Assembly (NCBI RefSeq): GCF_900115495.1
Contig: NZ_FOWR01000028.1
Coordinates: 1-64,000, forward strand
Direction of reading: 5' to 3'
DNA: 64,000 nt
Source of the DNA: Enterovibrio norvegicus DSM 15893
Lineage (GTDB): Bacteria > Pseudomonadota > Gammaproteobacteria > Enterobacterales > Vibrionaceae
Part shown: in pieces, positions 1 through 64,000 of the stretch
Layout: each line of letters starts with the position of its first letter
Numbering within the stretch: the stretch's first letter is position 1
Made by a program: the position numbers and the translations under genes
Notes under the pieces: generated by a model
The model's input: the letters and a program-made list of their open reading frames with translations, nothing else
The model's database searches: none
What the model was told of the DNA's origin: nothing

Positions 1-233
1 CCATTGCGATCGAGTTTGACGGTACTCCAAGAATGGGTTCCGATAAGGTTCACGAAGTAGGTTTTGAGCTGTTGCTGAGAGAGATTATCCGGCGGACAAT
101 CAAAGAACATGGCGATACGCCGTACGGCACGGCTGTAGGCATCAATGGTGGCGGGTCGTTTGCCTTGTAGCGTTAAATTATTGAGGTGCTGTTGGTAAAG
201 CGCATCGAAGTGCTGTTGTTGTTGACGGTTCAT
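1..233 (-). CDS. Tyrosine recombinase / site-specific integrase, N-terminal part (runs off window)
   Basis: Reading the minus strand from an ATG at 231-233 gives about 77 residues that stay open to the window edge, so the catalytic domain lies outside. An AGGAG Shine-Dalgarno sits just upstream of the ATG (about 239-243). The start (MNRQQQQHFDALYQQHL) and the later RPATIDAYSRAVRR and HSWSTVKLDRNG stretches match the SAM-like N-terminal domain of phage-type integrases. In particular they resemble the integrases that accompany IS91-like transposases. It does not resemble the Vibrio integron integrase IntIA. The catalytic Arg/His/Tyr residues cannot be checked here. It is transcribed away from the attC-like site and DUF2971 gene on its right. 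Confidence 0.75.
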   Translation of the reverse strand, partial: MNRQQQQHFDALYQQHLNNLTLQGKRPATIDAYSRAVRRIAMFFDCPPDNLSQQQLKTYFVNLIGTHSWSTVKLDRN

Positions 234-299
234 GGTATTTCTCCTGTCCGCTGCCCGATTGGCAGGGTTGAGAGAAACGTAGGCGGGATATTCTATTCT

Positions 300-312
300 G
301 CCGCGTAGCGGC
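300..312. repeat. Short GC-rich hairpin upstream of the recombinase
   Basis: GCCGC-GTA-GCGGC is a perfect 5-bp stem with a 3-base loop, between the recombinase start and the attC-like site. It may belong to the end of the mobile element carrying the recombinase. That is inference; no terminal repeat partner is visible in the window. Confidence 0.35.
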
Positions 313-316
313 TTCG

Positions 317-408
317 TTCAACAAGGCGCTTAAACGGAAAAATTACAGTTTGGCTCGCGCTACGCGCATTTTAGCCAAACTGTAATTTTCTACTTAGCTT
401 AGCGTTAT
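317..408 (+). other. attC-like integron recombination site
   Basis: The stretch begins TTCAACAAGGCGCTTAA and ends TTAGCTTAGCGTTATG, which resemble the left (RYYYAAC...) and right (...GCGTTA) simple sites of Vibrio-type attC sites. Between them lies a perfect 17-bp inverted repeat, AAAATTACAGTTTGGCT at 339-355 and its complement at 373-389. The loop contains GCGC-TAC-GCGC. This is the folded single-strand architecture used by integron integrases. The DUF2971 gene starts 22 bases after it, as expected for a cassette. No integron integrase and no complete second attC are visible. Confidence 0.6.
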
Positions 409-429
409 GCCATTTTAAACAGGAGTAGT

Positions 430-1215
430 ATGGAAAGCTTTTATAAATATTGTCCAATTTATTCGCATGATGATCTGGGAAAAGAGTATTCACTAGTAAA
501 CCTGTTTGAGAATCAGGCATCTTTTTCACGGAGAAAGAACTTTAATGATTTGTTCGACTCAGAAGTTAAAATTCTTCGCCCTTCAAGAGAGCGAGTCCGT
601 AGGACTTATCAAAAGTTATCTGGTGAATCCAAGCGTACTTTTAAATACCTATACATGGGTGAAAATGCGAATCATAATTTCGACCTTTTAGTTAAGAGTA
701 TCGAGGATGTTTTAGACGGTTATTTATTCTATTGTGTGACTGAAAATCCTGCTAATAACTTGATGTGGTCTCATTATGCGAACTCGCATAATGGGTTTTG
801 CATCGAATGGGATGGTAGTTCAATGCCACCTGAGAAAGTAACATACCGCGACAAACTCCCAACTTTAGACCTGTTAGAGTTGATTGAATCCACAATCGGT
901 TTGAGGACTAAAGATGAAATAGCTTCTCAGGCTTGGCTATCATTGAAGATTAAGCTAAAAGAATGGGAGTATGAGTCAGAATATCGCATTAACTTAAGTA
1001 ATCGTGCTCAAAATTTGATCGTGAAAGATTTAGGGAAACTTGCATTAGTCAGGTTTCAACCCGAGTGGATAAAATCAATCATTTTTGGTTATCGAATGCC
1101 CGAAAAAACAAGAGATTATATTCGTAGAAAAATGCCGGAAAGTACAATCTATCAAGAAGTTGTTATATCTGAAAATGGCAATGGTCTAGCATTGGAAAAA
1201 TGGCATAACAAATAA
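430..1215 (+). CDS. DUF2971 family protein, probable integron gene-cassette cargo
   Basis: The protein has 261 residues. It carries the family hallmarks NLMWSHYANSHNGFCIEW (about residues 108-125) and, later, KEWEYESEYRI. No signal peptide or membrane segment is visible. AGGAG at 421-425 precedes the ATG. The base composition is clearly more AT-rich than the flanking core genes, consistent with acquisition. DUF2971 proteins have no firmly established biochemical role, but are frequent in cassette arrays and mobile elements. The stop lies in GGCATAACAAATAAG, which resembles the beginning of another attC, but the rest of that site is not recognisable. The position directly after an attC-like site supports cassette origin. 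Confidence 0.85.
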   Translation: MESFYKYCPIYSHDDLGKEYSLVNLFENQASFSRRKNFNDLFDSEVKILRPSRERVRRTYQKLSGESKRTFKYLYMGENANHNFDLLVKSIEDVLDGYLFYCVTENPANNLMWSHYANSHNGFCIEWDGSSMPPEKVTYRDKLPTLDLLELIESTIGLRTKDEIASQAWLSLKIKLKEWEYESEYRINLSNRAQNLIVKDLGKLALVRFQPEWIKSIIFGYRMPEKTRDYIRRKMPESTIYQEVVISENGNGLALEKWHNK

Positions 1216-1541
1216 GAATAAGTGTCGCGCAGCCGCCACTTTATTTGGGTGATGTACAAGCCAGTCGCTACTTTATTAAGTAAATTGCTCGGATGAGCAT
1301 AGAGAGGATGCCCGCCGACCATCGATTGACAGGCGATCGCCTCCTGGAAGTAACATAAATCCTCGGCAGACAGTTAAAAGCCAAACTTTACCAAAACTGA
1401 GCTTATGCGAAGCGTGTGGCTTGGAGCTCCTACTCTAAATGATTTCTGTCCAATTTTGAGTTAGCAATGATGACTAGCTCAAAATTTCCCCATTCCTTGC
1501 TAGGGATGCCAATTCGCCGATTTCAATTTACTGAATAATTT
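1216..1541. other. Intergenic stretch without a gene
   Basis: No coding signal is seen. The only structure found is an inverted repeat, AATTTTGAGTTAG at 1452-1464 and CTAGCTCAAAATT at 1474-1486 (one G-T mismatch). It could fold at the end of the transcript from the minus-strand gene that stops at 1542, although no T-run follows on either strand. Confidence 0.4.
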
Positions 1542-1880
1542 TCAGTCCATTCGGGTAATAAAGGTTTGCTCGTCATCCACAAAAGCCACAAAGCCGCCAT
1601 AATAGATAAACACCCGACCACGTCCCTCAACTAAGCAGGCAAGCTGTGGGTTCAAATCTTCTTCGTTATCCTGACTTTGAAAGGTGCCAGTATCGGTGAT
1701 GACGCCGCTGAGTGTAGGCAAATATCCATACGTGCGTTTGGCTTGATCAATCAGGTTCAATTCGCTCGTAGTAGAGAAGCAAAAGGGGATCGCACCGGCT
1801 TCTTCGATAAACATCGTTTTCAGTTCTTCATAAGCGGTAATCACCAGCCAGTCGATGCCGTTAACATGATGGATAAACAT
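1542..1880 (-). CDS. Hypothetical protein
   Basis: I do not recognise the family. The reading frame is open up to 2012, but the first 44 residues are low in structure (STHQQTEPSSQ...). The internal ATG at 1878-1880, preceded by a weak GAGAAA, gives a compact 112-residue product starting MFIHHVNGIDW, so I prefer that start. The protein is acidic with alternating hydrophobic strands, ending in FIYYGGFVAFVDDEQTF, and has no signal peptide or membrane helix. It stands alone, divergent from the unknown gene at 2118. Confidence 0.6.
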   Translation of the reverse strand: MFIHHVNGIDWLVITAYEELKTMFIEEAGAIPFCFSTTSELNLIDQAKRTYGYLPTLSGVITDTGTFQSQDNEEDLNPQLACLVEGRGRVFIYYGGFVAFVDDEQTFITRMD

Positions 1881-2117
1881 AGCGTTTCTCGTTAATTCTG
1901 ATGCGGAGATTTTATCACTATCAGGGGGCGAACATAGTAGAGATTTCGTTGCTAAAGGTGGCACCCTTTGACTGCTCGGTTCAGTTTGTTGGTGCGTGCT
2001 CATTGATATCAAGCTGCATTGATATTAAACCGCACTGTCACAGATTGGGGCGCTCAATACGGGAATGTCATTCAGATACTGTATTCTGGCGAACATGACG
2101 TAGCGACCGAGTGATGA

Positions 2118-2642
2118 ATGTTGTTTGTACGGAAGTTCTTTAAGAAAGAAAAACCAAGGGTGTACCTCGACTCGATCTTTGTCGTGCCTCGTGGGGAGCT
2201 AACGTCAAGCGATGAATGGGGATTTCTGGCGAGTGCTGAAAGTTTTGAAGAGAGTATTCGCGCTGAGCTTGGTGAGATCTTTAACTTGCCACATATTTCT
2301 ACTGCGTCAGAGGTGACGCGACGTGATCTTGGTTTGCAAGTGGCTGTTGTGGGATACCGAGGTGGAGAGCTTGTTGATGCGGGTTTGCATCCCATATCGG
2401 TGCCTATATTTTGGAAACCCAAGATAGAGATACATTCACGTTTGTTCTATTTAGACAGTCAGAAAACATTCAAAAAATACAAAGTGGTAGAGCGTTTCTC
2501 TTGGTCTGATTTTGTTGGGCGTTCAATGACGCTCAATGGGTTGTTCTTTCGGTATAAGCCCTTGTATAACAATAAAGATATGGAGCATTTGCTCTTGAAG
2601 GCGTGCCTTCGGCTTGTAGAGAAAATGAAATCCTCGTTATAA
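2118..2642 (+). CDS. Hypothetical protein
   Basis: A 174-residue protein of unknown family. It starts with the basic stretch VRKFFKKEKPR, has a mixed alpha/beta pattern, an aromatic segment (RLFYLDSQKTFKKYKVVERFSWSDF) and a helical C-terminus (EHLLLKACLRLVEKMK). There is no signal peptide and no clear membrane segment. The ribosome binding site is poor (GAG 5-10 bases upstream), so the start is uncertain. No neighbour suggests a role. Confidence 0.6.
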   Translation: MLFVRKFFKKEKPRVYLDSIFVVPRGELTSSDEWGFLASAESFEESIRAELGEIFNLPHISTASEVTRRDLGLQVAVVGYRGGELVDAGLHPISVPIFWKPKIEIHSRLFYLDSQKTFKKYKVVERFSWSDFVGRSMTLNGLFFRYKPLYNNKDMEHLLLKACLRLVEKMKSSL

Positions 2643-2745
2643 CTGTTCAGACAACGAACCACTAATGGGATGAATTTTTAGGTATGTCTGTCCTTAGTTT
2701 GTTGTTGAGCATGCTCGTCTCTTCTTTATTTAGCTTCACCTTGCT

Positions 2746-3678
2746 CTACGTTTGGTCAAATTGAAGGAACAGCTTCGCCGTCTTGGACGGTGCTTCAATC
2801 ATTGGCAGATGGCCCATATCCTTCATCACTTGCACTTCTGATTGAGAGACTAATTTACCAAGGATATCAGCACCGGCGACATGCAAAACACGATCATTGT
2901 CTCCCCAGGTAATCAGTGTTGGTTTCTCGAAGCCAACGAGCACAGTATCCAGCGGCAAAGTGAAATGGACTTGTCCATCTGTGATGTGGTGGATCTGCTG
3001 GAAGATCTTGCTGTTAAGTGGGAAGCTGGCTTCTGCCCGTTTAGCGAGTTCTTTGATCATTACTTCTGGAATGAAGGGTGGCTTGTGAAATGCAAACGCC
3101 AACAGTTCTCTGTATTGATTGGCATCGCCGACCAGCACTGCGGGGCGTTCTTGCTGGCGCAACATGGTAAACATCTCGCTGTCTGGCGAGGTTGCCACGC
3201 CTAGTGGGTTGAGAAGCCACAAACTTAGCACTTGATCAGGGTGCTCTACCGCGTAATTCCCCGCAATGTAACCTCCCATAGAATTGCCGCCAATGTGAAA
3301 CGCCGACAAGCCAATAGACGCTGCAAATGCTTGAAGGCGTGCCACCTGAGCAGGCACATCGTAGTTTAAGTCAGGTTGTTTCAGGCTATCCCCAAACCCT
3401 GGCAGATCCGGCGCTATCACTCGGTACTTGCTAGTTAGGTGTTTCGCCATTCTTACCCAGTTGTCTTTGTCTGCGCCGAAGCCGTGAAGCAACAGAAGTG
3501 GCGTACCCGATCCACCTTCCAGATAGGCAATTTCGCCCTCTTCAATCTCCGATGTTTTTAAAGTCAAACCCGATATTCTTCGCTCTGCTGAAATGCCAAG
3601 CTCGAATAGCTTTTCTGGTGGGGTCATTCGGTAAGCGACAAACCCAATGAGTATCAGTACTCCAATGAAATAAAGCAT
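2746..3678 (-). CDS. Membrane-anchored alpha/beta-fold hydrolase
   Basis: A serine hydrolase of the alpha/beta fold. HGFGAD forms the oxyanion region, PDLPGFG is the typical strand-4 turn, GNSMGG is the nucleophile elbow, and the acid and base are in WGDNDR and MGHLPM. The frame is open up to 3804, but AGGGAAGGG lies 6-8 bases upstream of an ATG at 3676-3678. That start gives 310 residues beginning MLYFIGVLILIGFVAYRM, a single N-terminal membrane anchor. The substrate is unknown; lipase/esterase-like members with this anchor are common in marine gammaproteobacteria. The gene is monocistronic. Confidence 0.85.
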   Translation of the reverse strand: MLYFIGVLILIGFVAYRMTPPEKLFELGISAERRISGLTLKTSEIEEGEIAYLEGGSGTPLLLLHGFGADKDNWVRMAKHLTSKYRVIAPDLPGFGDSLKQPDLNYDVPAQVARLQAFAASIGLSAFHIGGNSMGGYIAGNYAVEHPDQVLSLWLLNPLGVATSPDSEMFTMLRQQERPAVLVGDANQYRELLAFAFHKPPFIPEVMIKELAKRAEASFPLNSKIFQQIHHITDGQVHFTLPLDTVLVGFEKPTLITWGDNDRVLHVAGADILGKLVSQSEVQVMKDMGHLPMIEAPSKTAKLFLQFDQT

Positions 3679-3859
3679 TATGAACCCTTCCCTGTAGAGA
3701 GTGGCAGACCGGTATTTCCTTCCCGATCTAATGTAAAGCCTGAAAATGGGGACCAACATCAAGCCAACGGTAAGCAAGAAACAATGGTCATGAACTGATT
3801 CCAACGGTTCCCGTTGGGTTCAAAGCCTCTCTTGCATCATTCGTTTGCTTCCATTATGT

Positions 3860-3890
3860 CCAGATTTAGGCTTTGAATCTGGCTTTTTTT
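3860..3890 (+). terminator. Intrinsic terminator on the plus strand with no obvious gene before it
   Basis: CCAGATT (3860-3866) pairs with AATCTGG (3876-3882), followed by C and seven T. It points in the plus direction, yet the nearest plus-strand gene ends at 2642 and an antisense gene lies between. It may end a small RNA that includes the hairpin at 3801-3817. Confidence 0.65.
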
Positions 3891-4197
3891 GAGGTGACTG
3901 CCTTTGTTTTCTTCTTGAACCTCACCTTTGCACATGCGCATAACGCCAGTGACGGTCGCTGGTGTTTTGGTGTTTGTCTATTGATTCCGCATCACAACGC
4001 TAAAGAATCATTGTAGACCCGTCATGAACTCCAGCAGCCCTTTGAATATTTATCTCGCTAACAATATGTCGACTGACGCGTCGGCATGTTTCTGTTCTTT
4101 AAACGCTAGGTCATCTGTTTACCGCTTCTTTTGAGCCTCCTGAACAGCAAAGTGGAGGGTGTATCAGATAGTAGATGCCAACAATTTAAAGTGTGGT

Positions 4198-4221
4198 GTA
4201 ATGTTATAACGTAACATTTAC
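4198..4221. promoter_or_regulatory. Zur box (zinc uptake regulator operator)
   Basis: AATGTTATAACGTAACATT at 4200-4218 has perfect 7-bp arms (AATGTTA / TAACATT) with a 5-base spacer. This is the length and half-site of the gammaproteobacterial Zur consensus (AATGTTATANTATAACATT). It lies about 90 bases upstream of a COG0523 GTPase, a class often controlled by Zur. Confidence 0.85.
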
Positions 4222-4310
4222 TAAGCTGCTCTGAGGCAGCATCGAGTTGAACATCGCAAATGATATCTACCCTTTGTCATTGGTTGTAAAATCGCTAGGA
4301 AGGAAAGACG

Positions 4311-5282
4311 ATGATCCGAACAGAAAAAGTGCCTGTCACTGTGTTAACTGGTTTCCTTGGTGCAGGAAAAACAACGTTGTTAAATCGAATCCTCACTGAG
4401 AAGCACGGGCGTCGCTATGCCGTCATTGTTAACGAATTCGGTGAAGAAGGCATTGATAACGATTTGGTGGTTGATGCTGATGAAGAAGTGTTCGAAATGA
4501 ACAACGGATGCATATGCTGCACGGTGCGTGGTGACCTCATCCGAATCCTTAGCGGGTTGATAAAGCGCGCTGATCAATTCGATGCGATCATTGTAGAGAC
4601 AACGGGCCTTGCTGATCCAGGCCCCGTGATTCAGACGTTCTTTGTTGACCAAGATGTGGCAGATTGCACGCGGTTAGATGCCATTGTGACAGTGGCAGAC
4701 GCCATTCACCTTGAGTCTCAATTAGCTGAACATCATGAAGCTGACGAGCAACTGGCTTTTGCGGATGTCGTCTTGCTCAACAAAACGGATCTTGCGGGAG
4801 CCGGCGACGTTGAACACGTTGAAGCGCGTATTCGCAAAAGCAATCCTTACGCAAAAATCATTCGAACGGCCCGCTGTGATGCCCCTCTTGACGACATTAT
4901 TGGATTGAAAGCCTTCAGCCTAGATCGTGTGCTGGAATTTGAGCCGGATTTTTTAGCGTCTGAACATGCTCACGAGCACGATGACGATGTCACTAGCGTT
5001 TCTTTCACAACAGATACTCCCCTTGATCTTGAAAAATTCCAACGCTGGTTTGGTCGGCTTTTACAAACACGCGGTCAGGACATTTTACGTTCAAAAGGTA
5101 TTCTTGACTTTGAAGGGCAAGAAGAACGGTATGTTTTCCAAGGGGTACACATGCTGATGGACGGCTCCATGATGGGAGCTTGGCCTGAAGACAAGCCCCG
5201 CAATTCCAGAATGGTGTTTATTGGGCGAAACCTAAACAGCATGGGCCTGAAGGAGGGGTTTGACGCATGCAAGATAAAATAG
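4311..5282 (+). CDS. COG0523/CobW-family GTPase, zinc metallochaperone (ZigA/YciC-like)
   Basis: A 323-residue G3E P-loop GTPase. It has Walker A GFLGAGKT (residues 14-21), the family GCICC metal-binding motif (66-70), ETTGLADP, the NKTD guanine-specificity motif and a histidine/acid-rich stretch EHAHEHDDD near residue 222. AGGAAGG precedes the ATG. The family delivers or allocates metals to client proteins, using GTP. The Zur box upstream indicates expression in zinc starvation, so a zinc role is preferred over cobalamin synthesis. The last 16 bases overlap the next gene, implying translational coupling. Confidence 0.9.
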
Positions 5283-6316
5283 ACCCTAGTCTATGGGGTG
5301 GACCCTATCATCCTCTCGAAGCCGGGGAGACGTATCTCGAGAACCGGGGTATTCGCCTCGAGTTTGGCGCAGCGGTGACTTGCGCCGTTTCTTTGGGATG
5401 CGGCGTTGCTGCAGGGTTCGGGAACGGGATAATCGCTTTCTTTGGATTTGAAGAGGAGCCTGCGTTAGTTCAAGCGCATGAGAGCGTCGTCCTCTGTCTT
5501 GCCACGGATGGGGAAAGCGTGCTGAGCGGCGGCGATGATGGACGTTTTCTGCGAGTATCACCTGATGGCAGCATTCAGGAAATCGCGACGTTTGGTACCA
5601 AGTGGGTGGATTGTGTGGGGGCAACATGCGATTGGTTTGCTTGCTCGTCAGGTCGAACGGTTTACCTTTGGTCTGGTGAGCAGTCTTCTCCTACGTTACT
5701 GGCGCATCCGAGCACAGTGGGAGGGGTTGCCTTTGATAAATGTGGTGAGCAATTGGCCGTCGCTCACTATGGTGGTGTCACTCTCTGGAGCTATAAAAAC
5801 GGTGAGTGGACATCGTTGCTTTTACCTTGGAAGGGCGTCCACGGGGCCGTTGATTTTAGTCCTGACGGGCGTTTTTTGATGACACTGATGCAAGAGAAAG
5901 CCGTCCACGTATGGCGCTTGTCGGATGGCGCTGATCTTGAAATGTCCGGGTATCCCAAAAAAGTGAAGAGTTTTAGCTGGGTGGGTGAAACACCATACCT
6001 TGCAACGTCTGGCACGGATGAAGTGATTTGTTGGCCGTTTGATGGCAAAGATGGCCCTTTGAGGCGCTCACCCGTTTGCATTGGCCGACGTGATGACCAA
6101 GTCGTGACGTGTGTGCACGCTTTTTCTAGGGATAAAGGTGTGTTGGCAGGATACCGAGACGGTGCGGTTTTTCTCGTTATGCTAGACGAGACCGATGATG
6201 CCTTCATCTTGAGGCGACCAACGGACGCTGAGGTAACGGCAATTGTGCTTACTGAATCTCTTTCCCACATGCTAATAGGAGACGCAGCAGGCAATGTTCT
6301 ATGGGCTCCATTGTGA
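5267..6316 (+). CDS. WD40-repeat-like beta-propeller protein coupled to the Zur-regulated GTPase
   Basis: A 349-residue protein with repeated propeller-blade motifs. Examples are [48 protein letters not shown] and [25 protein letters not shown]. It has no signal peptide, so it is cytoplasmic. A GGAGG site lies inside the end of the GTPase gene, and the two genes overlap by 16 bases in different frames. It should therefore be co-induced under zinc limitation. It is probably a partner or scaffold for the GTPase; no catalytic motif is seen. Confidence 0.8.
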
Positions 6317-6427
6317 ACTGATCGTGTTCTTATGGCATGTCATGAGTACGCGCTCTTTTCACCTCACCGAGAGGCCTCCATAGCCCGAGTCATCAAAGCG
6401 TATACTTGCGGCAATGTAAGTGACGGT

Positions 6428-6444
6428 GTAACAAATATTGTTAC
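6428..6444. terminator. Palindrome between convergent genes, terminator-like
   Basis: GTAACAA-ATA-TTGTTAC is a perfect 7-bp inverted repeat, extendable to 10 bp in RNA with a G-U pair. It lies between the WD40 gene and the end of the convergent acetyltransferase gene, overlapping the latter's stop. There is no T-run, so intrinsic termination would be weak. Confidence 0.4.
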
Positions 6445-7247
6445 GCCTTCACTAATCCACCTTTCTCCATATCCGCACATCGGTAGCATTTTTCATCGCC
6501 ACAATGGGTGATGGTTGGCGTTGTTTTGATGGCATTGGCACAGGTTTGTACCAGAGCTCGCAGCGGATAAGCCGTCCACGTGCTGTGTCCTACCTTGGCT
6601 TGCTGTGATATCTCGGTGAGCAAGGGGGCAAATTTGTTAAAACCCTCAGAGCAACTTCCCACTGACGTTTCGACAATGCCGCGTGTGTAAGTTTTTGCCC
6701 AGCGCCTTAGAAGGTTTCTGCCCGCAAGTTGTTCTGCATAGTGAATAGGGGTGATGGTGGTGAGTGGCACGCCCATTGAGATGACAAGGGCATCTTTGGC
6801 TTCATCGCATGCATACAGGCCGTAGATGTCATCATTCGTTTGTTTCGACAATATGGCTTCCGCGTGTGGGCCTAATGCTGCATAGCTACAAATTGGGTGG
6901 GTGCTACGGATTCGGTCTGGACGGTGGAGCAAGGCTTTAGAAATTGCCCCCATACTGGGTTCAAGTCGGTTTTCTTCGCCGCAGAAGGTCACCGTTTCTT
7001 CAAGTTGCAGCTCGCCGCGATATCCGTTTTGGCGATACGGGTCACCGTTGGGTGGAAGGCAAAGTGTGTCGTAATTGAAGGTGGGCACCACGAGGGTACA
7101 TCCTGCTTCAAGCAAGGCATCGAACAAGGTATCAGGCCCACCATCAAGGTGGCCGAATGATCGAATGGACGAGTGAACAAACAGTACTTTGTTCTCAAGC
7201 GCCAGTGCCTTGATGGCGTGTTGAACATCACTTTGCGTCGTGGTCAC
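6441..7247 (-). CDS. AAC(3)/YokD-fold N-acetyltransferase
   Basis: A 268-residue member of the aminoglycoside 3-N-acetyltransferase fold. It shows the early FVHSSIRSFGHLDGG stretch and the HPICSYAALG signature (about residues 116-125), with MGAISKALL before it. It uses acetyl-CoA to acetylate an amino group. It starts with GTG overlapping the hexosaminidase stop (GTGA), so it is translated with a glycosidase. The context points to an amino-sugar substrate rather than antibiotic resistance. The C-terminus carries a cysteine cluster (CGDEKCYRC), which may bind a metal. Confidence 0.8.
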   Translation of the reverse strand: MTTTQSDVQHAIKALALENKVLFVHSSIRSFGHLDGGPDTLFDALLEAGCTLVVPTFNYDTLCLPPNGDPYRQNGYRGELQLEETVTFCGEENRLEPSMGAISKALLHRPDRIRSTHPICSYAALGPHAEAILSKQTNDDIYGLYACDEAKDALVISMGVPLTTITPIHYAEQLAGRNLLRRWAKTYTRGIVETSVGSCSEGFNKFAPLLTEISQQAKVGHSTWTAYPLRALVQTCANAIKTTPTITHCGDEKCYRCADMEKGGLVKA

Positions 7248-9037
7248 GGCGTTGCCTCTTTGTTTGCTGCTTTTGATGTCACTGTCTCGAGTAATGACAA
7301 TAAATACTCAAGACGGCTTGTACTTTGATTCATGCCACCTGGACGATAGTTGTTGGTCCACAGCGCGCGATAGGTGCGTATCAGTGGTTTCAATTCGGCC
7401 ACAAGCGTGGTTTTTCTATCGTCTGTAAATTGTTCGACAAGGCGATGGCCTTCTTGCTCATAACCTTGTGCAATAAGACAAGCAAGGCGTAATGCGTCTA
7501 TCGTCCAGCGCAACTCTTTGGTTAATGCGGAAGAAAGGTTTTCGAGCTTTTCTTGCCACAGCGCCAATTCATTCAGCGCTGTATTAACCGTGTTCGTCTC
7601 AATGCCTTTGGCATGTTTGATATGACGGCGCGAGGCTTGATCAAACAGGAAAGGACCAAAGAAGGCGCAGTTCGGCGTTTCAATGCCTGTCATCAAATAG
7701 ATGTCTTGCAGTGCAATCAGTGCATCGCATTCTGTTTGGGTGACATCAGGGTAGAACCATGAAATCGCGCGCATGACATCGTTATCTTTTTGCTGCATTT
7801 CTCCCCATGCCATCGCGCCACCAAAGGCGTATGCAGGGATCGGCATTGAGAATTGCTGGCCGTGCCCCATGTCGCCCCATTCCGTCACCATGTAGCCTTT
7901 TGCGCCGAATTTTTTCGCCGATTTCGCTGCTTTTCGCATGTGAGTGACAGCAGCATTCCAACGTCCCGACACTGATGCAAAACAACTGGTGGAAACCGCG
8001 ACATGGAAAGGGTAGCCAAACAAGGCAAGTTGCTTGTGCTCGGCATCAAACGGGTGATTCGGTTCGTAACCCCAGTTAAGCAAGGTAAGGTCGTCAGGCA
8101 ATTGGTCAATTAGGTTTGGGTAACGAAAGAGCATGTCGCTGAAGATCTGACAGCGCTTTCCGTGTTTGTTGGCGATGGTGAGAACTTTCTGTAAGTAGTT
8201 TAAATAGACTTTCCCTTTTCCAAAAATCTCACACGCTGATTTGCTGGCACCGACACCTAAATCCATGGTTTCGTCAAAGTTGATATTTAAGGTGTGGCTG
8301 GAAAAGTTTGGCGTAAGCTCAGCGATCAGTCCGTCTATGAAGGTTTCAGTTTGTGTACTGATGGGGTTCAAACCAAATGACCCAGGGCGGTGGTCGCCAC
8401 GTTGATCTTTAAACCCGGTTTTCTGTTCAGCAAGGTGCTTATATTCAGGGTGATTCAGCCATTTTTCCATGTGGCCGAAGCAGGCTTGGTTTGCGACCAG
8501 TTCGATCCCTTTGTGGCGACAGTAAACGTCAATATCACGAATGTCTTCCGCGGTCATGGGTGTGTAGTCGCGCCATACGGCCTCGTGCTTTTTATAGGCA
8601 AAAGTATGTTCGGTATAGAGTTGTAATTGGTTGTACCTGAGCGCACTCCAATAATCGATGAGTCGCTTGAGCGCGGGTAAGGTAGGTACACGATCTCGGC
8701 TGATATCGAGCAAAATACTGCGTGCGGAAAAATCGGGCCAGTCTTCAATGACAAAATCGAACTTCAATTCAGCGTCGTTTTCGATCAATTGATTGATCGA
8801 GAGGTGCCCGTATCTCAGGCCGTGCAGATCGGCATAGGCCAAGTTCAACCCGCAAGAGGAATAACTCAGTCGATACCCTTGCTCGGGTAGCGATGGATCG
8901 TGTAGATAAGTCAAAAGCGCATGTGATGAGCGTGCTTCATAATCCGTCGGACAACTGCGCAGCGCGTTCGCTATGCGAAATCGCTGTGCTGAAAACCCCT
9001 CTATAAAGCGTTTGGGGGCGGGGAAAATCAATTCCAT
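7244..9037 (-). CDS. Glycoside hydrolase family 20-type beta-N-acetylhexosaminidase
   Basis: A 597-residue protein without a signal peptide, so probably cytoplasmic and acting on imported oligosaccharides. GH20 features include a strand-rich N-terminal domain and the SARSILLDISRDRVPTL entry to the barrel. NINFDETMDLG follows, where the Asp-Glu pair (about residues 255-256) would be the acid/base pair of substrate-assisted catalysis. A conserved Trp segment LNWGYEPN comes later. The C-terminal ~150 residues are helical. It is the second gene of the ROK-hexosaminidase-acetyltransferase operon, with only 24 bases after the ROK gene. Confidence 0.75.
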   Translation of the reverse strand: MELIFPAPKRFIEGFSAQRFRIANALRSCPTDYEARSSHALLTYLHDPSLPEQGYRLSYSSCGLNLAYADLHGLRYGHLSINQLIENDAELKFDFVIEDWPDFSARSILLDISRDRVPTLPALKRLIDYWSALRYNQLQLYTEHTFAYKKHEAVWRDYTPMTAEDIRDIDVYCRHKGIELVANQACFGHMEKWLNHPEYKHLAEQKTGFKDQRGDHRPGSFGLNPISTQTETFIDGLIAELTPNFSSHTLNINFDETMDLGVGASKSACEIFGKGKVYLNYLQKVLTIANKHGKRCQIFSDMLFRYPNLIDQLPDDLTLLNWGYEPNHPFDAEHKQLALFGYPFHVAVSTSCFASVSGRWNAAVTHMRKAAKSAKKFGAKGYMVTEWGDMGHGQQFSMPIPAYAFGGAMAWGEMQQKDNDVMRAISWFYPDVTQTECDALIALQDIYLMTGIETPNCAFFGPFLFDQASRRHIKHAKGIETNTVNTALNELALWQEKLENLSSALTKELRWTIDALRLACLIAQGYEQEGHRLVEQFTDDRKTTLVAELKPLIRTYRALWTNNYRPGGMNQSTSRLEYLLSLLETVTSKAANKEATP

Positions 9038-9061
9038 CTGACATCGTCCTTGTCATTCACA

Positions 9062-10141
9062 TTAAATTGAAACATTACCGTTCTCTGGTAAGCACAAACT
9101 TTCGGCCAATCTTAGGTCAGGTGTGAGTAGCTTTTGCCAAGCCATGGAAGCAGCGCCCATGGCGGCGGCTTGCGGGCCAAGAATCGAAAACTCAATGTTA
9201 GGCTTCACGATATAAGACCCCGCCAATGCGTCACTGTGTTTACGCAGTGATGATGCTAGCTCCGAACCAAATGACATGCCGTTGCCACCAATGACGATGC
9301 GCTTAATGCTCATCAGACTACAAAGGTTAACGGCAAGTTCGGAAAATTCTTCAATAATAACGCTGGGTGTTGGCTCAGCACCTCGCATCAACGCTTGGCT
9401 GTTAAATTGCCCCGCCATGTGTTGCTCGCCGTAAAACAACTGACGATTGAGTACCACGCCAACACCTATGCCGAGTCGGTGATAGTGTTCACGGGCATGG
9501 TGGGTAGAGAGCAGCACATACAAAAAGTGTTCATAAGGCAGGCTACGCTGTTGCATGAGTTCGCCCCATGCGCCGCAGTTGGCGTCATTATCAAGAAACA
9601 CGGGATAGGGGACATGACGTTTAAACAACGGTGCAAAATTAATAATAGAGCGAACATTGAGCGAATGTGAGAGTTGGAGCTGGCATTTTTCAGGGTCTAC
9701 AAGGCCGGGAACGCCAACGCCGATCGCAAGAATCCGCGGGAACAGTGTTTCAATGTCTTCAATGCAGGGGAGAAGTGCATTAAGCAAAGCGGCGTCTATC
9801 GAGATTTGTGTATCGATGGGTAACATGTCGTGATAAATCACTTGCCCGAGCAAGTTGACGACGGAAACTTTGAGTGTGTCTGAATTCACATCGACACCGA
9901 TAACAACACCAAACTCTGGGTTGAATACCAAAGACACTTTGGGGCGACCGCCTTTGCCGGACACGATCTGTGGTTGCTCTAAAATCATGCCAATGTCGAG
10001 GAGGTGGTTGACGGTTTTCGTGACGGTAGATTTATCGAGACCAAGCTTTGACGCTATTTCGATGCGAGAAACGCCTGGAGATTGCCAAAGCGAATTGATG
10101 ATCCCCGCGGTGCTATGTGTTCTGCTGAGCTTGATCGTCAC
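9062..10141 (-). CDS. ROK-family transcriptional repressor
   Basis: A 359-residue sugar-responsive repressor. Residues 15-50 form a winged helix-turn-helix (SRIEIASKLGLDKSTVTKTVNHL). A ROK/actin-like ATPase fold follows, with GVDVNSDTLKVSVVNLLG, GVGVPGLVDP and LDNDANCGAWGE. The zinc motif CxCGxxGC of classical ROK proteins is not present after GEQHMAGQ, where it would be expected. The start is GTG at 10139-10141 with a weak GGAAAC site. It heads the operon with the hexosaminidase and acetyltransferase, so it likely represses itself, those genes and the divergent MFS gene. Confidence 0.85.
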   Translation of the reverse strand: MTIKLSRTHSTAGIINSLWQSPGVSRIEIASKLGLDKSTVTKTVNHLLDIGMILEQPQIVSGKGGRPKVSLVFNPEFGVVIGVDVNSDTLKVSVVNLLGQVIYHDMLPIDTQISIDAALLNALLPCIEDIETLFPRILAIGVGVPGLVDPEKCQLQLSHSLNVRSIINFAPLFKRHVPYPVFLDNDANCGAWGELMQQRSLPYEHFLYVLLSTHHAREHYHRLGIGVGVVLNRQLFYGEQHMAGQFNSQALMRGAEPTPSVIIEEFSELAVNLCSLMSIKRIVIGGNGMSFGSELASSLRKHSDALAGSYIVKPNIEFSILGPQAAAMGAASMAWQKLLTPDLRLAESLCLPENGNVSI

Positions 10142-10149
10142 AATGAGTT

Positions 10150-10166
10150 AGTTTCCATGAGCAACT
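10150..10166. promoter_or_regulatory. Candidate ROK operator, copy 1
   Basis: AGTTTCCATGAGCAACT has the same length and arms (AGTTTC-N5-GMAACT) as the second copy, and lies within 10 bases of the ROK start codon, where binding would block its own expression. Assignment to the ROK protein is inference. Confidence 0.45.
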
Positions 10167-10358
10167 TAATGGTTTTTATCTTATTGATGAAAGTATGAAA
10201 AACAACCAAGTTCATAGATTTCCAAGCAAGATTTACTCTTTTTTATTTCATTGTTGAAGTACGTCGAAAGTGGTTTGCAACAAATGGAAATCAAACGTCT
10301 GGCCAGTGGCAATTTCACTTCTGAACTTACGCACCTTCAGGTGGTTGGGGTGTATATA

Positions 10359-10375
10359 AGTTTCATTGGGAAACT
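10359..10375. promoter_or_regulatory. Candidate ROK operator, copy 2
   Basis: AGTTTCATTGGGAAACT is a perfect 6-bp dyad (AGTTTC / GAAACT) with a 5-base spacer, about 150 bases upstream of the MFS start and adjacent to TATATAAG, a possible -10 region. Confidence 0.5.
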
Positions 10376-10523
10376 AACAAGGCAATTGTTTCGTGTTGGT
10401 GTGACTGTGATTTGCTGATTTATTGCCCACATGCTTGCCGCCTCGCAGCCCCTGCGAGATACTCGCCACTTGACTAAGGAATGGTTTGTCTTTGCTGCGA
10501 AAGTAAAGTCAAAAGGGGAAAGC

Positions 10524-11696
10524 ATGAATAAAAACGTATGGTTGTTGGCGCTATGCCAAGCCCTTTTGATGAGCGGTAACATCGTGCTTATTTCCGTCAA
10601 CGGCCTGATTGGACAAGCACTCTCCCCGGATGACAGTTGGGTAACTTTACCTGTTTCTACACAGTTTGTTGGCTTGATGATGGCCACCATTCCTGCCTCG
10701 CTGATCATGGCAAAAATAGGCAGAAAAAACGGCTTTATGCTTGGAAATGTCATTGGCATTTTTGGGGCGTTGTTGTGTGTATACGCCCTTGGTCAAAGCG
10801 CATTTTGGCTGTTTTGTTTCAGCACCATGCTTTTAGGGATAGGCATTGGGTTCGGCACGTTATACCGATTTGCGGCCATCGAGGTAAGCGCGCCAGAAAG
10901 CCGTGATAAAGCCATTTCATTGTCGATGGCAGGTGGTGTGCTTGCCGCGGTGCTTGGGCCGAATCTGGCCATTGCAAGCCAGCACTGGTTGCCGGGCACG
11001 AATTTCAGTGGCGCATTTATTGGTATTACTGTGTTGTACGTGCTCTCACTGGTGGTGCTTCAATTTATAGGCCTTCCTCGTGCTGCGCCTGAACAGCATC
11101 AATCCTCTCAAAGCGCGGTGGGCGATATTCTGCGTGCGCCGGGATACATGTTGGCAGTCTTTGCCGCGGTTATCGCGTATGCCGTTATGAATCTTCTGAT
11201 GACGGTAACGCCAATTGCGATGCACAAGCATGGCTTCCACTTTGAAGCCGCGGCGCTTGTTATTGAATGGCATGTATTGGGTATGTTTCTTCCTTCGTTC
11301 TTTACAGGTTCGCTGATTGGAAAGATAGGGACGCGCATGACCATCATGCTGGGTAGCTTGATGTTTATCGCCAGTATTTTGGTCAACCTGAATGGCGTGA
11401 CGGAGTGGCACTTTAGGGTGGCACTGGTGTTGTTAGGTATTGGTTGGAACTTTATGTTCATTGGTGCAACCAGCCAACTTACCCAAACATACTTGCCGCA
11501 GGACAAGGCAAGAGCACAAGCGATGAATGAATTTGCGGTGTTTGGCTGTGTCACGCTTACAGCACTGTTAGCCGGGAATCTGGAGGCCACGATGGGGTGG
11601 CAATCGTTGAATTTACTGTTGCTACCTTTTGTCTGCGTTGTGCCAATTGTGTACTTATTCTTTACGCGTAACCCTCAGGAAATTAAGGCTAAATAA
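10524..11696 (+). CDS. MFS transporter, probable sugar/amino-sugar permease
   Basis: A 390-residue carrier with about 12 hydrophobic segments. The frame is open from 10431, but AGGGGAAAG just upstream of the ATG at 10524 and the typical start MNKNVWLLALCQALLMSGN favour this start. The loop between helices 2 and 3 has MAKIGRKNGFMLGN, a variant of the MFS motif A. It is transcribed divergently from the ROK-hexosaminidase operon, so it probably imports the compound that the hexosaminidase and acetyltransferase process. Substrate is inference. Confidence 0.8.
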   Translation: MNKNVWLLALCQALLMSGNIVLISVNGLIGQALSPDDSWVTLPVSTQFVGLMMATIPASLIMAKIGRKNGFMLGNVIGIFGALLCVYALGQSAFWLFCFSTMLLGIGIGFGTLYRFAAIEVSAPESRDKAISLSMAGGVLAAVLGPNLAIASQHWLPGTNFSGAFIGITVLYVLSLVVLQFIGLPRAAPEQHQSSQSAVGDILRAPGYMLAVFAAVIAYAVMNLLMTVTPIAMHKHGFHFEAAALVIEWHVLGMFLPSFFTGSLIGKIGTRMTIMLGSLMFIASILVNLNGVTEWHFRVALVLLGIGWNFMFIGATSQLTQTYLPQDKARAQAMNEFAVFGCVTLTALLAGNLEATMGWQSLNLLLLPFVCVVPIVYLFFTRNPQEIKAK

Positions 11697-11767
11697 CATT
11701 CTTCTTTCAGGTGGTTTTTCTGGTGCTATCTTTACTTTTACTGCGCTAAGTCGTTAAGGAGTGCAAC

Positions 11768-11917
11768 ATGGAATTGGAAAACCAATTTGGCGAGAAAATG
11801 CATCTCGCCGATGATCTCACGTTGAAAGAAATGGTTGATATGGGGTTGCTGGTAGTACTGGCAGATGAGAACGATGAAAGTGAGAATTGCTGGATCCCTG
11901 CCGAGCCATTTGAGTGA
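11768..11917 (+). CDS. Small acidic protein, 49 residues
   Basis: A short open frame starting MELENQFGEKMHLADDL and ending NCWIPAEPFE, with AAGGAG 6 bases upstream of the ATG and a strong terminator 25 bases after the stop. The signals at both ends support a real gene. It has one hydrophobic stretch (MVDMGLLVVLA), too short for a secure membrane helix. The family is unknown. Confidence 0.65.
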   Translation: MELENQFGEKMHLADDLTLKEMVDMGLLVVLADENDESENCWIPAEPFE

Positions 11918-11941
11918 ATGAATGTTGAAAAACAGTGCGTT

Positions 11942-11978
11942 AAAAAGGCCTTTGATTAAATCAATCAAAGGCCTTTTT
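11942..11978. terminator. Strong bidirectional intrinsic terminator
   Basis: AAAAAGGCCTTTGATT (11942-11957) and its exact complement (11963-11978) form a 16-bp stem with a 5-base loop and T-runs on both strands. It ends the small-protein gene. Confidence 0.9.
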
Positions 11979-12105
11979 GATCGTCGCATTGGCTTAGAGC
12001 GCCTGTGATTCGTTTTTTCTGTTGCTTCCATCGAAAGATCTCGTTGTAAATGGTCGAAAATTGCTGCCTATACTCCCAGACAGGCTGCTGATAGGAGGTC
12101 ATAGG

Positions 12106-13083
12106 ATGAAAACGATACGCACTGTCTTTTTCGTTATTTCAATGCTGGGGTTTTCTTTGAGTACCTCCGCAGCCGAACCCTTGCAAACCCTCGCCAATAA
12201 GTTATTTGGCCCGCTACCTGAGACGATGCCGGGCAGCGAGTTTGATACGCCTGAGCGGATTGCCCTCGGCAAAGCGCTCTATTTCGAAACGGCGCTTTCT
12301 GCTGTTGATAATCAGTCGTGCAATACCTGCCACAATCTTTTAGATGGCGGGTCAGGCGCTGAACCATTGTCTGTTTCTGTTGGCGCGCTCGGTAAGTTAG
12401 GCACGCGCAATAGCCTCACGACGTGGAACGCCGGTTTTCAATTTGCTCAGTTTTGGGATGGGCGGGCGAAAGATCTGGCAGAGCAAGCGCGTGGGCCGAT
12501 CACCAACCCCATTGAGATGGGGTTGTCTTCAGAAGACGAAGCCATTGATAAGCTCAAAGACAAAGGTTACCAAGACGCGTTCGCTGCTGCGTTTCCCGAT
12601 GCAGATGATGCGCTGACCTTTGATCACTTGACGGAGTCTCTCGCCGCCTTTCAACGCACGTTAGTGACCGAAGACAGGTTCGATATGTACCTAGCGGGAG
12701 ACATAACAGCGCTGAATGCTCAAGAAAAACGGGGATTAGAACAATTTATTTCCACAGGGTGTAATGCGTGTCACAACGGCCCATTGCTTGGCGGCGAACT
12801 CTTCATGAAAATGGGCTTAGTGAAGCCGTATCCTAACAAGATCGACAAAGGCCGCGCGCATGTGACGGGCAGCTCTGCTGACAACTTTATGTTTAAAGTG
12901 CCGACCTTAAGAAATGTGGCGCAAACTGCCCCCTATTTTCACGATGGTGCAGTGTTCAATCTGGATCAGGCTGTGCGTGACACAGCATGGCATCAACTTG
13001 GGGTGAAACTCAGTGAAGAGGATGTGAAAGACATCAGTGCATTTTTTTCTTCACTCGATAACACCAAGAAAATAACGTTTTAG
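12106..13083 (+). CDS. Diheme cytochrome-c peroxidase, periplasmic
   Basis: A 325-residue precursor with a signal peptide (MKTIRTVFFVISMLGF...STSAA). Two heme c motifs, CNTCH in the first third and CNACH in the second, define the bacterial CcpA/MauG fold. FWDGRAKDL and FKVPTLRNVAQTAPYFHDG are family signatures. It would reduce hydrogen peroxide to water with electrons from a c-type cytochrome. AGGAGG precedes the ATG at 12106; the frame is open 84 bases further up but without a signal peptide at its start. The MOSC gene follows 33 bases later. Confidence 0.9.
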   Translation: MKTIRTVFFVISMLGFSLSTSAAEPLQTLANKLFGPLPETMPGSEFDTPERIALGKALYFETALSAVDNQSCNTCHNLLDGGSGAEPLSVSVGALGKLGTRNSLTTWNAGFQFAQFWDGRAKDLAEQARGPITNPIEMGLSSEDEAIDKLKDKGYQDAFAAAFPDADDALTFDHLTESLAAFQRTLVTEDRFDMYLAGDITALNAQEKRGLEQFISTGCNACHNGPLLGGELFMKMGLVKPYPNKIDKGRAHVTGSSADNFMFKVPTLRNVAQTAPYFHDGAVFNLDQAVRDTAWHQLGVKLSEEDVKDISAFFSSLDNTKKITF

Positions 13084-13116
13084 ATAGTCTCGACTATTCG
13101 CTTTGGAGATTCCGCT

Positions 13117-13836
13117 TTGCAAGATGCATCGAACCCAGCGCCTTCACCAACACTGACCTTTCAGCTTGCTAACATTTATCGTGGGAAAGTGGCCGAACGC
13201 TATGGCCTTCAAACGGCGATGGACAAGGTTGACATTACGGGCGATGTTTTTCTGTCAAACACGGGATTAGACGGTGATGAAACTGCGGATAAGAAGCATC
13301 ACGGTGGTCCAGAGCGCGCCCTTCACCATTACCCGCAGGAGCACTATGTATTTTGGCGAGAAAAGCATGGTGATATGCAAGATTGGCAAGCACCGGGTAT
13401 GGGCGAAAACATCAGCTCCGTGGGGATGACGGAAGACACGGTATGCATTGGTGATCGTTACCAGTGGGGCGATGCGATCATCGAAGTGAGTCAGCCACGT
13501 TCGCCATGTTTTAAGCTCAATCAGCGCTGGGAAGTCGAAAACCTTTCCGTCGACATGCAAGCCGTCAGCCGTTGCGGTTGGCTTTATCGCGTAATTCAAA
13601 CCGGCACTGTGAACAAGCAATTGCCACTCGTGCTTTTATCGCGCCCTAAGAATTCCATGACGCTGCGTGAGGTGTGTGATGTGTTCTTTGGTGATCCTTT
13701 GAACACGGAAGGACTAGCGAAACTGCGCGAGCAATCTGCCCTGTCTGACAGTTGGATGGGGAAAGTGAAACAACGCCAAGAGACGAATGAAGTGGAAAAC
13801 TGGAACTTTCGTTTGTTGGGCCGTGCTGCGCCGTAA
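13117..13836 (+). CDS. MOSC-domain protein, YiiM-like
   Basis: A 239-residue molybdenum-cofactor sulfurase C-terminal domain protein. It has KKHHGGPERALHHYP (about residues 53-67), GENISSVGMTE and QPRSPCFKLNQR, whose Cys is the conserved MOSC cysteine. E. coli YiiM with this layout uses Moco to reduce N-hydroxylated bases. The start is TTG at 13117 with GGAG upstream. The short spacing after the cytochrome peroxidase gene suggests co-transcription, perhaps as a redox-detoxification pair. The C-terminal extension is the YiiM 3-alpha domain. Confidence 0.85.
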   Translation: MQDASNPAPSPTLTFQLANIYRGKVAERYGLQTAMDKVDITGDVFLSNTGLDGDETADKKHHGGPERALHHYPQEHYVFWREKHGDMQDWQAPGMGENISSVGMTEDTVCIGDRYQWGDAIIEVSQPRSPCFKLNQRWEVENLSVDMQAVSRCGWLYRVIQTGTVNKQLPLVLLSRPKNSMTLREVCDVFFGDPLNTEGLAKLREQSALSDSWMGKVKQRQETNEVENWNFRLLGRAAP

Positions 13837-13904
13837 TACGTGTTTAACCACGTCTATATGTGATCGCGAATTAAGCGTCAGCATCGATAAACAACAGACA
13901 TGAA

Positions 13905-13936
13905 AAAGGGCATCGACGAGAACGTGGATGCCCTTT
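13905..13936. terminator. Bidirectional terminator between convergent genes
   Basis: AAAGGGCATC (13905-13914) pairs with GATGCCCTTT (13927-13936), shared by the MOSC gene and the convergent DUF2750 gene. Confidence 0.8.
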
Positions 13937-13961
13937 GTGATCTTACTTGTCGAGAAGACGA

Positions 13962-14312
13962 TTACAGATACATTTTCGCCAGTGTTGCTGGCTCAAGTTC
14001 TTTGCCTTCTAGCGCAGAGTTCCAGTTGATACCAACCAGTACGCCGTCTTCATCTAGCGTGATCAACCAATCTTGAACGAACACATCTAGTGGGATTTCT
14101 TGAACCTCGAAATCTGCCCATTCTTCAACGTTGTGAAGTTCTGCATCTTCTTTTGAAGACCAGAAAGGCATGATTTCGCTGTTTTCAAATTCGGTAGAAT
14201 CGCATGCCAGCCAACCTTCTTCATTGGTTAGACCCCAAACTTTGGCGGTTTCTTGTGTTTCTTCAATGAAAAGCGTCAAGTTTGCTTCGATGTCAGCAGT
14301 CAATTTGCTCAT
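13962..14312 (-). CDS. DUF2750 family protein
   Basis: A 116-residue cytoplasmic acidic protein. It matches DUF2750 through WGLTNEEGWLACDS, MPFWSSKEDAEL, IPLDVFVQDWLITLDEDGVLVGINW. The function of the family is unknown. Monocistronic, with a terminator after it. Confidence 0.8.
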   Translation of the reverse strand: MSKLTADIEANLTLFIEETQETAKVWGLTNEEGWLACDSTEFENSEIMPFWSSKEDAELHNVEEWADFEVQEIPLDVFVQDWLITLDEDGVLVGINWNSALEGKELEPATLAKMYL

Positions 14313-14488
14313 TTTTGGATTCTCAGTGATTCAATGCGAGCGCTAGAATATCACTTTAATCCGGAATGCGCTTGCATGATGTAAAACCGGAGAATGCCAA
14401 GAAATACGTTGCTTATGCTGGTGGGACGAAATCGCCATCCAACGTTTGCGACGAGAGGCCTTGTTCAGTCTAACCATCGGAAAATTCT

Positions 14489-14552
14489 GAGGTATACCCG
14501 AAAGAGCAACCGCTTTGAATTATCGGGTTCAAAACGGTGCTAAAGATACCTC
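14489..14552 (-). terminator. Nested inverted repeats at the end of the MocR gene
   Basis: GAGGTAT (14489-14495) / ATACCTC (14546-14552) enclose ACCCGA (14496-14501) / TCGGGT (14523-14528). The structure straddles the MocR stop codon. No U-run follows, so it may protect the message 3' end rather than terminate strongly. Confidence 0.35.
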
Positions 14553-15875
14553 ATGACTTTCGAGTAACGCCTTTAATGCACGCAGGCCTTGCTTCAATGC
14601 CTCGTTGTGTTTTATCGACATCAAAGACAGCCGAATGCAATTCGGGTTGGTGTTTCCAGCAACAAAATAGCTACCACTTGTCACGATCAAATCTCGTTGC
14701 TTCGCTTCCATCACAAAGCGCTCTTGTTGCCAATGTGCTGGCAAGGTAACCCAAACGTGGTAACCATCAGATTCAGATATTACGTCACCGAGAATGTCTT
14801 TTGCGATGGCTTGTCGCTGTTTGGCAATATCGCGCTGGGTATCTGCCATAGAAAACGCGTCGCCGCTGTTGATCAACTGTTCGGCAACAATGAAATTCAT
14901 GGGTGAGGCTAACCAGACATTGGCGCGAATATGGGCATTTAGCACCGGCAATAGATGCTCAGGAGCAACCACAAATCCGCAACGCATGGCGGGGCTAATG
15001 GCCTTGGATAACCCAGAAACATGAATGCCTTTTTCTGGGAGCCAATGGCATATTGCAGGCAAGGTGTCTTCGTTTAGAAACCCGTAAATGTCATCTTCCA
15101 CCAAATAGGCGGCGGATTGCTCAATGATGGCGGCAATGGCTTGTCGACGCTGAATTGGCATAGTGATGCCAGTGGGGTTCTGGTGTGACGGTATGGCAAT
15201 GACCAGTTTGGGTTTGTGTGTGTGTAATACTGTTTCGAGCGCGGACGGGATGAGTCCGTCTTCGTCCATGTCTATGCCGATGATTTGGCGTCCCGCTAAA
15301 CTGGCAATAGCCAAAATTCCAGGGTAAGTGAGCATTTCGACCGCGATAACATCGCCGGGTTGAGTCAACGTTTCAACCAGCAGTGACAGCGCATGTTGTG
15401 CACCATTGGTTAAGAGCACATTGCTTGCTGTTGCCGAATTCAAACCGTAGCGTTTTGCCCACATTGCGCCCGCTTCACGGTGCGCATGGTGACCAGAATG
15501 GTCGGTATAGACCAAGAGTTCTGGTGTAAACGCGAGGGATGCTTTTTGATAGGCGGTGCGCAGTGAGGATAGATTCTGCAACACGTAAGGTTGAAGGATC
15601 GAGAAGTTAAATTCGGTATCACTTTCGCCAGGCTGAATGGCTTGATTCAATTGAGACTCACCCACGACGAACGTGCCACGACCGACAAACGACTCCACTC
15701 GATTCATTTCCGCCAGTAGCTTATAGGCTTTGGAAATGGTGGCTGGCGTGGTGTCTAACTCAGCAGCAAGCTCGCGGTGCGGAGGTAGCTTGGCGTTGGG
15801 TGGGTAAATCCCTTCATCAATGCGTTGCTCAATTTGACGGGCGATGTCTTTGAATTTGGTTTCGCTCACTGGCAT
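14529..15875 (-). CDS. MocR-type regulator (GntR helix-turn-helix fused to aminotransferase domain)
   Basis: 448 residues. The first ~75 form a GntR winged helix (PPHRELAAELDTTPATISKAYKLL, GRGTFVV). The rest is a fold-type I PLP domain with TNGAQHALSLLVET, SHQNPTG, VEDDIYGF and HVSGLSKAISPAMRCGF, whose Lys would bind PLP. MocR proteins sense PLP, amino acids or amines through the aminotransferase domain. It is divergent from the dehydrogenase at 16077 with a 201-base shared region, so that gene is the likely target. Confidence 0.9.
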   Translation of the reverse strand: MPVSETKFKDIARQIEQRIDEGIYPPNAKLPPHRELAAELDTTPATISKAYKLLAEMNRVESFVGRGTFVVGESQLNQAIQPGESDTEFNFSILQPYVLQNLSSLRTAYQKASLAFTPELLVYTDHSGHHAHREAGAMWAKRYGLNSATASNVLLTNGAQHALSLLVETLTQPGDVIAVEMLTYPGILAIASLAGRQIIGIDMDEDGLIPSALETVLHTHKPKLVIAIPSHQNPTGITMPIQRRQAIAAIIEQSAAYLVEDDIYGFLNEDTLPAICHWLPEKGIHVSGLSKAISPAMRCGFVVAPEHLLPVLNAHIRANVWLASPMNFIVAEQLINSGDAFSMADTQRDIAKQRQAIAKDILGDVISESDGYHVWVTLPAHWQQERFVMEAKQRDLIVTSGSYFVAGNTNPNCIRLSLMSIKHNEALKQGLRALKALLESHEVSLAPF

Positions 15876-15938
15876 TCCATGTATTTTCTATCACTGGAAC
15901 AAATTATGGCCAGCTTTCAACCGAATTGAAATAGCTTA

Positions 15939-15980
15939 GTGCAATCAAACTTAATATTGACATATGTCAATCGGTGCAAT
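15939..15980. promoter_or_regulatory. Candidate MocR operator region
   Basis: GTGCAAT occurs twice in direct orientation (15939-15945 and 15974-15980), flanking a 14-bp perfect palindrome TTGACATATGTCAA (15957-15970). MocR proteins typically bind direct repeats in divergent promoters; assignment is inference. Confidence 0.45.
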
Positions 15981-16076
15981 TATAGTCATCTCATTACTCA
16001 CTAATCATACGTTTTTGTTTGTGAGGCTGAATCAGTCACGCCAGTTTGCATGCACCCAACATGAGAGGATAAGGAT

Positions 16077-16943
16077 ATGTCAGAGAAAAAGGTTTCGTTT
16101 ATCGGTTTGGGTGTCATGGGGTATCCAATGGCAGGTCATCTGGCCCGTGCTGGCTTCGACACTACCGTTTATAACCGCACGACGGCGCGAGCAGAGAGGT
16201 GGGCGTCTGAATATCAACAAACGTTTGCTAATACACCGCGTGAAGCAGCATCAGATTGCGACATCGTGTTTGTTTGTGTGGGTAACGACAATGACGTGAG
16301 AAGCGTTATTTATGGTGATGATGGCGTGCTAACGAGCATGAAACCGGACAGTATTTTGGTCGATCACACCACTACGTCGGCAGAGTTAGCAGAAGAGTTG
16401 GCGGCAGCCTGTAAGGAAAAGGGCGTGCACTTTATTGATGCGCCGGTGTCGGGCGGCCAAGCGGGCGCTGAAAATGGTGCGCTAACCATTATGTGTGGCG
16501 GCGATGAAGGCATCTTTAACATCGTCAACCCTGTTTTTGACGCTTATGCCAAGCAAGCAGTGTTGTTGGGCGAGAATGGACAAGGTCAGCGCTGTAAAAT
16601 GGTGAACCAAATCTGTATTGCGGGCATTTTACAGGGGTTGAGCGAAGGCCTATTGCTGGCGCAAGCGTCTGGCTTAGACATTGAGCAGGTGACCAGTGTG
16701 CTGAAGCACGGTGCAGCGGGTTCATGGCAAATGGAAAACCGCGCGGTGACCATGGCGAAAGATACGTTCGACTTTGGTTTTGCCATTGATTGGATGCGCA
16801 AAGATTTGGGGATTTGCCTTGATGAAGCAAAACGCCATGACTTAACGCTGTCACTGACGCAAGAGGTCGATAGCAAGTATGCCAGCCTGCAAGAGCAAGG
16901 TTTGGGGCGTATGGATACGTCAGTGCTAATTAAAGCTAACTAA
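16077..16943 (+). CDS. NAD(P)-dependent beta-hydroxyacid dehydrogenase (HIBADH/GlxR family)
   Basis: 288 residues. GLGVMGYPMAGHLARAG near the N-terminus is the Rossmann motif. DAPVSGGQAGAENGALTIM is the substrate-binding signature, and GQRCKMVNQICIAG contains the catalytic Lys region. The family oxidises 3-hydroxyisobutyrate, or reduces tartronate semialdehyde and glyoxylate-type substrates. The exact substrate cannot be read from sequence. GAGGATAAGG precedes the ATG. It is probably controlled by the divergent MocR protein. Confidence 0.85.
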   Translation: MSEKKVSFIGLGVMGYPMAGHLARAGFDTTVYNRTTARAERWASEYQQTFANTPREAASDCDIVFVCVGNDNDVRSVIYGDDGVLTSMKPDSILVDHTTTSAELAEELAAACKEKGVHFIDAPVSGGQAGAENGALTIMCGGDEGIFNIVNPVFDAYAKQAVLLGENGQGQRCKMVNQICIAGILQGLSEGLLLAQASGLDIEQVTSVLKHGAAGSWQMENRAVTMAKDTFDFGFAIDWMRKDLGICLDEAKRHDLTLSLTQEVDSKYASLQEQGLGRMDTSVLIKAN

Positions 16944-17019
16944 GGGTGTTGGCGCGGAGCGTTGGCGTCACGTTTTAATGGGCAACACTCAAGCTCAACG
17001 GACCCTAGCAGAAACACAG

Positions 17020-17054
17020 AAAAAGCCAACGGCAGATGATGCGGTTGGCTTTTT
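17020..17054. terminator. Bidirectional terminator between dehydrogenase and Lrp/AsnC genes
   Basis: AAAAAGCCAAC (17020-17030) pairs with GTTGGCTTTTT (17044-17054), giving T-runs in both directions between convergent genes. Confidence 0.85.
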
Positions 17055-17075
17055 CGTTTTATCAGGACGGCGTTT

Positions 17076-17555
17076 TTATGACAATTGGGTATCGTCGATG
17101 AACAAGGATTCTTGCTGGTGCTTGATGGTCTTGGTGACGATGTAGGTGTAGTAGCGTTCAATGCCTAAATCGGACACGAGCCAGTGGTCGATTAAGCGCT
17201 GGTATTGGTCAATGTCGCTCGCGACAACACGAAGCACGTAATCAACGCCGCCACCTGTTGCAAAGCAGTCGGCGACTTCATCGCATTCTTGCATCGCGCG
17301 TTCGAAGCGCTCAAAACTATTCGCGCTGTGCTGACCGAGCGTCACTTCTACAATGACGGGCGTTTGTTTGGATAACACATTGCGATTAATCTTTGCACCA
17401 TACCCTTCAATGACACCGGCTTCTTCCAAGCGTTTTACGCGCTCCCAACAAGGGCTCACAGAGAGGTTGATGGCCTCTGCGAGGTGAGATTTTGTAATAC
17501 GGCCTTGTGTTGCCAAGATATGCAAAATCTTCACGTCGTATTTATCCAATCTCAT
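17076..17555 (-). CDS. Lrp/AsnC-family regulator, DoeX-like
   Basis: 159 residues with an N-terminal HTH (RITKSHLAEAINLSVSPCWERVKRLEEAGVI split over residues 18-50) and a C-terminal RAM ligand domain (VEVTLGQH, CFATGGGVDYVLRVVASD). The wording of both segments resembles DoeX, the AsnC-type regulator of ectoine catabolism in Halomonas, from memory of that family. It lies just downstream of the ectoine synthesis operon on the same strand but behind a terminator. It may sense ectoine or an intermediate. No ectoine-degradation genes are visible in this window. Confidence 0.8.
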   Translation of the reverse strand: MRLDKYDVKILHILATQGRITKSHLAEAINLSVSPCWERVKRLEEAGVIEGYGAKINRNVLSKQTPVIVEVTLGQHSANSFERFERAMQECDEVADCFATGGGVDYVLRVVASDIDQYQRLIDHWLVSDLGIERYYTYIVTKTIKHQQESLFIDDTQLS

Positions 17556-17640
17556 CGTGTCTCCCTTTTGCTGATGATGTCACTGGTCGTGTTGATGAAT
17601 GCGTGTCGAAGGCGAGTTAACACGTTACTTTAAGACTAGC

Positions 17641-17680
17641 GGAAAAGAGAAACGCTCATTGAGGTTATCAATGAGCGTTT
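17641..17680 (-). terminator. Terminator of the ectoine operon
   Basis: AAACGCTCATTGA (17650-17662) pairs with TCAATGAGCGTTT (17668-17680). On the minus strand the stem is followed by TTTCTCTTTT. It lies about 40 bases after the aspartokinase stop. Confidence 0.8.
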
Positions 17681-17717
17681 GTGGTCTTGTGACAGCGGTT
17701 GTCTTTAACGGGTATGT

Positions 17718-19136
17718 TTAAGCAACATGCTGTTTTTTCATCGCTTTGGCGGTAAAGAACTCATCATGCAGTGCGCGAATGGTGCGATCATAAGCATCGT
17801 CTTTTACCACAAACTGAACGTTCACGTTACGCATTGACGAATGCACAGCAATCGGTGCGATGTCATGGTTCATGAGTGCCAGCACGCCACGGCTCAACGT
17901 TGTGTTGGTGTTTATTTCAGCGCCAATGGCGGAGATGAGTGCGACCCATTGACCAGTAATGGTCGAGCTAGGGAAGCGTTTCTCTGCTTTGTACAGCAAG
18001 TGGTTGAGGTTTTTACCTGCGCCGCTCAAGTAGTAAGTAATGGAGTTGGCATTCATTTCCTTACCCACCAAGCTGACGCGCGCATCGGCAATGATTTCCA
18101 TCATTTCATAACCCACGTTATCAACCTGTCCTACCATGGCTTGGTCGAAAACGTGCAGCGCAAACACTTTGTTTTTACCCGCAATGATTTCAATTTTCTC
18201 TGCATCAGGCTGGTATTCCTGAGAGATCAAGGTGCCTTGGTGTTCCGGCTCAAAGGTGTTTTTAATCTGAAGCGGAATGTTGTTTTGACGCAGGCCAGAG
18301 GCGGCATTTGGGTGAATGGCTTCCATCCCCAAGTTCGCGAGCTGGTCAGCAACATCAAAGTTTGATTTACCAATCGGCAGCACATTTTCAGGCCCTGCAA
18401 TGCGTGGGTCGGCGCTGCTCAAGTGGTATTCTTTGTGGATCACGGCAAGGTCTGCAGAGGTCAGGCAAGCAATACGACTAAATGTCATCTCGCTGTAACC
18501 ACGGTCATAGGTTTTCATCAACCCTTCATCACAGTATGCATAGCCTGTGACAATCGGCAGTTCTTTGGTGACATCAATATCTTCAAAGGCACTTTTAATG
18601 ACAGTGTCCAAGTTGCCCGAAAGGTTGTTATCCCATCCTGACAAATCAATAAAACGTGCGTTCACGCCAAGAGTTTTTAGCTTCAGAGCGGTGTTGAACG
18701 CACTGTGTGCTTCGCCGATCGAAGATAAAAATTCTCGAATTTGTGGAAGGTATTGGCGGAGGGTGAACTGGCCGTATTCGCAGGTCGCCAATATGTTGGT
18801 GATACAGTTTTGCGCATCATCCAAGCGTTCAGTAATGAACTTGTCTGCGCGCTTACGACTGACCGGGTCTGCAAATAGATTTTCATTGGTCATCATCATG
18901 CGTTGTTTCACGGTTGTGAACGCACTCATCCAGTTTTCATCGCGTTTCGCAACTTGTTGGTAAATACCGGGTTCACCAGAGCGTTTACATTCCAACAATG
19001 CATCCGTGATACCGCCATAAGCAGAGACGACAAAAACACGGTTATAAGGGGATGCCGGGTGCAGCAAGATGTTGTCTAAGACAGCATCAAACGCCGACAT
19101 GGACGTGCCACCAATCTTTTCTACGGTGTAAGTCAT
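17718..19136 (-). CDS. ask: Ectoine-pathway aspartate kinase (Ask_Ect)
   Basis: 472 residues. VEKIGGTSMS at the N-terminus is the aspartokinase nucleotide-binding start, followed by VVSAYGGITDALLE and, later, tandem ACT-like segments (GYEMMEIIADARVSLVGKEMNANSI...). It phosphorylates aspartate to feed aspartate semialdehyde into ectoine synthesis. Dedicated Ask_Ect enzymes escape the normal feedback by lysine and threonine. It is the last gene of ectA-ectB-ectC-ask, separated from ectC by a 66-base gap with a terminator-like hairpin, so its dose is probably lower than EctABC. Confidence 0.93.
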   Translation of the reverse strand: MTYTVEKIGGTSMSAFDAVLDNILLHPASPYNRVFVVSAYGGITDALLECKRSGEPGIYQQVAKRDENWMSAFTTVKQRMMMTNENLFADPVSRKRADKFITERLDDAQNCITNILATCEYGQFTLRQYLPQIREFLSSIGEAHSAFNTALKLKTLGVNARFIDLSGWDNNLSGNLDTVIKSAFEDIDVTKELPIVTGYAYCDEGLMKTYDRGYSEMTFSRIACLTSADLAVIHKEYHLSSADPRIAGPENVLPIGKSNFDVADQLANLGMEAIHPNAASGLRQNNIPLQIKNTFEPEHQGTLISQEYQPDAEKIEIIAGKNKVFALHVFDQAMVGQVDNVGYEMMEIIADARVSLVGKEMNANSITYYLSGAGKNLNHLLYKAEKRFPSSTITGQWVALISAIGAEINTNTTLSRGVLALMNHDIAPIAVHSSMRNVNVQFVVKDDAYDRTIRALHDEFFTAKAMKKQHVA

Positions 19137-19160
19137 TTGGGCTTCCTTTACACAAAAGAG

Positions 19161-19188
19161 GATAAAAAGAAGGGGCGAGTCGCCCCTT
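19161..19188 (-). terminator. Intercistronic terminator-like hairpin between ectC and ask
   Basis: On the minus strand a GC-rich stem (GGGGC / GCCCC, extended by AA/TT) at 19170-19188 is followed by TTCTTTTTATC. This is the layout of an intrinsic terminator inside the operon, which could allow partial read-through to ask. Confidence 0.65.
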
Positions 19189-19202
19189 ATTGATGAGAGA
19201 CG

Positions 19203-19595
19203 TTAGTCGACGAGGGGGTAAACACCGTTTTCATCGTGGACTTCGTTACCTGTGATTGGCGGGTTAAATACACATGCCATCACCATCTCTTTACCCTCGC
19301 CAGAATAGGCGCGAAGGTAGTGCTCATCATGTTTATCCAGAATGTATAAGGTGCCTGGTTTGATGGGGTAGGTTTCACCGCCTACCACTTCAATTTCACC
19401 TTCACCCGACATGCAATACACAGACTCTAAGTGGTTCTTATAGTGAATGTGTGTTTCCGTGCCTTCGTAAATCGTGGTGATGTGGAAAGAAAACGCCATC
19501 TTGTCGTCTTTCAACAACATACGAACGCTTTCCCACGTTTCAGACGCGACGCGGCGCTCGCTGTTTCTGCACTCTTCCAGAGTTCTTACGATCAT
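19203..19595 (-). CDS. ectC: L-ectoine synthase
   Basis: 130 residues, the normal family length. It closes N-gamma-acetyl-diaminobutyrate to ectoine. The single cupin domain contains [19 protein letters not shown] and [14 protein letters not shown]. Glu57, Tyr84 and His92 correspond to the iron ligands established for EctC. It follows ectB by 12 bases. The product is the compatible solute made under salt stress. Confidence 0.97.
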
Positions 19596-19607
19596 GTTTC
19601 TTGTTCC

Positions 19608-20873
19608 TTAAGATGCTTTTCGTGTTGCTGTCTGTGCAACGTATTCTGCGGCTTGCTCGAAAATATGAAGGCCTTGTTCGAGCTCAGATTCGCTGATGGT
19701 CAGTGGACAGAAAAACTTCACCACTTCATCGTTTGGACCCGCAGTTTCAATGATCATGCCTTTTTCAAAACAGCGACGTGAAATGGCAGAAGCAAGATCA
19801 CCATCTTTACACTCAATGCCCTGCATCATGCCGCGCCCTTTAGCACGAACGAACAAAGACGAGTGGCGCTTCAGTGAACGGTCGATCACCTTTTTCACTT
19901 GTTGGCTGCGCTCGGCAATGTGCTTTTCGAAATCGTCATTCGCCCAGTAGCTTTCAATGGCTTTGGTTGCAGTAACGAATGCGTGGTTGTTACCACGGAA
20001 CGTACCGTTATGTTCACCCGGCGCCCATTTGTCCAGCTCAGGCTTCATCAGAACAAGTGCCATTGGTAGGCCGTAACCACCAATAGATTTCGACAAGGTC
20101 ACCATGTCTGGTTTGATGCCTGACGGCTCAAAGCTAAAGAAGGTCCCGGTGCGGCCACAACCTGCTTGAATGTCATCAACAATCACAAGCACGCCGTTGT
20201 CTTTACAGATTTTGCTTAAACGCTGAAGCCACTCGTTGGACGCCACGTTCAGGCCGCCTTCACCTTGCAAGGTTTCAAGTAACACAGCAGCCGGTTTATC
20301 TAAACCGCTTGAGTTGTCGTTCAGCATGGTTTCAAGCAGCAATAGGCTGTCTACGCCTGCATAGCCTTCGTACGGCAAACGTGAAGTGCCAGCCAATGGC
20401 ATGCCTGAACCGCCACGGTGGTGTTGGTTACCGGTTGCCGCCAATGCGCCATAGGTACAGCCGTGAAAACCATTAGTGAAGGTCACGATGTTGGCACGGC
20501 CCGTCACTTTACGTGCAAGCTTCATTGCCGCTTCAACGGCATTGGTGCCAGTCGGGCCCGTAAACTGCACTTTGTAATCAAGATTTCGTGGTTCGAAGAT
20601 GTGATTACGGAGTGCGGTTAGGAATGCAGACTTGGCTTCCGTGTGCATATCAAGGCCATGGGTCACGCCATCACTTTCGATGTATTCGATCAGTGCTTTT
20701 TTGAAGATGGCATTGTTGTGACCGTAATTAAGCGAACCAGCGCCGGCGAGAAAATCAATGTAACGATCGCCGTTTTCGGTTTTCAGCCAGCACCCTTTTG
20801 CGGAAGAGAAAACCACAGGGAAGCTGTTTGAGTAAGACCTAACGTTTGATTCTTGCTTGTTATAAATATCCAT
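19608..20873 (-). CDS. ectB: Diaminobutyrate-2-oxoglutarate transaminase
   Basis: 421 residues, a class III PLP aminotransferase. It converts aspartate semialdehyde with glutamate to L-2,4-diaminobutyrate, the first ectoine-specific step. FTGPTGTNAVEAAMKLARK, VIVDDIQAGCGRTG and DMVTLSKSIGGYGLPMA (Schiff-base Lys) are visible. It starts 23 bases after ectA. Confidence 0.97.
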   Translation of the reverse strand: MDIYNKQESNVRSYSNSFPVVFSSAKGCWLKTENGDRYIDFLAGAGSLNYGHNNAIFKKALIEYIESDGVTHGLDMHTEAKSAFLTALRNHIFEPRNLDYKVQFTGPTGTNAVEAAMKLARKVTGRANIVTFTNGFHGCTYGALAATGNQHHRGGSGMPLAGTSRLPYEGYAGVDSLLLLETMLNDNSSGLDKPAAVLLETLQGEGGLNVASNEWLQRLSKICKDNGVLVIVDDIQAGCGRTGTFFSFEPSGIKPDMVTLSKSIGGYGLPMALVLMKPELDKWAPGEHNGTFRGNNHAFVTATKAIESYWANDDFEKHIAERSQQVKKVIDRSLKRHSSLFVRAKGRGMMQGIECKDGDLASAISRRCFEKGMIIETAGPNDEVVKFFCPLTISESELEQGLHIFEQAAEYVAQTATRKAS

Positions 20874-20896
20874 AAGGATTCCGTTTTAACTCCAAT

Positions 20897-21442
20897 TTAT
20901 TGGTTGTTGTTCAAAGGAATGCGGTAAAGAAATTCCGTGTCGTGATGACCTTTGAAGTGCTGCTGCTCGTCGAGAAATACCGATACCGAACCCGTTTCGC
21001 CATGCGACTTATCGAGCTTCTTGAACAGGTTCCAAGAGCCTTCATTAGATTTGGTGATCGTGGTTTCGACGGCTTGAACATGCTGCAAATATTCGCGCAT
21101 CAGCAGTTCTTGCAACATATGGTATGCGAGGCCTTTGCCGCGCATGGTCGGTGAAACAGCCACTTGCCAGACGAAGAGTTCGTCATTTGATTCGGGCTTT
21201 AGGTAGGCGGAAATAAAACCAACAATTTCGCCATCATACTCTGCAAGGATGCAGGTTTTGTGGAAGTGGGAGGACTGAAGGAAATTACAGTAAGAAGAGT
21301 TTTCATCAAGCGGCGGACAACTGGCGATTAATTGGTGGATCCCGATGCCATCTTTAAGGGTTGGAACGCGAAAAACCCATGCATCTTCATCCTGACTCAA
21401 ACGCGCTAAAGCCGCAGTTTGGTAGATCGTCGTAGTGCTCAT
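20897..21442 (-). CDS. ectA: L-2,4-diaminobutyrate N-gamma-acetyltransferase
   Basis: 181 residues of GNAT fold. It acetylates diaminobutyrate with acetyl-CoA. VAVSPTMRGKGLAYHMLQEL is the acetyl-CoA pocket, and ETTITKSNEGSWNLFKKLD is the EctA signature. AAAGGA lies 13 bases upstream of the ATG. It is the first gene of the operon, with a long AT-rich upstream region shared with the divergent GAPDH gene. No ectD hydroxylase is present, so hydroxyectoine synthesis is not indicated here. Confidence 0.96.
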   Translation of the reverse strand: MSTTTIYQTAALARLSQDEDAWVFRVPTLKDGIGIHQLIASCPPLDENSSYCNFLQSSHFHKTCILAEYDGEIVGFISAYLKPESNDELFVWQVAVSPTMRGKGLAYHMLQELLMREYLQHVQAVETTITKSNEGSWNLFKKLDKSHGETGSVSVFLDEQQHFKGHHDTEFLYRIPLNNNQ

Positions 21443-21977
21443 TTGATTAACTAATCCTTTAGAGGTCTAAACATTAAAGCCACCTAAAGGATACAGTTTG
21501 CTCATCAATTATCAAGTTTTCGTCACGTTTATGAGACTTTAAATTTGTATCTTATTGTTATATATGGATGTAATTTTTAGTCCGGGAAAATGGAAATCAT
21601 TAGATGTATAACGAAAATATTGCGCTATTAAGGCAATGAAATGACATTTTTATTTCGAGTAAGATCACGAAAAATTTTTCGACAGGCAGGGGATTTACTT
21701 AATTCCCTGCGATTAAAAAGTAACAACAAGCCCGCTTGAATTCAGCGGGAAGTAGTAAACTTTCAATCAATTTTTGAGGGAAAAGCGAAGAAGGTGCAAT
21801 AAGACAGTAATTATTCATCACTGTGCGATTTAACTGATTGAATAGTATGACATTGGGGCTATGTTATTTTTGGTTGGTTAATAATTGTTCACTCGTTAGA
21901 CTCACGACCAAAATAATAATAATCACCCTTAGTTGTTCTTCTTTTCACGTATTAGTTAAAAGGCATAGAAAGTAACA
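21443..21977. other. AT-rich divergent promoter region, ectA / GAPDH
   Basis: 535 bases without a gene. On the ectA side there is a promoter candidate and a 9-bp inverted repeat (21454-21492). The middle part is A/T-rich with several runs (GATTAAAAAG, AATAATAATAAT) and shows no further site I can name. Osmoregulated promoters are often of this kind. Confidence 0.5.
21488..21515 (-). promoter_or_regulatory. ectA: Candidate ectA promoter
   Basis: On the minus strand TTGATA (21510-21515) and TATCCT (21488-21493) are 16 bases apart, about 45 bases before the ectA start. The -10 is inside one arm of the inverted repeat ATCCTTTAG (21454-21462) / CTAAAGGAT (21484-21492). The other arm carries the complement of the ectA Shine-Dalgarno. 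Confidence 0.4.
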
Positions 21978-23423
21978 ATGAGTCCAGAACAGTACCTTAC
22001 CCAATGGCAACAAAGTCAAGCCGACGCAGAATCCATGTATCCGTTGATCGGGAAATTGTACCGAGAAAAAGGCGTCGACATTCACATTTATGGCCGCGCA
22101 ATGGTCACGGCAAGTACCATTGATGTTGTGAAAGCACATCGCGTTGCGCGCTGGTACACCGGCCAAGAAGTCACTACTGAACACACCCTCCCGCTGCTTC
22201 AAGCCCTCTCTAACATGGATTTACCACCATGCCGCGTCGATCTTGGTCGCCTTGCGAGCCTTTATTGGAGCGAGCACGAAGATGGCACTGCATTAGAGGG
22301 CTTTCTTGAGCGCGCCGTCGCAGACTTGCCAAAGGGCAATGCATTAGACGCACCAAGAGACGTTGTGCTTTATGGTTTTGGCCGTATTGGACGCCTTGTT
22401 ACGCGTCTTATGATCGAAAAAAGCGGCCCTGGTTACCCGCTTCGCTTACGTGCCATTGTTGTACGTGGTGGACGCGATGGCGATCTGGAAAAACGTGCGA
22501 GCTTGCTGCGTCGTGATTCCGTGCATGGTCCTTTCAACGGTTCAATCCTTGTGGATGAAGCGAGAAATGCGCTGATCGTAAACGGTAACTACATCCAAGT
22601 CATTTACGCCAATCACCCTTCTGAAGTAGATTACACGGCTTACGGCATTGAAAACGCAGTGGTGGTGGATAACACAGGCATGTGGCGTGACACTGATGGC
22701 CTCGGTCAACACCTTACTGCTAAAGGTGCAGGTAAAGTCTTACTGACTGCACCGGGCAAAGGCGACATCAAAAATATCGTATATGGCGTTAACCAAGACG
22801 ACATTGATGATGCAGACACCATCATTTCGGCTGCAAGTTGCACCACAAATGCCATCACGCCAGTGTTAAAAGCAATGCATGATCGTTACGGCGTGGAATC
22901 AGGGCACATCGAAACGGTTCACTCGTTCACGAATGACCAAAACCTGATTGATAACTTCCACAGTGGTGATCGTCGTGGTCGCGCTGCATCATTGAACATG
23001 GTGTTAACGTCCACGGGTGCTGCAACCGCCGTTGCGAAGGCGTTGCCTGCGCTGAAGGGCAAGCTAACGGGTAACTCGATTCGTGTACCGACGCCGAATG
23101 TGTCGATGGCGATTGCGAACCTTAACCTTGGCTCAGAGGTAGAGCGCGAATCCCTCAACGCATTTTTGCGTGATACGGCGTTAGTGTCAGAGTTAGCGGG
23201 ACAAGTGGATTACACGCAATCGACGGAAATCGTTTCGTCAGATATCGTTGGCTCGCGCTATGCGGGTGTTGTTGATAGCGAAGCAACCATTGCCGATGGC
23301 AACCGTTGTGTGCTTTACATCTGGTATGACAATGAGTTTGGTTACAGCTGTCAGGTGATTCACTGTATTGAACACATGGCTGGCCTGCGTTATCCAATGG
23401 TGCCAACACCGCAACAATCGTAA
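21978..23423 (+). CDS. gap: Glyceraldehyde-3-phosphate dehydrogenase, long ~480-residue type
   Basis: 481 residues, longer than the usual ~330 because of an N-terminal ~120-residue extension before the Rossmann domain (VVLYGFGRIGRLVTRLMI). The catalytic motif ISAASCTTNAITPVLKAM places the active Cys at residue 288. SLNMVLTSTGAATAV and WYDNEFGYSCQVI complete the fold. This long form occurs in Vibrionaceae beside a classical GapA. It oxidises glyceraldehyde-3-phosphate to 1,3-bisphosphoglycerate with NAD(P). Monocistronic, with a terminator directly after it. Confidence 0.93.
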   Translation: MSPEQYLTQWQQSQADAESMYPLIGKLYREKGVDIHIYGRAMVTASTIDVVKAHRVARWYTGQEVTTEHTLPLLQALSNMDLPPCRVDLGRLASLYWSEHEDGTALEGFLERAVADLPKGNALDAPRDVVLYGFGRIGRLVTRLMIEKSGPGYPLRLRAIVVRGGRDGDLEKRASLLRRDSVHGPFNGSILVDEARNALIVNGNYIQVIYANHPSEVDYTAYGIENAVVVDNTGMWRDTDGLGQHLTAKGAGKVLLTAPGKGDIKNIVYGVNQDDIDDADTIISAASCTTNAITPVLKAMHDRYGVESGHIETVHSFTNDQNLIDNFHSGDRRGRAASLNMVLTSTGAATAVAKALPALKGKLTGNSIRVPTPNVSMAIANLNLGSEVERESLNAFLRDTALVSELAGQVDYTQSTEIVSSDIVGSRYAGVVDSEATIADGNRCVLYIWYDNEFGYSCQVIHCIEHMAGLRYPMVPTPQQS

Positions 23424-23449
23424 TGATTTTTTAGTGGATTAGGTATACA

Positions 23450-23478
23450 AAAAAACGGCTCATAAGAGCCGTTTTTTT
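23450..23478 (+). terminator. Intrinsic terminator of the GAPDH gene
   Basis: AACGGCTC / GAGCCGTT stem with a 4-base loop (23462-23465), a preceding A-run and a following T-run. Confidence 0.93.
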
Positions 23479-23644
23479 GCTTTATCAGCGTCAGGTTTTC
23501 TTTGAGGTGTTTGATCTTGCTGGTTTAAAAGCGAGGCAAAACGCCCGTCAAATTCACTGCGCCCTTCATTTTCAAATTGTTTGAATAGTCATCTACGTTG
23601 TCTGTATCACACAAGAGGAAAGCGGAACAAATCATGGGCATAAG

Positions 23645-23779
23645 TCATTCAGGAACGGCTTCCTGCAGTTTGGTCATCCACTCTTCCCAGCATTTCATCA
23701 CTGCGGCTATGTCTTCAGGGGAAGTGTGTTTCATCCATTCTGGGTCACCACCTTGGTAGATAAACATAAATTCTTTCAT
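23645..23779 (-). pseudogene. Truncated YCII-domain protein
   Basis: 44 codons starting MKEFMFIYQGGDPEWMKHTSPE and ending LQEAVPE, with a good GGAGAGACGAAG upstream. The start matches YCII-related proteins (MKxFxxIYxGGD), which are normally ~100-115 residues, so about 60% of the domain is missing. The frame after the stop shows no recognisable remainder. It could be a decayed gene or a small surviving peptide. Confidence 0.55.
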
Positions 23780-23978
23780 CTTCGTCTCTCCATTTCATGA
23801 ATTGTTGTTGTGAGATTTAATCTCGTATAGACAACGTTTGAGGGTGACCAAACGGGGACATTTATTTTTAAAAGATAGGCGATTAAAAAGAGAGAAGGCG
23901 TGCCAATCTCAATAAATCAACACCTTATGCTTGCGCGGTGAAGGGGAAATTAAAAGAAGAAAAGTTGAAGCACGAAAG

Positions 23979-25142
23979 CTAAAGAATAATGTGCGGGATA
24001 TATCGGGCAACGTCTTGAGTGATCAAACTGGCGTCTTCACGAATGGAAATGCCCGCGGCGCGATCGTTGACGAGCCAACTGCCGATCAAGGTGTAGCTAT
24101 CCCCAAACTTAGGCAGCGGTTGGTATTGCTGAACAATCGCCTGTGTGGATGCGTAAGGGCCGTCGGTTTTGACGAACGACTTGCCGTCTCGGATGATTTC
24201 GATGTTCGCGCCTTCGCGTGAGAACAAAGGCTTGATCACGAAGTCGGTTAATGAAGAGGCCCTTGGGTCGTCAGCGAAATAGGCAGGCAGCAAATTCGGA
24301 TGGTTTGGCTGCATTTGCCAAAGCATGGGCAGCAGGGCTTTGTTGGAAAGCACAGACTTCCACATAGGCTCTAACCAATTGACGGTAGACGTTTTCAGGT
24401 GTGTGGCGTACTCCTCGTCAAACATAAACTCCCACGGGTAGAGCTTAAACATCCAACGGATCGGGCGGTTGCTGAGGTCGATAAATTCGCCATGCGTGTT
24501 GACGCCAATGTCTTCTACGAACACAAAGGCGGTGTGTAACCCTGCCTCAATGGCGCAATCTTCAAGGTATTGCACTGTGGCCCTGTCTTCTTCAGTGTCT
24601 TTGCAGCAACTGAAATGCAGCGTTTGCCCCGGTTGTCGACGCGCAAGATCGGCAAAGCGCTCAATGATGAAGTCTTGCAAGATATTGAACTGATCTGCGC
24701 TGCGATGAATGCGACCACTGTCGACCACATCTTCCAGCCACACCCATTGCCAGAAACCTGTCTCGAAGAGAGAGGTGGGGGTATCTGCGTTGTTCTCGTA
24801 GAGTTTGGCGGGGTTGACGCCGTCATACGCAAAATCAAGGCGTGCATACAGCGATGGATCGCGACGACGCCATGAGTTTGCGACCAAATCCCACATGCTT
24901 TCAGGAATGCCAAAACGCTGCAATAACGCATCGTCTCGCACCACTTTTTCCACCACGTCTAAACACATTTGGTGGATGTCTTCCGTCGGTTTCTCTAAAT
25001 CTTCCTCAATTTGCTTGAGGTTAAATTGGTAATACGCCGTTTCGTCCCAGTAAGGGGCGTCATACATGGAGTGAAAACCAAACCCGTATTTCTTGGCGAG
25101 TTCACGCCAATGCGGGCGTTCAGAGATATTCCGACGGAACAT
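23979..25142 (-). CDS. yjfC: Glutathionylspermidine synthase-family protein (YjfC/YgiC-like)
   Basis: 387 residues of ATP-grasp fold. The family start is FRRNISERPHWRELAKKYGFGFHSMY (read in two parts). Also visible are YGV-like FAYDGVNPAKLYENNADTPTSLFETGFWQW, VIKPLFSREGANI and IGSWLVNDRAAGISIRED. Only the synthetase domain is present, without an amidase. The physiological product in Vibrio is not established. It closes the operon with the DUF350 and DUF1190 genes, three bases after the latter. Confidence 0.9.
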   Translation of the reverse strand: MFRRNISERPHWRELAKKYGFGFHSMYDAPYWDETAYYQFNLKQIEEDLEKPTEDIHQMCLDVVEKVVRDDALLQRFGIPESMWDLVANSWRRRDPSLYARLDFAYDGVNPAKLYENNADTPTSLFETGFWQWVWLEDVVDSGRIHRSADQFNILQDFIIERFADLARRQPGQTLHFSCCKDTEEDRATVQYLEDCAIEAGLHTAFVFVEDIGVNTHGEFIDLSNRPIRWMFKLYPWEFMFDEEYATHLKTSTVNWLEPMWKSVLSNKALLPMLWQMQPNHPNLLPAYFADDPRASSLTDFVIKPLFSREGANIEIIRDGKSFVKTDGPYASTQAIVQQYQPLPKFGDSYTLIGSWLVNDRAAGISIREDASLITQDVARYIPHIIL

Positions 25143-25145
25143 GTA

Positions 25146-25748
25146 TTAGCTGCCCCTGCTCGATGAGCGTGATGACGATGACACGGACTTACCGAAGCCG
25201 CCGCGAGACATCACTTGACCGACGGTGCCGCCCTTACGGTTAATCGTGCTAGAACTGACGTTCACTGCCTTGTTCGCCACGTTGCCAAAAGATTTGCCGT
25301 CGCCAGAGAAGAACTTGCCACGGTAGCGATAAAGCGGTTGCGAGTAGTGGCGTTTTTTCTTGCGCTTGAAGTAATCGTCATCCAACCCTCGGGCGAAGAA
25401 GTACCCCGCGAGCGCTGGAATGAAAAACGATGAGTAGCGCTGACAACCGTCTAAGAAGTCCATTTCACATTCTTGTTGGTTGTAGTAACGCGGCGCGGAT
25501 TCAGCGGCGTCGCGTAAGGCTTCTTGATACGCGATTTCACATTCTTCCATTTGTTCAGGAAATGAATTCCCACATTGGCGTGGGTTTTCGAACACAAACC
25601 CTTCGGTTTCAGGTTCGAAAAAGCACCCTGAAATGCCGCCAACGAACGCGAAAGGGATCACGCGCGCAGCTTTGTTCATGGCGGAGCGTTTCACGTTGTT
25701 GCTTCGTTTTGAACGATTAGCGTGTTGCTCAGTATTGTGCTGCGTCAT
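25146..25748 (-). CDS. DUF1190 family protein (YgiB/YjfM-like)
   Basis: 200 residues. A hydrophobic lipoprotein-like segment near residues 28-42 ends in GGISGCF. Cysteine-rich blocks FENPRQCGNSFPEQMEECEIAYQEAL and QQECEMDFLDGCQ follow, then a low-complexity Ser/Gly/Arg C-terminus. This is the DUF1190 layout. The family is conserved next to YjfC-like synthetases but has no proven function. It is probably an envelope protein. Confidence 0.88.
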   Translation of the reverse strand: MTQHNTEQHANRSKRSNNVKRSAMNKAARVIPFAFVGGISGCFFEPETEGFVFENPRQCGNSFPEQMEECEIAYQEALRDAAESAPRYYNQQECEMDFLDGCQRYSSFFIPALAGYFFARGLDDDYFKRKKKRHYSQPLYRYRGKFFSGDGKSFGNVANKAVNVSSSTINRKGGTVGQVMSRGGFGKSVSSSSRSSSRGS

Positions 25749-25763
25749 GGTGTCTCTCCCGAA

Positions 25764-26180
25764 TTAATAGGTCAGACACGCGGCATTCAAAATGCCTATG
25801 GACACAGAGACGACCGCTAACACAATACCGGCTGGCAACTCATCGTTTTCGATACGCTTGGTCAGCTCTTTCAGCAGCAAAAAGCGCACTATCGCGAAGG
25901 CAATAAACTGCGCAACCATGGCAATCACGCCCCACACCATGAAATCGATGATGTTGACGGAGTTCTGCGCCGCCCCTGCAATGGCGAGACAGTAACCTAA
26001 GAATGCGCCGCCAAGCGCAACAGCAGCAGTGACACTTTTGTCATCTTTGATCAACGACCATTCATCGTATGGCGTGATGCGCACATAGATAAATTTGAAA
26101 ATGAGAACGAAGGCAATTGAGGTCGCGAAGTAGATCAGAAAGTTAGGAAGGCCGGAAAGTAGCCCTGCTAGCATGTCCAT
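25764..26180 (-). CDS. DUF350 membrane protein (YjfL-like)
   Basis: 138 residues with four hydrophobic helices in two similar halves (LIYFATSIAFVLIFKFIYVRI, AVALGGAFLGYCLAIAG, VAQFIAFAIVRFLL, GIVLAVVSVSIGILNAA). This is the DUF350 pattern. It is the first gene of the DUF350-DUF1190-yjfC operon, 15 bases before DUF1190. The role is unknown; membrane location is clear. Confidence 0.88.
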   Translation of the reverse strand: MDMLAGLLSGLPNFLIYFATSIAFVLIFKFIYVRITPYDEWSLIKDDKSVTAAVALGGAFLGYCLAIAGAAQNSVNIIDFMVWGVIAMVAQFIAFAIVRFLLLKELTKRIENDELPAGIVLAVVSVSIGILNAACLTY

Positions 26181-26378
26181 AGTGAGTCCCTGTTAGTAAT
26201 TCGATGAAGCGCCATCCTTGCGGTTCCATCACCCAGCATTTGCTGAGGATAGCGCGTGACTACTCTATCGAAATTCGTGAGCGGCATGTGTTCTAAAGAT
26301 TAAACAATGCGTTGATTAAGATATAAAAAGCGTAGGCGATGGACGCCGCTATTCAAAGCGGGTCCATGCCAAGGCTTG

Positions 26379-26550
26379 TTATTTTGAGGTGTGCATTTCT
26401 TGTGCGTGACGCTGCAATGCTTCCCGCGCTTTGATCAGGTTGCGGTGGTGGATTGCACTCAGGCTATCGAGAATGTCGGCTTTCCACTCGATCGCACGAG
26501 GACAACACTAAGCGCGCGAGGAACAACACGCTCGTAAAGTGCCAGTCCAC
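26379..26550 (-). pseudogene. Frameshifted small gene upstream strand of the yjf operon
   Basis: A GTG at 26548-26550 preceded by AAGGAAG opens a frame reading MDWHFTSVLFLARLVLSSC, which soon stops. The +1-shifted frame from about 26498 continues RAIEWKADILDSLSAIHHRN and LIKAREALQRHAQEMHTSK to a TAA at 26379. The two frames together would give a ~57-residue helical protein. I do not recognise the family. Confidence 0.4.
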
Positions 26551-26591
26551 GCTTCCTTATCGTTTCATTAGAAACATCATGTCTTGGGGTG

Positions 26592-27665
26592 TTAGAACCC
26601 TTTCTTAATATGGCGATGGCTGGATTGCACCGTGTTCACCATTTTGGTGAAGGCTTTATCCTTTGCGCGTTTTTGCGCCATGGTTGCCGAGTTTCTCGCG
26701 TCTTCACTTTGCAGTTTGATGTAGTTGTTGAGTCGACGTTCGTCGATGCTGCCAGATGCCAAGGCGTCACGAATGGCACAGCCCGGTTCGTTACCGTGTT
26801 GGCAATCGCTGAATCGACATTGTGATTCCAGTGCCTTGATGTCGGAAAACAAGGTATTGAGGCCGTCTTCGCTGTCGAAGATTTTTAGCTCTCGCATTCC
26901 CGGTGTATCCAATAACACTGCGCCAGAAGGCAAACAGTGCAGGCTTCTTGCTGTTGTGGTGTGGCGACCTTTGCTATCACTTTCACGAATACCGCCGGTT
27001 GCTTGCACGAAATCCCCCAACAAGGTGTTCACTAAGGTGGATTTACCCACGCCAGATGATCCCATCACGACCAGCGTTTTCCCCGGTTTTAGCCAAGGGC
27101 TAAGGGCGCTCTTGGTCTGTTCGTCGAGGGCGTTTACCGCTTCAACGGCCAAAAATGGCGCTAATGCTTCGACAGAACGAAGGGTGTCATTCACATCGAA
27201 CGCGTTGCCGTCTGCATCAAGGCTACTTTCAGCAAGGTCACGCTTGGTTAAGACCACCACAGGTTCAACGGATGCGTCCGCACACATCGCCAAATAGCGT
27301 TCGATGCGGTTCAGGTTGAAGTCATGATCCAACGCGCACACCACAAACGCGGTGTCGATGTTGGCGGCAATCAACTGTTCAATCACTTTCGTGCCTGCGC
27401 CTTTGCGCGCAAACAAAGATTGGCGATCGAGCGGGCGAATGAACTGACCGTCATCATCCAATAAAAGCCAATCACCAACCGTCATACTGGGAAACGATGG
27501 GCGGATTTCAAGCGATTCGATGCCCGATTCGCTGATCAGTACATAGTGGCCACGGTGATGCTCTGCAATTCTGGCGATACGACAATTTTCGTAATCTTCC
27601 AGAGTCAGTTGTTGTTGAAATACAGGTTGCCAGCCAAGTTGGCTCAATGTTTTTAAAGATGTCAT
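26592..27665 (-). CDS. rsgA: RsgA/YjeQ-type circularly permuted ribosome-assembly GTPase
   Basis: 357 residues. An N-terminal OB-like domain is followed by a permuted GTPase: TKRDLAE (G4) comes before GSSGVGKSTLVNTL (G1), then DTPGMREL (G3). The zinc segment CRFSDCQHGNEPGC follows. RsgA removes immature-subunit factors during 30S maturation using GTP. The sequence is divergent enough to be a second paralogue rather than the housekeeping copy. It has its own candidate promoter, a 13-codon leader ORF and several hairpins upstream. Confidence 0.9.
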   Translation of the reverse strand: MTSLKTLSQLGWQPVFQQQLTLEDYENCRIARIAEHHRGHYVLISESGIESLEIRPSFPSMTVGDWLLLDDDGQFIRPLDRQSLFARKGAGTKVIEQLIAANIDTAFVVCALDHDFNLNRIERYLAMCADASVEPVVVLTKRDLAESSLDADGNAFDVNDTLRSVEALAPFLAVEAVNALDEQTKSALSPWLKPGKTLVVMGSSGVGKSTLVNTLLGDFVQATGGIRESDSKGRHTTTARSLHCLPSGAVLLDTPGMRELKIFDSEDGLNTLFSDIKALESQCRFSDCQHGNEPGCAIRDALASGSIDERRLNNYIKLQSEDARNSATMAQKRAKDKAFTKMVNTVQSSHRHIKKGF

Positions 27666-27825
27666 TGCTTTTCCCTACGCACAGAGAGTCGCTCTGTGTG
27701 TTTGAGTAACAGAGTGTTGTAGGGTCGAATCAATTTGGAAAGACCCCGGTCGAGATTCACCGGGCAAAGGAAGGGTGTCGCTGAGGGCGTAAACGCGGTT
27801 TTACCGATCGTTTAAAATGCGCTAT

Positions 27826-27867
27826 TTAGCGTACGATTCCTGCCGGGTGGGTCATTGCTACAATCAT
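27826..27867 (-). CDS. 13-residue leader peptide upstream of rsgA
   Basis: ATG at 27865-27867 preceded by a near-perfect AGGAGG (spacing 7) opens MIVAMTHPAGIVR followed by TAA. The strong ribosome site on so short a frame, the same strand as rsgA and the hairpins after it are what translational attenuators look like. I do not recognise the peptide. Confidence 0.55.
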   Translation of the reverse strand: MIVAMTHPAGIVR

Positions 27868-27940
27868 TTTTTTCCTCCTGGTTGCGGTACTTTATTGGTT
27901 TTGGTATTGGTTCGTTCGACGCTTGCCGTCAATTGCGCGA

Positions 27941-27969
27941 ATTTATCATGAGTTTCTTTTCCCTGTAAA
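27941..27969 (-). promoter_or_regulatory. Candidate promoter of the leader ORF and rsgA
   Basis: On the minus strand TTTACA (27964-27969), a 17-base spacer and ATAAAT (27941-27946). Transcription would start about 65 bases before the leader ORF. Confidence 0.45.
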
Positions 27970-28073
27970 GAGTATTGATATAGCACCTGCACCCATGCAG
28001 TTTTATCGGGGAAGAGAAATAAATATTGGACAAGATGGGTGGGGGTATTGAATAGGGATGTATCAAATAAAAA

Positions 28074-28121
28074 CGTCGCCTATTGCCATGTGGGCACCAG
28101 AGGGATTAACGATAGGCGACG
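28074..28121 (-). terminator. Terminator of the 66-residue protein gene, with an alternative pairing
   Basis: CGTCGCCTAT (28074-28083) pairs with ATAGGCGACG (28112-28121); on the minus strand a TTTTTATTT run follows. The middle ATAGGCG (28112-28118) can instead pair with CGCCTAT at 28128-28134, over the stop codon of the gene. Confidence 0.6.
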
Positions 28122-28130
28122 TGATAACGC

Positions 28131-28331
28131 CTATTGGGCGTTAGTCTCTTGGTCCAGAAGTTTTCGCAGGTGATTACCTTTGTTGAGCTCGATTTTATAT
28201 GCAGCCAACAGGGTAGAAAGATCGCTGAGTTTTACGGTGCAGTTATCTGCCTTATCCATGGTGTTTGTTGCATCTTTATTGAGGCGTTCCAGTGTCTCGC
28301 GCATCGCGTAAGTATCGGTTGTGATCGACAT
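28131..28331 (-). CDS. Small hypothetical protein, 66 residues
   Basis: ATG at 28329-28331 with AAGGAGG upstream starts MSITTDTYAMRETLERLNKD; the frame extends further but without support. The product is predominantly helical and charged, with no signal peptide. The family is unknown. It has its own terminator. Confidence 0.65.
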   Translation of the reverse strand: MSITTDTYAMRETLERLNKDATNTMDKADNCTVKLSDLSTLLAAYKIELNKGNHLRKLLDQETNAQ

Positions 28332-28805
28332 TATTTTGCCTCCTTTCTTAACAGGTCGGCGACTATTTAAGCAGATGTTCCGGCACGTGAGCAATCGAGA
28401 TTTCCTGCTAGTCACTGAGAATCATTGATGGTGTGAATGAAAAAGATCACCTTTTGTGTCGGTAAAATGAAATGCCCAGAAAATCACCCTTTCGTTCGCT
28501 CATAGTAAAATTAATTAGTTACCTCGATATTTAATACTAAGGCGTCGAAAAGGCATCTCGTGCTTGGTGGTTGAAAATTAAGGGAACGGTCGTGTTTATC
28601 GGTTAGATATTTTGCGAGTTATGTCCAAAAAGACTGGCCGAGAGAGAGGGGAAATAAATCGAAACAAGGGATATTTCCACCAATATGTGAATACAATATT
28701 TTTGCCTCAGAGACATTGAATACTGTGCTGTTTGGGTAGAAACGTTAGGCAGAAGTTCGCGCCTTTCGTTATGATGAAAAACATAACGTCAGCACGGAGT
28801 AACAC
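28332..28805. other. Gene-free divergent region
   Basis: 474 bases between the small gene and the oligopeptidase gene. AT-rich, with no named site or credible ORF recognised. It must hold both promoters. Confidence 0.4.
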
Positions 28806-30872
28806 ATGTTCCGCTATCCCCAAACTCGCAAAGACGACACCGTTGATACCTATTTTTCCAACAATATTCCTGACCCTTATCGTTGGCTAGAAGACGATTT
28901 GAGCGATGAAACGGCCGATTGGGTAGATGCGCAAAATGCCGTGACCTTTGACTACCTTCGCGCGATTGAGTGCCGTGATGAAATCCGATTGCGCCTGATC
29001 CGTGCGAACGACTACGTGAAACAATCAAGCCCATTTGTTCGGGGAGATCACACCTACTTCTATCGCAATGATGGCTTACAAGATCACGCGATTCTATTCC
29101 GTTCAAAAACGCATCGTGACAATACAGACGCCTCTGAGCTAGAGATCTTTCTTGACCCCAACACATGGAGTGGCGAAGGCACTACGTCGCTTGATCGTCT
29201 GCAGTTTTCTCGTGATGACACTCTGGTGGCGTATTCTACGTCCGAGGGTGGTAGTGATTGGCGCACCGTGTATGTGATTGATGCAGAATCGGGCAAGGCG
29301 CTGGGTGATACCATCGAGAACGTGAAATTTTCAGGTATTTCGTGGCGCGGAAGTGAAGGCTTTTATTACTCGACCTATGACAAGCCGGAAGGCAGCGAAC
29401 TGTCAGCACGCACGGAGCACCATAAACTCTATTTCCACCGTATCGGCACAACGCAAAGCGACGATGAACTGGTATTTGGTGGCGAAGGTGACCCGCAATA
29501 TCGCTACGTGAGCGGTTACATGACGGAAGATGATCGCTTCTTGGTGATCAGTGGTGCGAATGCCACCTCGGGCAACATGCTCTATGTGCAAGACCTAAAA
29601 GCGGGCACGCCGTTAACCTGTTTAACACAAGATGATGCGTTCGACAGTGATGTGATCGAACATCACGACGGCACCCTCATCCTCTATACCAACCTCAACG
29701 CACCCATGGGGCGTATCGTTTCCGTGGATGCCACCACGCCGACACAAGAACATTGGCAAGATTTGATCCCTGAGACCGAGCATGAGTTAAGCATTGGTTC
29801 AGGGTGTGGGTATTTGTTTGTCAGTTACTTGGTCGACGTGCAAACCCAAGTCACCCAGTATCGGTATTCTGGCGAGAAGGTGAGAGACATTCAACTTCCT
29901 GATATTGGCAGTGCCTCAGGGTTCAGTGCGCGTGAACAAGAATCGGACTTGTTCTTTAGCTTTACCAATTACACCACGGCAAGCGCTATCTATCGCTACG
30001 ATCCTGAAAGCGGCGATGTGACCCTTTATCGAAAGAGTGAGTGTGTGATCGCCAGTGCCAAGCTGGAATCGAAGCAGGTGTTTTATACCTCCAAAGATGG
30101 CACCAAGGTGCCGATGACGATTTGCTATCGTAAGGGCATCACGCTGGACGGCAGTCACCCGACGATTTTGTATGGCTACGGCGGTTTTAATATCAGTCTT
30201 GAGCCTGCGTTTAATCCGAATGTCGCGACATGGATTGAGCTTGGCGGGATCTACGCTGTGGCGAACCTTCGCGGCGGTGGTGAATACGGAAAAGCGTGGC
30301 ACGATGCAGGGACACAACAGCAAAAGCAAAACGTGTTTGATGATTTCTTTGCGGCAGCGGAATACCTGATTGATGCAAAATACACATCATCAGAAAAGCT
30401 CGCGATCCGCGGTGGTTCTAACGGGGGTTTGCTGGTGGGGGCATGCATGACGCAACGACCAGAACTTTTCCGTGTCGCGTTGCCTGCGGTTGGCGTGTTA
30501 GACATGCTGCGTTATCACACCTTCACATCGGGTGAAGGCTGGGCGTATGACTTTGGCACCTCGGCGCAAAGCCAAGCAATGTTTGAATATCTGCTGGGGT
30601 ATTCGCCTGTTCATAACGTGAAAGAAGGCGTGGCGTACCCGTCAACCTTGGTGACGACAGCAGACCATGATGACCGTGTTGTACCTGCACATTCCTACAA
30701 GTTCATTGCAGAGCTTCAAGCCAAACATGTGGGCGAGAATCCTGTGTTCATTCGTATTGATGTGAATGCAGGCCATGGTGCTGGGATGCCTACCCACAAA
30801 GTGCTCGATTCGAATGCTGACGTGTATGCATTTTGCTTTGATCAAATGGGTGTCGAGCCGCGCTTTGACTGA
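28806..30872 (+). CDS. Prolyl oligopeptidase (S9A family)
   Basis: 688 residues. An N-terminal NNIPDPYRWLEDDLSDETADWV stretch and a beta-propeller are followed by the alpha/beta peptidase domain. Ser538 lies in RGGSNGGLLVGA, the Asp in DHDDRVVP (about 620-623) and His657 in NAGHGAG. GYGGFNISLEPAFNP and VANLRGGGEYGKAWHDAG are family signatures. It cleaves short peptides after proline. No signal peptide, so cytoplasmic. Monocistronic with a strong terminator. Confidence 0.95.
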   Translation: MFRYPQTRKDDTVDTYFSNNIPDPYRWLEDDLSDETADWVDAQNAVTFDYLRAIECRDEIRLRLIRANDYVKQSSPFVRGDHTYFYRNDGLQDHAILFRSKTHRDNTDASELEIFLDPNTWSGEGTTSLDRLQFSRDDTLVAYSTSEGGSDWRTVYVIDAESGKALGDTIENVKFSGISWRGSEGFYYSTYDKPEGSELSARTEHHKLYFHRIGTTQSDDELVFGGEGDPQYRYVSGYMTEDDRFLVISGANATSGNMLYVQDLKAGTPLTCLTQDDAFDSDVIEHHDGTLILYTNLNAPMGRIVSVDATTPTQEHWQDLIPETEHELSIGSGCGYLFVSYLVDVQTQVTQYRYSGEKVRDIQLPDIGSASGFSAREQESDLFFSFTNYTTASAIYRYDPESGDVTLYRKSECVIASAKLESKQVFYTSKDGTKVPMTICYRKGITLDGSHPTILYGYGGFNISLEPAFNPNVATWIELGGIYAVANLRGGGEYGKAWHDAGTQQQKQNVFDDFFAAAEYLIDAKYTSSEKLAIRGGSNGGLLVGACMTQRPELFRVALPAVGVLDMLRYHTFTSGEGWAYDFGTSAQSQAMFEYLLGYSPVHNVKEGVAYPSTLVTTADHDDRVVPAHSYKFIAELQAKHVGENPVFIRIDVNAGHGAGMPTHKVLDSNADVYAFCFDQMGVEPRFD

Positions 30873-30910
30873 CGTGATCGGTTAACGCGCGTTCGTTAAA
30901 ATAAGATCGA

Positions 30911-30939
30911 AAAAAACGCGCCAACAGGGCGCGTTTTTT
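30911..30939 (+). terminator. Intrinsic terminator of the oligopeptidase gene
   Basis: AAAAAACGCGCC (30911-30922) pairs with GGCGCGTTTTTT (30928-30939). The A-run makes it work in both directions, also serving the convergent pqi operon. Confidence 0.93.
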
Positions 30940-30989
30940 ATTGGGTAAAGCGGAATGCGTTGATCGCGACTTGGCGAAAATGCGAAGGT

Positions 30990-31604
30990 TCAGCGCGTTT
31001 TCACATAGCGCGCAATATCCTCGCTCACCTCAACCCACGCGGCCTGCAATGATTGCGTCAGGCCGACATAACCGTCTTGCTCTAATGGCACCGATTTGTT
31101 GAAGGTGTTTTTAATCACCAGTTGCTGATTAGCGTCATACAGTGACCAGCTGCCCACCACTTCTGCATCGCCATTTAGCCCGCCGTTAAAGCGCTCAACG
31201 AAAAGTCGCACGGCATAACTGGCTTTTTCTGCGGCTGCAGACTGCGGAATATCGCCGTCTTTTTCGATCAGCACCAACCAACCCGATAACTGCTGTGACA
31301 ATAAATTCGCCGTGGCGGATTCCAACATGTCAGCAGGCAGAATCGCCCACTGATGCCAAGTTGCAGCGCGGGCGCGGTAGTTGTCAACACGCTGTACCAT
31401 GCCGGGTTCGTTAAGCCCTGAATACATGTCGACGTTTTCAACAATGAGTTGCGGCTTCGATGCGGGTGTGGTCACCACCTTGTCTTCCGCCACAATGTCG
31501 AACTGGTAGTAAGACACTTTGCGTTCTGTCTGCGCTGAGCAGCCACTTAACACAACTAGAGCCGCAGCGAATCCCAATCCTGCGAGGGTGCGTTTCATGA
31601 TCAT
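30990..31604 (-). CDS. pqiC: PqiC/YmbA-type outer-membrane lipoprotein
   Basis: 204 residues with a lipoprotein signal (MKRTLAGLGFAAALVVLSGC; the Cys is acylated). A DUF330/ABC-auxiliary domain follows (YYQFDIVAEDK, RVDNYRARAATWHQWAILPADML). PqiC docks on the needle of PqiB at the outer membrane, in a lipid-trafficking MCE system between the membranes. The ATG at 31604 overlaps the pqiB stop by one base. It appears intact while pqiA and pqiB are frameshifted. Confidence 0.88.
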   Translation of the reverse strand: MIMKRTLAGLGFAAALVVLSGCSAQTERKVSYYQFDIVAEDKVVTTPASKPQLIVENVDMYSGLNEPGMVQRVDNYRARAATWHQWAILPADMLESATANLLSQQLSGWLVLIEKDGDIPQSAAAEKASYAVRLFVERFNGGLNGDAEVVGSWSLYDANQQLVIKNTFNKSVPLEQDGYVGLTQSLQAAWVEVSEDIARYVKTR

Positions 31605-33233
31605 TATTCATTTCCTCGGGCTTTGGGTTGCACATCGTCTTCATCAGGTTTATCAAAAATCAGTATGTTTGGATGTTCGCTGAGTTCTTCCGCCAACGGC
31701 TGAATTTGCTTCATCAGCACTTCCATGGATTGAATCGCGTTCTGGATGTCGTTATACAGCGGCGATCCTTTTTGATAACTCTGTAGCGTGGTTTGCAGTT
31801 CTTCCAAGCTCTCCGTGATTTCTTTTGGCACGCTTTCGATGTTGGCGCTGCTGACGATTTTCTCCGTTGAGCCTGCGAGCGACGAGAAAGACGCCAAGGT
31901 GTCGTCAATGCTGGCGAGGGTTTTCTCGATTTCCAGCGCATTGAGCTTATTGAGGAAGCCTGACATTTGGTCTGTAAGCTGGGTAAAGCCATCCGCGGTA
32001 CTTGGGATCACGTTATAACCGCCAAACGTTGCCGCATAGGGCTTCTCGTCGCGTTGACAAAAAGTCCACGTTGACGAACAACGCCCCCGTTATCAGGCTG
32101 CCTGTTTCCATGGAGGCGCGAAGGCCATTTTTCAGCCAAATACCGATATTCTTGCGCCAGAAGTTTTCGGCCAGCGCGACATCTTCATTGATGCGCGCAA
32201 ACTCCACTTTGATCAGCACGGGAATGTCAGTGTTGTTCTCTGTGACAAGCACCGGCATGCCGTCTTTTCCTTCGTTGAGAGGCACTTCAACGACGGTGCC
32301 TATGCGCACACCGCGGTATTCAACGGGCGCACCCGCGCGCAATCCGCGTATCGAGTGTTCAAACATCACGACATAGTATTGATAATCAGGGTAGCGTTCT
32401 TCCAAACTCTCGCTGTAGCTTTTGCTCAAGACAAACTGGCTGTTTTCTTTGGCGATTGCCCCCGGATCTTCGCGATTAGGCACCCCGAACGTGATGCCGC
32501 CATCCACGAATTTTGTCAGCGGGCCAGCGCGCACACTCAATCCATCAGCAGACAAATCCATTTCTAAGCCAGTTTCAACCCAGAACAGCGTTTTCTGTGT
32601 GATGAGGTTGTGATAAGGGTCTTGGATAAAAACCTGATAGTTCATCACTTGCTGTTGCCAATCGAACTGGGCTTTTTCGATAGTGCCAACATTGTAACCT
32701 TTGAAGTAAACCGGTGAGCCAACCGCCATCGCATCCGCGTTATAGCTGATCAACTCGTAGCGTTTCCCTTTAAGGTTTATGGACACTAATGGTGGTTCGG
32801 GTAGTACAGTGAATTCATCACTGTTTTCTTGTGCGTTGCCAGGGCGAAATTCAAAGTAGATACCTGAAAGTAATGTGCCCAAGCCACTGATACCCGATTG
32901 GTCTATGCGTGGTTGAACGGCCCAAATTTGCGCATCTTTAGTGAGAAGATCGTCATAGCGCTTTTCAATCTCCGCAGTGACTTCCACTTGGCGTCGATCA
33001 TCGGTGAGGTGAACTTCAGTGATCAACCCAATGGGGACGCTGCGTGTTTTTATTTGGGTTTTACCGGGGCTAATACCTTCCGCATTCGGCATCACAATGG
33101 TGATCATGGTGCCTTTGTCATCGAGATAAGCGTAGACCATCCAAATACCTAAAATCAGCGCCATCAGCGGCACAAACCAGATTTTGGATATGCCGTTGCG
33201 CTGTGTGATGACGGCGTTATCTGCCTCTGCCAT
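31604..33233 (-). pseudogene. pqiB: pqiB, MCE-domain protein, interrupted by a +1 frameshift
   Basis: The first frame (33233 to 32013) starts with a membrane anchor (KIWFVPLMALILGIWMVYAY). It contains MCE repeats (e.g. GISPGKTQIKTRSVPIGLITEV, GLRAGAPVEYRGVRIGTVVEV) and then degenerates into STRREALCGNVWRL-stop. The +1 frame continues exactly as a PqiB should, DEKPYAATFGGYNVIPSTAD through a coiled-coil needle to the stop at 31604. Removing one T from the five-T run (A-run at 32059-32063 on plus) restores one ~540-residue protein. PqiB forms the periplasm-spanning tube for lipid transport. This is either a true pseudogene or a homopolymer sequencing error. Confidence 0.85.
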
Positions 33234-33234
33234 A

Positions 33235-34492
33235 TTATTCCTTATCGGCGTATTTCTGCTCTAAATCCCAGAGCAATTTGGGGTCAAAACTGTGTGCCGC
33301 AATCATGGAGGCGATCACCATCAGTGAGAAATACACTGCGCCTACGCCCGGCACGATTTCCATCATGCCGGAGAGTTGCACCAGCGCGGCCAAAACGGCG
33401 ACGACATACACATCAATCATCGACCATTTCCCTAAAAATTCTGCAATCATGTAGATCTGCGTAAACGATAAACGGCAGATATTCTTCTGTTTGGTGACGA
33501 CCCAGCAGAACAGCGCAAACGCTGCCATTTTGGCGAGCGGTAGCATCACGCTCGCGACGAAAATAACGATGGCTATGGGATAAGACCCGTGTTCGATAAG
33601 AACAGCCACACCACCGATGATGGTTGAGGGTTCAGGCGAGTTAAGAAAAACGGTAATCAAAATCGGCGCGATATTCGCGGGGATATACAACATGAATCGT
33701 TGCTAACCACGCCAAGGTTTTCTGCACACTTTGTGGGTTGCGCGTATGGACGGCACTATGGCAGCGTGGGCATTCCGATTCTTTGGTGATCAAATCACAG
33801 GTGTGACAACCACCAACGTCTGAATCGATGGCGCGTCCGAGGGTGGGATACTGGGGATATTTGGAATGGTGGGAAATGCTGTCCCATAAATTCTGTCGAT
33901 GAATGTTGAGCATGGTCAGCAAGAAGAAGACCACGAAGCCAATGTACGCCCAGAATGACAGCCCCATCCCAATGTCTGCGAGTGAGGTGATTTTCACCAA
34001 ACTAACGAGTACGGCGACCAGAAAAATTTCTGGCATGCTCCAATCTTTGCAAAAGAAAATGGCTTTGGTCATGAAGATCTGCAGGGACGTCGGCAAGAGT
34101 TTGCGTAGCGGGGTATGCAGGAAAAACGCAAACAGCAGCAGACTGGCAGGCAGCATTGTTATGGTGGCGGCCATCAAAGCGCCCAGCGGCTCGTATTGGT
34201 GTTTCACCATCACGAGTGACACGTCCATCAACCCCATAGACTGGACGAGGCCTTGGCGAGAAAACGAAATCAGTTCAAACAGTAACGAGCATAATAAGAG
34301 AATGCTGGCAGTGGTCGCGAAGGCGATGACTTTTTCGTCATCATGTTTTGCGCCTTCCACAACATGCCCACCACAGACGCGACAAACCGCCACTTGATTC
34401 TCATTAAGCTCGGGCACATTCGATACGTGATCACAAAGGTGACATACAACCTGCAAACGGTATTTCCAACATTTATCCAATAGGTTAAGCAT
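33235..34492 (-). pseudogene. pqiA: pqiA, inner-membrane protein, interrupted by a +1 frameshift
   Basis: The first part (34492 to 33641) carries the zinc-ribbon cysteines CHLCDH and CRVCGGH and four membrane helices. A second ribbon (CHTCDLITKESECPRCH) and QSVQKTLAWLATI follow, where the frame goes wrong. The +1 frame from 33693 resumes with LYIPANIAPILITVF and four more helices to 33235. Deleting one base near 33694-33697 fuses them into a normal ~418-residue PqiA. The second part has no ribosome binding site. PqiA is the membrane partner of PqiB and the first gene of the operon, one base before pqiB. Confidence 0.85.
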
Positions 34493-34819
34493 TCAATATG
34501 TCGTCGGTTTTCGCAATGTTGTGTCGCGTATCAATCATAAGAAACACCTTAAATATATGATTACAAAAGTGTATTCATATGTGCTAATGGAAGTGAAACC
34601 CCTTTGTGTCTAACGTGCTAATTTGTTGGGGTTAGCGTTCGATGCTTTGATGGATATGGATCTGCACGAATGAGTGAAACAACAAAACACGACAATTTCT
34701 GCAGATTCTAGGAAAACAGGCATCTTCTGTTTTTATGAGTGAGTATGATTTCGTCGCAAAAAAAAAAGATAAAACTCAGCAACTAAACCAGCGCGACTGG
34801 TATTTGGGGATACAAAGGT
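34493..34819. other. Gene-free divergent region upstream of pqiA and the DUF4380 gene
   Basis: 327 bases with no supported gene. A weak hairpin AAACAG-GCATCTT-CTGTTT followed by T lies near 34713-34735; no promoter could be assigned with confidence. Confidence 0.35.
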
Positions 34820-34825
34820 TTGACT

Positions 34826-35719
34826 GTGAAAAATACTTGGCAAGAGACCACGCTGACACGTGGCGATCTATCGTTGATTTTGATGCCCAGCATTGGTGGG
34901 CGTCTTATGGATGTGGTGTACAAGGGGCACTCGCTATTGTTTACCAACCCTGACTTGAAGGGCATTCATGCAGATTCAGTGACAGGTGAGCTAAACACCT
35001 TCCCGACACGGGCTAAGCATGTCCCTTTTCCGTTATGGGGCGGTGAGAAAACATGGCTTGCACCAGAACGTTATTGGCAGGATAAGGGCCCGATTCCTGT
35101 GCTGGATTCGGCGGCATACCATGTTGAGTGGTTAGGTGCGCATTCTGTGAAAATGACCAGTCCTAAAAATAGCGATGGATTGGTGATTACCAGAATGGTG
35201 TCATTGTCTGAAACCGTGGAAGGGCAGTTTGAAATCCATCATCAGATCACCAATGAAGGCGCAGACGTGGTCAAGGTTGGGTGCTGGTCAGTGATGATGT
35301 TGCAGCGTAATGCCATCATCGCGTACAAGCAAAATGAGGCATCAAAGCTAGAGACGTACTTCGGCGAGCCCGCGAACAATCTGCAAACGACAGGATGTCA
35401 TGGGGTGGTGATATGTAACGATGATAACGAGTTTAAAGTCGGTGTTCATCCTGACTCCTCGACAGCGTTGGCGTATTGCCCCATTGAAAATACCTCGAAA
35501 GGTTTGTTGCTCACTTCTTTTGTTGAAGCGCTGACAGATGCGGCTGACTATGCGCATGGGAATGCCTTTGAAGTCTACAACTCCGCTGCGTACCCTTATT
35601 GCGAATTGGAATGGCATGGGAAAGTAAGAACACTCACGCCACATGAAGCCGCCACTCTAGTCACGACATTTTGTGTGACGGAATCTGATGAAGTGGCGTT
35701 CGAGATGCTGCTGTCATAA
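34826..35719 (+). CDS. DUF4380 family protein (galactose-mutarotase-like fold)
   Basis: About 297 residues. LSLILMPSIGGRLMDVVYKGHSLLF at the start and HVPFPLWGGEKTWLAPERYW are typical of DUF4380 proteins, which have an aldose-epimerase-like beta-sandwich. The GTG at 34826 is preceded by AAAGG at good spacing; a TTG at 34820 is the alternative. It has no signal peptide. The carbohydrate ligand is unknown and no sugar genes adjoin it. Confidence 0.75.
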   Translation: MKNTWQETTLTRGDLSLILMPSIGGRLMDVVYKGHSLLFTNPDLKGIHADSVTGELNTFPTRAKHVPFPLWGGEKTWLAPERYWQDKGPIPVLDSAAYHVEWLGAHSVKMTSPKNSDGLVITRMVSLSETVEGQFEIHHQITNEGADVVKVGCWSVMMLQRNAIIAYKQNEASKLETYFGEPANNLQTTGCHGVVICNDDNEFKVGVHPDSSTALAYCPIENTSKGLLLTSFVEALTDAADYAHGNAFEVYNSAAYPYCELEWHGKVRTLTPHEAATLVTTFCVTESDEVAFEMLLS

Positions 35720-35736
35720 CGTCGTAACCCGAATAA

Positions 35737-35762
35737 AAAAACGCGCCATTGTGGCGCGTTTT
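35737..35762 (+). terminator. Intrinsic terminator after the DUF4380 gene
   Basis: ACGCGCCA (35741-35748) pairs with TGGCGCGT (35752-35759), flanked by an A-run and TTTTCTTTC. It lies between convergent genes. Confidence 0.88.
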
Positions 35763-35783
35763 CTTTCTATTTGAAGGGAGCAA

Positions 35784-36185
35784 TTATTGGGTGATATGCC
35801 CTTGCTCAATGAGCGATTCCATTGCAATCCACGCCGCTTTTGAGGTCACAGATTCATCCGCTGCCCCTAAGTAAGCCAACTCTTCAATTTCTGAATCTGC
35901 GACTAGCTCGCCTGTGTAATCGGCGAAGTAGCAGGTTAATTGCACAGACACACCTTCCGCTTTGCCATCGGCAGGGCCAGTAAAAGTGTCAACATACTTC
36001 AGGCTGTCTGGCACTAAATCAACAGACAGTTCTTCTTTGATTTCGCGAATCAGCGCCTGTTCATCGGTTTCACCTGCTTCACGTTTGCCACCAGGAAGGT
36101 AGAACAGCGTTTTCCCTTTAGAACGCACTGCCAGAAGTTTGCCGTCTTTGATGGTCAGCCAAGCCAATTTATCAATCAGTTTCAT
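35784..36185 (-). CDS. Nudix hydrolase
   Basis: 133 residues. The Nudix box GGKREAGETDEQALIREIKEEL matches GX5EX7REUXEE and is complete. The fold hydrolyses nucleoside diphosphates linked to another moiety. The box does not tell the substrate; LLAVRSKGKTLFYLPGGKRE is MutT-like. Monocistronic. Confidence 0.9.
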   Translation of the reverse strand: MKLIDKLAWLTIKDGKLLAVRSKGKTLFYLPGGKREAGETDEQALIREIKEELSVDLVPDSLKYVDTFTGPADGKAEGVSVQLTCYFADYTGELVADSEIEELAYLGAADESVTSKAAWIAMESLIEQGHITQ

Positions 36186-36336
36186 CGTTGCTTTCTTTTG
36201 TTATTGATCGTTGTAGGGGGCAGATTATGCCACGGCGTGCGAGAACTGTCAGAGTGATAATGCCAGACGGTATCACGGAACCCCTCGAATGTATGCTGGC
36301 GCTCAACAGGTGCATGTGTGAGAGCAAATCGCGGAA

Positions 36337-36621
36337 TCACATAAAGAAGTAATACACCCAAAAGAAGAGTGATGCGGCGAATGCTATTTTCGCCGTGGTT
36401 GAGGCGCGAGCCATGGCGACAATCAATATGATCGGAGAAAAGATAATCGCAAAAATCCAAAAGCCGATACCGCGCTTTTTCTTCTCTGAATCCGTAGCGT
36501 CGCTATTCTGCGTGTCTGCTTTCGAATCTGTTGGTGTGCCGCTGTGACGTTTTTGTTGGCCGTTTTTCGACCACGCTCGTCGCAATATGAAAATCGTTTT
36601 GCAATAAGATGCCGCTGCCAT
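36337..36621 (-). CDS. Small membrane protein, hypothetical
   Basis: 94 residues: a basic N-terminus, a charged linker (TDSKADTQNSDATDSEKKKR) and two hydrophobic helices (GIGFWIFAIIFSPIILIVAMA and IAFAASLFFWVYYFFM). The hydrophobic pattern favours this frame over the overlapping same-strand frame. No clear ribosome site precedes the ATG, so the start may be an internal TTG or GTG. Unknown family. Confidence 0.5.
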   Translation of the reverse strand: MAAASYCKTIFILRRAWSKNGQQKRHSGTPTDSKADTQNSDATDSEKKKRGIGFWIFAIIFSPIILIVAMARASTTAKIAFAASLFFWVYYFFM

Positions 36622-36806
36622 TGCTGAACACTGTGTTACTACCTAGTTTACTCTCTGAAAATAAACAACTATTTAAGATTTTATAACCTTGGCCTGTTAT
36701 ATGCTCATGTCTATATACGGAATATCATCAAGTAAAAGAAGAGACAGAAAAAATATAGGGTTAAGTCGTTTTCGATAGGGATTGAGAGTGAGTTGAGGTG
36801 CTATTT

Positions 36807-36968
36807 ATGATCTGTATGAATGAATTTGGTGAGCTACTGCAATGCTATGAAGATAAGCAATGTCCCGTCGAAGGTTCTGTGTATGTTGAATACCTTGACG
36901 GTGAAAAAAAGGGTAATTACTACATAGAACTAGAGCCGGAAACGTTGGTGAAGGTTTACCTTCATTAG
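36807..36968 (+). CDS. Small hypothetical protein, 53 residues
   Basis: ATG at 36807 with GAGGTG 8 bases upstream. Starts MICMNEFGELLQCYEDKQC and ends ETLVKVYLH, acidic, mixed strand pattern, no membrane segment. A strong terminator lies about 100 bases after it. The family is unknown. Confidence 0.6.
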   Translation: MICMNEFGELLQCYEDKQCPVEGSVYVEYLDGEKKGNYYIELEPETLVKVYLH

Positions 36969-37066
36969 ACAGCACTATTAGACCGATATATTGCCTGTGT
37001 TTAGGATGTTGTAGGTGCAACGGTCAAGTAGACATATCGAGTGAATAGCGCGTATTTGACGCAAGT

Positions 37067-37094
37067 AAAGGAGCACTTATGTGCTCCTTTTATA
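37067..37094. terminator. Terminator between the small gene and the M4 protease
   Basis: AAAGGAGCAC (37067-37076) pairs with GTGCTCCTTT (37081-37090) with a 4-base loop and a following T-run. It sits 10 bases from the protease stop on the other strand, so it probably serves both. Confidence 0.88.
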
Positions 37095-37104
37095 TTATTT
37101 ACGT

Positions 37105-39438
37105 TTATTCACAAGGGCCTAGTGCTTTCCATACGCCCCACTGTCCTGTGGTACCCGGTTCTTCATTTTTCGTCCACCATCCTGCTTTGTAACGTTGGCC
37201 TTTGTGCGCGACGAGATCACCAGTGTTGTAAGTATCCGTTGCTCGCCATGCCGCGACCGAACATGTTGTCGGAGTGTCCGTCAGGGTGATGTTCTTTGTC
37301 GTTGAGTGCGTTAACCCTTCTGCATCTTTTACTAAAAGCTCGACGGTGTAGTTGCCGGCTGTTGCGTATATATGGTTTGGATTGTTCTCTGTAGAGCTAA
37401 TTCCATCTCCGAAGGTCCATTGTTGGGAAACAATGGCTTTGTCGTCAGACGAAGTATTTGAAAATGAAACAATAAGCTCTTGCGCTGAGTACGAGAACGC
37501 TGCAACGGGGGCAATATTATCAATAGGGCCTAAATCGCAATTCCCGGTCATTTTCCATACTTGTGGATAAAGATCAGGTTGAGCGCCAGTCGACCACCAA
37601 TTGGCAAGGTATGTCTTTCCTTCAAAGCTTACTTCGTCACCAGAACTGTAGCTCTTACTTCTCTCCCACGCCTCAATGCGACAAGGCGAGGTTATGTTAT
37701 CGTCTACTGTGACGTTTTGTGTGTAAACATCGTTGTAACCTGACGCGCTGGTGACGGTTAAAGAGACGTTGTAAGAGCCAGATGCCGCGTAAACATGGGT
37801 TGGACTTTTTTGAGCGGATGTATTTCCATCGCCAAATTGCCAATAATGGGTAAGCACTTTGCCAACCGATTGGTCTTTAAACGCGACGGAGAGTTTATCG
37901 GTTGTCGCGGTGAATTGGGCTTCCACAACAATGGGTGGCACATCTGTACAGTATTCCGCTGTTGCTCTGCCAGCATCAACCCCGACTTTCTCAAACGCAT
38001 GGATAACATCATCGACGCAATAGCCTAAATCTCGCGCGGCGTTCACGACACCGACACTTGCTTGGTCGTAGGTTGAGCGAGGTGTCCAATACAGTTGATT
38101 GGCCTTTACAAAAATGTTGAACCCTTTTCGGATATTCCAGTTTGGCGTAGTGCTGAGTAGATAAAAAGCCTTATTGAACACGCCCGAACTATGGTGGACA
38201 TCCATACCATCATAATAATCTTTCGCATGGCCGATCGATTTACCATCTAATGGAGGGTTATCCATATGGCGCATGGCACCACTTCCTTTTTTAATGCGAT
38301 CGCCAATTTTCCAGTTATAGTCACCTTCGAAATAATGGATTGCAGCGGCGCCCGCGATATCAGAAAAAGCTTCGTTAATGCCACCTGATTGGTTTTTATA
38401 TTCAAGGTTTGAGTTTTGCTGCGTGACGCCATGGCTGACTTCGTGGGAAACGACATCTAACGATACAAGTGGATAGAAATAGGATTTTCCATCGCCGAAT
38501 GTCATTTGGCGCCCATCCCAAAATGCATTTTCATAATTACTGTCGTAATGGACACGCATCTTGAGTTTCTGGGAAATGGGGGCGATGCCGTACCAATCTT
38601 TGTACATATTAAAAACGACTTGGCCGAATGCATGGGCATCGTTGAGTGCTGAATAAGCACCATTCACCTCACGTTCACTGTTTTCAAAACATGGGAATGC
38701 GTGAATGTTTCCGCCATATTTTCGGTGTTGCATGTCATGTGTTTCGACGTTTTCGCTATCCAGTGAACAGGTAGAGCCGTTTTGTTTTACCTCAAACGCG
38801 GGGTAATCCTGCCCAAATTCATAGCGTCCCGTTTTTTGGTTACCACCAGGCCCTTTACCGTGAGCATGATTAAGCCCATCCCAAGTGTCGAGGAGCTCTC
38901 CACTGTGAGCGTCAACGAACCCTATTGGTCTTATTGGCTCTTCGCTGTAAACAACATAGGAAAGTTGCCATGCAAGATGAGCAATGTCTTTATGATCAAG
39001 CCAGACGACCAATTGTTGTTCAGGGTGGGAGAACTGGTGATTTTGATGCTTCCAATGCACAGCCAGAGTGGCCAATGCTTCGTTTGACGAAACAGTGGCT
39101 TCGACAGAGGGCAAATCTTGTGCAATACCCGAGACGGCATCACCTGAGAAACGCTGGAAATCACCTCGTGAATTCTGTGTCGCGACAAAGCTCTCTCCAT
39201 ATATTGGAAGACCTTGATAGATCTGATTGATACGTACTTTGAGGTTGCCTTCAGCATCAATAAAAGAAGCGCCCGTAGAAAAAGACTGACTATTGATGAT
39301 GCGACTAGCGAGGGAATCTGCCTTTACTTTGAACATTGCCTCCTCGTTTAGCGTTGTTCTTTCAGCAGCGTATACATTGATTGCAGCAAGGCTAGCCACA
39401 CAGATAGTGAGCAATGAAAAGCCCGTTTTCATTTTCAT
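37105..39438 (-). CDS. Secreted M4 (thermolysin/vibriolysin-like) metalloprotease with PKD and chitin-binding repeats
   Basis: 777 residues. Order: signal peptide (MKMKTGFSLLTICVASLAAINVYA), FTP/PepSY propeptide to about residue 195, then the M4 catalytic domain with DVVSHEVSHGVTQQ (zinc His residues) and GGINEAFSDIAG (zinc Glu). The C-terminal part alternates PKD domain (YWQFGDGNTSA), CBM5/12 (CRIEAWERSKSYSSGDEV), second PKD (QQWTFGDGISST) and second CBM5/12 (CSVAAWRATDTYNTGDLV), ending in C-E. The repeats would anchor the enzyme on chitin-associated protein. Monocistronic. Confidence 0.95.
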   Translation of the reverse strand: MKMKTGFSLLTICVASLAAINVYAAERTTLNEEAMFKVKADSLASRIINSQSFSTGASFIDAEGNLKVRINQIYQGLPIYGESFVATQNSRGDFQRFSGDAVSGIAQDLPSVEATVSSNEALATLAVHWKHQNHQFSHPEQQLVVWLDHKDIAHLAWQLSYVVYSEEPIRPIGFVDAHSGELLDTWDGLNHAHGKGPGGNQKTGRYEFGQDYPAFEVKQNGSTCSLDSENVETHDMQHRKYGGNIHAFPCFENSEREVNGAYSALNDAHAFGQVVFNMYKDWYGIAPISQKLKMRVHYDSNYENAFWDGRQMTFGDGKSYFYPLVSLDVVSHEVSHGVTQQNSNLEYKNQSGGINEAFSDIAGAAAIHYFEGDYNWKIGDRIKKGSGAMRHMDNPPLDGKSIGHAKDYYDGMDVHHSSGVFNKAFYLLSTTPNWNIRKGFNIFVKANQLYWTPRSTYDQASVGVVNAARDLGYCVDDVIHAFEKVGVDAGRATAEYCTDVPPIVVEAQFTATTDKLSVAFKDQSVGKVLTHYWQFGDGNTSAQKSPTHVYAASGSYNVSLTVTSASGYNDVYTQNVTVDDNITSPCRIEAWERSKSYSSGDEVSFEGKTYLANWWSTGAQPDLYPQVWKMTGNCDLGPIDNIAPVAAFSYSAQELIVSFSNTSSDDKAIVSQQWTFGDGISSTENNPNHIYATAGNYTVELLVKDAEGLTHSTTKNITLTDTPTTCSVAAWRATDTYNTGDLVAHKGQRYKAGWWTKNEEPGTTGQWGVWKALGPCE

Positions 39439-40113
39439 ATTAACTCCAATAATTAAATAAGATACCTAACTGCAAATGGGCACCTGTTAGTGATAAACGA
39501 CAAAAAATACTTCAATTTTATTTTGACGTTTTAAGGCATATATGTGTAATGCGTTAATTTCAAATTCATGTTGGGAATGAAGGTTGTTACTTATTATTTA
39601 TTTGTCATTAGTCGTAATAATTCTGAAATTAATAGATTTGTTTCATATCTCCACCCAAGTAAAGCAGGTATTTGATTAGGTGTGTATGTCTGCTTGCCAA
39701 ATGTTTAAAGGGATTTTTGTAAGGAATGGTTTACTGTTTTATTATGTAAATTTTCATATATTTTTTAAGGAGATAATAAGGCCTTTCGCTCATATTAACG
39801 TGCTGAATGTTGCAGGTGACATGTGAAAATTTGAACTCTATCTTAATCGTGGTGGTATGAGTGGTGTTTTCACTAGTTGACTATTTTAAAACTGTGAGCA
39901 TATTTTATTTTAATGCGATGTGATTAACGCTGTCATGACTTTAGAAAATGAGTTTTACCTGTAAATATATCTTTTCATTTTTAATGGGTGGGATTTTATT
40001 TCTAGGGCTTTAATATATCTATTGGCTTTTATTCATAGAGTGGAATTGTTTTTTAGTTGAAGGACAAAAACGCTGCTAAATGAGCAGCGTTTCTTTTTAT
40101 AATAAGGAATAGA
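39439..40113. other. Long AT-rich gene-free region upstream of the protease
   Basis: 675 bases without a credible gene on either strand. It must carry the protease promoter and its control sites. No quorum-sensing (LuxR/HapR-type) or other named site could be assigned. The terminator at 40068-40097 lies at its right end. Confidence 0.45.
40068..40097. terminator. Terminator after the DUF2541 gene
   Basis: AAACGCTGCT (40068-40077) pairs with AGCAGCGTTT (40083-40092); T-runs lie on both sides. Confidence 0.85.
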
Positions 40114-40497
40114 TCACTGACGCCCGTAAACGCGAATACCCGCCGACGAGTTCTTCGATTCGCCAAACACTTCCAATTTCTTCACACACCGTTTGTAAGC
40201 AAATTTACGCCAATCGGTTGTCGCGTCTTCTTTGATGTTGCGATAGAAATTGATGGTTTTGGTTTCGTCGTTCTTAAAGGTTACTTTCACCTTGCGCACA
40301 TAGGCGTCACGGTCCGCTTTGAGTTTGATCGCGTTAACGCGGCGGCACATTAGCAATGGGATATCTGCACCATGGCTCGCGTTTTCTAGCAGGATAGTAC
40401 GACCGAGTGTGATTCTTTCTTCAGCATGGGCGTTGTTTGATAGCGTCAGCATGCTCGTTAAAACGCATATCAGGGAAAGTAGCGTTTTCATTTTCAT
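40114..40497 (-). CDS. DUF2541 family periplasmic protein (YaaI-like)
   Basis: About 127 residues from the ATG at 40497 (a second ATG follows two codons later). Signal peptide MKMKTLLSLICVLTSMLTLS...NAHA. The mature part has the DUF2541 pattern: LGRTILLEN, CRRVNAIKLKADRDAYVRKV, TTDW and YKRCVKKLEVFGES, with two conserved Cys. The function is unknown. Monocistronic. Confidence 0.78.
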   Translation of the reverse strand: MKMKTLLSLICVLTSMLTLSNNAHAEERITLGRTILLENASHGADIPLLMCRRVNAIKLKADRDAYVRKVKVTFKNDETKTINFYRNIKEDATTDWRKFAYKRCVKKLEVFGESKNSSAGIRVYGRQ

Positions 40498-40690
40498 TCT
40501 TATGTATCTCTGTGAGTCGTTCAAAAATCGGCATATCGCCGAAAAGCGACGGAGTGTAGCGCCAGACGAGAAAGAAACAACAAATTTGCGTCAATTCTTT
40601 TGGAGATATGTCAGGGTTTGAACGAAACAGGCCTGATTTTATCTGGCCTGCAGGGAATTCTTTTTGGGCGGGGGTGAAACAAGTTGGGAA

Positions 40691-41203
40691 TTATAGAAAG
40701 GCTTCTAACATGACTTCATCAACGTATTGTCCGTTGATTTTGGCATGCTTGGTCAATGTGCCTGCCACGGTAAACCCTTGTTTCAAATACGTGTTCAACG
40801 CGACGTCGTTGTCAGCACGTACTTGGGCGATCAGCTTTTCAAAACCCCGTGATTTGGCTATCTCTAACGTGGTCGCAAACAGGGCGGATGCAACGCCTCT
40901 TTGACGGCTGTTTTCCTCAACGTACGTTGAAAGAATACCAACGTGATCCAGCGTGCGGGTGAAGCTGGCAAACGGTTCTACGGTTTGGTAGCCCAGCGTG
41001 GTTTTGGTGGTTTGATCTTCTGCCACGAGGAACACGCCGTTGACCGGGAAATACTGAATAAAGAAGCTTTGGTCAGACACCGAAAACGTCGAATCTAGGA
41101 TGGTGAACTGCCCACCTTCGATGATCGGGTTAATGATGTCAGTAATGCGTTGAGCGTCAGAAGGCAATGCGGTGCGAATGGTTGGGTTCATAGCGTAAAT
41201 CAT
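40691..41203 (-). CDS. GNAT family N-acetyltransferase
   Basis: 170 residues. ILSTYVEENSRQRGVASALFATTL is the acetyl-CoA site, and AQVRADNDVALNTYLKQGFTVAGTL is the C-terminal half of the fold. It resembles phosphinothricin acetyltransferase-like members, but the substrate is open. An internal ATG (MNPTIRTALPSD) five codons in is an equally likely start. Confidence 0.85.
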   Translation of the reverse strand: MIYAMNPTIRTALPSDAQRITDIINPIIEGGQFTILDSTFSVSDQSFFIQYFPVNGVFLVAEDQTTKTTLGYQTVEPFASFTRTLDHVGILSTYVEENSRQRGVASALFATTLEIAKSRGFEKLIAQVRADNDVALNTYLKQGFTVAGTLTKHAKINGQYVDEVMLEAFL

Positions 41204-41307
41204 CGATAAACAGTCATATGGACGAAGCGTAGCGCACTCGTGTAGCGCGACGCCAGCGAATATTCTGCATCAAACGTGTTAATGCAGAAGGCGTTGTTTA
41301 GTGTGAA

Positions 41308-41859
41308 TTAAATCTGGTCAAGGAATGTGCGAATATCCTGCAATGCTGGGATGGCAGGCATCTCGATACGTGCTGAACTGCTGAAACACCACGGGTAGGG
41401 CAGTTCACTTAATCCATGAAGAAAATGCGCTGTGTTTTGAAAATCCAGGGTGAACATGTGTCTGATTGTAATGCTCAGCTTCTTCACGCTTGAACCGTCT
41501 TCAGATTGAAATTCCCAATCATAATGTCCGCAGCCTACTTTTAGGTTTCCGCTTTCCTTTTCTGTCATGGCCACTAACCATTTACAGGCCAAGAGCGACC
41601 CATTTCGATCGATGGAATCTGACAGACAAAAGGTATAAATGTTCTCATACGTTTGATTGAACTGGGAGACCAAAACATCTGAAATTGCGTGTCTTCCTAC
41701 GACTTCTGATGGGAATGAAATGCCGTCTGTGTTTACCTGCATAGAGAGGGTTGCCTGCTGGGTAAACACCTGCGAAAGCAGGTGCGGTTTGTTGTTATCT
41801 TTCGCTGCGATGTAGCGATTGATGGTCGATAAAAACGGGGTAATATCGTTTTTCTGCAT
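41308..41859 (-). CDS. NTF2-like (SnoaL-fold) protein, hypothetical
   Basis: 183 residues. A helical start (FLSTINRYIAAKDNNKPHLLSQVFTQQATL) and later strands (CKWLVAMTEKESG, VGCGHYDWEF) look like the cone-shaped NTF2 fold. No active-site residues can be named. It stands alone between the GNAT gene and the pxp operon. Confidence 0.6.
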   Translation of the reverse strand: MQKNDITPFLSTINRYIAAKDNNKPHLLSQVFTQQATLSMQVNTDGISFPSEVVGRHAISDVLVSQFNQTYENIYTFCLSDSIDRNGSLLACKWLVAMTEKESGNLKVGCGHYDWEFQSEDGSSVKKLSITIRHMFTLDFQNTAHFLHGLSELPYPWCFSSSARIEMPAIPALQDIRTFLDQI

Positions 41860-41918
41860 CGATTCACATTCCCCTAGATCCGTTGAGCGGTTAGCTATGC
41901 TTCAATAGGTGAGTCGAA

Positions 41919-42839
41919 TTAGCCAAAGATGACGCGATTGAACAACCGTCTTTCCACTTCGGCATCTGCCACATCCATGGATGTGAACGTCACGATTTGT
42001 CCTGGCTGACGTTGGGACAGTTGGCCTGCACCTAAACTGCTCAAACAACCGATCTTGGGATAGCCGCCAATGGTTTGACGATCTTTCATCAACACGATGG
42101 GTTGCCCATCGTTAGGGATCTGGATCGCCCCGAACGCAATACCTTCAGAAATGATGCCGTCTAAGCTGCTTTTGATGGGTGTGCCAGAGAGTCGATAGCC
42201 CATGCGATCGATATTCTGGCTCACTTCATAATTATGGGTGAAAAATGTCATTTGTTCATCATGCGAAAACGAGGCATTTTGATACGCAGGCATCACGCCC
42301 AATTCTAACGGTGCGTTGTAATCAGGAATGGTCCATTTTGGCGCGCGTTGAACAATGGGTTCTGCATGAGGCGTGAAGTGCAACACATCGCCCTTTTTCA
42401 AGGGGTCGCCGTTACCCGATAGCCCGCCCAATTGCTCGCGTTTTACCGTTGAAGCACTTCCCAGTTTTTCCTCTACTTGAAAACCACCCACAACCGCCAG
42501 GTAAGCGCGAAGTCCGTTGACTGGCGCACCGAATGCTAAGGTATCGCCTTTTTTCAGTGCGTACGTACACCAAGGTTGAATCGGCTTATCATTCAAACGT
42601 GCAGCAAGATCTGCGCCTGTGATCGCCACGCTGGTCGCATGATTGGCGATGAGCTGTAACTGACCAAAGGTGATTTCCAACTGGTTTGTATCAGGCGAGT
42701 TGCCCAGCAAACGGTTTGCCCAATAAAAGGCGTGCTCGTCCATTGGCCCGCCAGTGGTAATGCCGAGGTGTTGGAAACCTTGGCGACCGCTGTCTTCTAT
42801 TAAGGTCAGCATGCCGGGGTTAATGACGTTAAAGCTCAT
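41919..42839 (-). CDS. pxpC: 5-oxoprolinase subunit C
   Basis: 306 residues of the KipA/carboxyltransferase AHS2 fold: NPGMLTLIEDSGRQGFQHLGI, GGPMDEHAFYWANRLLGN and VLMKDRQTIGGYPKIG. With PxpB it forms the complex that phosphorylates and opens 5-oxoproline. The ATG overlaps the pxpB stop by ATGA. It is the last gene of the seven-gene operon. Confidence 0.92.
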   Translation of the reverse strand: MSFNVINPGMLTLIEDSGRQGFQHLGITTGGPMDEHAFYWANRLLGNSPDTNQLEITFGQLQLIANHATSVAITGADLAARLNDKPIQPWCTYALKKGDTLAFGAPVNGLRAYLAVVGGFQVEEKLGSASTVKREQLGGLSGNGDPLKKGDVLHFTPHAEPIVQRAPKWTIPDYNAPLELGVMPAYQNASFSHDEQMTFFTHNYEVSQNIDRMGYRLSGTPIKSSLDGIISEGIAFGAIQIPNDGQPIVLMKDRQTIGGYPKIGCLSSLGAGQLSQRQPGQIVTFTSMDVADAEVERRLFNRVIFG

Positions 42840-43540
42840 TTGCCCTCCGAATCATTTAATACACCGCCTTGGGCGAGAAACTCTTGTTTGTCGATAGGGC
42901 AAAACTTCACGCGATTCCCCACGTTGACTCTGGCAAGGTTGCGGCTTTCCCAATCCAACATGCTCAGCGGTGTGCGGCCGATGATCTGCCAGCCACCAGG
43001 TGTGCTGCTGGGGTAAATCGCGGTTTGATTATCTGCCAACCCCACACTGCCTGTTGGCACTTTGAGGCGCGGCGTGGATTTACGTGGCATGACAATGGCA
43101 TCGTCTAAGCTGCCAAGGTAAGCAAACCCTGGGCTAAAGCCGATGGCATACACCCGGTATTGTCGCTCGCTGTGCAGCTTGATGACTGTCTCTGCATCTA
43201 GCGTTGTCTTTTCACACACATCGGCCATGTCGAGCGCGACTTCTTCGCCGTAATACACGGGGATTTCAATCACGACGTTATCACTGCTGTCACTCAAACC
43301 TTCAGCATTGCTGGCGAGGGCATGTTTAATGCGTTTGATAATGTCGAAGCGGTCGGTTTGGTTTAAATCAAAACATACCAGCATCGAGTTGTAAGACGGG
43401 ACAATGTCAGTCACAACATCGTCTAGTTCGCGTCTTACTTGAAAGATGGCGCGATTGACGTTGGCCGCAATCGCTTCATCAATGGTGTCGCCAAAATACA
43501 CAATCAGGGATTGCTCGCTGACTGCTTCAATCTTAAGCAT
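42836..43540 (-). CDS. pxpB: 5-oxoprolinase subunit B
   Basis: 234 residues of the KipI/AHS1 fold: VPSYNSMLVCFD, IPVYYGEEVALDMADV, GFSPGFAYLGSLD and VGLADNQTAIYPSSTPGGWQIIG (in parts). GGAG five bases before the ATG at 43540 sets the start; the frame is open further upstream without support. It follows pxpA by 10 bases. Confidence 0.93.
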   Translation of the reverse strand: MLKIEAVSEQSLIVYFGDTIDEAIAANVNRAIFQVRRELDDVVTDIVPSYNSMLVCFDLNQTDRFDIIKRIKHALASNAEGLSDSSDNVVIEIPVYYGEEVALDMADVCEKTTLDAETVIKLHSERQYRVYAIGFSPGFAYLGSLDDAIVMPRKSTPRLKVPTGSVGLADNQTAIYPSSTPGGWQIIGRTPLSMLDWESRNLARVNVGNRVKFCPIDKQEFLAQGGVLNDSEGK

Positions 43541-43550
43541 GGGTACTCCG

Positions 43551-44291
43551 TTACAGCTTGTCTTTCTTGCGCCAGTGATGAAGGGCAGAGGCGACAGCGG
43601 TGGCATGAGGGCCATCGCCATGAATGCAGAGCGTGTCAGCCTTCACTGCCAGTGTTTTGCCACTGAGTGTGGTGACAGTGCCGTTTTCCACGATTTGCTG
43701 AACTTGGCGAATGATGGCGTCGGCGCTGCCGTGAACGGCCCCTTCGACTTTGCGATCAACCAAGTATCCCGCATCGTCATATGCGCGATCAGAAAACGCT
43801 TCGTACATCAGCTCAATACCAATGTCTTCTGCCATGCCTTCGATAACACAACGGCTCGGGATTGCCATCACCACCAACGCTGAACCGGGTGCTGCTTCTT
43901 TCACCGCGAGCATCACGGTGCGCAACACATCCATGTCACGCATCATGGTGTTGTAAAGCGCACCATGAGGTTTGACGTAATCAACATAGGTGCGTTGCTG
44001 ACGGCAAATGCCTTGCAATGCACCGATTTGATACGCTAACCACGCGCGCAATTCTTCGGTTGTACAATCGAACTTTCTGCGACCAAATCCGAGTAAATCC
44101 GGGTAGCCAGGGTGCGCACCAATTGAGACGCCGTGTTTGAGCGCCATCGCGACGGTTTGCTGCATGGTGACTGGGTCTGAGGCGTGAAAGCCGCAGGCAA
44201 TGCTCGCCATATCAATACACGGCATGACCGCTTCGTCATTGCCCATCACCCAAGCGCCGTAACTTTCACCCATATCGCAATTCAATTTCAT
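43551..44291 (-). CDS. pxpA: 5-oxoprolinase subunit A (LamB/YcsF family)
   Basis: 246 residues. KLNCDMGESYGAWVMGNDE, IACGFHASDP, GAHPGYPDLLGFGRR and VKPHGALYNTM are the family signatures; the His and Asp residues shape the hydrolase site. PxpABC cleaves 5-oxoproline to glutamate with ATP. GGAG precedes the ATG at 44291. It lies downstream of the TRAP genes in the same operon. Confidence 0.94.
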   Translation of the reverse strand: MKLNCDMGESYGAWVMGNDEAVMPCIDMASIACGFHASDPVTMQQTVAMALKHGVSIGAHPGYPDLLGFGRRKFDCTTEELRAWLAYQIGALQGICRQQRTYVDYVKPHGALYNTMMRDMDVLRTVMLAVKEAAPGSALVVMAIPSRCVIEGMAEDIGIELMYEAFSDRAYDDAGYLVDRKVEGAVHGSADAIIRQVQQIVENGTVTTLSGKTLAVKADTLCIHGDGPHATAVASALHHWRKKDKL

Positions 44292-44324
44292 CAATAACGC
44301 TCCGCTGTTATTTGGTCGCTGCCG

Positions 44325-45635
44325 CTATCGCTGACTCATGGTGGTTGGTAGGTACGTCACGATGTCAGGGAAGACGGTAATCAACACTAACCCTAAAAGG
44401 ATCAGCATAAAAAACGGGAAGGCAGCCCGTGCGACATAGAGTATGTTTTTGCCCGTGAGTGCCTGAATAACAAACAGATTAAAGCCAACAGGCGGTGTGA
44501 TCTGTGACAGCTCAACCACAAGCACAATGAAAATACCAAACCACAGCAGATCAATACCCGCTTGCTGCACCATGGGCATGACCACGGCAACGGTGAGTAC
44601 GACCACGGAGATACCGTCAAGGAAGCAACCCAGCACCACGAACAAGATGGTGAGATACAACAACAGTTCCATCGGTGTGAGAGACATGGATGCAATCCAT
44701 TCTGCCAGCTCACGCGGAATACCAAGGAAACCCATTGCCAGTGTAAGGAAGTGCGCGCCCACCAAGATAAAGCCAATCATGCAGGCGCTTTTTACTGCAC
44801 CGAGCAAGCTGTCAATAAACCCTTGGAAGGTTAACGATCCTGTGAGCCACGCCAATATCATGGCGCCAAACACACCCAATGCAGCGGCTTCGGTTGGCGT
44901 GGTTAGTCCGCCGTAAATCGAGCCCAATACAAAGGTGATCAAACTGACGATCGGGATCAGCTTACGCAAGGCGGCGAAGCGTGTAGCCCATGAGGTTTCT
45001 TCAGCGTTGTGTGCAGGCAGTTCATCTTTATTGAGCAGTGCCCAGATGGTGGTGTAACCCACAAATAAGCCCATCAGCATCAGCCCTGGTAAGGCACCTG
45101 CAATGAACAAACGGCCAATTGATACTTCTGCAGCGACGCCGTACACAATCAAGATGATTGATGGGGGAATTAGCAGCCCCAAGGTGCCAGAACCTGCCAG
45201 TGTGCCAATTGCCATGCGTTCGCTGTAACCTTGCGCTTTTAGTTCAGGCAGGGTCATGCGGCCGATGGTGGCAGCGGTGGCGGCAGATGAGCCTGATACC
45301 GCAGCAAAGATGCCACAGCTCAAGACATTGACGTGCAAGAGCTTGCCGGGGAATCCGCTTAGCCAAGGGGACAGGCCTTTAAACAAATCTTCCGACAAGC
45401 GTGTTCTGAATAACAGTTCACCCATCCAAATAAACATAGGGAGTGCGGTGAGTGACCAACTGGTGCTGGCGCCCCAACTGGATGATGCAAACAACAATCC
45501 AATCTGTTCGTTGCCCGTGAGGTACAAACCAATCACACCAACGCCGATCAGGGAGAGGGAAACCCACATACCTGCGGCAAGAAACAGCAGCAAGCTGACG
45601 GCAAGAATGATGGAAATAAGAGATATGTCAGCCAT
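44325..45635 (-). CDS. dctM: TRAP transporter large permease (DctM-like)
   Basis: 436 residues with 12-13 hydrophobic segments and DctM signatures (GGLTTPTEAAALGVFGA, LGCFLDGISVVVLTVAVVMP, ITPPVGFNLFVIQ). It couples sodium flow to organic acid uptake. The ATG overlaps the dctQ stop (TAATG). The operon context suggests 5-oxoproline, D-glutamate or a related acid. Confidence 0.93.
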   Translation of the reverse strand: MADISLISIILAVSLLLFLAAGMWVSLSLIGVGVIGLYLTGNEQIGLLFASSSWGASTSWSLTALPMFIWMGELLFRTRLSEDLFKGLSPWLSGFPGKLLHVNVLSCGIFAAVSGSSAATAATIGRMTLPELKAQGYSERMAIGTLAGSGTLGLLIPPSIILIVYGVAAEVSIGRLFIAGALPGLMLMGLFVGYTTIWALLNKDELPAHNAEETSWATRFAALRKLIPIVSLITFVLGSIYGGLTTPTEAAALGVFGAMILAWLTGSLTFQGFIDSLLGAVKSACMIGFILVGAHFLTLAMGFLGIPRELAEWIASMSLTPMELLLYLTILFVVLGCFLDGISVVVLTVAVVMPMVQQAGIDLLWFGIFIVLVVELSQITPPVGFNLFVIQALTGKNILYVARAAFPFFMLILLGLVLITVFPDIVTYLPTTMSQR

Positions 45636-46165
45636 TACGCGCGCTCCTGATCTTCTGAAAGGTCAATGTTCGCGTCTTCATCTTCACGCACTCGGTAATG
45701 CGGAGTAATGCCACGAAGGTTATCGATGAGGCTGTCCAACACCGCAAGGTTAAAGGCAATCATGCCGACCGCGAGTGGGACTTGTGGAATCCATAAAGGA
45801 ATAGGGATGTAACCGTGCGTCACTTCCTCAAAATCATAGGATTCCCACACCATATAAGCGCAGTAATAGCTGGCGAAGCAAAGCAGCAAAAACGCGAGAA
45901 ACAGCACCACGCTTTCGAGCGGACGTTGCCATGATTCAGGCAAACGCTGAATGGCGAGGTTTACGCGAATGTGTCCACCTTCGCGAAAGGTATACGCCAA
46001 GCCAAAGAACGTAGAGGCGGCAAGTGCGTAGCCTGAGAAATCCTCCGCAGAGGGTATAATAAAGCCGAAGAGTCGGCCGACGATTTGGGCGAGGATGATC
46101 AGCATGATCACCACGATAAAAAATCCGGATAAACCGCCCGACAGCAAATACAGGGCTCGTTTCAT
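45635..46165 (-). CDS. dctQ: TRAP transporter small permease (DctQ-like)
   Basis: 176 residues with four membrane helices, and EDFSGYALAASTFFGLAYTFREGGHIRVNL in the middle, the DctQ signature. AGGAAGG precedes the ATG at 46165, so the longer upstream frame is not used. The C-terminus is an acidic cytoplasmic tail (REDEDANIDLSEDQERA). Confidence 0.9.
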   Translation of the reverse strand: MKRALYLLSGGLSGFFIVVIMLIILAQIVGRLFGFIIPSAEDFSGYALAASTFFGLAYTFREGGHIRVNLAIQRLPESWQRPLESVVLFLAFLLLCFASYYCAYMVWESYDFEEVTHGYIPIPLWIPQVPLAVGMIAFNLAVLDSLIDNLRGITPHYRVREDEDANIDLSEDQERA

Positions 46166-46273
46166 TTCAACCTTCCTAGTCTGGCGCTGCCTTGCGTGCT
46201 GCGAATGACAGCAAGCGATTGGCACAACAGCGCGGTGTCTCCCCATCACTTAACATCCCTGCTTTGTTATGTT

Positions 46274-46291
46274 CGCGGTGAACACACCGCG
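46274..46291 (-). repeat. Intercistronic hairpin between dctP and dctQ
   Basis: CGCGGTG-AACA-CACCGCG, a perfect 7-bp GC-rich stem in the 248-base gap between binding protein and permease genes. Such hairpins often stabilise the binding-protein message relative to the permease message. Confidence 0.55.
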
Positions 46292-46413
46292 CAGACAAAA
46301 AGCCAATGATGGGGGCGAACGCTTTTTTCACGTTTCGTCATCGCGACGCACCTTGTTATATATACCTAGCCAAGGTTGACGCTGAGTGCGAGCGATGTCG
46401 ATTCAGTGACGGT

Positions 46414-47394
46414 TTACTTGGCGCTATACGCGCTCAATACAGGTGTCAGTGCGGCAGGATCTTCTTGTTCCCACTCATTCGTCATGGTTTGACCAATGGC
46501 TTGCAGTTCACCCAGCAATTGCTCAGAAGGTTGAGACACCACGATGCCGTTATCAGCAAGGGTTTTGGTGTCTTTCGCTTCTTGTGCTGTTACTTCGTTC
46601 CAGCCACGTGCTTCTGCTTTTTCAGCCGCATCAAGAATGGCTTTTTGATCGTCTTTGTCGAGGCGTTTAAACGCACGTTTGTTCACGACAACGAAGTTTT
46701 TCGGGATCCACGCTTTGATTTCATTGAAGTGGCTCAGGTAATCCCATGCTTGACCGTTCGCACCCGTTGAAGGAGAGGTGATCATCGCATCGATAATGCC
46801 GGTGCTGAACGCTTGTGGAATGTCTGGCACTTGTACCGTCGTCGGCGTGGTGTTCATTAAATCAGCCAAACGCGATGTTGAAGGGCTGTAAGCGCGCATC
46901 TTGGTGCCTTTAATGTCCGCCAACGCGTTCACCGGCTTTTTGGTGTAAAGGCTTTGTGCAGGCCAAGGCACGGTGTAAAGCAGGATCATGCCTTCCTTAC
47001 TCAGTTGCTTTTCAATTTCAGGCTTTGCCGCTTCCCACAGTTTCTGAGCTTGGTTGTAGTCCGTGGCAAGGAAAGGAATGTTGTCGTGTTTAAAAATAGG
47101 GTGGGTGTTACCCATGATGCCAATGAACACTTCACCGAGCTGAACTTGTCCCGTACGCACAGCGCGAGGGATTTCAGGGTGCTTCATCAACGAGGCGCCA
47201 GAGTGCACGATGATGTCGATATCACCGCCCGTTGATTGTTTGATTTGCTCAGCGAAGTCATAGGCAATTTTGGTTGGCAGATTCGCGTCACCATAGGGCG
47301 TCGGCATGTGCCATTGAGCAGCAATCGTAGAGGAGGCGGTCAATGCTGAGAATGACACGACCATGGCAGGTAGCAGGGTTTTCAACAACTTCAT
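46414..47394 (-). CDS. dctP: TRAP transporter periplasmic solute-binding protein (DctP-like)
   Basis: 326 residues. Signal peptide (MKLLKTLLPAMVVSFSALTASSTIAA), then the DctP fold: GGDIDIIVHSGASLMKHPEIPRAVRTGQVQLGEV and LADIKGTKMRAYSPSTSRL. The Arg in KMRAYSP corresponds to the carboxylate-binding Arg of TRAP binding proteins. AAGGAG lies seven bases before the ATG at 47394. It follows the DUF1445 gene by 27 bases. Confidence 0.92.
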   Translation of the reverse strand: MKLLKTLLPAMVVSFSALTASSTIAAQWHMPTPYGDANLPTKIAYDFAEQIKQSTGGDIDIIVHSGASLMKHPEIPRAVRTGQVQLGEVFIGIMGNTHPIFKHDNIPFLATDYNQAQKLWEAAKPEIEKQLSKEGMILLYTVPWPAQSLYTKKPVNALADIKGTKMRAYSPSTSRLADLMNTTPTTVQVPDIPQAFSTGIIDAMITSPSTGANGQAWDYLSHFNEIKAWIPKNFVVVNKRAFKRLDKDDQKAILDAAEKAEARGWNEVTAQEAKDTKTLADNGIVVSQPSEQLLGELQAIGQTMTNEWEQEDPAALTPVLSAYSAK

Positions 47395-47421
47395 TGGAAG
47401 TCTCCTTTTCACATGTGTTCG

Positions 47422-48261
47422 TTAAAGAATTGAGAGTTGTTCAGTACTGATATCAGTCACGAGCATCTTCCCTGGCGCGTGAGTGATAGCAATGGGTGGG
47501 CGTGCATTTGCAATGGCTAATTGCGGCGTCACACCACACGCCCAAAATACGGGAATTTCATCGTCTTTAATGGTTACCGGGTCGCCAAAGTCGGGCGAAG
47601 AAATGTCGCTGATACCGATCATTTCTGGGTTGCCAAAGTGAATCGGCGCACCGTGAGATTTCGGTAAACGCGATGTGATTTGAATAGCGCGAATGGCATC
47701 GGCCGGCGTAAAGGGGCGCATAGACACCACCAAGTTGCCGCTGAAATGTTGGCTAGGATTCGCGGGGATATTCGTTTTATACATAGAGACGTTGGACTGG
47801 CTTTCGATGTTACGAAGCGACAACCCAGCGCGCATTAACGCATCTTCAAATGAAAACGAACAGCCGAGCACAAACGTCACCATGTCGGCGCGCCACAGAT
47901 CACTGATGTCTTGTGTTTCTTTTGTAAACTCGCCATGTCGAAACACACGATATTCTGGTACGTCTGAGCGAATATCAATGTCGTCACCCAGTGCGTCGAG
48001 CAGAGGCTGGCCGGGGAGAGAGACGGCAAGCAGTGGGCAAGCAATCGGGTTTTTTTGGCAGAACAGCAAGAAATCATCCGCCCAGTTTTTGGGCAGAATC
48101 ACCACGTTGCCTTGTGCTAGGCCTGAAGCATAGCCGCTGGTGGCGTCCTGAAATTCGCCGCGGCGGATTTTCGTTCGTAGATTACGTGCTTCCGCCAACG
48201 CAGCATCGCGCTGCATAAATGCGATAGGACGTTCCATGCCTGTCGGTAACGTGGTCGTCAT
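47422..48261 (-). CDS. DUF1445 protein, putative hydro-lyase / D-glutamate cyclase type
   Basis: 279 residues. [25 protein letters not shown] at the start, [48 protein letters not shown] and [10 protein letters not shown] are family signatures. Mammalian members convert D-glutamate to 5-oxo-D-proline; bacterial ones are usually labelled hydro-lyases. It is the first gene of the operon with the TRAP transporter and PxpABC, which makes a 5-oxoproline/D-glutamate role likely here. Confidence 0.88.
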
Positions 48262-48613
48262 CCTTAACCCTTACAGTGATTTGTTGTGTTAATTAAATGT
48301 TGCAGTTTGGTGTCATTCCGTCCAATTATAGTTTTTTACCTTTTGTCATAAAAAAAATTAATCGGTCATTGAACACTGCGAAACATCTGGAATTCGTCAC
48401 GAAATGGGTTGTTTTAAACGCCTTTGCGGCGGCAAACCACTCGATTTGTCTCGACCTTGCGTATTCATTGCTCGTGGTTAATGCATAAAATTTCTAGGTA
48501 AAGTGTCCAAAGCATGGAACAACGCAGCCCCCGAAGGATGCCATTGACACAAAAAACACGAACAGGTCACGTTCGCTTTCACAGAATGTAGACCTTGGTC
48601 GCTGGAGGTATTT
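48262..48613. other. Divergent region between the pxp operon and the DUF2235 gene
   Basis: 352 bases without a supported gene. It must contain the promoter of the seven-gene operon. No operator could be named; a LysR-type T-N11-A site cannot be assigned with confidence. Confidence 0.4.
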
Positions 48614-49708
48614 ATGACGAGCGACGGCGCAAGAAAAAACCCATTTAGAGCAAAATCTCAGCAACGTCTTATCGTGCTATTCGACGGCACATGGAATGAC
48701 CCGCAAGATCAAACCAATGTCTATCGACTCGCCAAATACATTAAACCTTTTGATGAACACGGTGTACGTCAGCGTTTTTTCTACGATCCGGGAGTGGGAA
48801 CGTCTGCCGCCACGCGTTTTCTTGGCGGCACATCTGGCTGGGGGTTAACCAAAAATCTCCTTCAAGGGTATGAATGGCTCGCCAAACATTGCCACTCTCA
48901 AGAAGAAATTTGGGTCTTTGGGTTCAGTCGCGGTGCTTACACTGCACGCAGCTTGGGCGGGATCGTGCGTATGTGTGGACTGTTAAAAATCGTCACACCT
49001 GATCTGTTAAAACGTGCAATGGCGCTCTACAGCAATCCGTCGCTCTCACGGGATTCCGAAGCGAGTGTGAACTTCCGAAGAAACTTCAGCCGCGACGTGG
49101 ACATTCATTTTATGGGGGTGTGGGACACGGTGGGGGCACTTGGCGTGCCGGGTACCATTTTATCGGAAAAAGGCGTGTTCAGTTGGCACGACACAACGCT
49201 CTCTGACAGCATTAAACATGCTTTTCATGCCATGGCGTTAGATGAACACCGAAGCGCTTACAACGCGGCATTGTGGACGTGCAACGCAAACACCGAAATG
49301 AGGCCGATTGAAGAGGTTGAACAGCGCTGGTTTACCGGCGCACATGCCAATGTGGGAGGTGGCTATCCCAATGATACCTTGCGGGAAATCCCCTTCGGTT
49401 GGATAGCTGAGAAAGCGATGGGACTCGGGCTTGATCTAGAGATGTCGCAACACGTGTTTACGGACGATCCTTGGCGTAAACAACCTCGCGACTCCTTTCA
49501 TGAATTTATTCGCGGCTTCTATGCAGCCTTTCAGCGCTTTCGTGGTAAAGGAGACGAAAACGGACGCTTTTATCGCGCGTATAATCTCGGCCGAGGGGGG
49601 CTACCCGCATTGAATGTCCGTGTCGATCCGAGCGTGTGGAAACGGTGGCAGGCACTCGACTATCGGCCACAAACGCTGGTGAATGCCAAACAAATCCCCC
49701 CTTCTTAA
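48614..49708 (+). CDS. DUF2235-domain alpha/beta hydrolase, phospholipase-like
   Basis: 364 residues. LIVLFDGTWNDPQDQTNVYRL at the N-terminus, GFSRGAYTARSLGG (nucleophile Ser) and MGVWDTVGALGVPG define the DUF2235/T6SS-Tle1-like fold. Catalytic acid and base are probably in MRPIEEVEQRWFTGAHANVGG. GGAGG precedes the ATG. No T6SS genes (VgrG, Hcp, immunity protein) adjoin it, so an effector role is not shown. The end is 10 bases from the convergent LysR gene. Confidence 0.85.
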   Translation: MTSDGARKNPFRAKSQQRLIVLFDGTWNDPQDQTNVYRLAKYIKPFDEHGVRQRFFYDPGVGTSAATRFLGGTSGWGLTKNLLQGYEWLAKHCHSQEEIWVFGFSRGAYTARSLGGIVRMCGLLKIVTPDLLKRAMALYSNPSLSRDSEASVNFRRNFSRDVDIHFMGVWDTVGALGVPGTILSEKGVFSWHDTTLSDSIKHAFHAMALDEHRSAYNAALWTCNANTEMRPIEEVEQRWFTGAHANVGGGYPNDTLREIPFGWIAEKAMGLGLDLEMSQHVFTDDPWRKQPRDSFHEFIRGFYAAFQRFRGKGDENGRFYRAYNLGRGGLPALNVRVDPSVWKRWQALDYRPQTLVNAKQIPPS

Positions 49709-49718
49709 TCACGCAGAT

Positions 49719-50624
49719 TTACGCAATCAAGGTGTGTTCTCCAGCGTGACGAGCCGCGACTTTCGTGGCCAGTTTCGCCGCTTCTTGTGCCGCGCCATTC
49801 AGTGGTGCTCGCATGAAAGATGCGGTGAATTCGAGTGGTGAAGGCGTCCAATTGCATTCCACTATCCTCAACCTGCCTGATGCAATTTCAGGCGCTGCAA
49901 TCGCCATGGGCAAGGTGGCAACGCCAAGCCCATCCGCTGTCATCCGCAAACAAGCCGATAAAGAACTGGACGTAAAGAAATGCACACCAGACACATCGGC
50001 TTGCGCCACATGCTCTTTGATTTCGCAAAATGGCAGGGTATTGCGGGCGTATGTAATGATGGGCCAAGGTGCAAGATGTTCCAGAGATTCCACTGAATCT
50101 GGCAAGGCAATCGACGGGCTCGCAACCCATGCAAGCGGGTAGCTGCACAAGGGTAAATTGGTCACGGAAGGCTCCGAGACGGGTCCCATTAGAAACGCCA
50201 AATCCAAGGTTCTATCGAGCAAATCATGACGTAGGTTCGACGTCACATCGACAGTCACATCAATGTCTAAACTTGGGAATTTGTCATGCAAGCAGCGCAA
50301 GAACGCAGTCAGCCATGTATGCACGATGGATTCCGACACCCCTAATCGCAAGGTGCCACTCAATAGCGCATTGTTCTCTGCGCGGCGTTCAAACTGCTCC
50401 GCCGAAATCAACATCTTCTCAGCATAAGGCAATAGCTCTCGCCCTTTCGCGGTCAATGAAATCGGTGACGCATCACGATCAAACAAGATCACGCCAAGTT
50501 CTTTCTCAAGCCCTGCAATGCGGGATGAAATCGCCGGTTGAGTGGTGAATTGTTGCTCGGCGGCTTTTCGAAAGCTGCGCAGTGTCGCGACCAAGACAAA
50601 AGTTTCGATACGTTTAAGGTTCAT
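49719..50624 (-). CDS. LysR-family transcriptional regulator
   Basis: 301 residues. N-terminal winged helix LVATLRSFRKAAEQQFTTQPAISSRIAGLEKEL, then a periplasmic-binding-protein-like effector domain (SGTLRLGVSESIVHTWLTAFL). Its target is not shown: the nearest catabolic operon lies 1.5 kb away beyond the DUF2235 gene, and the neighbours on the other side are an oxidase. Single gene. Confidence 0.9.
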   Translation of the reverse strand: MNLKRIETFVLVATLRSFRKAAEQQFTTQPAISSRIAGLEKELGVILFDRDASPISLTAKGRELLPYAEKMLISAEQFERRAENNALLSGTLRLGVSESIVHTWLTAFLRCLHDKFPSLDIDVTVDVTSNLRHDLLDRTLDLAFLMGPVSEPSVTNLPLCSYPLAWVASPSIALPDSVESLEHLAPWPIITYARNTLPFCEIKEHVAQADVSGVHFFTSSSLSACLRMTADGLGVATLPMAIAAPEIASGRLRIVECNWTPSPLEFTASFMRAPLNGAAQEAAKLATKVAARHAGEHTLIA

Positions 50625-50772
50625 GACTCACTCAATGATGGCGTGTTATTGAAAAGATAGACGTTTCAATCGGTTTGGCACAGAGAGCGTTAGAGTAAGG
50701 GGATTTTCAAAGCGTGGGCGTGTGGGTTTTGAGAATGGCGGCTGGGTATTTCCCCATGCCGCCCGAGACAAC

Positions 50773-50802
50773 TTTATCTATGAGAGCTTTATCTATGAGA
50801 GC
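50773..50802. repeat. 15-bp tandem duplication at the end of the oxidase gene
   Basis: TTTATCTATGAGAGC occurs twice in tandem (50773-50787, 50788-50802). The second copy contains the oxidase stop codon, so the duplication extends the sequence past the stop without changing the protein. Confidence 0.9.
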
Positions 50803-52412
50803 TTAATGATTTTTGCTTCTGATGGAACGCCATCGGCATCAATGACAAAGACCATATAGTAACCCTGTGTCATTTTTTGAGGTGTCAGTTGCCCTGACCC
50901 AATCACCAAACGGTTGTTTTGGCGTTCTTTGAAGTTCACTTCACGGAAGATTTGCCCCATGTTCCAACTGTGTGTCGTTGAACCCAGTTTAACCATGGTG
51001 ATCCTTTCAATCTTCTTATTTCCCGAGTATTTGACGGAGATATTTTTGTCATACGATACGTTCGTCGTAATGCTTGTTATGGTTGGTCGTGTTGCCCAAT
51101 TACCGTTTACATCAAATAAATAGTCAGGGTAATACATTTCAGCATTCAGTTGATAAATAGGGCCTGGAGGACCGCCACCCGCAACCAAAACGGCACCGCT
51201 AGGTAACAACACAGCTGAGGAATGATAGAGGCGCGCTTTCTGGGAAGCTTCTGTGGTTCGCCACTTATCATTTTCTGGGTTGTAAACCTCGGCAGTGAAG
51301 TGAGCAGAATCGAGGTCTTGTCGGACAGATGAACCACCAGAAACGAGTACTTCGCCATTTGCTAACAGGGTGGCATCAGACCAGATTCGCTCAGACGGAA
51401 TATTAGCGAGTCGTTTGGAACTGAAATTATTAATATTGATGGAATAAACTTTTTTACCTTCTTTAAACGCAAGTACTTTGCCGCTTGCATAACTCACGGT
51501 GGGGTAAAAGAATTTAAAATCGCCCGTACCAGTGTTTATTTTGTGATTAATTCCACCTTGTCCATTAGCGGTTGTTTTATAGGCGTCTAATTCATAAACG
51601 CCATTGTCATTACCTTTGATAAAAACGACATTTCCTTTGTTGTTCACAAAGCTTCTTGGATAATACCAACCTTTTACGGAATACACATCCGGCGAGTCAG
51701 CGCCATGAAGTTGAGACCAGGTGCCTGACGTTTGGCTGTATAGTTCCGGTAATGTGGTAGGGGTCTCTTTGTCGATACGTCCACCGTGGACGAGTATATC
51801 GCCATTGGGCATTGTCGTTAGCGTTGGGTACCAGCGCTGTTGATTCATCTCTCCCGTAAGTGACATGCTGTTATCATTGGGGTTGAAGACATTTGCGCTT
51901 TTTATGCCCGCACCATTGATGCCGTTTGGTCGCTGGTCACCACCAGAAATAAGCAGGCTACCATTGCCCAAAAGTTGTTGTGCTGAGCAAAATACATTGG
52001 TGTCAGTGGTGATATCTAAGGTGTTATGAGATGCGTCAGTGAAGCCCTGTGAAGGTGTCCATACATCATACGCCAAGCCGAGACCACGACCCGACTCGTC
52101 TGTGCCGTAGGTGATCACATTGCCATTTGGCAATAACGCCATATGAATGGCATATAACGGCCAATTTCCCGAAGTGCTCCACATCCCTTTTTGGTGAGCA
52201 GTGGTATTGGCTGCCTCATCAAACAAGCGAACATTTGCTTGTGATCCAAAAGACATTCTTGCGGCAGGAAAATAACTGTCATCTTCGAGTTCGTTGCCTG
52301 CATGGGCGTAATTTAGGTAAAGCATGCCCAGCAGCAATGATTTAACAATGCCTTTTTTGCTCAATCGGCGCTGGGAGTGAGAAGTTTTTTGATTCATTTT
52401 TGAAACATCCAT
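50793..52412 (-). CDS. Secreted galactose-oxidase / glyoxal-oxidase-like copper protein
   Basis: About 540 residues from the ATG at 52412 (52397 is an alternative). A basic signal peptide (RLSKKGIVKSLLLGMLYLNYAHA) is followed by a Kelch-type propeller with repeated G-G-turn blades. The DUF1929 early-set domain closes it (PTITSITTNVSYDKNISVKYSG). Candidate copper/cofactor residues match the fungal enzymes: Cys in TNVFCSAQQLL, Tyr in NQQRWYPTL, Tyr-His in ARLYHSSAVLL and His in TTHSWNMGQ. It would oxidise primary alcohols or aldehydes to give peroxide. Single gene. Confidence 0.85.
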   Translation of the reverse strand: MDVSKMNQKTSHSQRRLSKKGIVKSLLLGMLYLNYAHAGNELEDDSYFPAARMSFGSQANVRLFDEAANTTAHQKGMWSTSGNWPLYAIHMALLPNGNVITYGTDESGRGLGLAYDVWTPSQGFTDASHNTLDITTDTNVFCSAQQLLGNGSLLISGGDQRPNGINGAGIKSANVFNPNDNSMSLTGEMNQQRWYPTLTTMPNGDILVHGGRIDKETPTTLPELYSQTSGTWSQLHGADSPDVYSVKGWYYPRSFVNNKGNVVFIKGNDNGVYELDAYKTTANGQGGINHKINTGTGDFKFFYPTVSYASGKVLAFKEGKKVYSININNFSSKRLANIPSERIWSDATLLANGEVLVSGGSSVRQDLDSAHFTAEVYNPENDKWRTTEASQKARLYHSSAVLLPSGAVLVAGGGPPGPIYQLNAEMYYPDYLFDVNGNWATRPTITSITTNVSYDKNISVKYSGNKKIERITMVKLGSTTHSWNMGQIFREVNFKERQNNRLVIGSGQLTPQKMTQGYYMVFVIDADGVPSEAKIIKLS

Positions 52413-52905
52413 GTTTGATTGAACACATCTTCTGTTAAGTCGTTCATCATTGTTGCTAGTGCTCTTGGAATGTGTCAATTAGTGAGGTATGGATTGTTTC
52501 TTTAACTAAATGATATTTTCATTAATGAGGCAGTTCATATTGTTTTATATGAAAAATATTGGCAGTTTTGGTCGATAAAATAGGCAGGTGTAAAGTCAGC
52601 TTAGATATAAACACAAAAAATAAGTAAGTGGCCGCTGTTTTCTGGTTAATAGGTTTTGAAATGGTACGTCTTTAACTTGAACGCTAACCATAAAGCGTAT
52701 TAGGAGTAGAAAAAGAAAAAAGCGAGAGGTGTTTGGGCCTTGGGTATATAGTTTTTTATATTGATTGTGGCAGTGTTTAGTGAACATTCAGGGTGGAAAC
52801 GGTGGCTGATCTGCCGTTATTTGATGTGGATTTTAGCGCGTTTTAGGGTACTGACCCTTCAAACTACCTGCAGAAAAATACGTTTTGATGTAACCAATAA
52901 GGTGG
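52413..52905. other. AT-rich gene-free region upstream of the oxidase and the histidine kinase
   Basis: About 490 bases. The one clear structure is a 14-bp palindrome AGGGTACTGACCCT at 52845-52858, 60 bases before the kinase start. Its TGACCC half resembles the activator sites at 56.3-56.5 kb, but the spacing differs. Confidence 0.4.
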
Positions 52906-52911
52906 ATGCCA

Positions 52912-54867
52912 GTGGACGGCGGAGTGTTTCAGTCTGAGCAAAATGGGGCGTTACAAACTAAGCCTCATTCTCGATTGCGTAGGAAAAATTTTGGTTGGAA
53001 AGGCATTGAGTTACGACTTGTTATGGCGTTATCGATGCTATCAATGACAACACTTTTTCTCTTTGTTGTTTCTTCCTTTACATTTACAGATCTTAACCAG
53101 CGTCTGGAGGAATTAAAGGAAAGTGAGATTCCTGCATTGGAACAAGCCGCAAGACTCAATGACATGGTGCGCGTGATTATCACCACTTCTTCGCAGATTG
53201 GTGATGCAGAATCCAACATTGAACGAAAGCAGGCAATGGAAAAGATCGAACAAGCGATTTTGGTGATGGATGGCATTGTCGTGGAGTTTCCCGAATATCA
53301 TGCCTATTTCAAAGATCTCATTGCACAAGTCAATAATAGCCTGAGCTTGTTGTTTCAAAGTGAAGTCGAATCTGAACACCTCAACAAAGAGTTGGGGGAT
53401 TTGCTGGAAGGTTTCTATCCATTGCTTCAACAAGCAAGTCAATCGCTTGATCAACTGCCAGAGGATAGCAAGAACAAGATTGACTATGCCCAACTTAAAG
53501 CGCTCTTGTATTACCAGTTAGGCTTGGTCGAAAAACTGTATAACGACGCAAGTTTTAACGATCTCGATTACACGGGGTCTCGATTAGAGCAAGTGGGCGA
53601 ATCATGGTGGACGCTTTGGGTTGTTGGCGGGTTAGGTGATGAGTTTCCAGAATTAAATCGACAACTCTCTGTGATATACAACTTAGCATCGCGTTCTAGC
53701 AGCCTTTATGCGCTGAAAAACAAAGCGTTAGATCACCATTATCAAGAGCAATATTTCTTACAAAATAGCCGCGAACACCTCAATCAATTAACCGTGCAAA
53801 TTGAGACTAACACGAGCAAGGTCAACCGAAATATTGATCTTTCCATCGTTCAAGCTCAGCAGTCTTTGTTATTTAACCAAAAGTGGTCACTCTTTCTTTC
53901 AATATTCAGTGTATTGGCGGCGGCTGCCATTTCTTGGTTTTATGTCCGCAAAAACATACTAGAGCGTTTATTGCAGCTAAAGGACAATATGTTCGCGATT
54001 TCAACCGGGCACTTAGACACAGAAGTCGCGATTCGTGGTGAAGATGAAGTAACTCAAATGGCGAAATACTTAAAGGTCTTCCAATTGACGGCCAAAGTGG
54101 TGAAAAAGACCAATCAGAAACTAGAGGCGGAAGTCGAAGAAAGAACGTTGGCGGAAGCCAAACTGCGGGTGACACAAGATGAGCTTGTACAGGCTGGAAA
54201 GCTTGCTGCATTAGGTCAGTTGAGTGTGGGGATTACCCACGAAATCAATCAACCGTTGACGGCTGTAAATAGTCATATTCGTAGCGCTCAACGTTGGTTA
54301 GAGCAAGACCGGCCCGACAAGGTGCAGAATAACCTAGAGAAAATACAGGGGCTACTTGAAAAAGTGGCCGCGATAACAAGGCATCTTAAGGCGTTTTCGC
54401 GCAAAAGTGATGGAAAGGTAGATAACGTACTCTTGGACGAGGTTATTCGAGATGCCATTGGACTTTTCGAGACGAGGCAAACCAGTGTATTGATTGAATA
54501 TGAGAAAACGGAAGAACAGTGGGTGCGGGCAAATCGTATTCGCCTTGAGCAGGTATTGGTCAATTTGATCAGTAATGCTTTAGATGCTGTCGAAAATCAG
54601 CCAAACTCGCGGGTCGCTGTTGCGGTGAAGGGTACATCAAAAGGTGTTCAGTTCTCGGTAAAAGATAATGGTCTTGGTATTCCTTCAGGCGATCTTTCTT
54701 ATCTGTTTGACCCTTTTTATACCCGAAAAGAGGTGGGCAAGGGCTTGGGCTTAGGCTTGTCGATTGCCTACAACATCATTCAAGGCTTTGGCGGCACCAT
54801 TGCTGTTGAGTCTGTAGAGCATGAAGGAACAGAATTCATTGTTACGTTACAAAAAGGCAGCCATTGA
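52912..54867 (+). CDS. Sensor histidine kinase, DctB-like
   Basis: About 651 residues. Two membrane helices (about residues 40-60 and 325-350) enclose a ~260-residue periplasmic, mainly helical sensor domain. HAMP follows, then the H-box GITHEINQPLTAV (His about 443) and the ATPase domain (NLISNALDAVE, DNGLGIP, GKGLGLGLSI). Start: AAGGTGG lies six bases before a GTG at 52912; an ATG at 52906 is an alternative. It overlaps the response regulator gene. Paired with a sigma-54 activator and located beside a phosphonate-type ABC importer, it probably senses that importer's substrate. Confidence 0.9.
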   Translation: MDGGVFQSEQNGALQTKPHSRLRRKNFGWKGIELRLVMALSMLSMTTLFLFVVSSFTFTDLNQRLEELKESEIPALEQAARLNDMVRVIITTSSQIGDAESNIERKQAMEKIEQAILVMDGIVVEFPEYHAYFKDLIAQVNNSLSLLFQSEVESEHLNKELGDLLEGFYPLLQQASQSLDQLPEDSKNKIDYAQLKALLYYQLGLVEKLYNDASFNDLDYTGSRLEQVGESWWTLWVVGGLGDEFPELNRQLSVIYNLASRSSSLYALKNKALDHHYQEQYFLQNSREHLNQLTVQIETNTSKVNRNIDLSIVQAQQSLLFNQKWSLFLSIFSVLAAAAISWFYVRKNILERLLQLKDNMFAISTGHLDTEVAIRGEDEVTQMAKYLKVFQLTAKVVKKTNQKLEAEVEERTLAEAKLRVTQDELVQAGKLAALGQLSVGITHEINQPLTAVNSHIRSAQRWLEQDRPDKVQNNLEKIQGLLEKVAAITRHLKAFSRKSDGKVDNVLLDEVIRDAIGLFETRQTSVLIEYEKTEEQWVRANRIRLEQVLVNLISNALDAVENQPNSRVAVAVKGTSKGVQFSVKDNGLGIPSGDLSYLFDPFYTRKEVGKGLGLGLSIAYNIIQGFGGTIAVESVEHEGTEFIVTLQKGSH

Positions 54868-56222
54868 TGAAACACGATAAACACGTTGTACTGATCGACG
54901 ACGAATCAGATGTTGTTGAAGCTGTCAGTGAAATGCTTGAGCTTGAGGGGTTTTCAGTCAGTGGGTTTACTGACCCGAATGCAGGCCTTCGCTCGTTAGA
55001 TCATCATTGCCAATCCGTTGTTCTCTGTGATGTAAAAATGCCCGATGTGGATGGCCTTACGTTGGTGACAGCAATACAACACCGTGCACCCCAAGTTCCC
55101 GTGTTGCTGATGAGTGGTCATGGCGATATTCCGATGGCGATAGAAGCCATCAAACTGGGTGCGTTTGATTTTCTGGAGAAACCCCTCAACGCGGATGAGC
55201 TGATCGAAAAGCTCAATCTTGCTGTCACGCATTGTCAGCAATCGCAGCCCTCAGAAACAGACAATGCGTCTTCTGCAAGCGCATTACCGATTGAATCCGT
55301 CATCATCGGGCAATCTAAAAGCATGGATATAGTTCGTCAACAGGTCATGGCGCTAGCACACACGGGTGTGGACACTATCATCAATGGCGAAACGGGTACT
55401 GGCAAGGAAGTGATAGCGCGAGCGCTTCATGACTTTAGTTGCCGCAAAGAAAAACCCTTTGTTGCAATTAACTGTGGCGGAATGACAGAGAGCATCATTG
55501 AGAGCGAGCTGTTTGGCCACGAAGCAGGATCGTTCACCAGTGCCAATAAGAAGCGAATTGGCAAAATCGAGCAGGCCAGTGGCGGAACGTTATTTCTCGA
55601 TGAGATAGAAAGTATGCCTATCGCGGTTCAAATTAAACTGCTTCGGGTTATCCAAGAACGCGCGATTGAACGTGTAGGGGGAAATACACTGATCCCTGTC
55701 GACATCGTTGTCATTGCAGCCAGTAAAGCCGATTTAGCCAGCCTGGGTGAATCTGGCGAGTTTCGTTCAGATTTGTTCTATCGATTAAATATCGCCAGCT
55801 TGCATCTGCCCCCGTTACGACAGCGTAAAGAGGATATTTTGGTGCTGTTTCGGCATTTCGTGGTACAAGCCAGCCTGAAATACAAAACGCGTCCTTCTAC
55901 GATTTATCCAGAGCAAAGCCAACAATTAAGCCGCCATGACTGGCCCGGAAATGTCCGAGAGCTGCGCAATGTGGCTGACCGTTTTGTGTTAGGCATCGTG
56001 GGTGATGGGTTTGACCTTACATCGCCGACCGGTGAAGGGGTGGGTGACGATTTTGCGTTTGAAAAACAGATGGAACAGTATGAGAAGAACGTGTTGACAG
56101 AAGCCCTGATTGAATCCTCAGGAAACATTAATGAGGTGTCGAATAAACTCAATCTTCCGCGTAAGACCCTTTATCGAAAAATGAAAAAGCATCAACTGGA
56201 TAAAGACAGCTTTAAGGATTGA
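54867..56222 (+). CDS. Sigma-54-dependent response regulator, DctD/NtrC-like
   Basis: 451 residues. Receiver domain with phospho-Asp55 in CDVKMPDVDG, AAA+ domain with GETGTGKEV (about 174) and GGTLFLDEIES, and a Fis-type C-terminal HTH (GNINEVSNKLNLPRKTLYRKM). The sigma-54-contacting loop is GSFTSA instead of the canonical GAFTGA. The ATG shares its A with the kinase stop (TGATG). It is expected to bind the three dyads downstream and activate the -24/-12 promoter of the ABC operon. Confidence 0.92.
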   Translation: MKHDKHVVLIDDESDVVEAVSEMLELEGFSVSGFTDPNAGLRSLDHHCQSVVLCDVKMPDVDGLTLVTAIQHRAPQVPVLLMSGHGDIPMAIEAIKLGAFDFLEKPLNADELIEKLNLAVTHCQQSQPSETDNASSASALPIESVIIGQSKSMDIVRQQVMALAHTGVDTIINGETGTGKEVIARALHDFSCRKEKPFVAINCGGMTESIIESELFGHEAGSFTSANKKRIGKIEQASGGTLFLDEIESMPIAVQIKLLRVIQERAIERVGGNTLIPVDIVVIAASKADLASLGESGEFRSDLFYRLNIASLHLPPLRQRKEDILVLFRHFVVQASLKYKTRPSTIYPEQSQQLSRHDWPGNVRELRNVADRFVLGIVGDGFDLTSPTGEGVGDDFAFEKQMEQYEKNVLTEALIESSGNINEVSNKLNLPRKTLYRKMKKHQLDKDSFKD

Positions 56223-56259
56223 TAAGGCCGGCGAGCTTGCGTTATATGCATCCAAATAA

Positions 56260-56275
56260 GAGACAAGAATGACCC
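56260..56275. promoter_or_regulatory. Candidate activator site (UAS) 1
   Basis: GAGACAAGAATGACCC: left half GAGACA, N4, right half TGACCC. About 300 bases upstream of the -24/-12 promoter, consistent with looping activation. Confidence 0.6.
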
Positions 56276-56452
56276 AAAAACGAATAGGCGTGTTGTGCGG
56301 GACTTGCCACTAATGACTTAACATTTTGAGATGACGAAGATTTATACAAGACTAGGCTAATAAGATTGACATGTGGTGCGTGCAGCTGTGAGCTAGCGCT
56401 CAAATCGCCTTCTTTCAAGATTCAAGCATGGCCTCATATGTCTTTCTGAAGC

Positions 56453-56468
56453 GGGACACAAATGACCC
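56453..56468. promoter_or_regulatory. Candidate activator site (UAS) 2
   Basis: GGGACACAAATGACCC: halves GGGACA and TGACCC (inverse of GGGTCA) around a 4-base spacer, the best of the three copies. It lies 34 bases from site 3, centre to centre. Confidence 0.7.
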
Positions 56469-56486
56469 AAACGTTACTTTTTTTAG

Positions 56487-56502
56487 TGGACATCGATGAC
56501 CC
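56487..56502. promoter_or_regulatory. Candidate activator site (UAS) 3
   Basis: TGGACATCGATGACCC, same half-sites and spacing; about 75 bases upstream of the sigma-54 promoter, the usual NtrC-type distance. Confidence 0.7.
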
Positions 56503-56562
56503 AAAATCAAGGGGTGAAAACCAATTTAATTTTAACTTATTGATAATTAAGGGGTAAAAATC

Positions 56563-56578
56563 TGGCATGAAGGGTGCA
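56563..56578 (+). promoter_or_regulatory. Sigma-54 (-24/-12) promoter of the phn-type operon
   Basis: TGGCATGAAGGGTGCA matches TGGCACG-N4-TTGCW with the invariant GG and GC at the exact spacing; only one base differs in each box. Transcription would start near 56589, 29 bases before the first gene's start codon. Confidence 0.8.
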
Positions 56579-56617
56579 ATAGAGTAAGCGACTTTTAACA
56601 AAACGTAGAAATAGGAT

Positions 56618-57664
56618 ATGAATATGAAAACCAGCGTTAAAGGATTGTTAATCGCTAGCTCATTGCTTCTTCCTACAGTTGCCTCAGCAAGCGAGTGTGT
56701 AAACCGCGGCGTGCTAGATAATAGATACTGTGATGAAAACCAAGATTTGGTGGCAGATTCCCCAAAGAACGCCGATGAATGGATCGACCCAAGCACCCTC
56801 GTTTTTACTTACACACCCGTTGAAGATCCCGCTTTATATAAAGATGCATTCGCAGACTTCCAAGCACACCTAAGTAAAATTACGGGTAAACGTGTTATTT
56901 ACTACACCGTTCACTCAAACTCCGCACAAGTAGAAGCCATGCGTTCTGGTCGACTTCATGTCGCTGGCTTTTCGACGGGTCCAACAGGTTATGCCGTGAA
57001 CCTTGCAGGCTATGTGCCTATTGCAGTTAAAGGCGATGAAAAAGGTTTTCAAGGTTATAACTTGATCACCATTGTTCGCAAAGATAGCGGCATTGATTCC
57101 ATGACGGATTTAAAAGGTAAAAAGGTTGCGCACACCTCCGCGTCCTCCAATTCAGGTAACCTAGCACCCCGTGCACTGTTCCCTGAAAAAGGTCTAGTGC
57201 CAGATCAAGATTACAAGGTGCTTTACTCTGGTAAACATGACCAATCTATTTTGGGTGTATATAACGGAGACTATGATGCGGCGCCCGTTGCCTCTGATGT
57301 CTATGACCGCATGGTTGCCGCAGGCCGCGTCGACGACTCTGAGTTGAAGGTGATTTACCGCAGTCCTCGCTTCCCTACGTCTGCGTTTGGTTATGCCTAT
57401 AACCTCAAGCCAGAACTGGTCAAGAAAATCGAGGAGGCATTTTTCAGTTACCGCTTTACCCCAGAAATGAGTGCTGCATTTAAAGGTGCCGATCGTTTCT
57501 CTCCTATCACTTATAAAGAAGAATGGGGCGTGATTCGAGATATCGCTCATGCGACTGGCACGGCATACACCAAAACGGGCCTGAAAAAGCTCGCGGAAAA
57601 AGATGCTGCAAAACGCGCCAAGAAAAAGGCCGCTGAATTAGCGAAGCAAGCGAAAATTCAGTAG
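56618..57664 (+). CDS. phnD: PhnD-type periplasmic phosphonate/phosphate ABC binding protein
   Basis: 348 residues. Signal peptide (MNMKTSVKGLLIASSLLLPTVASA) followed by a type II binding protein: FTYTPVEDPALYKDAF, VAGFSTGPTGYAVN, DLKGKKVAHTSASSNSGNLAPRALF and GDYDAAPVASDVYDRM. This is the PhnD/PtxB class that binds phosphonates or phosphite. An unusual lysine-rich helical tail (KKLAEKDAAKRAKKKAAEL) ends the protein. First gene behind the sigma-54 promoter. The ligand is not known. Confidence 0.88.
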   Translation: MNMKTSVKGLLIASSLLLPTVASASECVNRGVLDNRYCDENQDLVADSPKNADEWIDPSTLVFTYTPVEDPALYKDAFADFQAHLSKITGKRVIYYTVHSNSAQVEAMRSGRLHVAGFSTGPTGYAVNLAGYVPIAVKGDEKGFQGYNLITIVRKDSGIDSMTDLKGKKVAHTSASSNSGNLAPRALFPEKGLVPDQDYKVLYSGKHDQSILGVYNGDYDAAPVASDVYDRMVAAGRVDDSELKVIYRSPRFPTSAFGYAYNLKPELVKKIEEAFFSYRFTPEMSAAFKGADRFSPITYKEEWGVIRDIAHATGTAYTKTGLKKLAEKDAAKRAKKKAAELAKQAKIQ

Positions 57665-57717
57665 TTCTCGCCTCGTTTAGCCCTCCCCGCTTATTCATGT
57701 AATAAGCCTATTTAAAT

Positions 57718-57746
57718 ATCTATGCCCTTCTGGGTAGGGCATAGAT
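57718..57746 (+). repeat. Intercistronic hairpin between phnD and phnC
   Basis: ATCTATGCCC (57718-57727) pairs with GGGCATAGAT (57737-57746), 10 bp. No T-run follows. It probably stabilises the binding-protein message above that of the other subunits. Confidence 0.65.
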
Positions 57747-57776
57747 CACTTTAACGTTTGTACAAGGAAACACAGA

Positions 57777-58547
57777 ATGGCCGTAGCAAGCTATGACGGA
57801 ATAAAAATCAATAACCTTTATCATGAATATGTGGCGGGAAAGCCCATCCTAAAAGGGATTAATATTGATATCGACCAACCGGGAATTATTGCCATTATTG
57901 GTCCGTCGGGCACAGGGAAAAGTACGCTTTTACGGTGTATTAATCGCCTTAACGATCCAACCCGAGGCGAAATTCTGTTTGATGGTGTCGACCTGACGCA
58001 ACTCAAAGGTTACGCACTTCGTATGCAGCGCCGTCACATTGGTATGGTATTCCAAGAATACAATTTAGTTGAGCGTCTCACTGTCATTGAGAATGTTTTA
58101 AGTGGGCGTTTGGGATACATGAGTGCTTGGAACGCATGGCGCAGACGTTACTCATCCGAAGATCTCGCCAAAGCGTTTGAACTACTTGAATTTGTGGGTT
58201 TAGAAGACTTTGCTAACCAACGTGCAGATAGCCTTTCTGGCGGTCAACGGCAACGTGTCGGTATTGCGCGCGCGGTGATGCAAAACCCTTACATTTTACT
58301 GGCGGACGAGCCAACGTCTTCACTCGATCCAAAAACAGCCTCGGAAATTATGGGTCTGATGGAAACGCTCGCTGAACAGAAAAACATTCCTGTGCTGGTG
58401 AATATTCATGACGTTAATCTCGCCAAAAAATTTGCCAAGCGAGTCATCGGAATGTGTAACGGAAAGGTACATTATGACGGCACACCAGAGGGGATCACGG
58501 AAGATGATTTGAAAGTGATTTATGGGGGTGAGTCATGGCTGGATTAA
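57777..58547 (+). CDS. phnC: PhnC-type ABC transporter ATPase
   Basis: 256 residues. Walker [11 protein letters not shown]-loop [13 protein letters not shown], signature [13 protein letters not shown], Walker [15 protein letters not shown] and switch His NIHDV. PhnC energises uptake by the paired PhnE permeases. It overlaps the first permease by 13 bases. Confidence 0.94.
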
Positions 58548-59347
58548 GCCAAGGTTCGGCGTCTTCGTCTTCAACCTTACCGGTTCAAAACCCGTTTAAC
58601 GTGTCATGGACCCATCGTGCTTTACTCGCTGCGGTGGCCGTTTACCTTTTTTATAGTGTGTCGACGCTCGGCGTCACCTATGACCGACTGGTTATTGGTT
58701 TGGGTGAGAGTGAACGACTCTTATCGAGAATGTTTCCCCCTGATTTTTCAAGAACCAGTCTGCTATTAAGTGGATTGGCTGAAAGCTTACAAATCGCCAT
58801 TATTTCGAGCTTCTTTGGGATTGTGATTTCGCTGGTTTTGGGCTTGTTGGCGGCGAGGAACATGATGCCATCGATGATATCGATGCCCGTTCGAGGGTTC
58901 ATCGCATTATGTCGATCTTTTCATCCCGTTATTATCGCGATTTTATTTGTGAAAGCCGTGGGCTTTGGTGCGCTGGCAGGGATTTTGACCTTGGTTTTCG
59001 CCTCAATCGGCTTCATCGCTAAGCTTTTTGCAGAAGCCATAGAAGAGATTTCGTTTAAACCAGTTGAAGCAATACGCGCGACAGGGGCAAGCTTCATGTC
59101 TGTGATCCTGTATGCGGTGATGCCGCAAGTGTTTACCCGTTTTATCGGTTTCGCCAGCTACCAGTTGGACTCTAATTTACGTAACTCAACCATGGTCGGT
59201 ATTGTCGGCGCGGGCGGGTTAGGCGGGACCTTGTTTTCTGCTTTCCAACGTTTTGACTACGACTTCGTCGCAGCGATTTTGCTCACCATTATTGCACTTA
59301 TTCTCGTCGGTGAGTTTCTGTCTAATATTGTCAGGAGAGTATTCTAA
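58535..59347 (+). CDS. phnE: PhnE-type ABC permease, first copy
   Basis: 270 residues with about six membrane helices and the EAA loop [22 protein letters not shown], the ATPase contact. [17 protein letters not shown] is the PhnE signature. The stop overlaps the next permease start (TAATG). The two permeases are homologous and probably form a heterodimer. Confidence 0.93.
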
Positions 59348-60150
59348 TGACGACGGCTTCTATTGATAAAGAATGGCATCGTTTTACATTCAATGAACGT
59401 ATTGCTCGCTTCGCGGTGTATCTTTGCCTTGTGTCTGCCATTGTATGGTCTTGGCAAACCGTCGAAGTCATTCCTGAGTTCCTGTACGACGCACCTGCAC
59501 AGTTCGCTGACATGTTCCAACGCATGGTGCCTATGGACTACGGGTTTTACCCTGAATCTATTCACGCTGCGCTGATTGAAACATTGAATATTGCTACGCT
59601 GGGAACCTTGTTTACTTTGGTATTTGCAATCCCATTAGCATTGCTCAACGCACCTAATATCACACCAAGCAAAACCTTAAATTGGATAGCACAGTTCTTT
59701 CTGGTCTCGTCTCGATCGGTAAACTCGCTTGTATGGGCATTACTGTTCATCGCCTTGTTTGGTCCAGGTGTGCTTGCGGGAGTGATGGCGATTGCGGTGA
59801 GAAGTATTGGGTTTGTCGGTAAGTTGTTGGCTGAAGCGATTGCAGAGGTCAACATGGGGACGATCGAAGCCCTACGGGCAACAGGGGCGTCGTGGATGAG
59901 TATTTTGCTTAAAGGTTATTGGCCGCAGGTTATGCCAGCTTTTTACTCTATTGTTCTGTTCCGTTGGGATATCAATGTTCGCGAATCAGCGGTGCTAGGG
60001 TTGGTTGGCGCAGGGGGGATCGGTGTGGTGCTAAACGATGCTCAAAACCTGTTCGAATGGCAAAAAGTGTCCATGGTTCTTGTGAGCATTTTTGCCGTGG
60101 TTGTCATCGCTGAGGCGCTTGTTATTCATATTCGAAACAAGCTTATCTAA
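59347..60150 (+). CDS. phnE: PhnE-type ABC permease, second copy
   Basis: 267 residues with the same helical layout. EAA loop AEAIAEVNMGTIEALRATGAS and RESAVLGLVGAGGIG. Last gene of the operon; a strong terminator follows. No C-P lyase or phosphonatase gene is present in the window, so the transporter may serve a single separate pathway. Confidence 0.93.
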   Translation: MTTASIDKEWHRFTFNERIARFAVYLCLVSAIVWSWQTVEVIPEFLYDAPAQFADMFQRMVPMDYGFYPESIHAALIETLNIATLGTLFTLVFAIPLALLNAPNITPSKTLNWIAQFFLVSSRSVNSLVWALLFIALFGPGVLAGVMAIAVRSIGFVGKLLAEAIAEVNMGTIEALRATGASWMSILLKGYWPQVMPAFYSIVLFRWDINVRESAVLGLVGAGGIGVVLNDAQNLFEWQKVSMVLVSIFAVVVIAEALVIHIRNKLI

Positions 60151-60180
60151 GAGCTTTCACTGGGCCTCAATTGATGATGA

Positions 60181-60219
60181 AACAGCCCACCTGTCCTAGT
60201 TGACGGTGGGCTGTTTTTT
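60181..60219 (+). terminator. Intrinsic terminator of the phn-type operon
   Basis: AACAGCCCACC (60181-60191) pairs with GGTGGGCTGTT (60205-60215), then a T-run. It lies between convergent operons. Confidence 0.92.
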
Positions 60220-60242
60220 GCACCTATCTTATTTTTCTAGTC

Positions 60243-61628
60243 CTAACCCAAATGAATCACCGAATCACAGCGTTTCTCGATAAGATTCTTATCATGACTG
60301 ACCAACAATACAGCGCAGTCTTGCTCTTTGGCGAGGGCGATTAAAATCTCTGTCACTTCCTTGGCAATGATCGGGTCGAGTCGAGATGTGGGTTCATCGG
60401 CGAACAAGAACACAGGGTCGAGCAGTAGCGCACGAAGAATCGAAAAACGTTGTAGCTCGCCGCCTGATACTGAGGTACTTCGTCTTTCAAGCAGTTCAGG
60501 GGCAAGTTTGAGCTTTTCCATCAAAGGCGCAATTTTCTGCCTATTGATGTTATGAAGCACAATCAGATCGTCCAGTAACGTCCCAAGCGTAACGCTCGAT
60601 GTGACGGCGGATGGCGGGTCTTGAAACAGTTTGAGCCATTGATAAGGTGTGATGTTTTCACCCAGCTTATTGATGCTGCCTTCTAAGGGAGGAAGCAGCC
60701 CAAGCAGCGTGTCACCCAATGTACTTTTCCCGCAGCCGCTGTCGCCAACCACGCCCATGACTTCGCCTGCGTGAAGCGTGAAAGAAATGTCGTTCGCGAG
60801 GGATTGGTGTTGACGACCAATGCTTAAACCGCTGACGTTCAGCACGGGTTTGGTGAGTGCTTGTGGATACTCACTTTTACTCCAATGACGAGGGTCTGCG
60901 GCGATCAGTGCTTGTGTGTAGGGATGCTGCGGTTGTTCGAGCACTTGAGTCGCTGTGCCTTGCTCAACCACGGTGCCTTCTTTCATCACTATGATGTCGC
61001 CACCAATTTGGCGAGCGACATCGATATCGTGCGTGATGGTCAGCAAGCCGCCGCCTTGTGCACTTTTTATCAAAAGCTGAATGATGTCATCCCTGCGGCT
61101 AACATCGAGCCCTTTGGTGGGTTCGTCCGCCAGAATCAGGGTTGCGCCGCCCGCTGTTGCGGCTGCTACCGCTAAACGTTGCGCCATACCGCCTGAAAGC
61201 TGGCCGGGTCGCTTCAACGCACTGGATTTTAGCCCCAATTCATCCAAATCATTGATTGCACTATTAAACGCGGATTCAGGGCTTTGGTCGTGCACGCATT
61301 CATACACTTCGGCCACTTGTTGATAGCTTTGCATCAGCGGATCTAACGCACGCCAAGGTTCTTGAGGCAACATGATCATCTGTTTACCCCAAAGCGTTTT
61401 TAGAGCGGGAATATCATGGGATTTTCCCATGATTTCGACGCGACCGTGTTGCTGCAAAGTGGAAGGTAGCAAGCCGATGATCGCTTGCGCTAACAGGCTT
61501 TTTCCTGAGCCGGTTTGACCCAAAATGGTTAAGGGTTTGTCCTGAAAGAGCGATAACGAGAGTGGCTCAAGAAGCGATACATCCTCCGCGTTGATCGAGA
61601 GATCAGTCAATTGAATTAATGGGGTCAT
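60243..61628 (-). CDS. Double ABC ATPase of a peptide/nickel-type importer (DppD-DppF fusion)
   Basis: 461 residues with two complete nucleotide-binding domains. Domain 1 has GQTGSGKS and LSGGMAQRLAVAAA. Domain 2 has GDSGCGKS and VSGGELQRFSILRALLLDP, with LFADEPTSRLDP. Each domain is only ~230 residues, shorter than separate Opp ATPases (~330) because the oligopeptide C-terminal extension is absent. It starts within the end of the upstream permease gene (26-base overlap). It energises the DppB/DppC-like permeases. Confidence 0.92.
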   Translation of the reverse strand: MTPLIQLTDLSINAEDVSLLEPLSLSLFQDKPLTILGQTGSGKSLLAQAIIGLLPSTLQQHGRVEIMGKSHDIPALKTLWGKQMIMLPQEPWRALDPLMQSYQQVAEVYECVHDQSPESAFNSAINDLDELGLKSSALKRPGQLSGGMAQRLAVAAATAGGATLILADEPTKGLDVSRRDDIIQLLIKSAQGGGLLTITHDIDVARQIGGDIIVMKEGTVVEQGTATQVLEQPQHPYTQALIAADPRHWSKSEYPQALTKPVLNVSGLSIGRQHQSLANDISFTLHAGEVMGVVGDSGCGKSTLGDTLLGLLPPLEGSINKLGENITPYQWLKLFQDPPSAVTSSVTLGTLLDDLIVLHNINRQKIAPLMEKLKLAPELLERRSTSVSGGELQRFSILRALLLDPVFLFADEPTSRLDPIIAKEVTEILIALAKEQDCAVLLVSHDKNLIEKRCDSVIHLG

Positions 61629-62412
61629 CGCCTGTTCCTGCTAAAAGATGAAAACCTAACACCAGCAATGCGACCACAACCAAAGGTTGCGCCAACACCC
61701 ACGGTGCTTCGATATAGAACGGGAAAAGCTCGACACTCATTAACCCCAGTTCGGCGAGCGGTGGCTGAATGCCAACAGCGACGAAGCCGAGGGATGCCAT
61801 CATGAGAATGGCGTTTGCTCCCCCAAAAGCAGCCATGGTTAATACCGACGGCAAAATGGCTGGCCAAATATGACGTTTGAATTGATACCACTTTCCAAAC
61901 CCCATCATGGCGGAGAGTTGTCTTTCTGGGCTGTTGATTTTGGTACGAGTAATGACGCGGGTGACGCGATAATACTCAACCCACTGAACCAATGAAATCG
62001 CCAAATAAAGCACAAGGAACGACCCCGGTGCGATGGCGGCAAGCAGCAGCACCATGACCAATCCAGGCAAGGCCAACAGGATGTTCACCAATACATCTAA
62101 GGCTTGTTCAAAGCGACCTCCTGCCCATGCTGAGCACACCCCCAAGGCAACCCCCAACACGGATGATGTGATCACGCAGAGCAAACTTAGCGAGAAAGAC
62201 AGTGCAATCGCACTTGCAAGGCGTGTTGCCATATCACGTCCGAAGTGATCGGTTCCTAGCCAGTGCGCACTGTCTGGAGGAAGTAAAGTCATGGCGAGAT
62301 CTTGTTGTTCAATGGTGTAAGGCGATAGCCAGCTGACAGACAATGCGAAGCCAAACAGCACAAACAAAAGGGACAATCCACTATACTGGCGAGCCTTAAG
62401 ATTCTTCATCAT
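61603..62412 (-). CDS. Peptide/nickel-type ABC permease (DppC/NikC-like)
   Basis: 269 residues from the ATG at 62410-62412, which overlaps the upstream permease stop. About six helices; GTDHFGRDMATRLASAI near the start is the DppC signature and the EAA-like loop lies in GFGKWYQFKRHIWPAILP. The substrate is unknown. Confidence 0.92.
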   Translation of the reverse strand: MMKNLKARQYSGLSLLFVLFGFALSVSWLSPYTIEQQDLAMTLLPPDSAHWLGTDHFGRDMATRLASAIALSFSLSLLCVITSSVLGVALGVCSAWAGGRFEQALDVLVNILLALPGLVMVLLLAAIAPGSFLVLYLAISLVQWVEYYRVTRVITRTKINSPERQLSAMMGFGKWYQFKRHIWPAILPSVLTMAAFGGANAILMMASLGFVAVGIQPPLAELGLMSVELFPFYIEAPWVLAQPLVVVALLVLGFHLLAGTGDDPINSID

Positions 62413-63344
62413 TACGCTTCTCTCCCTCTTGGATCGATCCAATAACACGCGACGTCGATAACGCTGTTCAGTAACACAAACAGCACCCCCATTGCGAGTG
62501 CGCAGCCTTGGATGACGGGAATGTCACGCGCAAAAATGGCGTGCGCTAAACCATGCCCAACGCCCGGCCATGAAAAGAGGGATTCGATCATCACGATGCC
62601 TTCAATCACGCTCACCAGTTGAATGCCGATAAACGCAATCACGGGCACAGCCATGTTTCTTACGCCATGGCGAAGAAAGGTTTGTAACTCAGACAATCCT
62701 TTGACACGGGAGAATTGATAGAACGGAGATCGCAGCACGTTGAGTGCGCTGGCATGCACAACACGGTTAGACACTGCGGCCAAGCTGATACCTAGCGTGA
62801 GGGCTGGCAGAACGATATGTTGCCAGGTACCAAATCCAGCGACGGGAAGCAGTTGCCATTCCATCGAAAAAACAAGGATCAATACCAAGCCCAACACAAA
62901 AACTGGCAGCGCTTTGGTGCTCGTTGAAAACCAAACGAGCGCGCTGTTAATCGCACCGCCTTTCTTTGCTGACCAAATCCCCAAGGGCACGGCAATCAGG
63001 GAAGACAGCAAAATCCCGAATACCGCCAGCAGTAGCGAATGGCCGAGCTGGTGGGCAACGGCTTCACTCACTGGCAAACCACTCACGAGTGAATTGCCAA
63101 GGTTAAATTGCATCAGATCCATCAACCAGCTTACATAACTGCTCACCCAGCCTTGGTCGAGGTTCAATTCTTCGCGCACCAAGTTAGCAGCGGCGGTATC
63201 CACGTTATCTTGCCCGTATCGGCTTGCCGCAATGCGGTAAGCCATATCACCGGGTAAGCTTCTCATCATGATAAACGTGAGGGTACCAACCCCCCACGCC
63301 ACGAGAACCAATTGGAAAAACCGCTTTTTAATCAGCGAAAGCAT
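62412..63344 (-). CDS. Peptide/nickel-type ABC permease (DppB/NikB-like)
   Basis: 310 residues. RFFQLVLVAWGVGTLTFIMMRSLPGD at the start, GLSELQTFLRHGVRNMAVPV as EAA loop and VIESLFSWPGVGHGLAHAI are DppB signatures. Starts two bases after the binding protein gene. Confidence 0.93.
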   Translation of the reverse strand: MLSLIKKRFFQLVLVAWGVGTLTFIMMRSLPGDMAYRIAASRYGQDNVDTAAANLVREELNLDQGWVSSYVSWLMDLMQFNLGNSLVSGLPVSEAVAHQLGHSLLLAVFGILLSSLIAVPLGIWSAKKGGAINSALVWFSTSTKALPVFVLGLVLILVFSMEWQLLPVAGFGTWQHIVLPALTLGISLAAVSNRVVHASALNVLRSPFYQFSRVKGLSELQTFLRHGVRNMAVPVIAFIGIQLVSVIEGIVMIESLFSWPGVGHGLAHAIFARDIPVIQGCALAMGVLFVLLNSVIDVACYWIDPRGREA

Positions 63345-63346
63345 GC

Positions 63347-64000
63347 TTATTTAAAATCCATTTGGTTGATGAAGTAGTTGCGCTCAAACGGGTCAAACGC
63401 GAAGCCTTGAACACGGCTGTTTACCGCGGTGTGCTGGCTGTAACTGGAGATAGGTAGCACGGGGTAATCTTCGTGGATGGCTTTCGCGACGTGTTGGCTC
63501 AATACTGTGCTTCGAGCTGTGTCGCGAGTCTGCATGAGCTCTGCAATGGCGGCATCCACCTCGGCGTTTTCCCAGTTCATGGTGCCCCAGTCGCCACCAC
63601 CGTTTGAGAAATCGGTGCTGATGATAGGAAGAGGGTCCGCAATGAAGCCAAAATTACGCGCAATCAGCGCCATTTCCAGTGAGCCGTCTGCGTGTCCTGC
63701 TGGGATCATGCTGGAGTTGGTGATATCGACAATCAAGTCCACACCAAGCTCTGCCCACTGCGCTTGAATCGCGGTAGCGACGGTGGCAAGTTCAGGGCGA
63801 TCGGCATAGGTGATTAAACGAATTTGGAAAGGCTTACCACCTCGAGTGAGTTTTCCGCTCTCGTTGGCTTCCCAACCCATTTCTGCCAGCAGTGCTTTGG
63901 CCTCAGCGTGGTTAAATTCGTCGTTTGGCAAGTCCGCGACATACCATTGAGACATCGAGCTTGGTAGCAACTGCGCGGTTTCAGAACCTTCAGCACTCAA
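63347..64000 (-). CDS. Peptide/nickel-type ABC substrate-binding protein, C-terminal part (runs off window)
   Basis: About 217 C-terminal residues of an SBP_bac_5 binding protein: AKALLAEMGWEANESGKLTRGGKPF, QAQWAELGVDLIVD, DYPVLPISSYSQHTAVNSRVQGF and a terminal FINQMDFK. The signal peptide and first lobe lie beyond position 64000. It heads the operon binding protein-permease-permease-ATPase. Whether it binds peptides, nickel chelates or another solute cannot be judged from this part. Confidence 0.9.
   Translation of the reverse strand: MSAEGSETAQLLPSSMSQWYVADLPNDEFNHAEAKALLAEMGWEANESGKLTRGGKPFQIRLITYADRPELATVATAIQAQWAELGVDLIVDITNSSMIPAGHADGSLEMALIARNFGFIADPLPIISTDFSNGGGDWGTMNWENAEVDAAIAELMQTRDTARSTVLSQHVAKAIHEDYPVLPISSYSQHTAVNSRVQGFAFDPFERNYFINQMDFK

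Follow-up and report, generated by a model that had tools for sequence, protein, structure and literature searches.

Comparative analysis suggests two-component, sigma-54-dependent control of a GpxB-related, probable phosphate-ester importer in Enterovibrio norvegicus

What does an ABC importer with phosphonate-type components take up, and what switches it on, when a sensor kinase and its regulator are encoded directly upstream? The locus that raises this question lies in a 64,000-nucleotide stretch of Enterovibrio norvegicus DSM 15893 (contig NZ_FOWR01000028.1, positions 1 to 64,000; the window), where six forward-strand genes encode a sensor histidine kinase (52906..54867), an NtrC/AtoC-class response regulator (54864..56222), a periplasmic binding protein (56618..57664), a PhnC-type ABC ATPase (57777..58547), and two PhnE-type ABC permeases (58535..59347 and 59347..60150). 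We give a probability of roughly 0.6 to the joint reading that the regulator acts with sigma-54 on this importer operon and that the ligand is of the glycerol-phosphate type.

The motif GACA-N4-TGACCC is present in three exact forward-strand copies, dyad 1 (56260-56275, GAGACAAGAATGACCC), dyad 2 (56453-56468, GGGACACAAATGACCC), and dyad 3 (56487-56502, TGGACATCGATGACCC), which are the only exact copies in the window and all lie between the regulator and the importer; in 100 shuffled windows the mean was 0.15 and the maximum 1, and none held three. A sigma-54 -24/-12 promoter with GG-N10-GC spacing and 9 of 11 consensus bases follows on the same strand (56563-56578, TGGCATGAAGGGTGCA). Sites of this type with at most two mismatches number 41 in the window against 48.6 expected, so the promoter is unremarkable by sequence alone and is convincing because of its position and conservation. 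Between dyad 3, the promoter-proximal operator, and the promoter, a reverse-strand site (56533..56545) is an exact match to the IHF consensus. A scan of 56223-56617 for the Pho-box consensus, allowing as many as 4 mismatches in 14, gave no match. The first-pass annotation had reported the three sites, the correctly spaced promoter, and the lack of a Pho-box-like repeat, and each of these was confirmed. In a search for a wider regulon, RGACAN4TGACCC was matched exactly at four further places in the window genome, none with a -24/-12 element within 160 bp downstream.

Upstream regions were compared among relatives whose binding protein is at least 80% identical. Where both collections included a genome, its copies were collapsed if the 200 bp upstream were identical, as were those of the window itself (L001/WIN), and removal of L066, whose contig begins within the gene, reduced 64 distinct regions to 63. 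All 63 retain an exact site together with a sigma-54 element, and 61 retain two sites. A site lies 110 bp from the -24/-12 element (dyad 2 position) in 59/63 regions and 76-77 bp from it (dyad 3 position) in 62/63; the dyad 2 columns are 99% conserved and those of dyad 3 90-99%, and operator and promoter columns together are 90-99% conserved vs 57-75% in the spacers. The IHF-like site is exact in 7/63 regions and within one mismatch in 52/63, compared with 1.5% and 24% of base shuffles, respectively. The combination of dyad and sigma-54 element was found in 0/31 controls without an adjacent kinase/regulator pair and, unlike at the importer here, upstream of 0/12 distinct GpxB-like paralogues of the family (regions with less than 250 bp upstream were omitted from the comparison with controls). 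Of 296 family genomes sampled, 61 have the regulator and those same 61 have the binding protein (E <=1e-150 and E <=1e-200, respectively). Conservation of the control sites among marine vibrios makes the wiring look real: sequence comparison makes it very probable that the importer operon is under sigma-54/regulator control, as first proposed, and the suggested search for dyads beside orthologous operons was strongly positive.

The first-pass annotation assigned all three dyads to one promoter, which is probably wrong, as two appear to serve the importer and one a lost neighbor. In many relatives the locus includes a gene for a GDPD diesterase whose promoter is of the same kind, with one dyad 66-79 bp upstream of its sigma-54 element (43/43 distinct regions). 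This gene is absent from the window locus, and dyad 1 is probably its leftover operator. A weak, by-eye candidate for its decayed -24/-12 element (56374..56386, forward strand) resembles the intact element of locus L127, and with GG-N8-GC spacing it is apparently broken.

The regulator has receiver, sigma-54 AAA+, and Fis-type HTH domains, all above Pfam cut-offs. GAFTGA is the sigma-54 contact loop motif, and the loop at that position reads GSFTSA here. Across 48 loci (the same 250-bp limit applied) the loop is GSFTSA in 37, GSFTGA in 7, GAFTSA in 2, and GSFTNA and GAFTGA in 1 each, with Phe-Thr kept and the flanks varying. An association of the GSFTSA loop with the base that precedes TGC in the -12 element was considered and rejected, as this base tracks lineage and not the loop. 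The regulator tree comprises rows with at least 48% identity and 400 residues, and when plasmids were searched with the regulator, the matches listed were mostly NtrC-class proteins below 60% identity.

The kinase has a predicted helical periplasmic sensor of the TorS type, followed by HAMP, HisKA, and HATPase domains; rows with stops were omitted from its alignment, for which 36 of the remaining 55 (window included) were used. The best match for the predicted sensor is the fold of TorS, whose structure was solved together with its binding protein TorT; unrelated helical proteins among the structure matches (GPCRs, dynein) were set aside. A Pfam scan of residues 29-348 gave no relevant match (V-SNARE at E 5.6 was the only row), and the TorS model TIGR02956 scored below its cut-off, matching in two stretches of which the better one starts at residue 248. 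The kinase core is closest to PgtB, with scores below the PgtB/PgtA NCBIfam cut-offs for kinase (217 of 1000 bits) and regulator (303 of 650 bits). The earlier description of a DctB/DctD-like pair stands for the regulator's architecture and not for the kinase sensor, whose predicted fold is TorS-like.

The nearest solved relative of the binding protein is GpxB (9lf9/9lfb, E 2.7e-79), followed by PtxB (E 5e-25). GpxB is a glycerol-1/3-phosphate binder and, among C3 phosphates, bound glycerol-1-phosphate (G1P) and glycerol-3-phosphate (G3P) best (PMC12718374). Eight of the nine reported G1P/G3P ligand residues are identical in the window protein, and the ninth, T247, is Ser in 86/86 sequences (binding proteins with stops or fewer than 230 residues left out). 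The protein scores 270 bits against 9lf9 while a GpxB-like paralogue from genome G278 of the same family scores 506, and it is thus less close to GpxB, apparently in a sister clade within the PhnT family. The original label of a PhnDCEE importer holds for the ATPase (TIGR02315) and both permeases (TIGR01097), which are above their cut-offs, but not for the binding protein, which reaches 133.3 bits against the PhnD equivalog model TIGR03431, below the 261.1 cut-off. Because GpxB is nearest, 8/9 residues are identical, and the GDPD gene of relatives has a similar promoter, a ligand of the glycerol-phosphate type is more likely than a phosphonate, and G3P and/or G1P is the probable ligand. Glycerol phosphate is a membrane-lipid breakdown product.

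A substrate-induced phosphonate or phosphite importer, as the first-pass annotation had it, is not supported and appears very unlikely. It would agree with the PhnD/PhnC/PhnE family names and the ATPase and permease scores, with PtxB as second-best solved match, and with an enrichment of the C-P lyase gene phnJ among genomes with the importer; against it stand the far better match to GpxB, the GDPD gene in relatives' loci, the low PhnD score, and the location of phnJ itself. The window genome carries phnJ on a separate contig, next to a PhnD-type transporter other than this one; searches gave no phnJ in 36 of the 61 importer-carrying genomes, and where importer and phnJ share a contig their coordinates always place them at least about 45 kb apart. 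The phnJ stretches of five genomes held no clade member, with one 32% relative in one genome. A Desulfotignum copy beside phnJ was ruled out in the three Desulfotignum genomes searched: G297 and G298 have phnJ on contigs of 77,792 and 295,000 bases and the clade member on different contigs (L090 and L091) of 90,428 and 44,286 bases, respectively, and the third (L104) gave no phnJ match. Tested by the phnJ searches and the PhnD cut-off, the phosphonate reading found no support, and the locus suggests that naming members of this clade PhnD (phosphonate) would mislead. A less improbable, though still unlikely, ligand is a different small phosphate ester, such as phosphoglycolate or phosphoglycerate, which would afterwards be hydrolyzed in the cytoplasm by a HAD-IIB phosphatase, with the wiring unchanged. 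A HAD-IIB gene lies near the importer in 25 of the 80 named loci (many of which end early at contig ends), in distant phyla; the best equivalog-type match was phosphoglycolate phosphatase PRK01158 for four of five proteins scanned and TIGR01487, of the same activity, for the fifth, all below cut-off. The kinase core nearest PgtB of the phosphoglycerate system and an Azospirillum relative adjoining gph point the same way, but 8/9 pocket residues are those of GpxB, which among C3 phosphates bound G1P/G3P best, GDPD is under the same kind of promoter in relatives, and a search of the window genome, run without a positive control, gave no HAD match.

That missing HAD match, with the absent GDPD gene and its apparently broken promoter, would also fit a locus decaying in the window genome and no longer inducible. 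This is highly improbable, as none of the six importer and regulator reading frames is interrupted and the importer promoter retains both dyads, the -24/-12 element, and the exact IHF-like site. The remaining alternative concerns sensing only: the helical periplasmic domain of the kinase may itself detect the ester, leaving the binding protein to transport, which is the direct sensing of the first-pass annotation with the ligand corrected. This overlaps the preferred glycerol-phosphate reading except at the sensing step, and is a serious possibility at somewhat under even odds; against it, the sensor's best match, TorS, was solved with a binding protein, and AioS and PgtB are described as acting through the binding proteins AioX and PgtC, respectively (PMC5908839, PMC11077982).

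Under the preferred glycerol-phosphate reading, the locus would provide inducible uptake of a small phosphate ester, most likely G3P and/or G1P. The binding protein would capture the ester and, in loaded form (or, less likely, the ester alone), engage the kinase sensor; since the sensor fold is TorS-like, sensing through the binding protein is favored first, at about an even chance. The kinase would then phosphorylate the regulator, as the domains suggest. Comparative genomics supports the next step, in which the regulator would bind the dyads lying 76 and 110 bp ahead of the -24/-12 element and, probably with the help of an IHF bend, activate sigma-54 RNA polymerase for the importer operon. 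Most relatives also have a second dyad and sigma-54 element through which this regulator seems to drive GDPD, a diesterase that could release the ester from lipid headgroups; the window copy keeps only the dyad of this gene.

We tentatively propose that the importer's PhnT-family binding protein doubles as sensor, its form loaded with lipid-derived glycerol phosphate docking on the TorS-type kinase, which through sigma-54 would induce the importer as well as the diesterase that makes more of the ligand. If true, this would be a self-amplifying circuit for lipid-headgroup scavenging, possibly including archaeal G1P, and the first PhnT-family protein known for both transport and signaling; according to a 2018 paper (PMC5908839), no members of that family besides AioX and its orthologues take part in signaling. 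For the study of uptake that is induced by substrate and lacks a Pho box in marine vibrios, the locus provides an inducer test at hand, an operator that is defined, and a signature in genomes (61/296 family genomes sampled), and it points to lipid headgroups as source.

The locus shares with DctB-DctD the DctD-type regulator architecture, upstream dyads, and sigma-54, but the DctB sensor is a PDC fold whereas the kinase sensor here is predicted to be all-helical and TorS-like. In TMAO sensing by TorT-TorS-TorR, TorS differs in being a hybrid kinase, and TorR is not known to be sigma-54 dependent. TorT is also structurally distinct from the PhnD/AioX family, according to PMC5908839. The same paper describes AioX-AioS-AioR, which likewise combines a PhnD-superfamily binding protein, a kinase, an AAA+ regulator, and an RpoN promoter; AioX, however, is a dedicated sensor outside any importer, its ligand is arsenite, and the operators differ. 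PgtCBA of Salmonella, the phosphoglycerate sensing system described in PMC11077982, shares the PgtB-like kinase core, a regulator with a sigma-54 domain, and control of a phosphate-ester transporter, but the target here is an ABC importer (with GDPD in relatives) and not PgtP, the kinase has no separate PgtC-type gene beside it, and scores are far below the PgtB/PgtA cut-offs. The GpxB importer has the same makeup of PhnT-family binding protein, ATPase, and two permeases and a similar N-terminal DLxAD stretch, while the binding protein here is only about half identical. Glycerol-phosphate uptake by GpxB-type importers was first described in 2025, in a text where neither "two-component" nor "histidine kinase" occurs (PMC12718374). 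Set beside these systems, the locus is a new combination of known parts.

The kinase frame (52906-54867) overlaps that of the NtrC-class regulator (54864-56222) by a few bases, and genes for the binding protein (56618-57664), an ATPase and two permeases follow. Three exact GACA-N4-TGACCC cores, starting at 56262, 56455 and 56489 (dyads 1 to 3), lie between the regulator stop at 56222 and the binding-protein start at 56618; the core was found nowhere else in the 64-kb window, and shuffled versions of the window averaged 0.15 copies and never reached three. A GG-N10-GC element is located at 56563, although sigma-54-like elements alone are not significant (41 in the window with up to two mismatches vs 48.6 expected). 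The kinase gene is preceded by a gene for a galactose/glyoxal oxidase-like kelch protein (50793-52478, reverse strand). Downstream of the importer and convergent with it are Opp/Nik-type ABC transporter genes (60243-64000, reverse strand), comprising a double ATPase, two permeases, and a binding protein truncated at the window edge.

The first-pass annotation had assigned all three dyads to the one -24/-12 promoter; the combination of site and element is conserved, though only two of the dyads probably belong to this promoter. Loci were drawn from 80 named loci, family-search loci (30 listed) and 20 longer stretches; 93 (some genomes twice) encode a binding protein at least 80% identical, giving 64 distinct 200-bp upstream regions, or 63 once L066, which begins inside the gene, was dropped. 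The genera represented among the loci are Vibrio, Photobacterium, Grimontia, Veronia, Moritella, Psychromonas, and Alginatibacterium. All 63 regions carry a sigma-54 element and one or more exact sites, and in 61 of them a pair of sites (one mismatch allowed) is spaced 30-45 bp apart; the sites lie 76 and 110 bp from the sigma-54 element in 56 of the 63, with slight differences in the remainder. Alignment conservation is 90-99% in operator columns and 92-96% in promoter columns, compared with 57-75% in spacers. Between operator and promoter lies an IHF-like site, exact in the window and present with at most one mismatch in 52/63 regions vs 24% of shuffles. In Photobacterium profundum ATCC BAA-1252 (L057, approximately 1065-2959) the kinase frame is split in two and the importer frames are open.

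The regulator (E <=1e-150) and the clade binding protein (E <=1e-200) share an identical set of genomes, 61 of 296 sampled from the family. A whole-genome search for the dyad plus -24/-12 element matched 72/296 genomes: 59 of the 61 importer genomes (G046 and G055 were missed; the promoter-proximal site of Grimontia ends in G), where 113 of 114 matches fall at this locus by their coordinates, and 13 of the other 235, with one match each. The reversed control pattern gave one match. Dyad and promoter did not occur together in any of 31 distinct regions, mostly from Desulfobacterota and beta-proteobacteria, of clade members without an adjacent orthologous kinase-regulator pair; a weak -24/-12 element was seen in two and a GGACA-N4-TGTCC-like site in four. 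Both elements are absent from 12 distinct GpxB-like family paralogues, some of them in regulator-bearing genomes.

Many relatives carry an additional gene of about 1.2 kb with a GDPD (diesterase) domain between regulator and importer, only distantly similar to E. coli GlpQ and with a start that by eye resembles a signal peptide. Such a GDPD is present in 58/61 genomes, within the locus in 55 (coordinates read), and in each of 43 distinct regions upstream of the in-locus gene a single dyad, one mismatch allowed, precedes a sigma-54 element by 66-79 bp. Four genomes with a GDPD 80-88% identical and no regulator match have no dyad there, and a weak -24/-12 element in one. No GDPD gene lies between regulator and importer in the window, where dyad 1 occupies the expected position of the GDPD operator and a weak sequence at 56374 resembles, by eye, the GDPD promoter with its spacing broken. 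In G025 (locus L127) nothing but the first codons survives of the GDPD gene in the regulator-importer gap, with operator and promoter kept; this looks like a recent deletion and indicates that GDPD loss recurs. The window genome has another GDPD (67%) on contig C21 (83046-84182; L191/L145), with neither dyad nor sigma-54 element found in the 500 bp upstream; it adjoins a divergent gene resembling, by eye, a GntR/UTRA regulator. Of the 18 genomes with the window's genus label, 13 have a GDPD at 64-69%, and the dyad is absent in the six of these checked.

Seven distant pair-bearing loci (Nitrincolaceae, Oceanospirillum, Budviciaceae, and a single MAG with the label Hyphomicrobiales) each combine a sigma-54 element with a GGACA-N4-TGTCC site at two mismatches or fewer, three of these sites being exact. 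From this distribution the palindromic operator is likely the older form; in the vibrio group the right half is TGACCC. The -12 element of that group lacks the usual T before TGC, a lineage-linked feature. The sigma-54 contact loop, GAFTGA, near residue 222 of the regulator (54864-56222), reads GSFTSA in 37/48 regulator loci. In the regulator tree, Grimontia, which shares its genus label with the window genome, belongs to a well-supported 14-member group from which the window copy is excluded, pointing to separate acquisition; the exact placement of the window copy is without support.

A phosphonate is unlikely as the ligand of this phosphonate-type importer. The association of the importer with phnJ is real (25/61 importer genomes vs 38/235 others, p 8e-5), which speaks for the phosphonate alternative, but loose: where they share a contig they are at least about 45 kb apart by printed coordinates, and otherwise they are on different contigs. 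The window genome has its phnJ on contig C32, in a distinct C-P lyase locus (34764-40378, within L200) that includes another PhnD-type transporter. In Desulfotignum phosphitoxidans a phnDEEC transporter, which may or may not be of this clade, is reported to lie 13 genes from C-P lyase (PMC4046663); phnJ and the clade importer are on different contigs in the two phnJ-bearing Desulfotignum genomes here. Phosphate esters other than glycerol phosphate are possible ligands, since a HAD-IIB phosphatase lies close to the importer in 25/80 named loci (two matches partial), distant phyla included, and may be a second clue; these loci span vibrios, Desulfobacterota, and Burkholderiales (e.g. L038:9594-10391, reverse strand; L098:9348-10247, forward strand). 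A related module on an Azospirillum ramasamyi plasmid (L176), with binding protein, TorS-domain kinase, NtrC-class regulator, ABC importer, and phosphoglycolate and histidine phosphatases, is likely another organophosphate sensor. A betaproteobacterial MAG has two neighbouring binding-protein-like frames (L111:5986-8021), by eye an apparent tandem duplicate.

Among the papers listed, in literature excluding most subscription journals, none was about this circuit by title or abstract start, and with similar coverage PMC12718374 was the sole paper found on GpxB and glycerol-1-phosphate; its main text contains neither 'two-component' nor 'histidine kinase'. The closest solved match to the window binding protein is GpxB (9lf9/9lfb, E 2.7e-79), followed by PtxB (5e-25). 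GpxB (9lf9) is reported to bind G1P and G3P with a Kd near 1-2.5 micromolar (PMC12718374). Vibrios have a distinct GpxB-like gene, scoring 506 bits to 9lf9 vs 270 for the window protein, which thus represents a sister clade, probably with a ligand of the glycerol-phosphate type. All 86 distinct proteins of the window clade match GpxB at eight of the nine contact residues given in PMC12718374; at the ninth, T247 of GpxB, all 86 have Ser.
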